A program made the translations under genes and the position numbers. The notes under the pieces were generated by a model. That model made no database searches and was not told where the DNA came from. It saw only the letters and a program-made list of their open reading frames with translations. From Branchiostoma floridae (lineage: Eukaryota > Chordata > Leptocardii > Amphioxiformes > Branchiostomatidae), in the NCBI RefSeq assembly GCF_000003815.2, contig NC_049988.1:11912521-11976520 (forward strand): DNA of 64,000 nucleotides, written 5' to 3'. Shown one piece after another: positions 1 to 64,000 of the stretch (its first letter is position 1; every line of letters starts with the position of its first letter).

Positions 1-873
1 TATCTGTTTTTTTTAATCAAAATAGACCGTTTCTTTTATAATCTTATCGTCACACAAAATATACAGCCCGACTTAGTAATAATAAATGGAACCATAGAAA
101 CGCAGCGTTTTCGCGAAAATGCAAAATGTCTTCCCCGTGGCCTTTTGTCAACCTATTCATACCGAGGAGGTTGAACCTCCTTGTTCACACGCAATAGTAG
201 AAAATGTCCGCACGTTACGAAGCGTTCCCGGGTGTACCCGTGTGTACCTGTAAGTGTACATCCAATACATTTACGTCAATCCTGGAGAAATTTTTACTCA
301 AAATTACTCAAACTATACATAAAACTGCTCCTTAGAAGTTGATATTTCAATATATATGAATCTTTGATCGCTACTTTTACAAAATGTACGGTTATTTTTT
401 TACGATCGAATATATTTGCCATAATTGTGGGCGTGACGCCCCCTCCCAGCCGAGTGCAGATTATGTACTTGCGAATAAAGATCTCTCGATACTGAAACCA
501 TGTGTAACTTATTACTCGTGGTCAATTGATCATCATTTTCTTAATACACCTCTCTATAGTGGCAACCTGGCTTAAGTGGCCCCATATAGTCGGTCACTTG
601 AGTGGCCGCTCTAGACAGGGTTGACTGTATACACTCATAGGCAACATTTTTTTTCTACACGCTGTATCCTCATACAGTCTCCTTTCTGCCACACAAATTG
701 GTCTACCATACACTGGTAAACAAAATGCCATTAGTACTTGCTGTGCCTTGCAATAAGTACATTATAAAAATTCAACGATATGTCATCAGAATTGACGTAG
801 TTTTTGTTACATATTTATAGCGCTTCTAGTGTTAAGAATTGTGCTATTATTGTCGTGAGCTTGTACAGTACAG
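1..873. other. Upstream non-coding sequence
   Basis: AT-rich sequence before the first gene. I see no exon with a credible splice frame and no RNA gene here. The open frames in this stretch are short and have no recognisable composition or motif. It presumably contains the promoter and 5' leader of the lectin-like gene that starts at 874, but no clear TATA box or initiator can be singled out. Confidence 0.5.
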
Positions 874-3800
874 ATGTACGAGCAAGCACAGCCTGTTAGG
901 ACCCCCGTCACGGGTTCTGACAGGAAACAAAATAGCGGACCGTCCGCCCATGTTCCACCTAACCGTCGGGGTAACACGAGTGAGAGTGTTAACCATGGAA
1001 GTAATGGTTCTAGGAGGTATAGAGAAAGGAAAGAGACGTCGTCAAACCTGTACGAAGAAGCTGAGGCGGTAAAACTGAACAATCTGTCGGGAGACCAGCC
1101 CCATGGAACGGAAACCTCTACAGGTACGTCTCTTTAGAATGTCTCCTCATAAACCCATCTTCTTATTCATCTATTTATTAGAAAATGTGACAAATAAATC
1201 ACATAGACTCTCAGGCAGCGTTGTTACTCTGTGACACTGGAGGGTAACCTCCAGTAACAGAGTATTGTAATCACTTTGTGCGTTGAGTGTTCGCACCTAT
1301 ATCTCTATGTTCCGTATGCCGCAATCGCATATGGATTGGCATGTCGTCTGTACTCGGTTGGGAAATGATGCACGTTATTTTTTTTCGCCGTAGCTGTTTT
1401 AATTATGGATATAATAATTTCAGTTTTCACCCCTACGCCGTCCGGTATAGTGGTTCAGGTCTTCCTTATGATTGTGCTTTAAGCCTTGTAGTAATTTGAT
1501 ACCGTCAAGCAGATGTTGTCCTCGTCGGAATATGCCATCTCGTTCGGGCTTTGCGTTTCCAATAGTAAGGTTGGTTTGACATAGCATACTGTTAACATTT
1601 TGCGCGGTTGATAGTCAAATGCATTTTATGGTTAGAACGTGTTTGATCCTTGGGATCATTTTTTTTCGCGGTAGCTATTTTCATTATCGATGTAATAATT
1701 TGAGATGTCACCCCTATTTCCCTGGTATTGTAGAACAGCTGGCCTATAGACGATGGCGTTTGGCAATAACTTATCTCGAAGCAGATATGGGGTCGTGTTG
1801 GCAGCTGTCCACAGCTGTTATTGACCCACTTTTTACGCCTCAGGTATCCATTGTAAAGCTGTGTTGTTGCTTTCATTTGGTGTCGTTCGATTGAGACGCT
1901 GATTTCGCTGTTAATGCGTACAGGACTGTGTTTTAAATATATAGGTGATAGGTATGTTACTAGTAGCTTTTAAGTATTTTTTTTGTATAAGCTGATGTGA
2001 TGTGTTCTGTATGCGGTATAAACATCGTCAAACACCATCAAAAACATCACAACCGACATAAACCATAATTAGGTCACAGAGTATGTTACCTACGGTCACT
2101 TGTTGATATTGCAGTCTATCTACCCATCTTCTTAACATTAAAAAGATCAATCAGGAATTTAGAATTCCAATGGCAATTTAAAGTATTTATTTTACTCCGT
2201 GCATTTATTTGTCTTTCTTTGCAGTTTGGTTTTTACACTTCAGGTTAGAATTATCACGTTTATGTCAAGATTTCCTTACCTTACCAGATATTCTAATGGT
2301 GTTGCGAAAAAATTTGTAAAACCTACATTAATTTTTCTAACAGACAAGACGCTACCGCCACCTGATGGGGTATCAGGCCGCCATATCTGCCGCATGGTTG
2401 CCGCCTCGGCAGTAGTGGCGACCGCGGTCACGCTGATAGTTGTCCTACCGATGTTTATCAACACAGGGACATACGAAGATGAAGAGGTAATGTGCTTGTT
2501 CAATTGAATTTCTTGTGGTGATTGTTAATGCACGAATTTGTAAACTCAAGATTTTATATACTAATATATTAAGTAAATAAAAAGATACAAAAGTAGAATG
2601 AAACAAAAAGGTGCAAATAACAAAATGGAACTGAAATTATACTACTGTATGTAGTGAGCAAGTAATAAGTAATTTTTATTGAATTCCCGAATTGAGTGGA
2701 TTTGAGAGACAAATTACTACTTCTAGGTTTCTACTGTACATGACAGTTAGCCGTATTTGTTATTGATCGTCCCCTCGCCATTTTTTTATCGTACGTCTGC
2801 TCTTAAAAGCGAATATAATACAATTGTGAGGTGTTTCAGACAAAAAAGCGTTGCCGTATCAGATTGAATCGTGACCAACACATATTGTATTTTTTTAAGC
2901 TAATTGAATGTAAATGTCGCTCTGGCGTATTGCACATTAAAATACATTCGGGAAGCGGCAGACCAATTTAGGGGTTCAAAACGTAAACAACATAAAAACA
3001 TTTATATAATCAATAAACAAGAACCGATAACTTGACTTGGTTACTACGTTGATAATAAACCGATATGTTTTTTTTTTTTGCTTTAGAAGTAGACGTATTG
3101 CAAACGTATACACCATTTTCCAATAGATTTGAATTGGATTCCTATTTCACTATCTGATACTACATTACATCACTGCAGCACAATATTGTTCCATACTTAA
3201 ATTCAATTGAGACAAGAGCAATTTTACAGACATTAAAACTATGATCTAGATATCATATACACTGTATTTTATTATTTATATTTTGATTACACTTTGTAGA
3301 TTACATATTCAAAATATCTTTAGTTTAAAGTGACCTAAATGCAGCATTGGGTTTCGTTGAATTTTAAATACGGGTTTGGTTGAACACATAGGATAATTTT
3401 TATGGTATGAAAGATAATTGACATTTTTTTCTAAATGACAAAGTTTTTTTTTCTTATGATAGCACATAAATGCTTTTAATAATCAAAATAGCATAAAACA
3501 AGACAAACTAATATATTCCCAGTCAAGTGTACTTAAGAATGGGGTATAAGATTTTATGGTATTAAAAAATAAAACATGTAATTTTGTTGTCTAATCGCCC
3601 CCGACTTTGAAGGCAATATATGGCTTTAAAAATGTTCTTAAAAAAAGTTATATATTTCTCACTACACGCACTTCAAGAAGAATGTAAAAGTGCATGTTTC
3701 TTTAACAAAATAAGGTCATTTATGGACACACTTTGTCCCTCTCTTCAAACATTTTGAGTTTCTTGAGAAAAATAAATCAGTCAAGATTGTTCATTAAGAG

Positions 3801-6800
3801 GCAAAAAAGAACCATCTTTGTATGACCTCCGTAAAGTTGGTAATGATGTGCGTATAAACATAATGGACATTGTACGCCAAAATTACACAGGCCTTCAAAT
3901 TCGTGACAACAAAACTCTTTTGTTGATTTTGTATCTATAAGAAGCATATAATTATGGATAACAAGGATACTAATTCTTAGGTTTGATTGATTTATTGATA
4001 AATGATTACTAGTCTAGAATTAATGACTGGTGCTTATGAATCACACCACGCAGGTCATGCTTTGCGCTTGTTCTCTGTTCAACAAATGTTAAATTCACAG
4101 TAAATTTGATAACATGATATGCACTTCTGTCGCAGCACATCTTCAACCATCTAATAATGCTTAAGCTATAGGTTTTCAGAGAGATATGCGATCTACGAGC
4201 TTTCGTTTGATGATACATTCATTTTCTGGGTTTTACTTCTGTAGGACATATTTCACCTGTCAACTACGGTGGATACTTTGAACCTTGGACAAAACATGAC
4301 TGTTGCTACGGAACAACGCCTCACTGAGAAAACTAACATGTTGGGTAGGTTGATTTGTCTAAAAGCTGCAGTATTATATCACTCACTGTCGTATATAGAT
4401 AATCAAAATCCATCTTTGACAATACCTGTGCATCATCTTTTTTGGGCCGATTTATGCTATTATGGCAATGATAAAAAACATAGCCAATCTTTATGAAATT
4501 TCATAAGATACGCCCACTGGAAACATTCCCCAGTAGCATTGTCCGCTTTAATTTGCCAATACGTACCCCATGTGATAACAGTCGTCTTAATAAAGGAAGC
4601 AGGATTTACCTTTCTCTAAAACAGAATCGACGTAGACAGCGAAAACATTATAAAAGCTATTACAATTGGCTAATCTGTTTCGGTAACTTTGTTGGTTTAT
4701 AGATGGGTCTGTTGATAACTCTCTGTTCGGCATGACATGTGTGCAAACGTCGTTTAAGATCGGACCAAAAAGAGTCCAAATTAACTAATTAACGGCTTAA
4801 CTGTTTTTGGTATTTTCAGAAAATGCCTTCGATTTTGAATTATTGGTAATTAGGTGCGAAAAATGCAATTTTTGGGCATATTTTCAACTGTAATTTAACT
4901 TTGCTTGAAATCAAAAATTAAAAAAAGAAATACCCCAAACAGAAAGTTTTATTTGCCTCATAGGTGACGAAAAACATAAAAATCGAGAATTTTCAGTGAC
5001 ATTTTTCAAGAGTTTGGTCAAACTAGGGCCTTCCCGAAAACAGAAAATGATCGTCTTTTTGAGCAACATCGAAACAAACAGCTGTTTGAATTCAACCGAC
5101 AAGTTTTCAATTATGTAAAATAACTACTTTAATCTTACTTTACTTAAGTTTTAATATCAGACACAGACAGGCCAGGGGTAGATAAGAGATGCTTTTTCGT
5201 TTGTTTGTTTGTCTAAGCCACTGTTTATCCATAAAAGCTAAACTTCGCCTGTTAGCCGCTTTTCATTGAGGTAATGAGGGAAAAGGTGAAGGTCAGACCA
5301 AATAAAAAGCAGAGGGACTGCTATAAGTGTAACACATGTAATGAATGGTAATTGGAACATCAACAGACACAAAATGCAAATGAGGGACTGATTTGCATAA
5401 TATATGCAAAAATTGCAAAACCACTTAGTGATTGATGATGAAAATTTTATACTGTCGACATGTGTACGCTAGTCAATGATGAACATCATCATGCATAAAT
5501 CATGTCAAATTTTAAGTCATTTGCCTAAAATTTACATAAGCTCTAATTATTTCAATGGGGTATGAGGTCCCCGAACGCTAGTTGATATTTAAGTCTGTTT
5601 TTTTTCTAAAGGAGGATGTCAATGGTTACCCTTAACACACTTAGTGGTGGTATATATCTTGTACACTTTAACAGCCAAAACCCAGAAAGACGACGGCTGC
5701 AAAGTCGGCTACAAACTAGTCACCGGGATCTGCATTCGGCTCTCCTTGGAGGAAAAGTCTTACGCTGCCGCAAAGAAAGCCTGCAGGAAAGATGGAGCCA
5801 GCCTAGCCATGCCTAAAACTGAAGACTTGGACGTCGCTCTGAGAAGCTTGGTCAGCACGGTCGGGGACAACCGAAACCATTGGATCGGCATGACGAGACA
5901 GCATCAGGGAAGATGGTGGAAATGGGAGGACGGGTCTGCTTTGAGAAACTATCAGGTATGATTTTATTCTCAATTTTAACTTGAAAGTTCATGTGTGTTA
6001 GTAGAAGCTAGTCATTTTTCAACTAGTTTAACTGTAATTTACAAAACAAAATTTGGACTCATCCAAATTTTCGGTGGAGACGGTGGGCATTGACTTCCTG
6101 CAACCTGTGATTCACTGCTTACTGAGTCACGTGTTCTATATATCTGTATAACGTGACGTCACGATAGCAGTGGATTGTTCAATCCTTGATAAAGTCTGGA
6201 GCTGTTCAGTTGAAAATTTTTATGTTGGAAGTTACAGTTTAACTAGTTCAATATTTATACTTTAAATTAATTTATTAAAGATACCTCGAATGTGGATAAG
6301 AGATCGCGCATTTGTTTACATTCACAAAGGTTCAACGTATATGTCGTATGTCTACATTTCTGTAAAAAGATATATGCAGAAGAGGCTCACCAATAAATTG
6401 CATATCCTTTGCGTTACGTGGGCAACTTGAAAATAATCATTGAGTGGGTAGACGCATTGCTCTCCATTCCGCATATGGGTAGACAATAAGAATGAAAAAT
6501 GTCCAATACCTAGGTTAGATGATTTGAAACACATGTTGTGAATATGTTTCATTTGAGTTAGGAGATTCAATTTTTTTAATTTATCTACTTACTATGTTTA
6601 ACAGGCAAACTTCTGTAAATTTCTAGATGGATGATTTTTAAAAAAGGGCATAAATCTACACATATATGTCTTACAGAACACAAATTTAGAAAAGTAGATA
6701 TTCTAAAGCTAGACGTTTTATATACCATTCGTGATTTGTACGACAAATCTATAAAGCGTATACACTTATTTGAATGATTTTTGCGTTGTAAATGCAAATA

Positions 6801-7039
6801 ACAGGGTGTCTACAATTTGTATAGAATAATAATCTAAATCACGTAACAAATATTGTTTTGTATTTCATTTCATGTACCATTAGGCATGGTGCCCAGGACA
6901 GCCAGGCCATTTCGGGTGGTTCTCCAAAGCAAGGAAATGTGTGCAGTACTGGGCAGGTGATAAAAATGATCCTATGTGGGACGATACTGGATGCCAGAAA
7001 ATCAAACGGTTCATATGCCAAGCTCCTTTGAGAAAATAA
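874..7039 (+). CDS. Type II transmembrane C-type-lectin-like protein (5 exons)
   Basis: Exons 874-1123, 2344-2486, 4245-4344, 5675-5955 and 6884-7039 join in one frame (phases 1, 0, 1, 0) with GT-AG borders and give 309 residues. An 83-residue polar cytoplasmic tail is followed by a hydrophobic segment at about residues 101-123, a short stalk (132-165) with an N-linked glycosylation motif (NMT), and a C-type lectin fold over the last two exons. Fold marks are the paired N-terminal cysteines, WIGM, WKWEDG, the WDD and GCQK near the end, and the FICQ terminus. There is no cleavable signal peptide, so the CRD should face outside as in type II receptors. The usual EPN or QPD sugar-specificity triplet is absent: the equivalent position reads GQPG. 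The WND motif is WDD. Calcium-dependent sugar binding is therefore doubtful; protein or lipid recognition is possible. The stop codon overlaps an AATAAA at 7035-7040. Start chosen as the first ATG before the polar tail. Confidence 0.85.
1224..1264. repeat. Hairpin in intron 1 of the lectin-like gene
   Basis: TACTCTGT and ACAGAGTA flank CACTGGAGG and CCTCCAGT around a very short loop, forming a near-perfect stem with one or two bulged bases. It lies at the edge of a repeat-like stretch (about 1260-1900), in which an 89-bp segment at 1367-1455 recurs, diverged, at 1645-1733. Probably the terminus of a degraded foldback or MITE-type element. Confidence 0.5.
6019..6252. mobile_element. Candidate MITE in intron 4 of the lectin-like gene
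   Basis: About 19 bp (AACTAGTTTAACTGTAATT) near 6024 recurs inverted near 6230 with two or three mismatches. The roughly 230-bp interval has no coding potential and contains a small palindrome (CGTGACGTCACG). This fits a miniature inverted-repeat element. The exact ends and target duplication are not clear. Confidence 0.4.
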
Positions 7040-7840
7040 AGAGAACGGCCAAGAAAGTTCACATCAGGCTTTTTGGCAATTGGGTCAATCTGGTTCGGGT
7101 GGAGGATGGTGTCTTTTGAGACCCGCCCCTTGTAAATTCTGCATCTTATGGCTTATTATATGGCCACCATTTGTTTTGAGGATGATGTTGACATAACATA
7201 TGAGAAATGTAATATTGTGTCATTATTGAGCTGCATTATGAAGTCATTCATTTGATTCACTTAGCTGGAACCATTGAAGAGGTTATTCCAGAAAACTTTA
7301 AGGAATGATAGAAATGTAACAGAACGTGTAGACGGCAGAAATTAGCATGTCTGCTGCGACGTCTGTTGTCAATGACGTCAAAATGTCAAAATAAGTCAGT
7401 TCTACATGTGGTCTGTCTTGAACGAGCCCATTTTTGCCTTGAAGTGTTAGATGACTTTTACTATTGTTCCTTTGTCTCAATGTTAATAGTTTTCCATACC
7501 CTGGTTGGATGCCATGTTGGTAATCTTTCCACCGAGGCTATTTAAGAATAGTCCATTTCAAAATGGGTAAAGGAATAACCAGTTTAGCACACTTTAACTC
7601 TTTCTTATGAACTTGTTCTCATTCTTAACGTTACGTAGTAGGCAATGGAAATTAAAATATCCTGTATTTGCTTGCAATATTTGCATATTGAATCATATAC
7701 ATTGAATACATGCACATATACATTGAATTCATGCATACATTTGGTGTAAGGAGCGAAACATTTGACCGTAGATGTTTACTACAAACAAGTACGTATCTGT
7801 TTTGTTGCATTTGCTTTTGAATAGTTTCAATCACGAAGTA
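7040..7840. other. 3' flank of the lectin-like gene, non-coding
   Basis: AT-rich sequence with no recognisable exon, RNA gene or long repeat. It probably contains the 3' UTR at its start, since a poly(A)-type hexamer overlaps the stop codon. Confidence 0.5.
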
Positions 7841-7963
7841 GGAAAATATATAATATTTGTGATAGATGACTATTATAATGTTTTACATAACTATTTTGTA
7901 GTATTTCATAAAGCCATGTTTTTAATCAAGATTGAGCATGTACCTGCTTATACCACTACGAAA
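7841..7963 (+). repeat. 123-bp direct repeat, copy 1
   Basis: From GGAAAATATATAAT to CCACTACGAAA. An apparently identical copy lies at 16071-16193 in the same orientation. Together they bracket about 8.1 kb of repeat-rich DNA. The outer flanks differ and the inner flanks differ, so the duplicated unit is sharply bounded. Confidence 0.8.
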
Positions 7964-8257
7964 TAATGTTTTGAAAGGAATGAATATGAGCCGACATAAA
8001 TGACTATAGTGTTGCTCCTCGCGGCGTTGCTCCTCGCGGCGCCCTTTGTAATTAGGCGATAAGCTTGGACGAGCAAAGCCAGGCCGTGGCGATGCCGCCG
8101 TGCTAATTAATACCAAAAACATCCTTTTGTTTGGTACCGACAAACTCCGTATGTGGTCCGGGCGCTGACAGGATGCGGCGGCACGAATTCCTGAAAAGGT
8201 CATTACACCAACAGATCCCGAGGTGAAAGCACACAGACTTTTGCTCTGAAAATTTTC
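7961..8257 (+). repeat. 297-bp direct repeat, copy 1
   Basis: Begins AAATAATGTTTTG and ends CTGAAAATTTTC; an apparently identical copy is at 9628-9924. It includes two short GTTGCTCCTCGCGGC units in tandem. It overlaps the last 3 bases of the 123-bp repeat. Spacing of 1.37 kb between copies suggests terminal repeats of a small element (TRIM-like) or a recent segmental duplication; the ends are not canonical TG...CA. Confidence 0.75.
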
Positions 8258-9627
8258 TTACTTTTCTTGAATATTTCCTGAGTTCTCGTCTCATGTGTTG
8301 GCATCAGACTGGGAAATCCAGAATACTCCCTGTCCCAGCAGATCGCAGTTCGTGTACCGATCACTTCCTTGGCCGAAAACTGTTTCTTTGAAGCCAGGGC
8401 GCTACGTACTCGACCTCTTCGGAGCCGCACCCCGGATCAGCGGAGCACGTACCCACTGGACCCCCTTTTCTTCCTGAACTTGGCCTGTCATCAGCCTATC
8501 GAGGTGACCTACCCGTCAACGTCGCACGTCTAGTCGAACCTTTCATTAGTGACCGGACAGGCACCCGTCTGAACTCAACTCAAACTCTACGGTGAGCCGC
8601 CCTACTTTTTATCTTGTTACTTGTCCTTTTATGAATACCCCAATCTCGAACATAATTTGTTCTTACGGGGTACTCTTTAGTTTCCTGGTTGGGTTTCCTT
8701 GTTCTGCGTCGTACAACGGCAGTCCCCGGACGAGCATTTCGTCCAAACTTTCGGGTTTCTTACACGACAATTCAAATGTCATGGCGTACCGATTTGTACT
8801 ATCGCAAAATCTACCGTGCTCTCTATCTAGCAGCAAACGCGTGTTTGCATTGCTACGTAGAGCTAGGGTACAACGACAACTGTGAAATTTATGTCAATGG
8901 GTTCCAGAAGACATTGCATGTAATTTAGTAGCCTTGGCATGTCACAGTTTTTGAAATTTAATCTGTTTGGATTCATTGGAAGGTGGTTCTGACCGAAGTC
9001 TCCCCGTAACATGCCCGACTTCCTCCCACATTCCCGTTCATAATTTCGACTCAGCTCCGTCGGTCCACATATGGTACCGAACAAAATTGTGGCAGAAAGA
9101 ACCTAATTTCGTTGCGGACTCCATCTGGATGATTTCGGTAACTTGCAGTAGTACAAAAGCGTTTTGGGGGCATTAATCCCGCTAAACCCTACCTACCGGA
9201 CCTTCATGTATTCTAGATCATGGTGGAGGCATCGTGTGAGTTAGCCTTGTCGCATTTCGCGCCTTCTTGGGCGTCTTGGTTGCTCACAGTTGGTGAGCTG
9301 TATGGTGGTTAGATTTGTAAGCTTTACCATGTAAACAATTTTGTTTGTATTTTCTCATGTTTGACAATGTCATAATATTGATGTAATTGGACCATTAGCT
9401 GATTGACGTGCTGTGTATTCCCATGGGGATTACCCCCAAAACCTGTTGACGTCAATTGTGTTATTGCTTCGTGGGTAACTCAAACTGATATACATATTCG
9501 ATTGATTTCCCGTTTGAGGAATAAATTGTTGTGTTCCGCCAAACCTGATTTCGTCTCTGACCACATCTTTATTTTCTTGGTGTCGGTAGAAAATTCATGG
9601 ATTGTAAAACACATTTTTGCGGAGCAC
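8258..9627. other. Interior between the 297-bp repeats
   Basis: About 1.37 kb, moderately GC-rich in its first half, with several open frames under 100 codons that resemble no family I know. If the 297-bp repeats are terminal repeats, this is the internal region of a non-autonomous element. No reverse transcriptase or integrase motif is visible. Confidence 0.35.
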
Positions 9628-9924
9628 AAATAATGTTTTGAAAGGAATGAATATGAGCCGACATAAATGACTATAGTGTTGCTCCTCGCGGCGTTGCTCC
9701 TCGCGGCGCCCTTTGTAATTAGGCGATAAGCTTGGACGAGCAAAGCCAGGCCGTGGCGATGCCGCCGTGCTAATTAATACCAAAAACATCCTTTTGTTTG
9801 GTACCGACAAACTCCGTATGTGGTCCGGGCGCTGACAGGATGCGGCGGCACGAATTCCTGAAAAGGTCATTACACCAACAGATCCCGAGGTGAAAGCACA
9901 CAGACTTTTGCTCTGAAAATTTTC
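9628..9924 (+). repeat. 297-bp direct repeat, copy 2
   Basis: Second copy of the unit at 7961-8257, same strand. Identity is lost immediately after AAAATTTTC. The lack of visible divergence between copies points to a recent duplication or gene conversion. Confidence 0.75.
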
Positions 9925-10526
9925 CGCCCAACCCACCCAGCTTTAGCATGACAAAATTTCCTTGCTCTATAATTTGTCATGTCGTATGGTTCACATATGT
10001 CATAATATACACGCCGTAGCCACGACTTCACTTCGCCGCTATTCGCATTTAAGAGATAAATCTTAATCGCGTCTGCAACTCCTAGGCAAATTCTTTTCTA
10101 GCATAAACTAATTTTATGACAGTTCCTCACACCAATTTTTTTTCTTCTCTTCTATTTGAGCTCTAGCCGTACCAAAGATACGTTTGTCGGGCCCAACGAC
10201 GGCTGTGGCCGTGAAGTTGTAATTTGATTAATAGTTTTGCGTACTTGTCCAAATGTCCGATGTCATGAATACGCATAAGGTCGATTGTATACCCCAAGGG
10301 ATTCAATGTGCGGACAAGTGGATCTCCGTGTACAATTTGTTACAAAGTTGTACTTGTCATGTTTACAGATTTCTCAAGATCGCGTGTATGCAAATTTTGT
10401 TACCTACGTAATTAAGTGGTCGTTTTCAGCCAGACATTAGATCCCCCACCCACGCATGCACGTCGCATTTCGTGTCCTATTATTCAGCTAGTAAAACAAG
10501 TTTTGAACGGTGGGTAATTCCATTAT

Positions 10527-10900
10527 GGCAGACGATTTATTCTGTCCGTGTGGCGAAGTATTATTAAATTTATATGTGCCGGCAGACGAATTTGTTCTGT
10601 CCGTGAGGCACAATTGTTATTACTTGTATATGTGCCGGCAGACGATTTTGTTCTGTCCGTGAGGCACAATTATCATTATTTTTATATGTGTCGGCAGGCG
10701 ATTTTGTTCTGCCCGTGAGGCACAATTATCATTAATTTTATATGTGCCGGCAGGCGATTTTGTTCTGCCCGGGAGGCACAATTATCATTATTTTTATATG
10801 TGCCGGCAGACGATTTTGTTCTGTTCGTGAGGCACAATTATCGTTACTTGTATATGTGCTGGCGGACGATTCGTTCTGTCCGTATGGCGCAGTTCTTAAC
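10527..10900 (+). repeat. 56-bp tandem array, about seven units, hairpin-forming
   Basis: Seven units begin with GGCAGACGA or a variant and are spaced about 56 bp apart. In each central unit TGTGCC at the junction can pair with GGCACA about 30 bp downstream, and GGCAGA with TCTGCC or TCTGTCC inside it. Outer units are more diverged than inner ones, as in a decaying minisatellite. There are no unique spacers, so this is not a CRISPR array. Confidence 0.85.
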
Positions 10901-13900
10901 ATTCTGAATTTATCGACATGCGACATATTGTATTTTTTTTTCTTTCAATTTATCTTACAGACAATTGAGTACTGCCAAGCTCTGTTTTTGCACCTCCGCT
11001 AACCGTTTGTTTACAAATGACATTATAGACTAGCCGATGCCTTGTTTTCATAAGGCCTCTAATTGCTCTCTTTACATACTAGTACTTGGTACCTCGGCTC
11101 TACTCGCTTATTAGTAGGAACCCAGCTCGCGTGGGGAGCCAGAATTACCCCAGTGCATTTTATATATGAATCTAACATCGAGAGGTTTGCCATAACACCC
11201 CGATGCACTTATTCTGTTCATTTCCAAAATTCTCTCAACAATGTTAGTAATTCCGGCGTCTTCGTAATCAAGACAGGTTCCCTGCCACTAGGCAAATACG
11301 TGGCGCGATCTCATTGGTCCATATATTGAATGAATGAATGAAGACACTCATTGTACATTCTTGCCCAACCGAGCTATTAGTACGGGTCACAACAAGTCAA
11401 ATCATATATACATATAAAAATATCACAGATATAGTCGAAGTATATTATTTGATTACCCGACAGATAACGGGAAACGAGGGACAATTGGTCACTCTTCAAC
11501 GCGCGGTCAAATTATGCAATTCCTTGTTTCGACATCGAGCCCTCCTTGGTCAATGTTACCCTCCCACCCCCCAGGTTTTCCTCATAATTTCCTCTGCATT
11601 ACTAATTCGAAATAATTTACCTGGTGAATCTATGCCGTCCGTATTGCGTTTCATTTTGCTACGCTGCTGTTGCAGTGCTTTCTGAGAGCACGATGTATAT
11701 GCTCATTTCCATTATGCGTTTGAAACACATGGAATTAACATGAACCTCCCGTGTTCGGTAGACATTTCTCTTCGATCTGTGTGCCCATGGCGTAAATCTA
11801 ATTGTACCAAAGCCACCCCATCGTGATGCCGACATCTCTTTGTAATCGACGGCTGCCACTTAATAAATTTACAGGCGCCAAAAGCCGCCAGGTACAACAG
11901 TGTTAAACTTAAAGGCTCCCGCTGGCAATTGTCCTGTCGTCTACCGACCTGTCAAATTCAAGAGCGGTGACAATCAATCATTTCGGCACATGTTTTGTCT
12001 CTGCGCAATACAGTTATTCGACTGCACTGTTTCTAACACGGCCAATGTCGCGGGAGAAGTGTGTAGGATGCCTCTTCTTCCCTCCGACATGTAGTTCAAT
12101 GTATCTAAATCATCATCTATTAGATAAAAATTGCATTTGCTCGTCTCGCCATGTAAGGCAGACATTCCAATCTTGTTCTGTTCATACCGTCAGAAGTTGT
12201 GTTGGCTTTAAATTGACAACCCGTCAACATTGAAACCGAAACCTTTGCCGCCTTACAGCCACGGTATAACCAGAGAGTATAGCAAGGTGCGAAAAATCTT
12301 AAAGACCAAACAGGAGTGCCCTGGGCACAGCACTAAGGAAGTACTCCCTACTGTGACCATCCCAGCAGCTAGAGGGGTGAATTGACCCCTATAAATACAT
12401 AAACTAATAAAAATCTCAGACTGTCTACACACTGGAAACAAAGGCAGGGACAGATTAGCATAAAATACTGGTCAAAAATTCAAATATTTTTCTCTACTGG
12501 TTTTCAAGGAAGCACTATCAAACCCTGCAGAATGATCCAGATAGCTGTAACAAAGTCACATAATCGAGGTCCTAATAACAGCAACTTTCAAATTTTGGGA
12601 AGCCAACCTTGTGTTCAAATTGAAACTTTCAAGTCTGCTCTGCCAACTTTGTATCAAAATGTCTTTTTGTATCTACACATGATTGCAACTTGAAAATCTT
12701 CCTTATAACTGAATTAGCTCTGATATTTATGTGTCTAGAAATATGGCTAATAATGTGGTGTCTGTTTGCAAGTGTACCAACAGGGGCTATGTAGACTGTA
12801 CATGTAACTGTCAGGTATGTCTCACAGTACCAGAGTAAGACAAGCCAGCATTTTCATTACTTTATATTCTGGGTTAGGTAAAGCTTTATGTATAATCATA
12901 CTTTAATACCTAATGTAGTATCCTAATATCAAAATTGAATTGAAAATAAACTTGTGTTGGTCAGCCGTCTCAGCAAACCTTCCCCGATGTGAACTCCACC
13001 ACAGTGAACAGAAGACTGAGCTCTAGTAGTTTACGTTAGCCGAATTTATTGGGTGGTTTTATAGTACGGGGTTGGTACATTTGATGACTTTGTTTTATAC
13101 TTCATTTCCATGTATTGCGAGCCCGAGGCCCTTTCGACAGGCATTTCGGAACACCTCTCACCGGAGGACGGCTGGTGCCCCGCCTGACAGCCCACTGACC
13201 CGATGCCGCGGAGCCCCAAATGTGTACGGGCCTGGACACCTGCCTGTTCCAAGTCGAGTCCAAACCTCCTGCACGGACATCCTGTCAACGACCGAGTCTA
13301 CAGTTTCATCTGCAGGCAGAGTCCGCTTCATCTAGTACCCGAGCCCTCCCAACTGGCTGCACTAACTGTCTCACATATAGACATTTTGTTTTCTGCTGCG
13401 ACTGATACTTGTACCATTGGTTTATGAACCATGGACCTTCCCGACTGATATAGTATTAAGAAACTTTCTCGTAAATAATTCACTGCAGGTGTCAGTTTCG
13501 GTCGGCACCATGTTAACGCCTTCCCACTCCGCCATGCACTATGTCTTGTTCCCATTTAAGTGTGCTACTAGTATTAGTTACATTGTTCCATCGCTTTACA
13601 TGTACTTGTTTACTCAATAAGCGGCTTATCTAATCTTGAAGCTGTAGGAGAAGAATGAATGAAATAATGAACTTTATTGCATGACATTCCTCATCTTATG
13701 TCTAGTGCTTATATTCAACGATTCTAGAATATACAATAGATAATACGCACTTGTACCGGAACAAACTGGACCTATACATTAACTTCTTGACAATTCCTAC
13801 TTAAGGTGAGTAAACACCTGTCCTGCCGTTTACAGCAATGGGTAAATCCTACCTCCCCCCTCCTACGGAAGTTAGGGTTGGGGTAGCCGGCATTGCGGCA

Positions 13901-15577
13901 CTATTCTCGATTTCAAACAGCCATGAAGTTTGGGCATTCCATTTGACAGCTCTGTCGTCCAATACACCGGTCAACGTGCTTATTTCATAAGTTCCTCTCT
14001 TGAAATTCCTTCTGCGCACTCACAGTTCAGCGTTAACAAGACACACGGCTTAGTTGCAACTTCCTTATGACTCAGCCATAAAAGGCACATTGTATAGCCT
14101 ATATCTTGCAACTTTCAAATGAATGAGACAAGTATAGTATGTAACAGATAGCTGTATCCAGACCCGTATCAGAATATATTTACTTCAAGTTTTAAATTAG
14201 GCCGTAGAAAGGTGCATTAAGTACGTTAGATTATCCTGTGATTGTACGCCTCTAAAAAGCATAGGACGTTAGTGACGTACGCGTTTTTTGTTTATACATG
14301 TAGCTCCACTATTAACCTTGGCGGAAGATACGCCCTACAACCTTGTACAGCCTTTACCGTTATTGAGGAATCCGATGTTGTCCAAATATCATTTTGAATT
14401 TGCTTGTTTCCGTATCAGCCTTACCATAGGCAGTCATCAGCAGCTAGGTATAGTAAAGCTTCATCTTCAATCCTCCTAGTACTAGCAGCTATTGACGTGT
14501 AGTTAACATGTTGATCGCTTAGACAACATATCTAGTCATCCATTTGTACGTCAACACTTCTATTTCCCCTGATGATTGGTTCCGTAGTGACATGACCGTA
14601 GCGGGGTGTCCTTCCTACAACCACTTTCGATCGGGCTTCCGTACTCAGGTACCTACGGTTTGGCAAGCTTTTTCCTCCTCCTCGGTTTCGGCTACTGATT
14701 GTGTAAATCCGGGCAGTTTTCAGCCTTCTAGCTGTCCTTAAGTGGTCTCCTAAAAATGCAAACGATTCCACGAAAGCAGATGTAGTAGTTATTAGCAGGG
14801 ACGAATTGTTAGGGATTAAGGTAGTGGAACCGCCTCGTTCTTTTCTCCATTGGGGCCCGTTTTCCCTTCCGAACGCGTTGGCACTCACTAGTCCCCTCCT
14901 CGTCTGGCAACCAAGGACCCGCCAAAATGCAGTGGGTCCCGAGCAAAAACGCTCTCAAACCGGTTAGACCGGGTTCGACATGGTTTATCCTGTCTGTGTG
15001 TATTACTCGAGTACAGAGTCTTGTCTACGTTGATGTGTGTACAAAATGCTTTGGGTGAATGTTCGGAACTTTGATGATATTACTGTTCAGGAAAGTGTTT
15101 TGGTATTGGTGCTCCGTTATTATGATACTTCGATGACTTTATTGTTTGGGAAATTGTTTTGGTATTGTTTGGTATTTGTTTTGGTAGCGATATTTGTTTT
15201 TTTTTCATGCCTTCGGTTGCTTTCTGTAATGTTATGTGGTTTCGAATTCATTCTGTATTGTGCCATGATGTATTTTATGTGATGCGGTATTCAATGCGAT
15301 TCTCACCTAAGTAAGTGTCAGGGTTGATGCAATTGATTAATGAGATTGAAAGGCCAGTCGTATCCAAGTCGATGCGATCATTTTTTTTTCTTCTTCATCT
15401 GTACTTAGTGAGCCGACATTTATGTATGCAAAAGTGTCAGTTATGGTGTACGTATGGTTCCGGGTATTCGAAATTCATTGTGACATTCTTACGTGATTTA
15501 TTAGTTAAAGTTAGTTCAATCTTACTGAGATATGGTAAATGATGCGGGAGCATCATTAAGCGTTGCGGGGGGGATGG
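10901..15577. other. Long stretch without a recognisable gene
   Basis: About 4.7 kb. Open frames are at most about 118 codons and have no recognisable domains. A short frame near 13200-13340 ends in a lectin-like FICRQ, but nothing around it supports a CRD exon. No RNA genes seen. Given the repeats on both sides this is probably the body of old, non-autonomous or degraded mobile elements. Confidence 0.4.
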
Positions 15578-16056
15578 TGTAGCAAGTCTGATATTACGTT
15601 GGGCGGCCCAGGGGGTCACGTGGTGAGAGCACGTGACCATGGGCGCGCCCTGACGTCAGCTAGGCCACGCCCCGCAGCGCTCGCTTAAGCTCCGCCTCCA
15701 ATTGACGTAATATAAGGCGCGGTACGCGCTTGATAGGGAGGAGAAGCAGACTCAGAGAGACCAGGACAAGCGCATCTTCCGCCGTCGTAGTTTAGTTAAC
15801 CGGGTTAGTTAGTATCATCCGCCGCAACTCTGTCCAGGTATCGTATCTTGTATCACTTGTATTCAGTTGTAGTACTATATCATCACATCTGTTCACTTGC
15901 CTAAACTGTATACCATCGGTTGTAGTAATAAAGATCACATCAAACTGTACACTGAACCCTGGTCCTTGGCTATATTGGTGAGAGCGCATAGCATAGATAC
16001 GTCACCTTGACGTATAGGTAAATGCCCAAATCCTACCACTAAGACCAAATGTTACA
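15578..16056 (+). mobile_element. Candidate solo or terminal LTR
   Basis: A 479-bp stretch starts TGTAGCAAG and ends TTACA. It has a GC-rich U3-like part with E-box (CACGTG) and CRE-like (TGACGTCA) motifs, a TATA-like AATATAAGG near 15710 followed by a GC-rich start region, and AATAAA near 15926. Directly after the CA comes TGGTTCCCACACC, in the position and style of a primer-binding site. No gag-pol frame is adjacent, so it would be a solo LTR or the remnant of a deleted element. I could not find a target duplication. Confidence 0.45.
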
Positions 16057-16070
16057 TGGTTCCCACACCG

Positions 16071-16193
16071 GGAAAATATATAATATTTGTGATAGATGAC
16101 TATTATAATGTTTTACATAACTATTTTGTAGTATTTCATAAAGCCATGTTTTTAATCAAGATTGAGCATGTACCTGCTTATACCACTACGAAA
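16071..16193 (+). repeat. 123-bp direct repeat, copy 2
   Basis: Second copy of 7841-7963. It begins a few bases after the candidate LTR and primer-binding-like motif. Confidence 0.8.
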
Positions 16194-16575
16194 AATATTT
16201 GTCTTGTTTTGTCTTGGTTAGTAACATTTTACTTAATTCGTGGACACATGTGCTTGCATGAAGAAATTTCAAGAAGAAAAAAGAATGAATAAGAAAAAAG
16301 AAAGAGATCATTCGAAGACTATTTTCTTGTAAATTCTTATAACAAGAGAGATGTCCTTACTTTTCTTAAGCTAAGAAATAATTTCTCAAAAAGACTTTTT
16401 CCCCTTAGAATTTTCAAGAAATGTATTGTTAGTCAAAATATTCTTGGTATTCTTGTATGAAGACTGAAATTCTTGCCATATTTAAGAAAGTACAAGAATT
16501 TTTCTCTACCCTCTCTTGATTTTCTTATAGTAAGAAAAAAACAAGAACATCAAGATATAAAAACAAGTAGTTACT
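16194..16575. repeat. CAAGAA/TTCTTG-rich array, left portion
   Basis: Dense CAAGAA, AAGAA and TTCTTG words in an AT-rich context. The same vocabulary resumes at 35621 after the transposon, and the transposon's 9-bp target duplication is shared by the two edges, so this was one continuous array before the insertion. The word CTTAATTCGTGGACA near 16230 recurs near 38420 at the far side. Confidence 0.7.
16567..16575 (+). repeat. Target-site duplication, left copy
   Basis: GTAGTTACT directly before the left inverted repeat; the same 9 bases follow the right inverted repeat at 35612-35620. The match could be scored as 10 bp (AGTAGTTACT) if the terminal A of the right end is counted as host. Confidence 0.7.
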
Positions 16576-16892
16576 TAGCCTGGGTACCATTCTCCGCGGT
16601 CGGCTTTGGGGAGCTTTACCCGGCACCCTGCTTCTGTCAGCCTGTCTGATTAGCTGCCCTTTGAGATTTCGCCTATAGAGCTTGTAGCCGGCCTTTTCAG
16701 TTTACCCCTCCCGCGGAGACTGGAACCACAGCTTGGGACTTTTATTCAGGCGCCGCGATCGCGGCGCAGAGCTAGCCAATAGCGTGTGGTCAATCTAATT
16801 ATCGGGCTGAGCTCTGATTGGCGCAAGCAAGGCGCGAGGTTTCAGCTGTCATCTGCTCTCAGGCAGTCCTATTGCTCATTACCATATCCATC
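16576..16892 (+). promoter_or_regulatory. Transposon left end and helicase promoter, first copy
   Basis: Near-identical to 23642-23969. It contains the terminal repeat, a subterminal inverted repeat (ATTCTCCGCGG and CCGCGGAGACT), the 18-bp perfect palindrome GCGCCGCGATCGCGGCGC at 16750-16767, and CCAAT boxes in both orientations (GCCAATAGC and GATTGGCGC). It lacks an 11-bp CAGGGCTAGCC duplication found in the second copy. Confidence 0.65.
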
Positions 16893-17014
16893 ATGGCGGG
16901 CGTTGAACACGCCGAGGGGCCAAAACAGGCTGTAGAAAATGCGATTTCGCGGGCTTTGCTGTCGGTAGAAGGGGTAGATAAGCTCAAAGATGAGCAGCTA
17001 AATAGTCTGCGACC
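16893..17014 (+). pseudogene. 5' fragment of a second RecQ-like helicase gene
   Basis: Forty complete codons from the ATG match the start of the helicase at 23970 at the protein level. The copy then stops at a 100-N gap (17015-17114), and the sequence after the gap is unrelated, so the rest of this copy is either missing from the assembly or truncated. Whether it is a real second copy or a duplicated contig end cannot be told from the sequence. Confidence 0.7.
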
Positions 17015-17114
17015 NNNNNNNNNNNNNNNNNNNNNNNNNNNNNNNNNNNNNNNNNNNNNNNNNNNNNNNNNNNNNNNNNNNNNNNNNNNNNNNNNNNNNN
17101 NNNNNNNNNNNNNN
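17015..17114. other. Assembly gap, 100 N
   Basis: Exactly 100 N, a customary placeholder for a gap of unknown size. It lies inside the duplicated helicase 5' region, where collapse or misjoining is likely. Confidence 0.95.
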
Positions 17115-18831
17115 TAGACCAGCCATGACATTGTGTTGAACATCTATTTTATTAGCTTCTCTGCTTAAAAATCATTTGGCTACTCTGGGTTTATTGCCAT
17201 GCAGCAAATATATTAGATAACGAAAAGATCATAGCAGAATACATCATTGACATGGGGAGGGGGTTATGAAACTATGCTTTACCTGCCGATAATTTACATG
17301 CTTCTTCTCTCTCTTGAAACATTGGTAGCAAATTTACAGATTGTTCCCATTATACTATATCATACGATTGCATATGTGAACATTTCGTCATTTTATCGAC
17401 GCATAATCATACGTATTGTGAACGCCGAGATGTAGCCTTCGCAATATGTTTTGCTTGTTCAGACATCAAATAAGTAAAACATTTGTGAACTGTGACTGAT
17501 TCCGTTGCTACATACTTAACCAGCACAACGCACAGGCCAACAAAATACGGACTGCGCATGGACTCTAGAAGACAAAATCGCACTCCCCTGGAACACTGAA
17601 CAAAAATCAGCACTATAATCTTGATGGAATTGAAGATGAGACCATTTTGTTGGAGACTGTGCAACAATGCCATCATGGCAAACAGCAATGTAATGACAAG
17701 AGGGCGAAAAGCGCTAGAGGAGAGAACAGGGGCTAAGATGGCTATCAGCTGAGGCAAGCCAAGGACCATGAAAAGAATACAAGAAGAAAGGTAAGGAAAA
17801 ATTATCGTATGCGTTTTTTCATTTTATTTCATTTCATTTTAATATTTTTAATATTTCTTGATAAACTCTACAGATTCCTTTAATGTTTAGGTCAAACATT
17901 TTTGTCGACCTACCGACCGATGAACTCTCTAAATAAAGCCTACGTGTTACATGTCTACGTGTTGCCTTCACGCTAAGTCGCACACAGAAAACGTACACTC
18001 TAATTAACGTTACACTAGAATTGTATACGATTACTATAGTTATAGAGAAAACTCAAAGTACGTCATTGTTTTGTTAAGGGAGGAATGGGGAGGATCGTTC
18101 TATTGCCACGTATGCAAGGACGTATGGCCAAGTCGACTGTTCAGAGGTTTTACCTTTTTGTGCCTTTCACAAAGAAACCGTGCAACGTTTATCCTACAAT
18201 TTTTCGGTCGGCCTACCTCGTAATTGTAGCTCGCGAACGTCTTCAAAAGACGCTGGGATTGATGATTACATAGTGGTGCCCCTACAGCCCAGCCTAGGCC
18301 ACATGGTGGGTGACGTGTAGGACAATGAACCTGTAATTGTACATAACTCATCCTAACATCTCTTGTTAATACTCCCTGACGCAGATGAGGGGACACGTGT
18401 CCCAAAGTTTTAGTATGTTGGCATGCCAAATCAATGGATATCGTGCGAAGTTACCGGACATGAAGGGATCATAGCATGTAGTCCTTTCTTTGTCCAGTTC
18501 TTTTACAGTGCACCTGTCGTCATCCACCTCATTTGCATGATGTGCAAAAACACCCAGACCGTCACCAGCGTCTTGTCAGGAAGGGCACATTTGTGTAAAA
18601 GTTGGGGAGAAGGCAACACCGTCTCTCAAGCACGCGCCTTGGTGATTTCAGAAGGTAAGCTTTAACCATACTAATATTTTCCGGTAAACTGATGGAACAC
18701 TTTGCATGGAGGTGAGGGAAAAGAGCATTAGAAACCATATAATATCATACAATTGTCTCCTGCGAATTCAAATAGTTGTCCATTCTAAATTGTATCTCAA
18801 ACAATGTATCAGTATTTCGTTTTAACGTTTG
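17115..18831. other. Non-coding interval
   Basis: No recognisable gene. A hydrophobic 120-codon frame on minus (17407-17769) and an 80-codon frame on plus (18423-18665, followed by a donor-like GGTAAGC) have no family features I recognise. Confidence 0.4.
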
Positions 18832-19114
18832 AACACTTTGATAAAGTCTCTTAAACTTGCGTTTCTCGCATTTATTTTTGATTGCTGACATATGGCGAAC
18901 TTCTCTGTCCAGAGATTTTTAGAATGCCGTGACACGCTGTGTTTGAATTTGTGTGTGTTTTCGAATAATTTCTCTAGCATAATTGAAGAACGTCAAATGT
19001 CAAAAGAACTTTATTAGCCTTTGACACGCTGTATTTCAAAAATAAGATCTGAATTATCGCTATTTTACACCATGTAACTGTGATTTACAAAGTTTAGAAA
19101 CTTTATCAAAGTGT
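18832..19114. mobile_element. Candidate MITE with about 24-bp inverted ends
   Basis: The left end AACACTTTGATAAAGT (continuing CTCTTAAAC) recurs inverted at 19092-19114 as GTTTAGAAACTTTATCAAAG followed by TGT. The element is about 280 bp, AT-rich and non-coding. A 196-N gap begins 9 bases beyond the right end, so the target duplication cannot be checked. Confidence 0.6.
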
Positions 19115-19123
19115 GAAAATGTT

Positions 19124-19319
19124 NNNNNNNNNNNNNNNNNNNNNNNNNNNNNNNNNNNNNNNNNNNNNNNNNNNNNNNNNNNNNNNNNNNNNNNNNNNNN
19201 NNNNNNNNNNNNNNNNNNNNNNNNNNNNNNNNNNNNNNNNNNNNNNNNNNNNNNNNNNNNNNNNNNNNNNNNNNNNNNNNNNNNNNNNNNNNNNNNNNNN
19301 NNNNNNNNNNNNNNNNNNN
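19124..19319. other. Assembly gap, 196 N
   Basis: Run of N next to a MITE end. The size suggests an estimated gap rather than a placeholder. Confidence 0.95.
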
Positions 19320-19671
19320 ATGTAGTGTCCTTCTAGTTTCTTCCTTCCCAGAAGCTATGGGAAGGAATGTGGATTTTGTATATACTTAGGCCTAGGTGTT
19401 GTTATGAGTTAGTACAAATCATATGTACGAATGTTGTTAAGATGACGACGGATGTCACAATGCATATACTCATATCTTGGTGTTGTAAACTGTCCAAACG
19501 TCACGCGGGTCCTTTTAGTTTCAAGGGATACACGTAGGAAACGTGCAATGAACTACTTGCTTAAACGCGCCGGAGCTGCCCGAGTCGAACAGCATTGGCT
19601 AGCACTTGAGAAGTATCCTGCTGAATAGGTTTTCCTTGTTCAGTCATCTTCAATAAGTTACAAAATGTACA

Positions 19672-20808
19672 GGTGTGACAGCGATCTCGCCCCCCCGTGA
19701 TCTCGCCCCCCCGGGGGCGAAATCACTAGCGATCTCGCCCCCCCGGGGCGAAATCACTAGCGATCTCGCCCTCCCCGGCTAGTGATCTCGCCCCCCTACC
19801 TCGCCCCCCTTTAGCGATTTCGCCCCCCCCCCAAAAAAAAACGGGTTTACATGACATTTTAGAAGTTGATTGGTATAAATCACAAAATGCAGTTTCAGAA
19901 TGATATAAGTACACGAGTTTGATACATAACTCCATTCATAGTATCAATATTAACGTAATTACATGGTAATAAGTTTCAGACAAGGAGGGTTGGTTCCCTT
20001 GTATTCCCATTATTGCATATACCTGAGTCTTGACATAAAATGTATTTCATTGTATTCACCTGTCCTCAAGCAACCTATATATCTCCAATATGAAGTCTCT
20101 ACCATGAAGTGACCACAAAAGAACTATGTAATGTCTTTATTAATTATGCAAATATTAGGTATTAATTAGAATAACGCACATTTTGGTATATGCACCTGGC
20201 CAAGGGATATCTTCACCTCCAACATGACTGTTTTTTCTAGTATGTAGGAACTGATGCATTTACCCGTGTTTCTTAAGACTGGTACTTTACCAGTGTTTGT
20301 GTAGCATTTAGCAACAGCTATATCAACTTGCGCGTAGATAGTGTTTATAATGAGAAACTATTATTCACGTGTGTTTTTGTTAGTGCTTTGGAAATGTTTC
20401 CAGCACAAGAAAGAAAACACTGTGACAAATTGAAAACATATAGCTGACGTATTCCGTACCATAGACGGTGTTGATTTATACGTTCGCAGTAGCACTGTTT
20501 TTATGCCACCTCAGCTGCAAAAATTGTCTTTTTCATTTCAATGTCATGTTTGCACCGAACAATATAGTATTGACTTTCGAGGTATGACATCTTACGGTAC
20601 GGTAATAAGGTGCCATATAGGTACCAGGTAACACACCAGATACGTTACTCCCCAGGTGCAGTATAGTACCAGGTAGCGCACCTGTAATATGTAGTAACCA
20701 GCTGCTCTTGGGGGGGGGGGGCGAAAACGCTAAAGGGGGGCGAAAACGCTAGTGATCTCGCCCCCCGGGGGGGCGAGATCGCAGGGGGGGCGAGATCGCT
20801 GTCACACC
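19672..20808. mobile_element. Non-autonomous transposon with CGATCTCGCCCCCC inverted ends
   Basis: The left end GGTGTGACAGCGATCTCGCC and the right end GGCGAGATCGCTGTCACACC are perfect inverted repeats. Inside each end the unit GATCTCGCCCCCC is repeated several times in both orientations, producing long C and G runs and strong foldback potential (19680-19830 and 20705-20800). The roughly 870-bp centre is AT-rich and non-coding. No exact target duplication is obvious; AATGT occurs a few bases outside each end. Probably mobilised by a transposase elsewhere. Confidence 0.75.
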
Positions 20809-22666
20809 GGAATGTTTGCTTTCTTGTTGATGAAAATTTTCAAAAAGCAACCTAGTTCTGTTCCAATCTATTTTGCAAGGCACGATATTAAAGGTAAAGT
20901 GGTGCAAAGGACATACAAATTTGAAAAATGTCCTTTTCTTTGTTTTCTTATCACATGTTATCTTTGAAAATTTAGCTCAATGAACTGTCATACCGTGGAC
21001 ATTTTCTGTAAAGAAACTTACTTGGATTTGCCAATCCCTGCCTTAGTAATTGAAATACTGTCAAAGCATGAGTGAAAAGACATAAAGTGCAAACAGATTT
21101 TTTTTTAGAATATGAAATGCGTTGAGCGACCTGTCAAATCTCTCGGTCACAGTCAGGTCGCAGGGAATGGGGGTGTTAGTTATGCTGCCTTAGTTGTACT
21201 TGCGAGACACCAACTTTTCATATGAACCTGAATGATTGGAGGGGATGTTTGGGACGTCCACTTATACACCAATTTGAAAAAAAATGGTGTATAAGTGCTT
21301 TTCCCGCTTGTAAAACTGCTATAGATTAGAACCCAGGACCATTAGATTCCACAACTCTAACCACAATGTGAAGGCCACCAAAATATCCGAACGAAACTCT
21401 CGCGGAAACAACTGCAACACTAGAAAGGCCGACATTTGCTTAAGAGCAAATACAGCATATTTCAGCCATACCCCTTCCCACGCAACATTGGACTGTTCCA
21501 AATCACCCCTGCGCAAAAATGGAACATCCTCTTAACAGTACATTATCCCCCAAAGTGGACTGGTATTGTGAATTGATTCCAGGTAAAAACAGAGCTTGCT
21601 TCTATTTTTCAGAAAATGACAATAATCACACCTTCCATTCAGAAAATTTTCATCATGACTGAAAATTGTTGAATGACTTCATGTAATATCATTAACAATT
21701 TTCAGAGCGATAACTAGGTGTAAGTTTGAAAAAGTATAAGCTCCTTGTGATGTGGGTACATTTATTATTGCAGTGAACTTTTTTTTTATTCAAGTAGGGC
21801 ATACGATTTAATAATTATCAAGCAGGTGCAGGTACTGTAGGAGCGTTTGTTTTCTTCAAGCTGTAAAACTGTTAAACTGTTTTACTTTGTATGCAATCAG
21901 CCATCGAGCCTATTCTTATTTTAGTTTATCAACTTCCTGCCAGACCCGGAAGATACGATTGAACCTTGTTCGAGGATTTATTTTCGTCTGTCTGGTCAGT
22001 CTGTTCATACCCTGGCGCTGAGAGTGTTTTATTGGGCTGAAACTCTGGCAGTTTAAAGTTACTTACAATTTAAATGTTCAAAGTTTATGTCAAACAACAA
22101 CAGCACTAGGAAATGTGGCCACTATAGACAGGTGGTCACTATAGAGAAAATGCTGATCTATTGACTAGGAGCCATACGTTACACATGATTTCAGTACACT
22201 GATCATTAATCATATAAACATTGCACAGGTAAGCCAATTGTTCAGATGTACAATTAAGTTCAAATAATTCTGAAGAGAAATATTGATGAGAAAATAATCA
22301 TTCTCGCCACTGTCTAACTTATAATTACGTATCAAAACTAAACGCAGATTTTCTAACTAACGCACCTTTCGCCGACTTCATCAAAGGACCGCCGGCTATC
22401 AATCAAACACGGCTGTTGATTAGACTTAGAGTTTCAAACAGTCATGTGCTGTGTGCCAGTTGACAGCGAACTTCATGCTACGTGATGTTTTACATTGCTT
22501 GGACCTTCTTTCCTACAGCGGTGCTTCTACAAAATATTTAGACTGTAACACTGAGTCCCACATGTTTTATAGAATAGAATTTGACGCAGAACAGCGTTTT
22601 TTGCTGGGTATTTTTCTTGAAACATGTCCGTGGGAATATCAGCGAGGCGGCGACGTAGGGATATCA
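20809..22666. other. Non-coding interval with one perfect hairpin
   Basis: No gene recognised. At 21259-21297 the 13-bp arms CACTTATACACCA and TGGTGTATAAGTG form a perfect hairpin with a 13-bp loop. The rest is AT-rich without visible repeats. Confidence 0.45.
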
Positions 22667-22906
22667 GACCGTCAACAAAAGTCGCACGGCGGCTAACGGC
22701 GCAGCGAAGATAATAAGCTATAAATAAGCGCTGCAACTAAGGATGGCAACCCGTACAATATTTTTGTATACTGTTGAGCTAAGTAAAGTTTGTTGTTTAT
22801 GAGGTTTTAGTTGTCTTTGAAGCTTTGACCCGAAATATTCTAAAGTCAAACTGCTGAAGAGAAGTAAGTGACTGCTACGATTATCGTAGATATGGCCCTA
22901 AAAAAA
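22667..22906 (+). repeat. Diverged direct repeat, copy 1
   Basis: From ACCGTCAACAAAAGTCGCAC to the A-run after GGCCCTA. It aligns, with many substitutions and small indels, to 23427-23639. Its end is close to where the second transposon left end is inserted in copy 2. Confidence 0.6.
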
Positions 22907-23426
22907 CTGATAAAAGAAGCCTTCTCAATAGTCTAAAATGCAAGAGCTTCCGGGGTGGTTTCGCCCACCTGGTCCCCCCCCCCCCCCCCCACAGTGGCCC
23001 TGCCCCTGGACCCCGCCAGGGACAATCGGGCGGCCCCCGGACCCCTGTCCGACGCTTTGAAAAAATCCTGGCGAGAAGTCTGTACGGCTGGAGTCTCAAA
23101 GTTAACGTATTGTGTGGTCCCGCTAATGAATATTAATTAGCCTTCGCTTTTCTCTTCGCTGATTGGCTGAACCATTAATTGAATTAACTCTTCCTGCCGG
23201 CTAGACGCAGGTGCAGATGTCGGCTCTGTGGGGTGAACGTCCGAAAGGTCATGGCATGGAGAACGAAAGAAAACCAATTTCCCCTAACAAAAAGTGTTGT
23301 AATTAAGCCTTTTACAGTACTTTATGCCAAAAGTTTTACTTGGAGCATTTTACCAACTATCTTATGCCTATCTATACCAAATGTTACTAATACCAGGGTA
23401 CAGGGGTGCAAAATATACCGTTATAA
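22907..23426. other. Interval with C-tract, non-coding
   Basis: Contains a pure run of about 19 C near 22974-22992 followed by a GC-rich stretch (to about 23060), then AT-rich sequence. No gene recognised. Confidence 0.45.
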
Positions 23427-23639
23427 GACCGTCAACAACAGTCGCACGGAGCTAACAGCGCAGCGAAAATACCATCGCTAGCGTTTCAACTTCGGATAAC
23501 AAGTTATAAGTACTGTTGAACTCAGTAACGTTAAAGTTTGTTTTTAGTTGCCTTTGACGGTTTGACCTGAAATATTACGCTAAACTCCTGAAGAGAAGTT
23601 AAGTGACTGCTGCGATTATCATAGATATGCCCCTAAGAA
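23427..23639 (+). repeat. Diverged direct repeat, copy 2
   Basis: Partner of 22667-22906. The transposon left terminus at 23642 begins just after its ATATGCCCCTAAGAACT end. Compared with copy 1, the host-like sequence is cut exactly there, which supports 23642 as a true element boundary. Confidence 0.6.
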
Positions 23640-23641
23640 CT

Positions 23642-23969
23642 TAGCCTGGGTACCATTCTCCGCGGTCGGCTTTGGGGAGCTTTACCCGGCACCGGCCTTC
23701 TGTCAGCCTGTCTGATTAGCTGCCCTTTGAGATTTCGCCTATAGAGCTTGTAGCCGGCCTTTTCAGTTTACCCCTCCCGCGGAGACTGGAACCACAGCTT
23801 GGGACTTTTATTCAGGCGCCGCGATCGCGGCGCAGAGCTAGCCCAGGGCTAGCCAATAGCGTGTGGTCAATCTAATTATCGGGCTGAGCTCTGATTGGCG
23901 CAAGCAAGGCGCGAGGTTTCAGCTGTCATCTGCTCTCAGGCAGTCCTATTGCTCATTACCATATCCATC
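23642..23969 (+). promoter_or_regulatory. Transposon left end and helicase promoter, second copy
   Basis: Terminal repeat TAGCCTGGGTACCAT, then a subterminal inverted pair (CCATTCTCCGCGG near 23654 and CCGCGGAGACTGG near 23778), the perfect palindrome GCGCCGCGATCGCGGCGC at 23816-23833, and CCAAT boxes in both orientations near 23850 and 23895. No TATA box is evident; it looks like a GC-rich CCAAT promoter. The 9 bases before it (CTAAGAACT) have no partner at the right end. Confidence 0.65.
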
Positions 23970-26647
23970 ATGGCGGGCGTTGAACACGCTGAGGGGCCAA
24001 AACAGGCTGTAGAAAATGCGATTTCGCGGGCTTTGCTGTCGGTAGAAGGGGTAGATAAGCTCAAAGATGAGCAGCTAAATAGTCTGCGACCGTTTTTGCT
24101 CGGCAAGGATGTGATGGCTCTTCTTCCAACTGGATTTGGAAAGTCTTTGATTTATCAACTTGCACCTATTGTGGCTGGACACCTTGTTACATCGCCGGGC
24201 TGCCCAGATCGTCTCAAGACTGCGAACTTTCCAATTGTCATAGTTCTGTCCCCTTTGGTCGCACTAATCAACGACCAAGTTAAAGCAGCCAGACGACTTG
24301 GCTTGACGGCTGTCTCTTTGGGTGACGCAAGTGCAGAGGAGTTAAGAGACGTAGTAAGGGGAAAGTTCCAGCTTGTTTTCGGTAATCCTGAAACTTGGGT
24401 TTTGTCGTCAAAATGGAGGGACATGCTGAGGTCTGAAGTTTACCAGGACAATCTCCTTGGGCTCGTGGTGGATGAGGCACATAAGACTCCAGCTTGGTAT
24501 GTAGTTTTTAATGAAAGCAAGATTGCAGATTAGTCACAATCTTTAACCATCTTCACAGTTAATCGTGCATGTAATCCCGAAGCGCTTGGCACCTCATGCT
24601 TGTTGTCCATGCTTGTGCATAATGCATGTCCATCTCTAATTCACCGTGTGGCGGGTGAAACTAACCTCTTTCATGGAACCGCTTCATTTAAATATCAGGA
24701 CAACAATACACATGTAGATGATGTAAGTTTAAAAATGCATGCCTTTGTTTTCATGTGTAGAAATGCTGTCAAAACAAAATATTAATCCACTAATGTTCGG
24801 TGTGCAAATTATGCACCTGTTTCCTTATGACCTGTAGTTGGATTGACATGACATTTTTTTTGGAATGGCTTCTATTCACAGAATGAAATATTTTGTTGTT
24901 GATAAATGATGCCTTGGTAAACACAAGGACATTATATAGAAGTGCCCTTCTTAAACAGTAGTAGTCATAGAGTAGTCTCACTGTCCCACCATAAATAATC
25001 AATCATATGCTCTACTTGGCTCTGCCTTCTATTTCTGTTTCTGTATCTATATTAAAAATTGTGACAAACTTTTCTACCTGTTTTATTTTTTCCAGGGGAG
25101 AAGCAGTTTCAAGAGGAGGGGCACCATTCAGAACATGTTTTGGTAGAGTCTCGGAACTACGATCACTTTGCAAATATGGTAAGACAAACATTTCTTTGGT
25201 AAGACAGATATTTCTGTTGAATTTTCCCTTATAACTTTGTAAAGTCAAAGAAAGTTATAAAATCCATTGTGGAATTATGGCCAAGTGTGAAAATGATCTA
25301 TATTTGACAATTTGATTCACACCACATTTTTATCTTGTTTACTTAATATGTTTCCACTGTTTCCATGATGCAGGGACACCTGTCTTGGCACTGACAGCCT
25401 CTGCAGAGCTGCCGACAAGGAAGGACATTGTGCGTCTACTGAGCATGAACTCTGACACTACTTTCGTGGAAGCTAACCCAGATAGGCCCAATATCAGACT
25501 TGGGGTGGTCCGGGTTAAGGGGTCTGATTTGTCATGTCTGGATTGGATTGTGACAGGGTTGAAGGAGCAACAGACTAGCTTTCCCAAGGTAATCATATAT
25601 GTTAGAAGTTTTAATAATATTGGAGCTGTGTTTGGCCACTTTAAACGTGCACTTGGTGATGCAGCTTATGTTGGTAAAAAACATTCAACAAATCGTCTTT
25701 TCGCTGTCTACTGTGGTGAGACCCTGAGTGACAAGAAAGAACATGTAATGCAAACATTTGTCAGCTGTCCAGATTCTACTGCTCGAGTTGTTATTGCAAC
25801 AACAGCCCTAAGTATGGGAGTAAACTTCCCTGATGTGAAGTATGTTGTTATATATGGCCCCCCTGAAAGTATGGAAGATATTATGCAAGAAGTGGGGAGG
25901 GCAGGTAGGAGTGGCGAACAGTCCCATGCTGTAATCTATTCCTTTTCTTTGTCTCAGTGTAGTAAGGCTGTTTCACAATATGTTCGATCTGACAAGTGCC
26001 TCCGCATCATGTTATATGATAGATTTCAGGCAAAACCAACCACCAAATCCATTGATCCTGGACACTTGTGTTGTTCCAACTGTCACAAAACATGTAAGTG
26101 TGATTCCTCAAAGTGTAAAGAGCCACTACCAAGTACTGAATGTAAGGTAGAAGCAGAGGAAACAGAGCCATCCCTGAAAAGAAGTGTCAGTGACCATCAA
26201 AGGGACATTCTCAGAGAGGCCCTGTATGAGTACCGTGATTCTCTAGTTCACAGTAACTCTAAACTGCTCATTTCCTTTGACCTCACTACTGGATTTTCAC
26301 ATGATCTTATCAAACATGTGCTTGACAAGTGCGAATACATATTCACACCAGCTTATGTGGAGTCACACCTTCCTGTGTTCGGTGGAGACCAAGCCCAAGT
26401 CATTGTAGACATAGTCCGTAAAGTTTTCGATGAACAGTTGGATATAGATAGCATGTTGGAATTTGTTCAAAAGGAGTTTGCAGCTAATCCACTTATCTTC
26501 TCAAACCAGGACCAGTTACTTGCTACTTTCACGTCCAGTAGTGATAGCAGTGGTGATGATGTCAGTAGTGATGATATTGAGAGTTCTGAAAGTGACCAGT
26601 ATGATGTGGATACATGTACATACAGTAGTGATGACAGTGATGAATAG
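23970..26647 (+). CDS. RecQ-family superfamily 2 DNA helicase, transposon-borne (3 exons)
   Basis: Exons 23970-24496, 25096-25178 and 25374-26647 join in frame (phases 2, 1) to 627 residues. RecQ motif 0 has the glutamine at residue 35 (LKDEQ). Walker A is PTGFGKS at 53-59, motif Ia LSPLVALINDQV near 93, the DEAH box at 168-171, motif III ALTASA near 209, motif V IATTALSMGVNFPD and motif VI QEVGRAGRSGE at 375-385. A cysteine cluster at 436-451 sits where RecQ proteins bind zinc. The C-terminus is Ser/Asp/Glu-rich, with no HRDC domain. This should be an ATP-dependent 3'-5' DNA unwinding enzyme acting in the nucleus, probably in transposition or repair of donor sites. It is convergent with the DUF6589 gene. 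AATAAA at 26831 is a plausible poly(A) signal. The start ATG follows the GC-rich leader; an earlier in-frame ATG-less extension exists but is leader-like. Confidence 0.88.
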
Positions 26648-27269
26648 GAAGATTTGCTGGACATACTAAGCTGGACACAAATTGTCTTAAGTTGTTCAGA
26701 CAGAATTTTCAAAGTGTTGTCCGAATTGTGTACATAACACAAGTTGTAGAGCCTTGAATACACATGCCATGTCAAAGGTGGGAAGAAATAATCTTCTTTG
26801 TTTGTTTTTTTGGTGAATTTGCATCTGAATAATAAACTTCACAAGACAAGATTGAATTTGAATTGATTCAGACTTTTATAATTTTCTTACACAGCAATAT
26901 ACTGTATTCTGACAAACAGACTTTTTGTTCTAATACATGCTTCCTGAAAACCTGGTTGGGACTTCCCAGGTGTCATTCTCAATTTGGGACAAGTTGAATT
27001 TATTTTTAGGACAGTTCTGGGGCAGTAAGGAAAAAAAACAGATAATTGTGTTGTTGCCATAGGAAATGTTAAATGTTTTGGGAAATAAGTGATAAGAAGC
27101 AGAATATAAACTGAATATAAACACATGTTTTATTGAGTCAACTTGATAACAGGAACTAGGATGTATATTGATCATCCTTACTTAGTACGAATACCACTTC
27201 TGTGCTTACAACAAAATCATGTTATGCACAGTAACAAAGTCATGAAAAAAAGACATGAAACTTTTCAGA
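26648..27269. other. Helicase 3' UTR and intergenic sequence
   Basis: No further coding sequence. A poly(A) signal is at 26831-26836. It leads into the tandem array between the two convergent genes. Confidence 0.5.
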
Positions 27270-27960
27270 AGTCATGCTGTGCTCCAATTACTTCTGCATA
27301 CAGTATAAGAAGTCACTCGCTAGTCAGGTACATTGGGAGTACAAAGAAGTCATCAATTTACAATGCACAAGGTACACGGAACTTTTTACAAAGGCTGTTG
27401 AGCTCCAATTACTTCTGTGTACAGTTTAAGAAGTCAATAACTAGGTCATGTACATAAAGAGTACAAATTACACTGGAATCTACAATGCGCAAGACACATG
27501 GAACTCTTCTTCACAATGACTGTTGTGCTCCAAATACTTCTCCATACAGTATCAAAAGTTAATCGCTAGTCAAGTACAAAGTAGTCATCAATTTACAATG
27601 CACAAGATATACGGAACTTTTTACAAAGGCTGTTGAGCTCCAATTACTTCTGTGTATAGTTTAAGAAGTCAATAACTAGGTCAGGTCCATAAAGAGTACA
27701 AATTACTCTGGAATCTACAATGCACAAGACAAATAGAACTCTTCTTCACAATGACTGTTTGACTGTTGTGCTCCAAATACTTCTCCATACAGTATTAAAA
27801 GTTAATCGCTAGTCAAGTACAAAGTAGTCATCGATTAACAATGCACAAGATATACGGAACTTTTTACAAAGACTGTTGCGCTCCAATTTCTTCTGCGTAC
27901 AGTTTACAAATTCAATCACAAGTCAAGTCCATGAGTACAAAGTAGTCATCTATAAGCTAA
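27270..27960 (+). repeat. Tandem array of about 115-120-bp units between convergent genes
   Basis: About six units each contain CTCCAATTACTTCTG or CTCCAAATACTTCTC, then a TACAGT-AAGAAGT word, a CTAGTCA-GTAC word and TTTACAATGCACAA. Units alternate in type, giving a higher-order period near 237 bp. The array lies between the stop codons of the helicase and DUF6589 genes, inside the transposon. Confidence 0.75.
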
Positions 27961-28086
27961 CAGAAGTATTGAAATATCGAGAGACTTGTGGTCTATTACT
28001 TCAATCTCGTGGTCTATCAATGCAATCAGAATATTTACATTGAATGAGTCAGCAAATTATCAGAATGTTCTATCAAAGATGATTTC

Positions 28087-31000
28087 TCATGCATTCTCAT
28101 ATGTAGCTGACCACTTAGAGACTAGCCTGTTCACCCATTTAGCTAGATTGACTGAAGAAAGCTTTGCCAAGAGGTCCCTCTTGAAACCAGGGAAGGAGTT
28201 GTATTCCCTCCCTGGGACATAGCTAAGGGCCTCGACCTGTGCGTACTGATCGACCAGGGTGTGCAGCTCTGGAATGCGATCAGCTTTGGTGTGGCGTCCA
28301 GAGTCAGAACGCACACCCAAGTCTGAGTCTGCCCTCTTTAGCAGTGCCGCCATTTCACCAATGGCATTGGCAATACGGGCAGCACTCTGTTCATTGAGGT
28401 TAGGCCCAAGGTGCTTCAGGAAGGATTTCAGGTAGTTGTTCATGTGTTCCAAATTTTGATCCAGGGGGATATTGTTACCTTTACCGCCTCTGTTGTTCAC
28501 TACTCTGTTCCACACCAGACTGTGGGCCAGCTTAGGGGGCAACAGGGCATTCACTTTGGCAAAGAACATCAAAGTACCATATGCATATTTGGTGTGGCCG
28601 TAGGCTTTGTAATACAAAAGGGCCATCCTGAAGCACCTGGATAACCTCTCCCCGTCTCCCTCCTTGGTGGCATCGTCCATGTTGCGGATCAAGAGAGCTA
28701 GGGTCAGTTTGCTTGTCTGGTAGTTGTAAATGTGGTCTTCTTTTGGCAAACTTGACTCTTCGCTCTCTTCCTCCACAACAAGGTCGTGATGGCCTTTTTC
28801 ATGTGTGACTCTTGCCCCAGGCCTTACGTACACCTTTGGGCAACCGGGGTGTCGGCAAGGCAACTGTGGTCTCGGTTTGGGTGCCATACCTTCTCTGATG
28901 TCATGGAGAGACTCAGTATTGCCTGCAAGCAAGTCATCTACAATCTCTGCCGCCCTGCTCTCAAGCCAGTCCTTTTGCACGTGGAGATTGGCATTCAGGA
29001 TGTAGGCAGGGGGGAAGTCTGCTGGTCGTGCTGACAGAATAAAAAAAGAAAAGAAAAACAAGACAAGACTATCGTCAGTTTCAAGTGCCTTTGTTATAGA
29101 ATGAAATGTTGTAATGAATAGGACAAGTTGTAATTGTCATGTGATGCTTTTGATATGTTAAGCTATGTATACCTGCTAATGTTAAGCTATTAAACTGCTT
29201 TAATTTAGCCTTTTGTGCTGCTACAAATACACTACATTGCCTTTCAATAAATGTAAGCAACCATCATGAATTGTATAAGTTGGAAGGTGTACTTGCAGTA
29301 CATTTCACATAATGAGAAGCATGGATGTTTTAAAAGAAACACTTCTCTCACCATCAATGCTTTCCAACTTGAAGGCTTTCAAGCAGGCGTAGATGATGAG
29401 AGCATCGATGTCCTTGTTGATGTACTCCTTGTAGTGGTTGTAGGCATCGTGGGGTCCTTTCTTGGCTGTTGTTGCGCCTACCACATTCATGTTGGAGCAC
29501 AAGGATCCCTTGTCACCCGCCGACGCCTCCTTGTAGAAGATGCTGTGCAGTATCTAAAACACAAGAAAGTGAAAAATCATTTAATAGGTGACGCCCAAAG
29601 TCAAGTCAACAATGTTGTCATATACTTAGCCTTCGGTATGTTAGTATACCCAGACACATACTTTTGCACATATGAATATAAAAGAGGGATGGACAGTGTA
29701 AAGATATAGATATCATAGCACAGCCTAATCTCCAAGCAGATCTTGTGGTGGCCTAAGATGGTATCATAAGCTTGGGAAGGAGTTTAGCCAGCAAAAGGAG
29801 TAAATTGATCTGCTTGGAGATTAAGCTCAGTCCTCACACTAAAAATAAGATAGATAAACAGAAACTGACCTCTACCAAGTTTCTTATTGCGTGCCACAAC
29901 TCGAACTTGGGGAGAAGACCATCCAGGCGCTCTTCTGCGTTGTCACCATCCATGAATGCCAACTGGACATTCTCTGCCCTCTCCACTGAAAGCCAGTCTC
30001 CCCCAAGGAGAATTGTGAGAAGGAGGCGCTGGATCCGGCCTTCGGGATCCTCTTCTGCAGGGACAAAGTGGGTTTGGATATACCGAAGTATTTCCACCAT
30101 GTCCGCACTCACATTCTCATTTTTGAACTGCAGGCCTAGCCAGGTCTGAAATCAAGAAGTTGGAAAACTTTAGTCTGTATGCAGGCACACACACACATAC
30201 ACAGACACACATACCAACACACACACACACAGACACACACATACTGGCACACACACATGCATGTACACACATAAACACTCAAACCACACACAAACACATA
30301 TACCACAATAACCAACACACAAACACTAACATAAATGTGCATGCATACACCTATACCCCACACATCTATACATACATATATCAACACATACATACAACAC
30401 ACACAGACAAACACACACACAACAGTGTTATATACTCAACAATCATATACTTAGCCTTTACACAAGTATCAGGAATGTTAGTATTCCCTGACATACATAC
30501 ATATGCATACATACATACATACAGAAACATCCATGTTCACTGTAAGGGATATTGCCATGTCATCGCCTTTCTATGAATCTATCAGACATGAAGAAAAAAA
30601 GACTTTCTCCTCTAAACATTAAACACTAAAAGTGGTTGTTTAGTCTTAAGGCATGATCTATCTTGCCTAGATCAAGTGAAACATATTCATACCTGCTCTG
30701 AGGCCTTCGACATCTCCTCGCTGTAGGGATGTGGGATGTGTCTTACGGCTGCTTTCTTCAGCTGCTCGAAAGCAGCCAGACAGTCAACCATTATCCTGCT
30801 CACGATGATGATGTAGTCTCTTCGCAGTTGGGCCTGTATGGCTTCTGTCGGTAGGTAGTCGGCGACTGTCAGGTCACGGAGTGACTTCTGCGGGGTGGAA
30901 CTGTCCAAGTCATTCAGCACCCTGTCTATTACGGCATATTGTTGTATCCAATGTAGGGACCTGTTCTTGTTTCTCTTCGATTGGTGTTTTGCTGTCACAA

Positions 31001-33681
31001 AAATGTCCACATTGTCAAATATGACCTGGTACGTGCGTATTGGCATGACCTTGAGCAATGTGATTGCACTGGCGATGATGTCCTTTGCGGTTTTGTGCAA
31101 ACTGGAAACAGACTGTGTGATGGCAAAGATTGCGCGTTTATACTCTTCAACTTTGTAGCCAGGAATGTTTTGGAGTTTAGTTGTCAGTGTGGTCTGTACG
31201 TCAGGGATGTCCTTGGTGATGTTGGTGTTGTCCTCTTCAAGTTGCTGCCCCAGTGGCTCTACACCCAGCTCGCTCATGTCATCCTCAGGTGAGTCTTGGA
31301 CAAAAGATGGGAAGGAAAAGTTGCAGGCTTGAAGGTCAGCGGAACTGATGGTTGAGTTCCCGGACTGGTCCAGCGTTGCCTTTTCACCTGAAGCCTCCTC
31401 CTCTTCAATGATGCTGTACAGCTCCTCTAACGATGAAATGGCACCAAACTGGGCCTCTATGGTGGCTTTCCATTCCATCATGTCCCTGTCTCTGTTCTTT
31501 CCAAACTCAACTTGCTTCGCAATGCTTCTGCTGTGCGACATGCAGATGTTCTGCTTGTTGAGACGTTTGAAAGCTTTCTTCTTGGCACCCCCTTGCAGCA
31601 GTACAAAGCTATTTCTGTACTGCCATGCTGAAAGGGTGGGGTGTTCAACCTTAACACAGATGGAGGCGGCGGTGCACTTGGCAATCTGGGCTGGTCTGCT
31701 CTCCTTACCACAAGCACCCTGGAAACATGCATTTAGCCAGGGGGTTCTTGTCTCCAGCTCCTCTGCAAATGCATCCATGTTGAAGTTGACGAGATCGTCG
31801 GGTGACGTTTTCCCCAGAATCGAGCTACCTGCTAGGTCACGTACCTCCGTGTTGATCTTCTTGGCCACTTTCTTCTGCAAGGCAGCTCCCATGTTCTTCA
31901 TCCTCAAGGCGCTGTTAGCTGCTGCATTCCAGCTTTTTTCTGTGACTTGTTGCACCAGGGCCTTGGCGTCTCCTTTTAACTCGATGACTCTGGCATGCTT
32001 GTCTGATGGGTACTTCAGGAGGATCTGTTAAACAGAAGAAAGAAATGTTGCAATGAAATATGAGCCCATTGAAATTTTGCGCTAATATCTGTAAAGTATG
32101 TATATGCATATGAAATATTGTGACTTTCCTCAGCATACATAGACATCATTCTCCTCAAGAAAGACTTCAGCTTAATTCCTTTGATTTCTATCTTTTTCTA
32201 ACAACAATAGATTGTATCAGTCTATAGTCAAATTATTCACCTAACGAAATTATCATTAATTCCACAAAAAAATTATATACACTAGGTGAACATATTACAC
32301 TCGAGCAGCCTACCAAAAAAAAGTTTGACATCTAGTGGAGGCAAAGACGTAATGAAAACATGTGTATGAAAACATAAATAAGCAAATCAAAGTAACGTTG
32401 AAACAATATAGCTACATGCAACCCAGATATAGTCAATAGTACCAGTATACAAATGTAGCAATGGCAGAAACAAGGCCCACCGCCCGACACACACACCAGA
32501 CAGAATGGGGGAGGGGCCAACGCGTCATCGTGCTAGTAATTCTTGGATAAACGGGAGGATTATAAGCGGTAAAAATGTCTTGCTGTGGTAGAAATTACAT
32601 TTTTTTTTAATATTTGGCAACTGATACAGTTTCTACTGATAAGATTCATGTGGTGTTGTTGCTCTATGTCCATTTTGAAAAGACCGACTTGACCTAATTT
32701 TAGGCATGATGTTATAACATGATGTTTGATCGTGCGTACGGCGCGGTACAAGTACGATGGTTTGTTTATGTCAAAGAAAACAGAGACATTCAAAGTTGCT
32801 CGCATGAAAATTGAGTTTCAAAAAACGTGAGACTCGAGATATTACAATAAAAACAACGTCTTGTAACTAAGGTTACTGTTTCCCCTCGGCCTGTCAAAAA
32901 AACTAATGATAAATTATGAAGCACGTTCAGGCCAACGTGATCTGAACTTGAAGCGAGTCAAAACTTAATACAACGGCATGCATGTGTGACAATCGACCTA
33001 ACTTTAGCAAAGTTTTAAACATACCTGTAGGCTGGTTGTGTCTGAAGGCGGAGGCGCGATGTTTTCTCGGGCTTCGACTGACAAGCGGGTCACTTTGCGG
33101 GCGGGAGAGTGCCTTGTCGGTGTAAAGGGCAGGTTCCTTTTCGTCTCGCCGCCTCGTTCTTCCAGTGGCGCCGACGTCTGTTTCTGAGGAGTTTTGGGTC
33201 CACCAACCTCCTTGGGTCCACTGAATATTCCTCGCCATTTTTCGATAGCTTTGGTACACTTGTCGGTGTCTCTCTGCCACTGTAAAACATGCGTGACTTC
33301 GCGGTTGCACGGCGCGCAGATTGAGGACCCTTTCTTGATCTCGATTCCCAACACAGCTTCCAATCTTGATGCCGGGGACTTGTCACTCACCGAATCCGCG
33401 AAAAACTTTCTCGTGTGCGCAACCTTGCCGTTCACTCTCATATCAATCGCACAGAGGAAGCATAACACCGCGGAGGCCATTGCGAACAACATGCTCGGAA
33501 ACGACCCTACAGTGGAACTGTTTCCCATCGCCAAACGCCTCCAATTTATTGGCGATATTGCTGTAAACAAGGCTTTTCGCACATAGGTGTCAGTATCTGG
33601 ACATAAGCTCTGCATCTTGAGAACTGCGTTTATTCCCACGATTAGGAGATATCTGTACCATGAAGCCCTGGCATGATACAT
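28087..33681 (-). CDS. DUF6589-type protein with C2H2 finger, candidate transposase (5 exons)
   Basis: Exons on minus: 33025-33681, 30693-32024, 29870-30145, 29352-29553 and 28087-29030, phases 0, 0, 0, 1, giving 1136 residues. The N-terminal exon has a CxxC (CAPC) and a basic, Ser/Pro-rich tail. Family signatures as I recall them for metazoan DUF6589 proteins: a FDNVD block (Asp 556 and 559), GGDWLSVERAE (Asp 713, Glu 718), LWHA near 746-749, KYAYGTL and WNRVVNNRGGKGNNIPLD, and a C-terminal PGREY. A C2H2 finger (C881, C886, H899, H903) lies before the last block. The acidic blocks and paired Asp are consistent with an RNase-H-like DDE-type fold, which is my inference. The gene is divergent from the acidic gene and convergent with the helicase. 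The start at 33681 is the first ATG; an internal Met about 40-45 residues later is an alternative. Confidence 0.82.
29726..29823. repeat. Small foldback in intron 3 of the DUF6589 gene
   Basis: TAATCTCCAAGCAGATC at 29726-29742 recurs as a perfect 17-bp inverted copy at 29807-29823, with a 64-bp loop. Probably a tiny foldback element; it also contains direct-repeat words of the flanking intron. Confidence 0.6.
30187..30425. repeat. CA-rich microsatellite in intron 2 of the DUF6589 gene
   Basis: Interrupted (CA)n/(CACACATA)n low-complexity tract of about 240 bp. It produces long spurious reading frames on both strands. Confidence 0.9.
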
Positions 33682-34595
33682 GCCGCCGTCTTTTCAAGTT
33701 CCCGCGAAAGATCAAGGGGCGCCATTTTTGTTGTGGGAAACCCCTTCATTTGCATATAATGACGTCAGGTACGTACTATGCAACCTGCACGGCTGCACGA
33801 CATTAATTGTGGCTAGCACGTTGGAGAATGTCTTTCACCATTCCAATCTATCTTGAAACTCCTACCATTAAGAACTTACCTTTCAAAAAAATCAAGAACA
33901 CTATGTATTTAGTTTCAGACTTACAGACTAGGGTTAGCAAGCTGCGGAGTTTCCATCGTGGGATCATGGTAATCACACGCACGTACGAATTGGGGAAAAT
34001 CCATCAGCCTTTGACAAGTGGTTCTTCTGCCTCATATGGTACGAACTTTCCCACAACAATTTTGACAGATCTCATCATAAGTCACACAAAACTGGCAGAT
34101 AACGCACACATGTTAATTACGTAGGGAACGGCAGTCTTAGTTTAGATAAAAATCGGTGCAATCTGTTTCCTCGAGGTGCGATTATTCTCACAGTTTTCTT
34201 CCTGCGTACCCTCCATACTCTGTACTGCTACAATCGCCCACGCCGTCACAATTTTAATACTACTGAGTGCTTTGATTGAGATTTTACCAAGGCAACTGCT
34301 TGAATTGAACGGCTCCAACCGGCTTTAAATCCAGGTAAGTTATATGTTTTTAATTGTTCATTTTTAATACCAACTCCCTTCTTTGTGAACTATCGGAGGC
34401 CTTGGTTGCCAGACGTCCTCTATTGTAATAAAGTTGGCCAAATTGGCGGTGAATATTTCATCCGCTATCGGATTTGACCTTTGACTTTACCAGTCCGGGT
34501 AATTACATATTCAAAGTACTTGCAGATAATAAGTATAAATGATGATGGTGCAATCTTTGTATGTACCTTTATTTTTTCATTATATTTTTCTAGAC
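33682..34595. promoter_or_regulatory. Divergent promoter between the DUF6589 and acidic-protein genes
   Basis: About 0.9 kb between two divergent start codons. It contains an octamer ATTTGCAT at 33748-33755 and a perfect CRE TGACGTCA at 33760-33767, close to the DUF6589 start. A donor-like CAGGTAAGTT near 34331 and the acceptor TTTTTCTAG at 34593 suggest a 5' UTR exon for the acidic-protein gene. Binding of these sites in vivo is inference. Confidence 0.5.
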
Positions 34596-35012
34596 ATGGC
34601 TGGTAACCTGTCACCAACCCACGAGCTCATGGACTATGAGTATGACAGCGATCAGACGTTCTGCTCGGAAGTAGAATGGAGCCACCTGGAACGTGCAGAG
34701 ATCGCGATCGGAGAGCCGCTTCGTACATCCACCCCAGTGCCGGACCCTAGTACAAGTTCTAGAAATGACTCTTATGAGCTGGATCCGAGCGGTGACATGT
34801 TTCTGGAACCGCCTCATAAAGAAGAATCTGCCGAGACGGAGTACACGTTCGACCCCAGCGCAGATCTTTTTGCGTCACTGGACAGTACGCCAGAAGAGAA
34901 GACAACTGATCATGAAAGCAGTGACTGTGACATAGTGGACTGTGACGAGAAACCAATCGACCTTCGTACAGTCGTACCGGAGACGCAGACGTTCGCGGCG
35001 AATAATAAGTAG
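34596..35012 (+). CDS. Small acidic transposon-encoded protein
   Basis: 138 residues, starting MAGNLSPTHELMDYEYDSDQ. It is rich in Asp, Glu, Ser and Thr with few basic residues and no hydrophobic segment, so it is probably a disordered nuclear or cytoplasmic protein. It has an internal repeat: ELDPSGDMFLEP near residue 65 and TFDPSADLFASL near residue 88. The ATG lies 2 bases after a polypyrimidine acceptor (TTTTTCTAG), suggesting a non-coding first exon. It sits between the divergent promoter and the right terminus of the element. I do not recognise a family. Such proteins in transposons can be accessory DNA-mimic or activation-domain proteins, but nothing here proves that. It could also be one exon of a longer gene, though no downstream exon is apparent and the frame has its own stop. 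Confidence 0.6.
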   Translation: MAGNLSPTHELMDYEYDSDQTFCSEVEWSHLERAEIAIGEPLRTSTPVPDPSTSSRNDSYELDPSGDMFLEPPHKEESAETEYTFDPSADLFASLDSTPEEKTTDHESSDCDIVDCDEKPIDLRTVVPETQTFAANNK

Positions 35013-35487
35013 TATTTATGTGTGCACGGTAAAAGAAGAAACGTTGTAACAAATAACAAACGTTGTAACAAGTAACCTCAGGTCAAGACCTTTCTCAGGT
35101 ATTGTAAATTCAGATCGGCTTGCCAAAACATCAGTATTACTACCGTTTTATTTCTTGTGAATAACTTTTTATTTTGCGAACTGATAAACATTAAATATTC
35201 AATAGCTATGTAGCATCGTGTCTGGTATCACTTCTTGCGTTCCTAAACAAAGAAAACAAAACATATTGTACAGACATATTCAGTCGTCTTATCCTTGATC
35301 ACGTGGTTACCAGCGCCAGCGGTTCATTAATATTTATAGCTCCGGGCGCTGATTCGCTACCGCGTGCAGCTGGTATGGCCAATCGTGCTGTCACACCGCG
35401 GTGCACCCGCGGCGCCGACGGCCCTAAATGAAAGTTACTCCACCCTCGCTCTGCGGGGGCTCAGAGGAGACTGGCTGAAACGTGATT
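35013..35487. other. Acidic gene 3' flank and GC-rich right subterminal region
   Basis: AT-rich 3' UTR-like sequence to about 35300, then a GC-rich stretch with GCGGCGCC and CACCGCGGTG palindromic words. No coding sequence recognised. Confidence 0.45.
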
Positions 35488-35611
35488 CCATACCGTCGGG
35501 GCGCGACTAAAGTAATCTAACCCCGTAAGAACTCCCCCGGCCTGTACCAATCAACTGTACGGGCGGTCACCCCTACACCGCCGAGCGCCCGACGGTATGG
35601 TTCCCAGGCTA
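35488..35611. repeat. Right transposon end with subterminal hairpin
   Basis: CCATACCGTCGGGGCGC at 35488-35504 is inverted at 35585-35600 (GCGCCCGACGGTATGG) with one base difference, and the second arm overlaps the terminal repeat ATGGTTCCCAGGCTA. The left end has the analogous arrangement, so both termini can fold back over about 100-125 bp. Confidence 0.65.
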
Positions 35612-35620
35612 GTAGTTACT
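35612..35620 (+). repeat. Target-site duplication, right copy
   Basis: GTAGTTACT directly after the right terminal repeat; matches 16567-16575. Confidence 0.7.
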
Positions 35621-38600
35621 GGAATAAAAGTCTTGAATGTTCTTGTTTCACATATCAAGAAACATCGAGAAACTCTATTCTTGATTTTTTGGGAATGTTC
35701 AAGAAAAAACAAGAATTTCGTTCTTACATTTCCTCAGGTATACTGCTCAGAAAAACAAGAACATTCAAGATACATGTAATTTAAGTACAAGATAAAGTGC
35801 AAGGAATTACTGGAATAATAATCTTGAATGTTCTTGTCTTTTGTATCCAGAAACTTTGATAAATGCATTTTTTTTTCGTAAGTGAAGAAAGTATTTCTCA
35901 TTTAACATTAGCCATGTTTGAGTTCACCGACAAGAGTGTTCTAGAAATCTGGAGGATTTGCATAATCTATCCTAATTCTAGGTAATTAAGAACTCGGGTA
36001 CAAGAGTATGGTCCTTGACTTACTTGACTGAATACTAATAACTAAACAGGAAATTACAGAACAAGCTTTGACTAGCATAAGACTCTTGAATGTTCGTGAT
36101 TGTTGTTTTTATTCAAAATATCCAATAAAAACTAGCACATATAGAAACTTTTCCATTGACCTTCTTGGCAGACACTGTTTATCATAATACATGTGTCTAT
36201 CAAGATGTAAAGAACAATAAGTTGGAACCAGCAAAATTGCTGTCTATTTTCTCAATGTCAGATCAGAGTTTAAGAAATTGATTCTATATTTTTCTGGTAA
36301 TAAGAGAACAATTTTACTAAGGATCATGGGAAATTACTCCCATCATCCTTTGCTGCAAATTTCAAATTCTAGACAGTTGTAGCTTGCATGCAAACTGCCT
36401 CTCCTGGTTTATTTGTCTGATGTGCATTAGATCTTGCAAATACAGGGCACAGATATGGTAGATTTCTGTAGGACACTTTCCTGTATCACCTGGGACCCTG
36501 TTTACAATGTGGCCTTGCATTTCTAAGCTCCAAAGTGCAACCAAAGCCGAAGTCAAGCTTGGAACATTATCTATTCAGGTACGTCAGCCATCTTGGTTTT
36601 CAAAGTATTTTAATTTCACATTTCTTTGGTTGCATATGCATGATAAGGCGACCAGTAATTGCAGAATGTAGAAGTGAACACTTGCATGAATCCCTCCAAA
36701 ACACTAAGACTTAAGTATGATATTTTAAAGGAAGGAAAAGTATAGAGATGTTGATGTCCAAAATCCTTATGGGGAGGGGGGCATTCATCAGGGAATTGTT
36801 TGTTCATAAACTGTCTGTGTGTTGTTCTAGGCATGGAAACCAGCTGGACCAAAGAGGATGCCCCCATCTCAACTTTGGAAAAGCTTTCAACAAGAACAAG
36901 TGACATGTATTATGATTATGATACCATCACCAACAACATTACAGCAGTAATGGTGCTGTTTTAGAAGGACAATAATTAAGTTATTAGTATATGCTCAGTA
37001 TCAGGAAAATGAATTTTTATAAGCAAGCATCATATATGATCTAAATCTGTTGGTATCTGCAATAATGTTGCAATCTTTAAAATAATGGTTCATAGGGGAG
37101 AAAATGCCCCAAAATCTGGTATGAAACTTATTGATGGACATGAGTATGATTGGAAATACATTTACAACTATATAAACAGCAACATTGACCAGTTCGTGAT
37201 ACAAGAACCTCAATCTTACTTTAAGAAATGGTTTCTATGTTTGTAGGTGTAAGAAATTCAGTCTTGAACTTAAAGATAGCAAGATGTTTGCTAATACAAA
37301 AATTTCAATATTAGCACAGCAAAGTAGTACCCTAGGTCACTAGGTGTACGGAATTTGGTCTTGGTAGGCAATAAGAAGTGTGCTTTTGATTTAAGAAAGT
37401 TACTCTTGTTGTAAGAACAATTAAGAAAATATTTCTAGCAATAAGAAGTGTGCTCTTGATGTAAAAAAGCTATTCTTGATATAAGAAATTTAATCTTGGT
37501 ATAAGAACACCAATCTTGAAAGTAAGAAAATATTTCTGGGAATAAGAATTGTTGTCTTGATGTAAGAAAGTTACTCTTGCCGTAAGAAATTTAGCCTTGG
37601 TATAAGAACACCAATCTTGAAAGTAAGAATATATTACTAGCCAATAAGAATTGTTGTCTTGATGTAAGAAAGTTATTTTTAATATAAGAAATTTAATCTT
37701 GGTATAAGAACACCAATCTTGAAAATAAGAAAATATTTCTAGGCAATAAGAATTGTTATCTTGATGTAAGAAAGTTATTCTTGTTATAAGAAATTTAATC
37801 TTGGTTTTAAGAATGCCAATCTTGAAAATGAGAAAATGTTTCTAGGCAATTAGAATTGTGCACTTGTAGTAAGAAAGGTATTCTTGTTGTAAGAATAGCA
37901 GTCTTGGAAATAAGAAATGTATCTAGGCAATAAAGAATTTTACTCTTGATATGAGAAATTTATTCCTTTGTGTGAGAAAATCAATCTTGGAAGTAAGAAA
38001 ATATTTCTAGGCAATAAGAAGTGCGCTCTTGAGGTAAGAAATGTATTCTTGGTGTAAGAACACCAATTTTCAAAGTAAGAATTTCAATTCTTGGTGTGAG
38101 AACACCAATCTTGAAAGTAAGAATTTCAAAATAATTCTAGGCATCAAGAATTGTGCTCTTGAAGTAAGAAAGACAGTCTTGCTGTAAGAGCACCAATCTT
38201 CAAAGTAAGAAAATGTTTCTAGGCAAAAAGACTTTCTGATCTTCATGTGAGAAAAGGATTGTTGAATACAAGGCTTCAAATGACAATATATTAGTAAAAG
38301 AATATAGGCACAAGAACATTTATAAAAAAATCTTATTGTAAGACTAACATTCTAGTTAAACTTTATGAGATACCTCTAAGAAATATAGTCTTGCTTCAAG
38401 AAAATTCAGTAAGTAAAAAATTGCTTAATTCGTGGACAAATCTGTTTTCTTACTCAGTGAGTTAAGACACTTTTCGCCCTTCTGCCTAATTAACTGATCC
38501 ACCAACTTTGATGTGCTGTAGAAAGTTACTGGTTTGGTATTTTTCAGAATAGTCAGGAAAAAAATCTTATATGAAGACAAAAATGTCTCGGTACAAGAAA

Positions 38601-38640
38601 AAACAAGAAAGAAAGAAAAGGCATTTTTGGTAGTGTATGC
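35621..38640. repeat. CAAGAA/TTCTTG-rich tandem array, right portion
   Basis: Dense TTCTTG, AAGAA and AATCTTG words. Between 37250 and 38250 they fall into about ten diverged units of 80-110 bp, each with GGCAATAAGAA, GTAAGAAAGTTATTCTTG-like and ACACCAATCTTGAAA words. The first part (35621-36350) and a less regular middle (36350-37250) carry fewer. No coding sequence recognised. It continues the array of 16194-16575. Confidence 0.7.
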
Positions 38641-39774
38641 ATGGCTTCTCCTCTTTTATGTACTATACAGATACTAGATGTTTTAAACCCAGGTGCAAAT
38701 GGCGATGGCCAACAGACAGAAAGTGGAAGAATTTAGTTTTGAAATTTTCATGCAATTCGCAAGAACAATTGACTGTCTAAGTGATAACACCGAGCTAAGG
38801 AAGATACTGTTTTTCTAAGCCGAAATACAGCAGCTGTAATTGTAAGTGACTCACATTAATGTCCATATATATATATATATATTTCTATATCTAACTATCG
38901 AATATCTAACGTGTATTACCCATCTTTTGAATCTATCAATTTATCGATTCATCTACATATTGATTGAGTCAACTCATGAAATTTGCTTTAATACCTTTTA
39001 ACACAAACTTTCAAAATTTAATAGATTTTTTCGTGCTCGATACTTAATAAATAATGAATATAAAAAAAGCACGACACGAAAAAGACGGTTTGAGATTAAG
39101 CTCTTTAATAGCATTTCAATGGTAAGGAAGCAAGTGAGCAGTTTCTACAAAACATTAAGCTTTGAGGCGTTGCGATTTAGGAGTTAAGCTCGTCATAAGT
39201 ATTTAAAGTGTAAAGTGCAATGAGACATCTCAAACGTTGAACTCTTAAAACCGGCTTAGGTCGAAGGGATTGTGTAACGTTACCCAAGGCTAAATAAAGG
39301 TTGAAAAAAGACGAAACAAGCGAGCAGTTGCAGTTTCTTGTGTTTGCCTTTGTAGTGTTGCGTGCTAGTAACGTGCTAAAAAGAGCTAAATTGAGATCAG
39401 CATTTTCTCTCGTGTCCTTTTGAGTTCGTTCATTTTTTTCGGTGCCTCTGTAAGAAACCAGAAACACAGCAATCAATAATTTGCAATTATTACCTCCGAT
39501 ATTCACAAAAAGATTATGAGATGTTGGTCTCACGTCAGAAATCCTCAGTTCAAAATGGGCTGAGCGCCGCTTGCAATAACTTTTGGCTGTTGAGGGACGT
39601 TTGAATGCCGCCTAGCGACCGTAAAAGTGATTGCTAGTTGGGTAAGACAGCTGGTTGCTTAGCAGTGGGTCTGAACTAAAATTGGATGGACTATAAATAT
39701 TTTGATGTGGCTTGTGAAGTTCGGGTTTTCCTTCCCAGACGCTTGGTCTATAGGTTCGACTATACCCACCTTCT
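38641..39774. other. Non-coding interval before the FAMeT-EGF gene
   Basis: AT-rich, with a short (TA)n at 38867-38882. Probably includes the 3' UTR of the minus-strand gene ending at 39775. No RNA gene or repeat family recognised. Confidence 0.45.
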
Positions 39775-42700
39775 CTAGTTGCAATTGGCCAGATCCGACC
39801 TAACACAGGTCAGTAGTTCCTGACTCCAGTGTGTACTGGGAGCACAGGGATACACAGCGTCATTCCCCGCATGGTAACATCGGACGTACATGGAGCAGCC
39901 ATTCGGATGGGGGAGGTAGGTACCGTCAGGCTGGTTCTCACAGATTGTAGCTGCGGTAAAAAAAAAGAGAAAATGGAATGCTTTCATAAAATCTGACGTA
40001 CATAGAACAGTCGTACGGATGAGAATGGAAGGTTCCATCAGTCTGGTTATAACAGATTGTACCTGTGGTTGAAAAGGAAGGAAAATAAAATGTCTTAATA
40101 GAGACCAAATAACGTCCACAAGCAAAGGAAAATTATCAATAATCACTTCTTTGGACTGACTATCTCGGATTGATTACCAATACTAATCCTTGGTTCATCA
40201 ACATTTTGTTTGTACACCTTGATATTACGTATGCGCTCGCTATTTACAAACGTATTCATTTCAGAGTACAATGAAATCATCTGACAAGAATATATGTCGT
40301 GCTGTTTGAGGCCACTAACGTAGGGGTAGCATATTTATGTAAACAAATATATACAACAGTGACGAAGGTTTAGCAACCCCCGTTAAGCAATCTAAATGAA
40401 GGAATATATGCAGAATTTTAATTTTAGAGCGCACTTTCAGATAGTTTAAAATTCGCATCATGTAATAAGTGCAAAGAGTGTTAATGGGGTTGAAAGAGTA
40501 AGATCTTTAAAAAATGTTGACTTCACTTGAGGATCACACCAACGGAAATTGGCAAAACCTATCCTTTATGGGATATAGAAGGATTTTTTTACGATGAAAT
40601 TTTAAAGAAATGATCTCACCGATGACGTCATTCAAAGATGTTTCACAAGCGTTTCCAGCAGGGGTGCCGTTAGTGTTGGTCTGGTCAGGGTTTGGGTTCT
40701 GTGGACAGTTGTCCTGAAATGATAGTAACCATTGAAATAAATTCATCATTATCATCATCATCGGTCAACGTGATCACACATGTTTGCACATGTTTAAACA
40801 CAACGGGGCTATACCGCCCCTTACGGGGTACAGTGACATACCCTTTCGCTGGCTAATAACAAGACGGGGATGCGTCAGGCCTCCGTCCGGATGATTTGAA
40901 GTGAATCATCAACTCCAGACGGAAGGATTTGTACCATTGCAGACTGCACCATGTACCATCGCACGTGAAGTAAATTGCATTCTGCCCTCCCCGAGAATTT
41001 CCGAGTTCTGATCGACTTTTAATTATTTTCTCGCAGATTTCAAAATCTAAAGCTTAAATAGAACACTAGAGAACACGTGCTTGGAGAAAAAAAGCTATAG
41101 CCATGTTCTTGTTCTCTCCACCAACATTTAATTTAACAAATAGTAAAGGATTAGAAAAAATGTGATAGCAATCTGTAACAAATGTCAAAAAATGTTGAGA
41201 GGATTTCAAAATTATACATTGACTGATAATATATATAAGTGACGAAGTACAAGATTATCAGAGAAATGCCGATTTCATTTTGAAACACAAGCACATCAGT
41301 GTGAAGAGGAAAAAGATGACTATGAACTAACCTTTTCTTGTTACCATATGCCGTAACAGAAATTACAAAAGCACCGTGATTACCTCTTAATTCAAACACC
41401 TGTATAAATGTATAACGTGATTCTTACCTGGTCATTAAGGACTCCATCCCCGTCGATGTCCTCGTCACAGTCGTCACCTTTTCCATCGCTGTCCATGTCC
41501 GGCTGGTCAGCGTTGGGGACACCAGGGCAGTTGTCCTTTAAGAAAAGATAAAAAAAGATACATTTTACCCAAAGTGTGTAATACGAAATGCGGGGTGTTG
41601 TTATTAGTGACACTGTTGTTGAGAGATGTGAACGAGTGGATGTTGTGAATGGCAGAATGTTGAGAATGGTAAATGTTATAACGTGTACCAACGATTGACA
41701 TGTGAAATTAGATTAAGCAATAATTATATTTTAAGGGGGCTACATGCTTGATTTAACTATGCCCTATACATGTAATCTTGTGATGGTTTCTAGCTATGAT
41801 ATATACATTGCCGTTTACTCACCACTGTGCACTCGCCATTCCCACATGAGATGGGGACATCAGAGAAGCCGTCCATGTCGTCATCACGTCCACAGACCAG
41901 GCCATCGCTGGAGCCTGCCCAGCCATCAGCACACTACACACAGGAAATAATACGACCATTTGTTGCGAAGAAATATACCAGTCATATCATTACCACAGAA
42001 ACAAAGCATTATATATATGTCGGAGCATCATAGATACTTTCAAAACTACTCTAAGGTGCCCGAACAACATTCCTTGTAGTTTCTTCATAACAAGCATAAC
42101 GTGAATTACTTTAAAAGGGTTAGAGACCCGCCACAAGGATATAACAAATAGCCAGTGGTCTATAACCATCCAATTAACCACCGAGTGCGCAAGGTTAACC
42201 GATCATAATGAGGTTATGACGCTGTGGATGTATAACCAATAGGAATAGAAGTTTTTTTTATTGTCCCACAAGGCCAATCCATCTGTAACCCTAACTTAAG
42301 ATGGCAATCGAGTGGTTTTAGGTAGTGTCCATATTTTCTTGAAATAAAAAGGTTGAGCTAACCTCACAATCGACGTTCCCTCCTATCAGGTGACAGTCTG
42401 TACAAGGAGCGTGACCACCAACACATTCTATTCAGGGAAGATAAAAATGTACACGAAACGTCAACGTTACAACATTACAACACTTTTCTTACCGATGCAT
42501 AAATGGACTTCATTGATGTTCAACGAAATGTTTACATTCCATACTTACAGATTCATCAACAATTATTACTTACAAACTGCTAACTCGTTTTAAGATTTAA
42601 CGTAGTTGTCATAATGAATGACATTGAAAATAAGATGGCAACATACGCGCAGCACACTCCGCAATATTTGTTGCCCCCCTGAAGACGGCGTTTGTCCCAG

Positions 42701-44886
42701 CAGGACAAGACTTGCAGGAAGACTGTCCCTCCTCATCCTGGTATTCCCGGTAGTCACACTTCACACAGGTGTCGTCTGACGCCTTGTAATGTCCTCTGGG
42801 ACAAACCACTATAGATCATGATGAATAGATTATGTCATCAATAAGACAGTTCATAGCTCCAATGGCGCATGTAAAGTGTAATGCATTGTGATCTTAGGTC
42901 AAAGTTAAAGCCCCATGGGCTCTAGACAACAACTTCGCCCAGCATACAAGTATCCTGTGGACTGGCTTCACCTTCCCCCCTACATAGTAGCCTCCATAGC
43001 AGGCTCTTTGGGGCTTTTTTGGGGCTCATAATACACCTTTGCTGGCAATTTCTATTGTACTCGNNNNNNNNNNNNNNNNNNNNNNNNNNNNNNNNNNNNN
43101 NNNNNNNNNNNNNNNNNNNNNNNNNNNNNNNNNNNNNNNNNNNNNNNNNNNNNNNNNNNNNNNNNNNNNNNNNNNNNNNNNNNNNNNNNNNNNNNNNNNN
43201 NNNNNNNNNNNNNNNNNNNNNNNNNNNNNNNNNNNNNNNNNNNNNNNNNNNNNNNNNNNNNNNNNNNNNNNNNNNNNNNNNNNNNNNNNNNNNNNNNNNN
43301 NNNNNNNNNNNNNNNNNNNNNNNNNNNNNNNNNNNNNNNNNNNNNNNNNNNNNNNNNNNNNNNNNNNNNNNNNNNNNNNNNNNNNNNNNNNNNNNNNNNN
43401 NNNNNNNNNNNNNNNNNNNNNNNNNNNNNNNNNNNNNNNNNNNNNNNNNNNNNNNNNNNNNNNNNNNNNNNNNNNNNNNNNNNNNNNNNNNNNNNNNNNN
43501 NNNNNNNNNNNNNNNNNNNNNNNNNNNNNNNNNNNNNNNNNNNNNNNNNNNNNNNNNNNNNNNNNNNNNNNNNNNNNNNNNNNNNNNNNNNNNNNNNNNN
43601 NNNNNNNNNNNNNNNNNNNNNNNNNNNNNNNNNNNNNNNNNNNNNNNNNNNNNNNNNNNNNNNNNNNNNNNNNNNNNNNNNNNNNNNNNNNNNNNNNNNN
43701 NNNNNNNNNNNNNNNNNNNNNNNNNNNNNNNNNNNNNNNNNNNNTGGCCAGCAAAAGTGTATTATGAGCCCAAAAAAGGCCCCAAAGAGCCTGCTATGGA
43801 GGCTACCTACATAATAGCTCTTAGGGCACTGTGTGTTACTAGCTATATAGCAAATGACTGAAAATGAAATGTGAATGAAAATGTGATCCTAAAGCAGGTT
43901 TAATGCATCAAATAATGCATTCACCGGGTGTACTTATTCTGGCATTTATAGCACACATACTAGCTGAAGCATAAAACTGCTTGCTGCTATTCGATAAAAA
44001 AGCTTACCGTCACACGAGTATCCATCGGTGCCCAGTTGGTATCCTGCCCTACAGGAGCAACGGACGTCACCAATCAGGTCTGTACAGATGTGATCACACA
44101 GACCTCTTCCTGCGTTCTCCAGGCAACCGTGAACATCTGCAGAAACAACATGTGTAATGATATCAGATCTAAAAACATGCATACGTGTACCTTTTTACCT
44201 TTGAGTATATACACAAAATTGGCTAAAGAAACAATCATGGAAAAATGAATGAATGACTTCCCTAGCAACTGTCAATTTGAATTTTAGTTAGAGTAAATTT
44301 CAACTGAAGCAGCGACCATTGACTGATCATTGCGAGGCAGCTTGATAACTAGTTTGAACAAATTTCGTTGATAAAGCAGTGTCTTTGATAGGTTTTATAT
44401 GTTTCGTTGCCTTTAAAGTTATATTCAAGATTTAGTCTATTTCAAGAGGGAGCCTCACTAGATCACCCTAATACTTCATTGTGAAAAATTAAAATATACA
44501 TATTCAATCGAGCGCTTTTGTCTATTAAGTTTTGACACAAAGTGTATCACCTTCACAGCTGTGAAGATCATTCAAAAGTTCAAACCCATTCTCACACCAG
44601 CAGCGGTAACTTCCTGGAGAGTTGTGACAGATGCCGTTGTTGGGATCACAGGGACCATGTCCAGCATTGGCGCTGCATTCGTCTATGTCTGAAGGAACAA
44701 AATCATTCAATCGGATATCGGAGAATTCTCGTACACAACCAGGATGCACTAACTTTGCTTACGTTTCGATGTCTATCAGACACCTTCTTCAGGGCTTGTT
44801 ACTGGAGTCATATGCCGCTTGCTGCTACATATAGCCGATGTAGGTGGCACATTATCGGCGAGTACACAATCACAAGCTCCTAGATG

Positions 44887-44949
<63 letters not shown>

Positions 44950-47900
44950 ATCGCCTGGTCACAAGTCATAGATTAATGATTCTGATTTCGTGGAATTGTC
45001 CAGTTAGCAAGCTTTGACAAACTAACTACTGACAGATCAAAAGCAATCCTTTTTAGAATAATACAGCTGAATTTTGTACGACACATCAACAACTATACCA
45101 TGACTACAATTCGAAAATTGTACGATGACTTTGACCAGACCATAAGGTACGCTTAGGATGGACAGTTTTGAATAAAAAAGGAAGGGTACATTTTAGAACA
45201 GGTGTCTATGATAGGACGGAAATATCTTGCTTGGCAATGCCTTTCTGGTTTTATTTGAACACAGGAATTGCAACAGTTCCACTAAATCACGGTTTAAAAA
45301 TTACAATATGAGTAACACCTACCTGTCTGACAGTTGAAACCTGTCCATCCCGGTCTACAGTCACATCTGAAACCGTTGGTAAGGTCTCTGCAGATCCCAT
45401 TGTTATGGCACGGGTTACTGTCACATTCATCATGTTCTAACATGAAAGAAAAACTATTGAAATCTTATGAATGTGACTGCTGTTACATACTCTATCTAGG
45501 AAGACATAAGTGCACACTATAACATTGCAATAAAAACACCATAGGGTTCGAATAAAGACCCACCCAAAGTGTTTCAGGCGACATAATATCTGCCAATAGA
45601 CCTACGAATAAACCACCAAGAGAGCGAATGGTACAAGGTGGTTTATAAAAAAAGTACGAAGTGGTACCGAAGGCCGGACCCTCGGGAGGGCTGGAAGTGA
45701 TGGAACACAAGAGCGATGGAATACATCATGTTGTATTACTGTACAACTATACCCACACGACAAAATACACATTTCAATGCGAAATGCGCAGGAATTTAAG
45801 TAAAAAATTCCAATAGCCCAAATCCCGAAGTTTATGCCGCACCGCACTCGGCACACGCGGAGTACGAGTGCGTTCGATTTATTCGTTGAAAACCCCTGTG
45901 ATACAATTAAATCCCCGTGTAATAAGTCAAGTTACCACACGATTCGGACACCTGTATCCGGACGCGTTATCAAAGCCCTAGTATGACATAAATAATGATA
46001 CAAGAATAGCTATGATCTTTAGATGACAACGTGGAAAACGTTTTGAAGACTTACAGGCAGAGCTGCATAACTGTTATATCATCATAATATGATGAAGATA
46101 TTCTAAAGTGATGGTCATATTGATATTCAATAAAATGTAAGCGAATCGAAGTTGCCAACATTACCAAAGCACATGTTTTACGACAGTACACCTAAAACGC
46201 TGAGGGAAAAATTGAAATATGTAACACATCTTTTTCACAACTTTTTACCCATCCAATGTCTGTCTTACTTACCAGTACAGTATCTTGATCCGATTATCTG
46301 GTAACCGTCCCGACAGGTACATTGATAGCTTCCGTAAGTGTTCACACAGTTGTGTTCACAGCCTCCGTTGTTATTGGAGCATTCGTTGTTGTCTTGGGAA
46401 GTATGAAATTCAAATCAGACCCACAATTATAATATCCTTCAGATTTTGTTCCCTTTTCCGAGCTTTTTTATCTTTACATGAGGTTAGAATGAGTAGAGAA
46501 ATACATAAATGTGAAAAAAAGAACCATGTTGGTCTACCGGTCTATAAAAAAAAGAGCTCTCTTTAAAAAAATGTTTAGATTACGTTAATTGTTGACAATA
46601 TCGATTGCTGGTAGTGCTACATTAGGGAGAAAAATATTTTTCGTTCCTCATTTTTGAGAGCAGATCTTTTGATTCCCTTATATAAATTACAATACAGATA
46701 TTTCTACAATACAATGATACACTGATTGTAACCGCATCACAAAGCAACCTGTCAACTGTTAAGAAGTAAGTATGTGAAGTATGCAAATTATGTAAATCCC
46801 ACCTACCTAACTGACAGTTGGTACCTCTCCATCCCGGTCTACAGTCACATCTGTAGCTGTTGGTGAGGTCTCGGCAGGCCCCACCATTACGACACGGGTT
46901 ACTGGCACACTCGTTGATTTCTAGTAAAAATACAAAGGAGATATCACATAAAATGCTACCAAATCCCAGTCGAGGACACGCACTACAAACTAAACAATGA
47001 CGGAGAACCCTTGGAATTCTAACCCATTCGTCGGGTCAATGGTACAGCAATGTTTTGAAGTGTACGTGCCGCAACAGCTTTCTTCAGATCCCAAGAGAAA
47101 TTCAAAATCGGATTTTAGTCTGGAAACGTTTATGGCCACTCTAGAACCTACAAGCCGTTTTCCTGTAACCAAACCGTTGTAGATCTTACTGTGTGCTTGG
47201 AATGGTGTCAATGTCTTACTGTAATGTCAAGTGACGTCCCAGCCTCAACTTTTTAACAGGCTTGCTCTACTAATGTAAGGCTGCCCAGGGTGTTTTTGCA
47301 TCGCTATTCAATATCTTGTCGCCAAGCTGTTCTAACTCAACAATAAATTGTTAGAGGTTGTTTTTGGCATTTTGGTAGATAGTTAAAATGATATTTAATT
47401 GTTGTAGACATAACAGTTTCATGTTCATAATTCGTATATATTCACAAATGTTAATGTCTTACACAATGTATAATGTTTGTCAATAAATATGTCAGTGTAG
47501 GAAGTATAACCATATACTTAGACCTGACTCCCTGGTCTGACACATTTATTGTTCCCTTTAAGGTGACGGTTTTAGCCAAAACATGCTTGTTTGGATCCGT
47601 AAAGCATTACCTTTGCCATCATAAGAGGTAAATACCCCGCAGAATTACAGACCCACCACTTTGCTTCACGGTAAGCAAGATTGTCTTGTTCTTCCTTTAC
47701 ATAAACACTTTACATACCTTAGACCCAGCGGACCAAGGATTGTTTGACACGTTCATGGACCAGTAATAGTATTCCAAATCTTCTGAGGCTTTAATACGTT
47801 GGTTTTGTTTGGTAGGTTCTATGAAATAATTAAACTTTTTCTGTTGATTCTCACCACGGCAGTATCTTGATCCAGACAGTTGGTACCCGTTCCGACAGGT

Positions 47901-50900
47901 ACACCGGTAGCTTCCGTAAGTGTTCACACAGTTGTGTTGGCAGCCATCGGTGTTACGGGAGCATTCGTCGATATCTTGGTTAGAATGAAAGATACATTAG
48001 ACTCAAGATGATAAAACGTCTTCGTCAGTTGTTCCACACTCTATGCATGTTGATTAGTTTTGTATCCGAAACACATTAGGTGTCGAGCGAGATTTTATGT
48101 TGATCAGGATTGATATTGAACTCGAAACAATTAGAATAGTTGGAATGCAGCATTTAACCACAAGGTTATAAAATGTTTTCATTTTAGATACGCAAGCCTT
48201 TACTCACCAACGCAGCTCTTTGAGCCAGACAGCCGGTAACCGTTCCAACAGGTACATCGGTAGCTACCCAAGGTGTTCACACAGTTGTGTTGGCAGTCAT
48301 CGGTGTTACGGGAGCATTCGTTGTAGTCTTGATAAAAAGGAAACATAGATTATGTATATGCTAATGAAACATTACAGACAATTTGTCATATGTAAAATAG
48401 CTATAGATTTTTGTTTTCAATCTGCATCAAAACTAATTCCATAAAAGTCAGCTCAAGAAAACGTGGCGAGCCGATTTGAAATGTGATCCAAGTACTGCTC
48501 AGTGTCAACAACCGATACGCATCCACCTACGCAGGGACATTCAACGGCGAAACCGCCTGTCTGGATGTACCCTGCTTTCTCAACCGTCACCCTTATTTCC
48601 AGACCGCCATGCTTACAAATGTCAATAAGCTTACCCTTATATATACAAGATCCCTTTTGAAAACTAAAAGGCCTATTCTCTGATTGGCTGACAATTGGTT
48701 TCTGTCGACGCTCAGAGGAACTAAGAGTGACGGTTGAGAAAGCAGGGTACATCCAGGCAGGCGGTTTCGATGTCCCTGCGTAGGAGAATGTCGATCCATG
48801 ACCCCAATTCACATTTTTTGTCAGATTAAAAACCTTGCTACATATTGACCTATACTGTTGATCCTTTGATCAATTACTACCAATCTTGCTAAAAACAACT
48901 ATCAGCAAACAGGGAATAAGAAATTTTAAAATGCAATAAAATTAGCAAATTGCATGATATAATGATATTTTTTCTATCACGATTACCACAAAATTTCCAG
49001 GATCCGCTGTATCCATAACCAGTGCTGTAACCAACATAACTGATTGATACAGGGTCTGGATCTGTCCATCGCATGAACGAGTCGGTTTCTCCAAACTTCC
49101 CAACAGATATAGTTCCAGCTGAAGACCAGGATATCCAGAAGCTCTTGTATTCTGGAGTTGGTGACCACATAATGCCTATATTAAAAAAGAGAGATGACGT
49201 CGTTGTTCTTTTCCGATTTTGATTCTAATCTGACTTGCGTTCAAAGAATTTTGTAGTGAAAAAGCATATTATTTTCTAGTGGAAAACACAGGCCACACAA
49301 TGATAAATAAAGGTTTCATCAAATCACAAGTAGCAGCCTTAGTCTGGTTTCTTTCTTACTATTCTTCTTACTTTTTAGAGTCCATTCCAAGACACCGTGC
49401 GGATGTTTGTTGCCATTGTTTAGAATTGATTTTAAAGTTTTGTAATTATATGTCTAGGACATTTGATACTTCAGAAATAGTTTTAACACTGTTTCAACTT
49501 TATAGATATTTCCCTGGTCCTGTAAAACTTTGGAAATATTCATGGCGTGGAATTGGATACTTCTAATGGTTTCTAAATAATGATAACAGCATTCTACCAT
49601 TATTTACCATTTTCTACCATTTTCTACCATTTTTGTAAATGGTTCGGTGGGCTGGGAAGATAGCAATTCACACATCCTTGCAAAGTATGGTTGGGTGCCA
49701 TGCAACAATGGCCCACCACAAAGGAACCGCCAGTGCCCAACAGTGAAATCTAAAAATATGCAGATGCAACAATAGGGCTTACTTTTATGGGGGCAATAAA
49801 CTAATTTTACCATTTGGCCAGGTTTACCATTTTTTGTAAATATTTGTAAATGTGAAATAATCACAGAGAGGTTTAACAATTATTCTAAATAAAGATATTT
49901 TTGTACAGTTACTTTCAAAATGTTTCTAAAATATTCAAAGAAATTCAAATAAATGAGTATTTTCTTAGTCAATTTTTTGAAAATAATTTAATTATTGTGG
50001 CTCAGATATTCTTTTATTCAAAATAATTCAGACTAATTATAAATATCGCCTAAAAACCCTCATGGTGTCTTGGAATGGACTCTAAAACTTTGAATGTTGT
50101 TAATTCGAAATTGTGCCTTTACATAGTCCATTCCAAAGATTACATCCCTAAATTCAAAAGACCGCTTCTTTGCCTTCCATTTATGTTATTGAAGTGCATT
50201 TCAAATTAATGGCGGACGATGATAAAATCACTATGTAGTTAATATATCTCCTTTGGCTTTGCGGTGGTTTCGACAAATCTTGATGCAAACCTTTCGATAG
50301 AAATGTTGTTTTGATGTTGAAAATACAGAAAAACTTCATGGGACGAGAAAAGACTTGCACGTTTTAACTAACCGACAATCATGGAATAGACTGAGGGGGG
50401 GGGGGGTCATTGAATTACCTTCTGTCCTTACTTCTGCCCAGTTGGTCCCTTGCTTCCTTCGACGGATGGCTGACCATTGATTGCGCCAACCACCAATGAC
50501 AATTTCGTACATGGGGTCGGAATCCTGGTTAATGGGTGAGAGAGCGATATGAACGTCGCTTTGGGCCTTAACCTTAAACGTGAAGGGCGATCCAGGAATA
50601 GCCGGTAGGTTCCATCGGTACCGATAATTGTCATCTGTGCTGGCAGTAGTCACGACGTCACACGAATTGATGACGTAACCTATTGGCAATATCAGAGAAG
50701 AATTTTGCTTGACTACATGGTCACCTGGTCAACTAGTTACATTCGCTTATGCATTCAGTGGCGTCGGGCGTTGCGTAACTGGTAGAGCGTTCGGCTCGGG
50801 ACTTAGAGGTTCTGAGTTTGATTCCCGCCGTGCCCCGCCCCGACGTTGTGCCCTTGGGAAAGGCATTTAACACGACCTTCCTCACTACACCCAAGTGTAA

Positions 50901-51526
50901 AAATGGGTACCTGATTTCGGTTGGGGAGGTAAAGAACTACCTTTACCTACTGTCTGTACCGTGCACTGTTAATATAAGTTACAAAACTTGAGTTCAGTGA
51001 CACATTGTCCTCGTCTGCCCAAAAGCAAAATAGAAAGCTTATGCATTCTGGTACATATCCTGAACGTCACACATTTTGCCACGTATACTTTGATTACTTT
51101 TATTCGAAAACAGACTTCCTGAAATAGAACAATTATGCCTGTGGTATGGGATTGAACAAAGCCAGAGAAGCCTTATTTTAGGAGGATATACTGAGGATAT
51201 ACATATTTTTCCATCTTATTCCGTATGCTTATTTCGTGGAATGTACGAAGTGCCGTATCATTTGGCCTGTTAGTAATGACGCATGAATCCAAAGTATACA
51301 ATACTGAAAACACACTAAATTGGATACATTTCAATAGAATGAAGAACGCTCTTACTTACAACATGATGCGACTACCAATAGGCATTTCTGACAGTATGTC
51401 CAACTATCACCATTTACGATTTAATGTTAGTGCATAACAACATTGCTAGGTAAAATCCAAGATAGATTTACCGAATGTGGGAACCAGCAGAGTGTAGACG
51501 GTAGATACGAGCAGGAGAGTTCTCAT
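39775..51526 (-). CDS. Secreted FAMeT-EGF-TSP3-chitin-binding protein (16 exons)
   Basis: Minus-strand exons: 51472-51526, 50419-50679, 48987-49175, 48208-48327, 47855-47974, 46807-46920, 46273-46392, 45323-45436, 44551-44688, 44008-44136, 42647-42808, 42363-42427, 41823-41933, 41428-41535, 40620-40713, 39775-39950. They join in frame to 691 residues. Exon 1 is a signal peptide ([19 protein letters not shown]). Exons 2-3 form a FAMeT (Methyltransf_FA) domain, residues 19-168 ([17 protein letters not shown]). Seven EGF modules follow, one per exon, several with the D/N-x-NECS calcium-binding start. Next is a cysteine-rich GCC2/GCC3-like module (454-507), then thrombospondin-3-type Asp-rich repeats ([19 protein letters not shown]), then a peritrophin-A type chitin-binding domain (634-691). 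It is extracellular, probably matrix or mucus associated; role unknown. The 681-N gap lies in an intron and the flanking phases agree. The GTTAGC donor at 42362 is weak. Confidence 0.82.
39990..40066 (-). pseudogene. Degenerate second chitin-binding exon
   Basis: On minus this reads [18 protein letters not shown] then SMYVRF, closely parallel to [24 protein letters not shown] of the true last exon (39775-39950). The module is cut short, lacks the later cysteines and runs into stop-rich sequence. It looks like an abandoned tandem duplicate of the chitin-binding exon. Confidence 0.65.
42987..43805. mobile_element. Foldback element around a 681-N gap
   Basis: About 60 bp at 42987-43046 (starting GTAGCCTCCATAGCAGGCTC) recurs inverted at 43747-43805 with only a few mismatches. 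These arms bracket the gap 43064-43744. They are probably the termini of a transposon or a long palindrome that blocked assembly. It lies in an intron of the FAMeT-EGF gene. Confidence 0.75.
43064..43744. other. Assembly gap, 681 N
   Basis: Unresolved sequence between inverted arms. Exon phases on each side are compatible without a missing exon, but an in-phase exon could still be hidden here. Confidence 0.95.
44763..44792 (-). ncRNA. Hammerhead-like ribozyme motif, minus strand
   Basis: On minus: CTGAAGA, a short stem (GTGTC, loop TGATA, GACAT), then GAAAC and GT. This is the CUGANGA, stem II, GAAA order of the hammerhead core, as known from Penelope-like retroelements. Stem III and the cleavage triplet are not clear. 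An (AT)n tract at 44888-44946 lies near. Could be a remnant without activity. Confidence 0.4.
44888..44946. repeat. (AT)n microsatellite
   Basis: About 59 bp of uninterrupted AT dinucleotides in an intron of the FAMeT-EGF gene. Confidence 0.95.
48525..48790. mobile_element. Foldback/MITE in an intron of the FAMeT-EGF gene
   Basis: About 65 bp at 48526-48592 (starting CCTACGCAGGGACATTCAAC) recurs inverted at about 48722-48786, with small differences, around a 130-bp loop. Non-coding. It produces mirrored open frames on both strands. Confidence 0.7.
50757..51000 (+). mobile_element. tRNA-derived SINE with V-core-like body
   Basis: The head has a tRNA-like fold signature: an A-box-like GCGTAACTGGTAGAGCG and a B-box GGTTCTGAGTTTGATTCC, spaced as in tRNA genes. 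It is followed by CCCTTGGGAAAGGCATTTAA and CCTCACTACACCCAAG, resembling the core of deuterostome V-type SINEs. An intron position and lack of a tRNA acceptor pairing argue against a functional tRNA gene. The tail end is not sharply defined. Confidence 0.7.
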
Positions 51527-54000
51527 GGTTAGCGATTTCCCTCACCTGAAACCAGTTTATGTTGTAGTAAATGGTCATGTATCATAATATTATTATAACG
51601 TTATGTCCAGTACCATGGGAAACTTTTAGTCTGTGAAGAAATTGTCCAAGCCAACACCTACCATGACGATAGATACTTGATAACCAAGCAACATACATTT
51701 TATTATCATATGGCAGCAACATATTTTGACACTCTGATGTTGTATACAAACGTGCGATGATTACAAGACTCACCTTCTAGCAGATTTCCTGATGTGTGTT
51801 CCCAGAACCGTCTACAACTGCAAAGCGTCCTACGTCTCTCTCTCTATATATATTCAACGTGTGAAGTATATGTTCATACGGAAATGTCACATATATAAAT
51901 GTACTGTCCATGTACGTTTAATAACATTTCCTAAGGACTGTCTGGCAAAATAATTCCATTTTTCATATTCACGTTTTGACAGGCGTTTCCGTCTACATCA
52001 ACCGAAAACAGATGTTGCCCCTTACATTGCTACAAATTTTGAACAGTTCGCAAACATCACTAGTTGGAATATCCATGTTCAAAATTAGAAATTCCGTGGT
52101 AAATTAGGACAGCAGTCGCTCCATACTTGACGTGTAGGGCGTAGATACATATTATGAAAGGATGTGTAACCGCTTGTATTTGGTAACATCTGCCAAAGCG
52201 TTACACGTTCCAGAGTGCATTTGTATATCACCCAAAGGTTAAATTTTTGGCATGCGCCAAAATTCACACAACGAAACTGCGTGTACATTGAACTTTTTAA
52301 TGTTACTTGAACCTATATATTGGACACAAGAAGAGAAAATCAAATGCTAACAAGTACATGTATTCGACTACGAACTTTCTGGCACAGATTCTACAGCACA
52401 CATGGCATTTTAAGTCTGTATATATATCTTTGTTCTGTATGTAGATAGTACAGTCTCGTTCATATCAAAAGATAACTTAGAATATGTACGAAGATACTGT
52501 AAATGCAGAAAGGTTTTTGTGATAGCCGCTTTACCGCGAACGAAAAAAACCGCCGCGAACATTTTTCCATGGCAGTAAGAGACTACAGGGTAGACGCCAG
52601 AATTACAATTTTCTCCAATAATACATGTAATCCAATGGGAGAGTTGAGGAAAAAATGCAATTATCTCAAGAATGAAAAGTTAAAGCAATTAAAACTTACC
52701 CACAAATGATAGCCTACTATTTTCCAGTCTCAGCAAATTCATTTGCAAGGATTTCTATACGGCTAGTGTTTTGATACGCCTCCCCCACCCCCATTAGAGC
52801 CCTTGGATTGGTCCGTTTGACTCAAATCAGATATCTGGTGACGATGCCACTATTTCATTGGGGTGCGGAAACCACCTCATGGAGAAAGGTGATTTTTTTC
52901 TAATTCAACAAATATAGCTAGGGTCTTTCCTAACGCATCCACTCAAAATGACCGAGGATAGTTTAGTAGAATGAAGGAGATGACAAAGGTTAAAGCAATC
53001 TTAATTTTTCAGTGAGAGGAAAAGTGACCAAATACATATTATCATATCTTTCAATGCCACTAGAAGTTATCAGCAAGGAAGATTCCAGATAGTCTGTACT
53101 AGCATTTACGTAAATATATGGTGTGATAATAGACATGTATACATGTCCGTTAAGTTATTTTCTTATTTTCTTTTAATAAAGAAGTAATAATAATATAATA
53201 TTTACAAATACAACCCCATCCACAATTGATACTTTTACGAAGGAATAATTATAAAGAGTAATATACACTTATTAAAGCTTAAGAAGTTACTCATTAAAGT
53301 TAAAGAAGCTACAGTCAGGTCTAAAGCAACGTTGTTTTTTTTTTTTCAAATCAGGGGTCAGGAACTTAATATGCTTTTCACCCCCAAATCCGGGGTCTAA
53401 AAGGAGATGGCAATTATTACAGGAGTCAAGACGTTTAATTTTTCTTTGTTATTTTATTACTTTAGCATGGTTGTAGGCCAATGTTTGGATATACAATATA
53501 TCAGAACTGCTGAAGTGTCAAGCAAATACAAAACATTTCAACTATTATTGGATGATGTAGATCAAATGAACCTGGATATCACGTATGTGGTTCTTAGTAT
53601 CCTAGTATATATTGGAATTCAATTTTTAATGTTGAATTGCGTTGTTTACAAAGGTTTTATGGCCATGATATTCTCCAGATGATTAAAATAGTTAATACAA
53701 AAGGTGTTTCATGAAGTGCATTTATATCCTAGATATATGATATGCGGCTATGGTTACAAGAAGCTTCATGTTCCACAACGAGTTTATAAACACCTGGTCC
53801 AATACTCATAAATTAATTTTTAGGGAATCCGTTAAAAAACCATAACATTTATTTGACACTGACTACTTGTCAGCCATTACTCATTAGACATTCTTATGAA
53901 GCTATGAAGTAATATCCTGCTGTGATATTTGTGAATAGGATACTGGAAGTATTCCTCAAGTCAACTATTTGGAGTGAATTGCGTTCAAAGATTGAACAGT
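51527..54000. other. Intergenic interval between the two FAMeT-EGF genes
   Basis: Contains the likely promoter and 5' leader of the secreted gene (start 51526). A fragment near 52495-52575 (ATACTGTAAATGCAG, then ACCGCGAA words) resembles a dispersed repeat. A 91-codon hydrophobic frame at 53407-53682 has no supporting features. Nothing else recognised. Confidence 0.45.
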
Positions 54001-57000
54001 CTAAGTATCTTCTTTGAAGTTTTCTGCATGCTTCTCACTGATGCAGTATTTTGACCAAGCCAATTGGTATCCGGGCCGACAGGTACATCGGTAACTACCC
54101 CGGGTGTTCACACAGTTGTGTAGGCAGGCTCCGTTGTTATCGTCACATTCGTTGTAGTCTTGAACAAAAGGAAATTCAAATTAGACTCATAATGTTCCAC
54201 CTAAAAATGAAAAAAAAAAAAAAACAGAAACTTCAAAAAGCCAGTGGGGCACCTACTTGCGAATAAGAACAACATATACTATGGACACAGTGTTTTGGTC
54301 CGGCTCTGAAGCCCAAAATTTGTCCCGGTGGAGAGTTGATACGGGGTTGGGTGGTACAATTAGGTTACGGCATCTATTGGTCGCCGGGTCCCGACTTGAT
54401 TTTAACTCTAAGTAAAATAGTGGAGGCCCTGCCGAGCCCCAAAATAGAGGATTTGGCATAAAAGAATTATTATCATTACTGACATTTTGGTATTTATCCT
54501 CTAGAATACGATTAAAAGATTACCGCAGAACTTCCAATTCCCAGTGCTCTTCCATCCCGTGGTGAATCCAGCGTAGCGGATCGGCAGGAAGTCTGGGTCT
54601 CTCCACCGCATGAACGCAGGTTGGCCTTCCTTCCCAACGGAAATAGTTCCCAGTGAATTCCAAGAAATCCAGAAGTTTCTGTACGATGATGCCGAGAGGA
54701 TGTCTGGATTGAAAACAGAAAATATACTTAAGCTGTCTTGCTAATTAATTGATTTCCGTTCTCTTGACCAAAATTTACACAGTAATTGCATTTCTTGTGT
54801 TGAGTACATGTTCCAATGTTTATTTCTTTGGAAAATAACTCATGGCGAAAAATACTTTAGAACAAGATGGACAATACCAATGTAGTTTAGATTAGGCTTC
54901 AGCAAGTAAATTTTATGGATGATATCCTATGCAGAATGCAAAACTAATGAGAAAGCGCGAAAAAAAAGATGGCTATTTTTTTCTGAAATCAGTCGAAAAT
55001 TAATGAGCATTTATTACGGTTATCACATTTCAATGGAAAATTATCACATTTCACATGACAATGTATAAAGATTCTCAATTTTTAAAGGAAAAATTATCAC
55101 ATTTTAATGGCAAAAAGATTACATTCAAACATTCACAAAATAATGTTATTTATTTGCAAACAAAGTAGAATTTTACTTCAGATTTCAGATTTACTACAAT
55201 ATTATTAAAAAAGGCCGTCTAGGCTTCCCTTTTAATGCCAACTATGGACACCAACAAAAATGCCAAAAGATAAAACAAGACATCATTTGTAAGAGTCCAA
55301 GAAACCAAGTACATGTAGTGATCTTATAAATTGTCATAAGGTAATTGTGGCATGCAAATGTGACAATACTAAGTATATAAAACGAAAGAAATAAAGGCGA
55401 TGGTATTACTTGGCGTTTTCACTAGCACCTCGTGCTTCCCTTGCTTCCTTCGGCGGATGGCTGACCAGGTATTACGCGATCCGCCGATGAGGATTTCGTA
55501 CATGGGGTCAGAGTCACCGTTGCGGTGCGACAGGCCGATGTGGGCATCGTTCCTTGCCTTGACGGAGAACTTGAAGGGTGATCCCGGTAGTTCAGACAGG
55601 CGCCATTGGTAATGGTAACTGGTGCCTGAGTAGCCGGTAGACGCGACGTCGCACTCTGAAAAAGACTCTAAAATCCATTAGCCACAGAAATGTCAACTTA
55701 GCTCAAAGTACCATCCTGTCATTTTTTGAAACTAAAAGGAAGCTAAGTACTTTGTGATGAGAAGAGATGGCTTTTAATCTCAGTTTGAAAAATGTTAACA
55801 ATAATGTACAGAAATAATTAATGAAGATTGTATCAAATGTAGAATAAAAGGAAAGTTGATATGGATTAATATGTATACACCTCTCATGATCATTGGCTCC
55901 GGGCTGACAGCGTTTCTGGGTGGTCCAGGGAGTCCATCACTGCCGTCTGACCCGTTGGATCCGGGTTGGCCCTCGGGACAAGGTGGGCCCTCGGGACCGG
56001 GTGGACCCTTAGGACCGGGTAGACCTTCGGAACCGGGTGGTCCCATGGGACCGGGTGGGTCAATGGATCCGGTTGGGCCAGGGGTTCCAGGTTGGCTGCA
56101 TGGCCCAGATGAGCCGGGGAGGCTAGGGGTTCCTGGTGGCCCAGCAGGACGTGGAATCCAATTCCGACCGTCACAACCATTCATACCAGGTATCCCCAAA
56201 GGCCCGTGTATGCAGCCTGCATAGCAATAAAAAATCAACATGGTATAAGAGAAGATGTACACCTAATTCAAAGTTCACATACATGAAAGCTTCGACTTTA
56301 GATTTAAAGTGAAAATAGTTAATGCAACAAGTTATACAATATCACAACTGTGCTTTACAGCGTGCTAATTATACTTCGTAGCCGTGTCTGGTTTAGATTC
56401 TTGTTTAGACCGACGTTAGTTGAATTTTGAGGGCTGAAATTATTATTTGTTTATTCCACATATTAGCAACATATTGTCACACGTGCGTCTAACACACCAC
56501 TACCCAAACTATTTGCCACCATTTTCTGTGAATTGCTTGTTTTGCCATTGTACTTGTCATTGTCAGTATTTTTTTGTTCCTCAAGAGGTGATGTTTATAT
56601 TTAGCATGTTGCTATGGTGTATGGCCTATCTGTACTGTACTGCACTTTGTTGATCAATAAAAAAACTACACAAGACATTAAGAGAATAGTCATGGGCATT
56701 GTTAGTGTGAACATTTTCCTATACATTTCTATTGAATATATTGTTGGCAGCTCTCTTCGCCCTGCGGTGGCCAATCGGATCAGCACACAAGACGGGCGGC
56801 CGGCCTCTCTCTCCGGCTTGCCTGTTGTATTTAGGACGGAGCGTTTTGGGACGGTACATGACGTCTGTTTATGCTCACGATGCTTCTAAATATAGCATCA
56901 CAATTAATATAGACATAAAAATGGAAACCCAACTTACCTGGCGTCTTACTCATCTCGTAAAGACGCTGCTCAAAGGCGGCGGTTCGGTTTCGTTCCTTAT

Positions 57001-60000
57001 CCAGGTCACGGCGCATGTCGTTTTGGTCGCGATTTAAGTCATCAACAGTGGTGGAAAGTTGGCGCATGTCGTCTCGGTTGCGCTTCAAGGCTTCAACAGT
57101 GGTGGACAGTCGGCGCATGTCGTCTCGGTTGCGCTTCAAGGCTTCAACAGTGACGGACAGTTGACGCATGTCGTCTTGGATGCGCTTGAAGGCGTCAACA
57201 GTTGTGGACAGTTGAGATATTTCCTGCAAATGTACAAACATATGTATATGCGCGTCAGAATACCAACCATAAAATAAACAAGATGACAAAGCAGAACGTT
57301 CTAGCTTCATCATCATCATCATTATTCATCATCTATGAGGTGCAGCAAGTAAAGTTTGTCTCTCACCGCATTGAGAAGCCACGGGCCCTCTAGACCAGTT
57401 TCTGACTCAATACGTTTCTTAGCTTAATTGACTCAATAGACTTGACAAACGAATCAGAATCAGTGTCAGAAAAAAATCGGTTTACAACAGGCCTTGTGGC
57501 ACAGGTGTTTTCACCTCTTTATTGATGAAAGTCAGAGGGGCGAGTCCAACAGCGAGCAGACTTAGCAGCAGGGCAATGCCGGCGATCATACAGCTACGGT
57601 GGGAGCGAATGAAGCTACAGACGGCACGGAGTCCGCTTGCTTCACCCGGATACGTGCGGTCTATTAGAAAACAAGAGCTTTTAAAACAGGAAATGTTTTA
57701 TCGAATGTTGAACGGAAATTTTCAGCACAAAAATTGGACTTACACAAAGTTTCAATGACCAACTCCAGTCTTTATCCAGGAATGACAACAGACTGAAATT
57801 GGGCAGTCAAATAGCTGTGTAGATCTAATTTTTGCGTTGTAAATTGGAATTCGACTTTAAACCGGATAGATAAATTCATGACTCTTCGATGACTCAATTA
57901 TCTTACAAGCACAGCCTCCGGCTGTCTTGTTTGGTTCAATAATGTGAATAATCTGTTGTGTTATATATAATGGTTTGTTATTTTGGATAACCCACTACAA
58001 ACTGTACATAATCAATGGAGGCTCAAGCAATTCTTTGTATGTGCGTTTTTGGTTTAGATGAATTTAAAATAAATTGGGAATAACACACAGTGCAATAAAT
58101 AACATGATAGCAAAGCATGAATCAATAGACTAATTCAGTGACAGAGCCAATATTGGTAGATTGCTAGGATTTACAACAAGGTGTAAACGGGTAAATTTAG
58201 GAAACAATCTTATTTCAGATAGAAAGAGCTAACCGGTCTTGTCTATTTTAGAATTATAATTGCTTTTTTAAAACTGCTAAACAATATTACTGTGGGTAAC
58301 ATTTGGTGCCTTATCGCTTTTCATTTTTTCTCTGCCAGACGGAACAAATTAGATTATTACATGTTAACTCTTTTAACTTTTCGACCCGTTTATTGACATT
58401 TGATAATTTAAGATTGCGTCGATGGGTTGCTTTAGAGATCAGATTGGTCACAAATTTCTCAGGAATATACTAGTAATCACTTTGTGATCGTACGACAATC
58501 GTAATTAGACGCAGAAATACATGACAGTTGCATGCCAAAAACCCACAGGATACAAACCAAAGGATAACAAAATTTTACCTGCTCCAGAGACGTACAAAGC
58601 GTTGGGTATACCCGCAGCGGCGTCCGCAATGGACCGCCAACCAGTCTGCGGCTGCTGCATGGGTGTGGTGCCTAGAGGAAAATTGCAAAATCAAAATGGC
58701 ACCTACGGAATGTATTCAAGAGCACAACAATCGCTTAAAGATTTCATAAAATCATAGTATAATATTAGTCAAAAATTGGTTTCATCTTGAGCAACGAAGA
58801 TGGGTTCCAAACTGGTTATGTTTTCAGCCAAGTGCACCAACTCTACTTGATTACTATTCCTATACTTGCATTGTTTTGACAACTCATGACAGCTAACTAG
58901 ACTGTACTGGTATTGAATTGTTCTGACTAGTTCATTCTTTCAAAGCTGAAGAAGAGTGATGGATGTCACTCGAAACGTCCGGAAATAAATATCCGTTTTT
59001 ATCCAGTTGTAGAGATTGAATTGTATTTGAATATTGCTTACCTGGATGTCTAACCTTCATAAACGTATGATGGATGATAGAATACTTTTAAAATACAGCC
59101 TACTGCCTAAATCCTTTTTTCGGCGCACCTCCCTATGTGGCGGTCTCCATGCTTTCTCCCAAAAAGCGTAGGCAGGCCTTCTTCAGCTCCCGTAAATCGT
59201 AGAGACACGGTTTCATTTTACACAATTTGTAGCAGGCCATAACGTACACATACATTCCATTCCATAGTAAAAACCACAAACCCTGTGTCTTCGCCTTATA
59301 TTCTACAACTTCTCAATGCATTTCACAGATAACATTGACCACCTACTGCCAAGATTCCAAGTAACTTGCCGTTTAGATTCTTAATGACATACAAAAGTCT
59401 CCAATAACGTCGGCCTGACGTAGAGTACGCTCATCCTGACATGCACCTCACAGTTTCATATTTAAAACCAACAACATCCTCTCAACACCTCGCCTTCTAA
59501 CTTCCACTTACAAGCGACGCTCCGCGGACGACACATAACTAAAGGAAGCCCACACACAATAACGTAACGACCGCATTAACAAACCACACTCAAAACTTTC
59601 ACCATCCAAATCAAACAACCTCGCCGTCATACCACCCAAATACCACCACAATCTGTCCAAACCAATTATTCCACTCCCAATAAACCATGCAACACAACCA
59701 AACACATCAACATCCATTTATAATTCCAGCAACATATACACTGTTAAGCTAGCCAATCACACATCTACAAATAAACCCTCCACCACCGCACCATCACCCA
59801 TTTCACGAAGGTTGAGTTCTGCGAACGCTTGTTTATAAGTTAATATTTGCTGCTTCCCCGAATACGGGAATTTACTTCACAATCCGAATCCGAGCTGGAC
59901 GCACCCCTCAACACACCGTACCCCAAGCGATGTTCGAAAATGATTTATATGACATGGTTGTGGGGTCACTCACAACTTTAACCCTTCCATGTATAGAAAG

Positions 60001-60240
60001 AATATCGTCATAAGAATGCAATTTTCCAAACATCATGGCCGAATTGTATTTGGAAAAGAATGAAAGAAAATACGTTGTACAACAAGCAAGGCCTGTGTAA
60101 TTTTGATTTCCCAGATTTGTCATTACATATTTTTTTCAAACGAAAACCTATTGACAGCTGACATGTGAAGAGAGAAGATATTTTCAACAAACGCATTTAC
60201 CTGTGTCACCAGTTTGGGACTGCTGTTGATCTCCCGGCAT
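54001..60240 (-). CDS. Type II membrane collagen-FAMeT-EGF protein (8 coding exons)
   Basis: Minus-strand exons: 60201-60240, 58579-58671, 57515-57660, 56938-57223, 55881-56216, 55410-55655, 54524-54703, 54001-54158. They join in frame to 494 residues. A cytoplasmic Gln/Thr-rich tail (from [13 protein letters not shown]) is followed by a transmembrane helix at about 69-90. Residues 94-188 are coiled coil made of four 17-residue units ([17 protein letters not shown] type). Residues 189-300 are Gly-X-Y collagen with imperfections. The FAMeT domain (301-442: [16 protein letters not shown]) and one EGF module ([10 protein letters not shown], ending HAENFKEDT) follow. It is probably a trimeric cell-surface protein with the FAMeT-EGF part outside. 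FAMeT exon borders match the secreted gene at 39775, so the two are paralogous. A splice from 61372-61379 to an exon end at 60259 would add the N-terminus MVRNLTSRT. Confidence 0.8.
56938..57223 (-). repeat. 51-bp coding tandem repeat in the coiled-coil exon
   Basis: Four tandem 51-bp units within the exon encode 17-residue repeats. Units 2 and 3 are nearly identical, which suggests recent expansion or gene conversion. Copy number may vary between individuals. Confidence 0.8.
58946..58980 (+). ncRNA. Hammerhead-like ribozyme motif, plus strand
   Basis: CTGAAGA, then a 6-bp stem (GAGTGA, loop TGGATG, TCACTC), then GAAAC and GTCC. This is the CUGANGA, stem II, GAAA core order of the hammerhead. 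It is followed by GGAAATAAATATCC. The layout matches motifs in terminal regions of Penelope-like elements. Core spacing is better than in the 44763 motif. Activity is not shown. Confidence 0.5.
59480..59800. other. G-depleted stretch
   Basis: On plus the sequence is dominated by A, C and T, and most of the few G bases between 59560 and 59720 lie in CpG dinucleotides. There is no gene; the 69-codon minus frame at 59508-59717 is a by-product of the skew. Confidence 0.6.
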
Positions 60241-60327
60241 GGTGCGACTTGTCAGGTTTCTGCACAGCAAGAATACAAGGCTACCTCCGGCGTGGTCCGA
60301 AACACAATGAGACACGTATCCTAACCT

Positions 60328-61060
60328 GAAGAAATTAGAAACCAGAGATAAAGAAAATCATACCGGGTGGGTTAAAAACAACGCACGTTTTCCTGTTGAG
60401 ACCAATCATACAGACACGTACTCCTTTTCTTTGTTTGTTTGTTACATATTGAAAGACAGGTATCAAAAAACAATTTTCGAAGAAATTCAATTTTTGATCA
60501 TGTTTCGAAAAGTATGAGATGTATTGAATCAATGCATATGCACGCATGGGAGAAAAACAATTTTCATTCTTTGTTGTTCGTCTGACATTTTCCGTGTTCG
60601 TCACAGAACAAATAGTCAGTCAACATACGTAAGAGTTTCATGTTAACGTAATTGCTACCGTGCATACATTTTTATTTGGGGGTGGAGGTTGTGCCCAAGA
60701 AACTAAAAACCAGACATGAAAGAAAATAATATTGAGTGGGTGGTAAGCTACATACATTTTCCAGTTGAGACCAATCTTACAGACACGTAATCCTTTTCTT
60801 TGTTTTTTATTACATATTACGGATCGAAAACAATTTTCGAAGAAATTCAATTTTTGATCATGTTTGGAAAACTATCAGATACATTGAATCAATGCATATG
60901 CACGCATGGGAGAAAAACAATTTTCATTCTTTGTTGCTCGTCTGACATTTTTCGTGTTCGTCACACAGCAAATAGTCTGTCAACATACGTAGTTTCATGT
61001 TAACGTAATTAATAGATTTTCTACCGTGAATGCATTTTTATTGGGGTTGTGCCCAAGCAA
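60328..61060 (+). repeat. Tandem duplication, two units of about 365 bp
   Basis: Unit 1 (about 60328-60690) and unit 2 (about 60697-61060) share CAATTTTCGAAGAAATTCAA, TTTTTGATCATGTTT and GCATATGCACGCATGGGAG, with scattered substitutions and small indels. It lies in the 5' intron or leader of the collagen-FAMeT gene. Short frames in each unit are shadows. Confidence 0.8.
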
Positions 61061-61371
61061 AACTCAAGTAGCGAACCAAAACTTAGTATTGGTAATGCTA
61101 GTTGGTCATCTTAACGATGTCACCATTGCCTTTCTGGATGGAAAACAAGATATACAAAATAAAGTGAAAACCATGATATGCAGTCTTAATGAAGCATTGA
61201 AAGTTTTTAAAAAATCATATTGAATACAAAATTAAAAGACACAACAGTACTCTCTTCGTAACTACATTTCCATCTAGTATGTTTGTCATTAGAATGAGAC
61301 CATTTACAGTAACTAAAAAAGTACATCTGAAGCATGACAAAGGGACGTTTTGATAGAAAAATTTAGCTTAC

Positions 61372-61379
61372 CTCACCAT
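61372..61379 (-). CDS. Possible alternative first coding exon of the collagen-FAMeT gene
   Basis: On minus, ATGGTGAG directly precedes GTAAGC. Splicing to the acceptor at 60259 (TGCTGTGCAG) gives MVRNLTSRT in frame before the MPGD start at 60240. This could be the true start or just part of a leader exon. Confidence 0.35.
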
Positions 61380-61830
61380 TTTGTAACTTACTCAACGAAA
61401 TGACTGTTGTATGATGCTATAATCCTATCTGACATGACCAAGAAACTGTGATGTCATCATTCACTATGATGTCATTATTTACTTAAAGCTACAATTGGAC
61501 TTACTGCTGAAACGATGTTGATCTATATAGCTGCACACTGACTATCTACATTCAATTTGCCAACAGCACAGCCTAACGACAATGTCAAGAACTACAAGAG
61601 CATGCTTGTACCACAATCATTTGGTGAACAAATTGCTTTGCAAATAGTAACCTTTTCTGTCATACTGCACAGCGAAAGTCACTGAAAGATTCCACGAGGA
61701 TCTTTACGTAATACTTTTCGGTATGAAATATACATTTTCTGTATGTTTCAAAGATCCGAATACCTGTCAGCTTTGCGACATTATGAAAGATTCCAATAAA
61801 ATCTAATGAAGTACTGAAACATGTCCTTAC

Positions 61831-63511
61831 CGATGGGTTTGCAGGTAATGTTGTCTTTGGTCTGCATCTTCCCGTCAGCCAGTTTGCAGATGGTCTTCAT
61901 CGGCTCATGGTCCGGGTTTGGGGCATGAGGGGTCAGAGCTGAGTGGATATGCATAAAGAAACTGTGTTTTCCTTGTTTTTATGTACGAAAAGTCAATGAA
62001 TGTTACTAGTAGACATCCAGGTAATGAATGATATACACTGGCGATAGGCAGAGGATTTTGTCTGAAACGCCAGGCCATTTACCAAACGTATCCAGTTGAT
62101 TGAGTAGCTTTGCATTGTAAATATTACAATTACTTTGTATTGCATTGTAAGTATTACAATGGTATTCAATTTCTCGGGTTATAGGCCTTTTCATGAATTC
62201 AAAATCATAAGATACGCAAAGCATCTTCTTACCTAGCATAACACAGATGGTGCTCAGGTCACACAGGGTTTCCGCCAGATGTTCCTCATCGTTAGTGGAC
62301 GTAACGTCGTCCAAACTAAGGTCGAGCACTGCAAAGGCAATGACACGATAAAATGATTCAAGACAATAGAATAATACGTATTGTTAATGTTGTATAGATT
62401 TATGTATCATATATAATGAGAAAAAAAAAATTTTGATTCAAAGTTTAATTATGTCATCTTTCGTTCAAAATGCGGCGGCCATCCTTGATTTTCCGGGGTT
62501 TATCCGGGGTCATGCACCAAAACGAGGCTCGACAGGAGAGTCCCCCCTGAAAGCATGTATTATAGTATACTAGTAGATAGGCCATTTTCAGTGGTACGTT
62601 CTACCCCTCTGACTTGAAACACTGCGGAATGTGTACGGAATAAGACTCTAGCTAGCTGGCTAAACATTCACGTACCCGGTTCTTCGCAATAAGTTTCGTA
62701 GATTTGTCTCGGGAACTTCGGAACTGCTCGACACTGGAGCTAGAACAACAACATGTACAATGTACACACATAGGGCAATTTTCCTCTTACAAACTTAACT
62801 TTTCGGTAGGGTAGGAGTTGAAGTCATTATCATACCATTATCACATTATTCCTACAACTGAGCTTTCTCCTCTTCGTTCGCCATTTACCAGTAAGTATAG
62901 CAAGGAAAACAACTAAAGTCGATGAACTCTAACTGAGGACTATATATTATCTCTGGGATTTTCTTTTGGCAAAAACTAATTCGTGTATTACACTCTCCAC
63001 AGGGAAATCATGGCAGCTTGTGAAAATATGACAAATCTTATCAATAACCGCTGGTCTTTCATAAAATCTAGTATGATTCATAAACCTACCCTGACAGACG
63101 ATAAGCGCTGTGAATCTCGTCCACAGAATCGCAGGGAGGTTCCCAATCATGATCACTGGAGCACTACCGATCCTGGATTAAAGTATAATAAAAAAAAAAT
63201 AAAGCATGGTCCATCACTATTTACGAAAACAATTGAACCAGAACATTTCGCAGAATAGTAATCTACTCCAATGTCGCTTGAGGTTTTTGACCTACCCTCG
63301 TGGTTCAACCCTATTATACGCGTGGCTTAAGTTATCAGGAAAGGTACTAGTATTCAAAAAGACGGATATCAAATGTAATGATGAAGTTTGACTTACCCGC
63401 TGATGCCAGAAATGTGATGCTGTGTTGAAGTCACGGATACTCGCAGCTTGGTTCTTGGCCTTATTGTACACATGCACATTGGTCAGATGTTGTACAAGTA
63501 GGTTGAAGTAC
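61831..63511 (-). CDS. Unrecognised gene, four probable exons (partial)
   Basis: Minus-strand exons 63397-63511, 62676-62739, 62233-62328 and 61831-61938 join in frame with good GT-AG borders (phases 0, 1, 1, and open at the end). They encode about 127 residues. The first exon reads YFNLLVQHLTNVHVYNKAKN, is helical and polar, and ends HFWHQR. The second has LQCRAVPKFPRQIYETYCEE, the third LCDLSTICVM and the fourth TICKLADGKMQTKDNITCKP. Cysteines are spaced as in a secreted or extracellular domain, but I recognise no family. Upstream exons probably lie beyond the window or before 63511, and the terminal exon is not identified. A separate signal-peptide-like frame at about 63083-63150 (MIGNLPAILWTRF) has a good donor but does not match in phase. 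Confidence 0.5.
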
Positions 63512-64000
63512 CTTCATTATTACCCATATGGTGTTTATTGCAGATGCTACTATCAATGGTGCTCTTGACATTTACTGGTACTTACACACCACAAATTCAA
63601 GTTGTAAAATGTAGCCTTTATTACCTACAGAACTTGAAAATATCCGCTTTGACCTGTTGTATATCTATAAAAGTATTTCATATTTTAATTAAAAATGAGG
63701 AGGTTCTTGCGAAACTCATGTGTAATAAAGTTGAATTGCGGGGTATATCTGGTGACCACCTGCTTTTGTACTTGCAAATATGGCTAAAATTTCTTTACAA
63801 ATTACTACTGGCGTGGACGGCACGGTATTTACTGTTATATTCCTCTCTGATGAGCTAATACAGGGAAAAATTAAAAACACCAAGAAGTGCAGGTTGCTGC
63901 TATCGAAATAACTTTGGTACCAAGCATGTGCTGAGGAAGTTTTAGGAGATGACACACAGTGGCGCTGAATTATACTTATTTTCTTATTTGTGCAAATCCA
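63512..64000. other. Window end, no gene recognised
   Basis: AT-rich; frames on both strands below 110 codons without recognisable motifs. It may be an intron of the unrecognised minus-strand gene. Confidence 0.4.

Follow-up and report, generated by a model that had tools for sequence, protein, structure and literature searches.

AcademH DNA transposons encode a helicase and create 9- or 10-bp duplications, according to the portion of PMC10045372 available to us. The lineage (Kojima 2020, Mob DNA 11:15, via partial texts of PMC10045372, PMC10799480, and PMC12210899) belongs, by the title of that paper, to animals and fungi. In AcademX, the other Academ lineage, a nuclease takes the place of the helicase, and the duplications are 3 or 4 bp long (PMC10045372, in part). 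A RecQ helicase is also encoded by KolobokH, which the accessible part of PMC9587614 describes as known only from fungi; the same text gives Kolobok elements TTAA 4-bp duplications and 5'-RR ends.

The stretch of DNA that we analysed (64,000 nucleotides from Branchiostoma floridae; the window) contains a real transposon that brings its own genes, and not a host helicase beside repeats. The transposon proper is 11,970 bp (23642-35611, forward strand), an extent that is based on short elements elsewhere in the genome, a deleted copy on C9, and a diverged 12,020-bp relative. It has the inverted ends, duplications, intact genes, and dispersed copies of an autonomous TIR transposon. Judging by the features described for AcademH, it is very probably a DNA transposon of that kind.

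The ends of the element are short and inverted and start with TAGCCTGG. The left terminal inverted repeat, TAGCCTGGGTACCAT (23642-23656, forward strand), has exact matches genome-wide, and the last ~95-125 bp at the other side, where the right terminal inverted repeat lies (35597-35611, forward strand), are also found at other places. The exact 15-base end occurs at 1198 forward and 1165 reverse places (0 for the reversed-pattern control), and these include places other than copies of the 23642-35611 element. TAGCCTGGGTACCAT is also present at 16576-16590, where its inverted match to ATGGTTCCCAGGCTA at 35597-35611 is 14/15. Outside these outer termini is a 9-bp target duplication, GTAGTTACT, which is identical on the left (16567-16575) and the right (35612-35620) and occurs just these 2 times within the window. 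When we fused the outer left and right flanks with one GTAGTTACT, the alignment of the fusion to a neighbouring array unit ran through the junction (78%, 77 columns, E = 2e-12); that of a control fusion with the flank of 23642 began only about the junction. The flanks of 16576 and 35611 are one array. The inverted termini, the 9-bp duplication outside both of them, and the same CAAGAA-rich array on both sides had all been claimed in the preliminary description and are borne out, the array by the junction-spanning alignment. A search of the window against Rfam at gathering scores gave no match.

The preliminary description had taken all of 16576-35611 (19 kb) as the element. We rule out this boundary for the element proper because we found a second left end, a gap of N, and a high-copy repeat before 23642. 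The left end is present twice (16573-17014 and 23639-24091; their match, at 99%, consists of two pieces that are separated by an 11-bp gap). The outer one (16576-17014, forward strand) is the left end of a distinct copy: it is without an 11-bp stretch that is found in the copy at 23642 and in the C9 copy, and it is ended by an assembly gap of 100 N (17015-17114). The sequence at 17115-23641 is not assigned to the transposon, and 22642-23641 belongs to an unrelated repeat. Of 1416 candidates for this repeat, 40 were scored, and 39 of these are other copies at 95-97%; another copy of the repeat extends the match back to 21419. The most likely explanation for the extra 7 kb at 16576-23641 is that two similar insertions were mixed in the assembly. 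We searched the assembly for a right-end partner of the 23642 copy with two patterns. The first had no exact match but 30 places that differed from it by 1-2 mismatches (7 for the reversed control), and the second gave 0 places, so a mis-join is left without its partner end.

Alternatively, the full downstream copy could have moved as one 19-kb transposon together with captured repeat DNA and an upstream partial copy, from the outer left end to the right end, leaving GTAGTTACT on both sides. This would fit with the 9-bp duplication and the one array unit that the outer left flank has in common with the right one, with the lack of any N from 19320 through 35611, and with the failure of the assembly searches to give the 23642 copy a right-end partner. 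It seems unlikely because the 100-N gap directly follows the outer left end, because two similar copies are a classic site for a wrong join, and because nothing comparable lies between the end and the helicase in the C9 copy or in the 12,020-bp relative. Except for the extent of the element, such a composite agrees with our best explanation of the locus.

The three genes that had been reported inside the element (for a RecQ-like helicase, a DUF6589 protein, and an acidic protein) are indeed there. The helicase gene has three exons on the forward strand. Exon 1 (23970-24496) encodes motif I (LPTGFGKS) and a DEAH box. Exon 2 (25096-25178) keeps the frame when spliced and is 81% identical to the C18 relative over 32 amino acids. 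Exon 3 (25374-26647, with the stop codon) encodes the Helicase_C region, QEVGRAGR, a cluster of cysteines, and an acidic tail. Together, the exons splice to an intact frame of 627 amino acids with DEAD and Helicase_C domains, and the top matches in the PDB are RecQ-family helicases (WRN, RecQ, and BLM). A tandem repeat (27338-27932, 2.5 copies of a 235-bp unit) lies between this gene and the convergent DUF6589 gene.

The DUF6589 gene is on the reverse strand, and its five exons splice to an intact frame of 1136 amino acids. Exon 1 (33025-33681) encodes two CxxC pairs with a resemblance to zf-AD that is below the cut-off, and no homologue of this exon was found among the loci compared in this genome. 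Exon 2 (30693-32024) encodes FDNVDI and D556 and is 53% identical in the C18 relative; exon 3 (29870-30145) encodes GDWLS and D713; exon 4 spans 29352-29553; and exon 5 (28087-29030, with the stop codon) encodes NNIPLDQNLEHMN, E1017, and a cysteine-rich CRHPGCP insert. The putative transposase core is thereby divided among exons; intronless relatives exist, one of them a 711-aa frame around C17:8979632-8981086.

The protein matches PF20231 (DUF6589), a family whose only annotation is unknown function (profile positions 7-410, residues 604-1069, E = 1e-49). D556, the first candidate catalytic residue, is outside of this match. D556, D713, and E1017 are all present in a 31%-identical relative, and from the conservation of these three acidic residues we infer that the protein performs DDE catalysis; a transposase of AcademH would be expected to have DDE residues within an RNase H-like fold. 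This protein is the likely catalytic transposase, as judged from its sequence. A profile of the DUF6589 protein, compared to solved structures at E values of up to 10, matched three rows weakly; a transposase is not among them. No relatives of the protein were found in viral contigs or in prokaryote genomes. The nuclease of AcademX is of the XPG type, and none of the 8 XPG_I rows was near any listed DUF6589 place, so that sister lineage offers no support here.

Other copies of the element were found, as predicted, with different 9-bp duplications. We scored 31 short elements with these ends, most of which were picked by right-end similarity. An exact 9-bp duplication flanked 24/31; the others had 9 bp with one mismatch (2), 8 bp (4), or none (1). 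With shuffled pairing, the count was 755/31,000, which is about the level from self-pairing alone. In 26/31 short elements, the two ends of the 23642-35611 element are joined (85-100% identity per piece) and the middle is deleted. The remaining 5/31 have only the ~15-bp ends in common with it, and therefore other elements can have this end sequence as well.

Two larger copies are also informative. In the deleted copy (C9:3202336-3207903), the two ends and part of each of the two genes remain, with matched pieces that are 98.7-100% identical. Its left end passes straight into the helicase, and its duplication is 8 bp. Such near-identity suggests that the family moved recently. In the diverged 12,020-bp relative (C10:22670920-22682939), whose ends are related, all three genes follow the order seen in the window, and the 9-bp duplication is perfect. 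Ends were also sought at other relatives. The C18 relative has a diverged left end, and no right end was found in locus L072 or in 1.4 kb of locus L088; no left end was recognisable in 550 bp for the C11 relative; and where a near-match to the end lies next to a helicase, on C11, C17, and C193, the ~4-kb loci contained no left partner for it.

The resemblance to AcademH, as that lineage is described in the text available to us, lies in a DNA transposon with a helicase and 9-bp duplications. The RecQ-type helicase here is intact, and duplications of 9 bp flank the window copy, the 12,020-bp relative, and 24 of the short elements. Unlike in that partial description, 8-bp duplications occur here (in 4/31 short elements and the C9 copy), and the AcademH descriptions at hand make no mention of a small acidic third protein. 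AcademX is alike in being the other named Academ lineage, but the accessible part of PMC10045372 gives it a nuclease, versus a helicase here, and duplications of 3 or 4 bp, versus 9 bp here. The preliminary description had proposed an autonomous transposon superfamily. A TIR transposon with coding capacity and paired genes stands, but its novelty as a superfamily is unsupported, as a helicase with 9- or 10-bp duplications has already been reported for AcademH (PMC10045372, in part). In favour of a new superfamily unrelated to Academ, the name DUF6589 was not found in the literature searched; it is improbable because the helicase and the 9-bp duplications match that description (PMC10045372, in part). 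What may be new is a role of DUF6589 as the transposase, together with the acidic protein. An element of the KolobokH type would be a DNA transposon that bears a RecQ helicase, as here, but we think this very improbable because our element has varied 9-bp duplications and TAG ends rather than TTAA 4-bp duplications and 5'-RR ends, and because KolobokH is known from fungi only (PMC9587614, as far as its available part goes).

The helicase and DUF6589 genes travel together. Among 35 helicase places in the genome, 18 have a DUF6589 match within 15 kb (a crude expectation is 0.12) and 17 do not. The gene order is convergent in 14/18 of the co-located places (4/18 are not), and the convergent arrangement is also seen in matches at about 30% identity. 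The pairing had been proposed beforehand, and it is also seen in a second element, where the two ends enclose the full set of three genes; the reading would have failed if no other bounded copies existed or if the two genes were never within 15 kb, and neither was the case. That a host RecQ helicase gene adjoins repeats by chance is hardly credible: its core does resemble WRN, RecQ, and BLM, but terminal ends and duplications enclose the genes, the second element already contradicts it, and so does the co-location with DUF6589, at 18/35 places and with convergent order even at about 30% identity.

How might the element move? Acting as a DDE transposase through the candidate residues D556, D713, and E1017, the DUF6589 protein would excise the element at its TAGCC ends and join it to the target with a 9-bp stagger; the observed duplications are 9-bp, and sometimes 8-bp. 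The helicase made by the element may open or remodel end or gap intermediates. More broadly, we tentatively suggest a three-gene system in which a DUF6589 DDE transposase and an element-borne RecQ helicase act with a dedicated acidic accessory protein that is kept in diverged elements, in which either the helicase or the acidic protein determines the stagger of 9 bp or how the ends are processed, and in which DUF6589 proteins generally are transposases or their descendants. DUF6589, which is still labelled as being of unknown function, is now linked to a mobile element whose ends are known, and on this basis the multicopy DUF6589 genes of animals could be re-annotated as belonging to transposons. 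The intact-frame copy also provides material for asking about the role of a transposon-borne RecQ helicase.

Finally, the acidic protein (34596-35012, forward strand) has 138 amino acids, with 34 D/E versus 8 K/R, and could be a regulator or a host-contact factor. It gives the element a third protein that is absent from the AcademH descriptions, in so far as these were accessible, and that has relatives in other copies. Relatives lie at five other places in the genome, one of them inside the 12,020-bp element, and three of the sequences have motifs in common.

The transposon proper occupies positions 23642-35611 (11,970 bp), and the three genes claimed by the preliminary description are found within it. 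The helicase gene lies on the plus strand, and GT-AG splicing of its three exons gives an uninterrupted 627-aa protein with DEAD and Helicase_C domains (Pfam). Its best matches among solved structures are the RecQ-family enzymes WRN, RecQ, and BLM. A cysteine cluster follows the helicase core and presumably resembles the RecQ zinc domain, although Pfam reports no RecQ zinc domain in this protein. The DUF6589 gene lies on the minus strand, and GT-AG splicing of five exons gives an uninterrupted 1136-aa protein (DUF6589 profile positions 7-410, E 1e-49). Exons 2-5 are backed by a relative on contig C18 of the same genome, and no homologue of exon 1 was found among the genome loci compared. The third gene is a plus-strand frame for a small acidic protein.

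Both the described termini and the 9-bp duplication are present at the places given, but the interval proposed for the element (16576-35611) is too long by 7 kb. The left end is present twice (16573-17014 and 23639-24091, two matching pieces at 99%), and the outer copy runs directly into an assembly gap of 100 N (17015-17114); the stretch 19320-35611 is free of N. The outer left end lacks an 11-bp stretch that is present in the inner left end and in a deleted copy on contig C9, so it belongs to a distinct copy. The last kb before 23642 is part of a repeat unrelated to the transposon; of 1416 candidate copies, 40 were scored, and 39 of these were further copies with 95-97% identity. Another copy of this repeat continues unbroken past the point where the transposon starts. 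Most simply, this would be two similar insertions that became mixed during assembly. This reading needs a right end for the second insertion, which was searched for in the genome and not found, so we retain a true composite transposition spanning 16576-35611 as an unlikely alternative. Two distinct left ends around a 100-N gap, with the inner end following immediately on the unrelated repeat, probably reflect an assembly mis-join. Within the high-copy repeat (21419-23641), a 40-bp sequence is repeated at a spacing of about 735 bp.

The 9-bp duplication, GTAGTTACT, occurs twice in the whole window, only at the two outer sides. When both flanks are joined with one GTAGTTACT, the alignment to a neighbouring unit of the CAAGAA array spans the junction (77 columns, 78%, E 2e-12), so the flanks formed a single site before insertion. 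In a control join made instead with the sequence flanking the inner left end, the alignment starts only about at the junction.

The 15-base end has 1198 forward and 1165 reverse places in the genome (0 for the reversed control), which include other short families. We sampled short elements with these ends at 36 loci (L001-L008 and L041-L068, excluding the window, L039, and the C9 copy, L040). Three loci were one-ended, three showed again an element already covered, and one contained two elements, which left 31 scored elements. Copies with different 9-bp duplications, which the preliminary description had proposed seeking, do exist: a 9-bp duplication without mismatch was present in 24 of 31, one of 9 bp with one mismatch in two, one of 8 bp in four, and none in one. 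(With shuffled pairings, 755 of 31,000 matched, about the level from self-pairing alone.) Twenty-six of the 31 consist of the two terminal portions of the 11,970-bp element fused together (85-100% per piece), a non-random sample because 28 loci (L041-L068) were chosen by right-end similarity. The other five (L001, L003, L005, L007, and a 409-bp element in L066) match only in the ~15-bp ends, and four of them have exact 9-bp duplications; they may be families that moved in trans or that belong to other masters.

Two larger copies were found. The C9 copy (C9:3202336-3207903, 5,568 bp) retains both ends as well as parts of the helicase and DUF6589 genes, and its duplication is 8 bp long. A second, diverged element (C10:22670920-22682939, 12,020 bp) has ends TAGCCTGGATACCAG and TAGCCTGGTATCCAG, an exact 9-bp duplication (TAATCATCA), and matches to the helicase, DUF6589, and acidic genes in the order and orientation of the window element. 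Its left 15-mer has 306 + 315 genome places (control, 0).

The helicase and DUF6589 genes travel as a pair. We merged 39 listed helicase matches into at least 35 places, and 40 DUF6589 matches plus 38 of the 55 from a further search (17 overlapped the first set) into at least 60 places. Among the matches listed, DUF6589 lies within 15 kb at 18 of 35 helicase places (14 convergent, 4 not). Uniform random placement would give 0.12, a crude expectation that takes no account of clustering. Some copies are also non-independent (the C9 and window copies are nearly identical). The 17 helicase places without a nearby DUF6589 include weak matches that could represent host RecQ genes and fragments. At C1:28783975, C7:14758167, C6:19835867, and C12:21937867, DUF6589 matches lie in open frames of 863-1266 aa, with a convergent helicase match (about 30% identity) 2.5-3.1 kb away; these are other helicase-DUF6589 lineages. 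DUF6589 also occurs in very long open frames of 1787-2762 aa (C6:26077746, C7:10621306, C9:929644, C1:20463226, and C3:1295348), with no helicase within 15 kb among the matches listed.

The acidic protein has relatives at five other genome places. One (C10:22681726) is inside the C10 element, and another (C16:4846627) is ~6 kb from DUF6589 matches, with no helicase there among the matches listed. The remaining three have no DUF6589 within 15 kb among the matches listed, and one of these contains a stop. Three of the acidic-protein sequences share a strong acid excess and the motifs DSDxT, IGxPLxTSTP-like, SADxF-like, and DLRTVxxETQ-like. Our guess is that the protein is a regulator or host-contact factor.

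The DUF6589 protein fits a putative DDE transposase with a Cys-rich insert, as its shared motifs contain candidate acidic residues (D556 in FDNVDI, D713 in GDxLS, and E1017 in NIPxDxxxE). All three are retained in a relative with only 31% identity (two sequences compared). D556 is outside the Pfam DUF6589 match (residues 604-1069), and a profile search of solved structures with this protein found no transposase. We propose that the putative transposase would cut at the TAGCC ends and join them to the target with a 9-bp stagger, while the helicase would act on transposition intermediates.

Which known transposons does this element resemble? According to PMC10045372, AcademH has duplications of 9 or 10 bp, as against 3 or 4 bp for AcademX, and this difference seems tied to the encoded helicase and nuclease. 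(The AcademH paper is Kojima 2020, Mob DNA 11:15, known here through the citing papers PMC10045372, PMC10799480, and PMC12210899.) By these published descriptions, the helicase and duplication length of the 11,970-bp element match those of AcademH, so we call it AcademH-like on these two features. A new superfamily, as first proposed, is therefore not supported. The preliminary description was right about the biology in outline, and its error lay in the extent. KolobokH also has a RecQ helicase, but Kolobok duplications are TTAA, unlike the 9-bp duplication here (PMC9587614). A nuclease-bearing sister near DUF6589 places was looked for in the genome, and none was found among the matches listed. 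The literature searched yielded no mention of DUF6589 and nothing for Academ with amphioxus and transposable element; AcademH is named in seven papers, at least one of them off the subject to judge by its title, and Academ and Branchiostoma are co-mentioned in five.

Elsewhere in the window, a 102-bp tandem array (4.7 copies, TAAGAA/CTTGAT-rich units) lies at 37422-37895 and in the element flanks. At 43000-43800, a similar short sequence (translation QALWG..AHNT) occurs in opposite orientations on either side of a 681-N gap, probably an inverted-repeat element with an unsequenced middle. Finally, minus-strand frames at 46622-47035 and 55795-57325 look by eye EGF-like and collagen-like (Gly-X-Y) and are probably host genes; a 51-bp repeat frame adjoins the collagen-like one.
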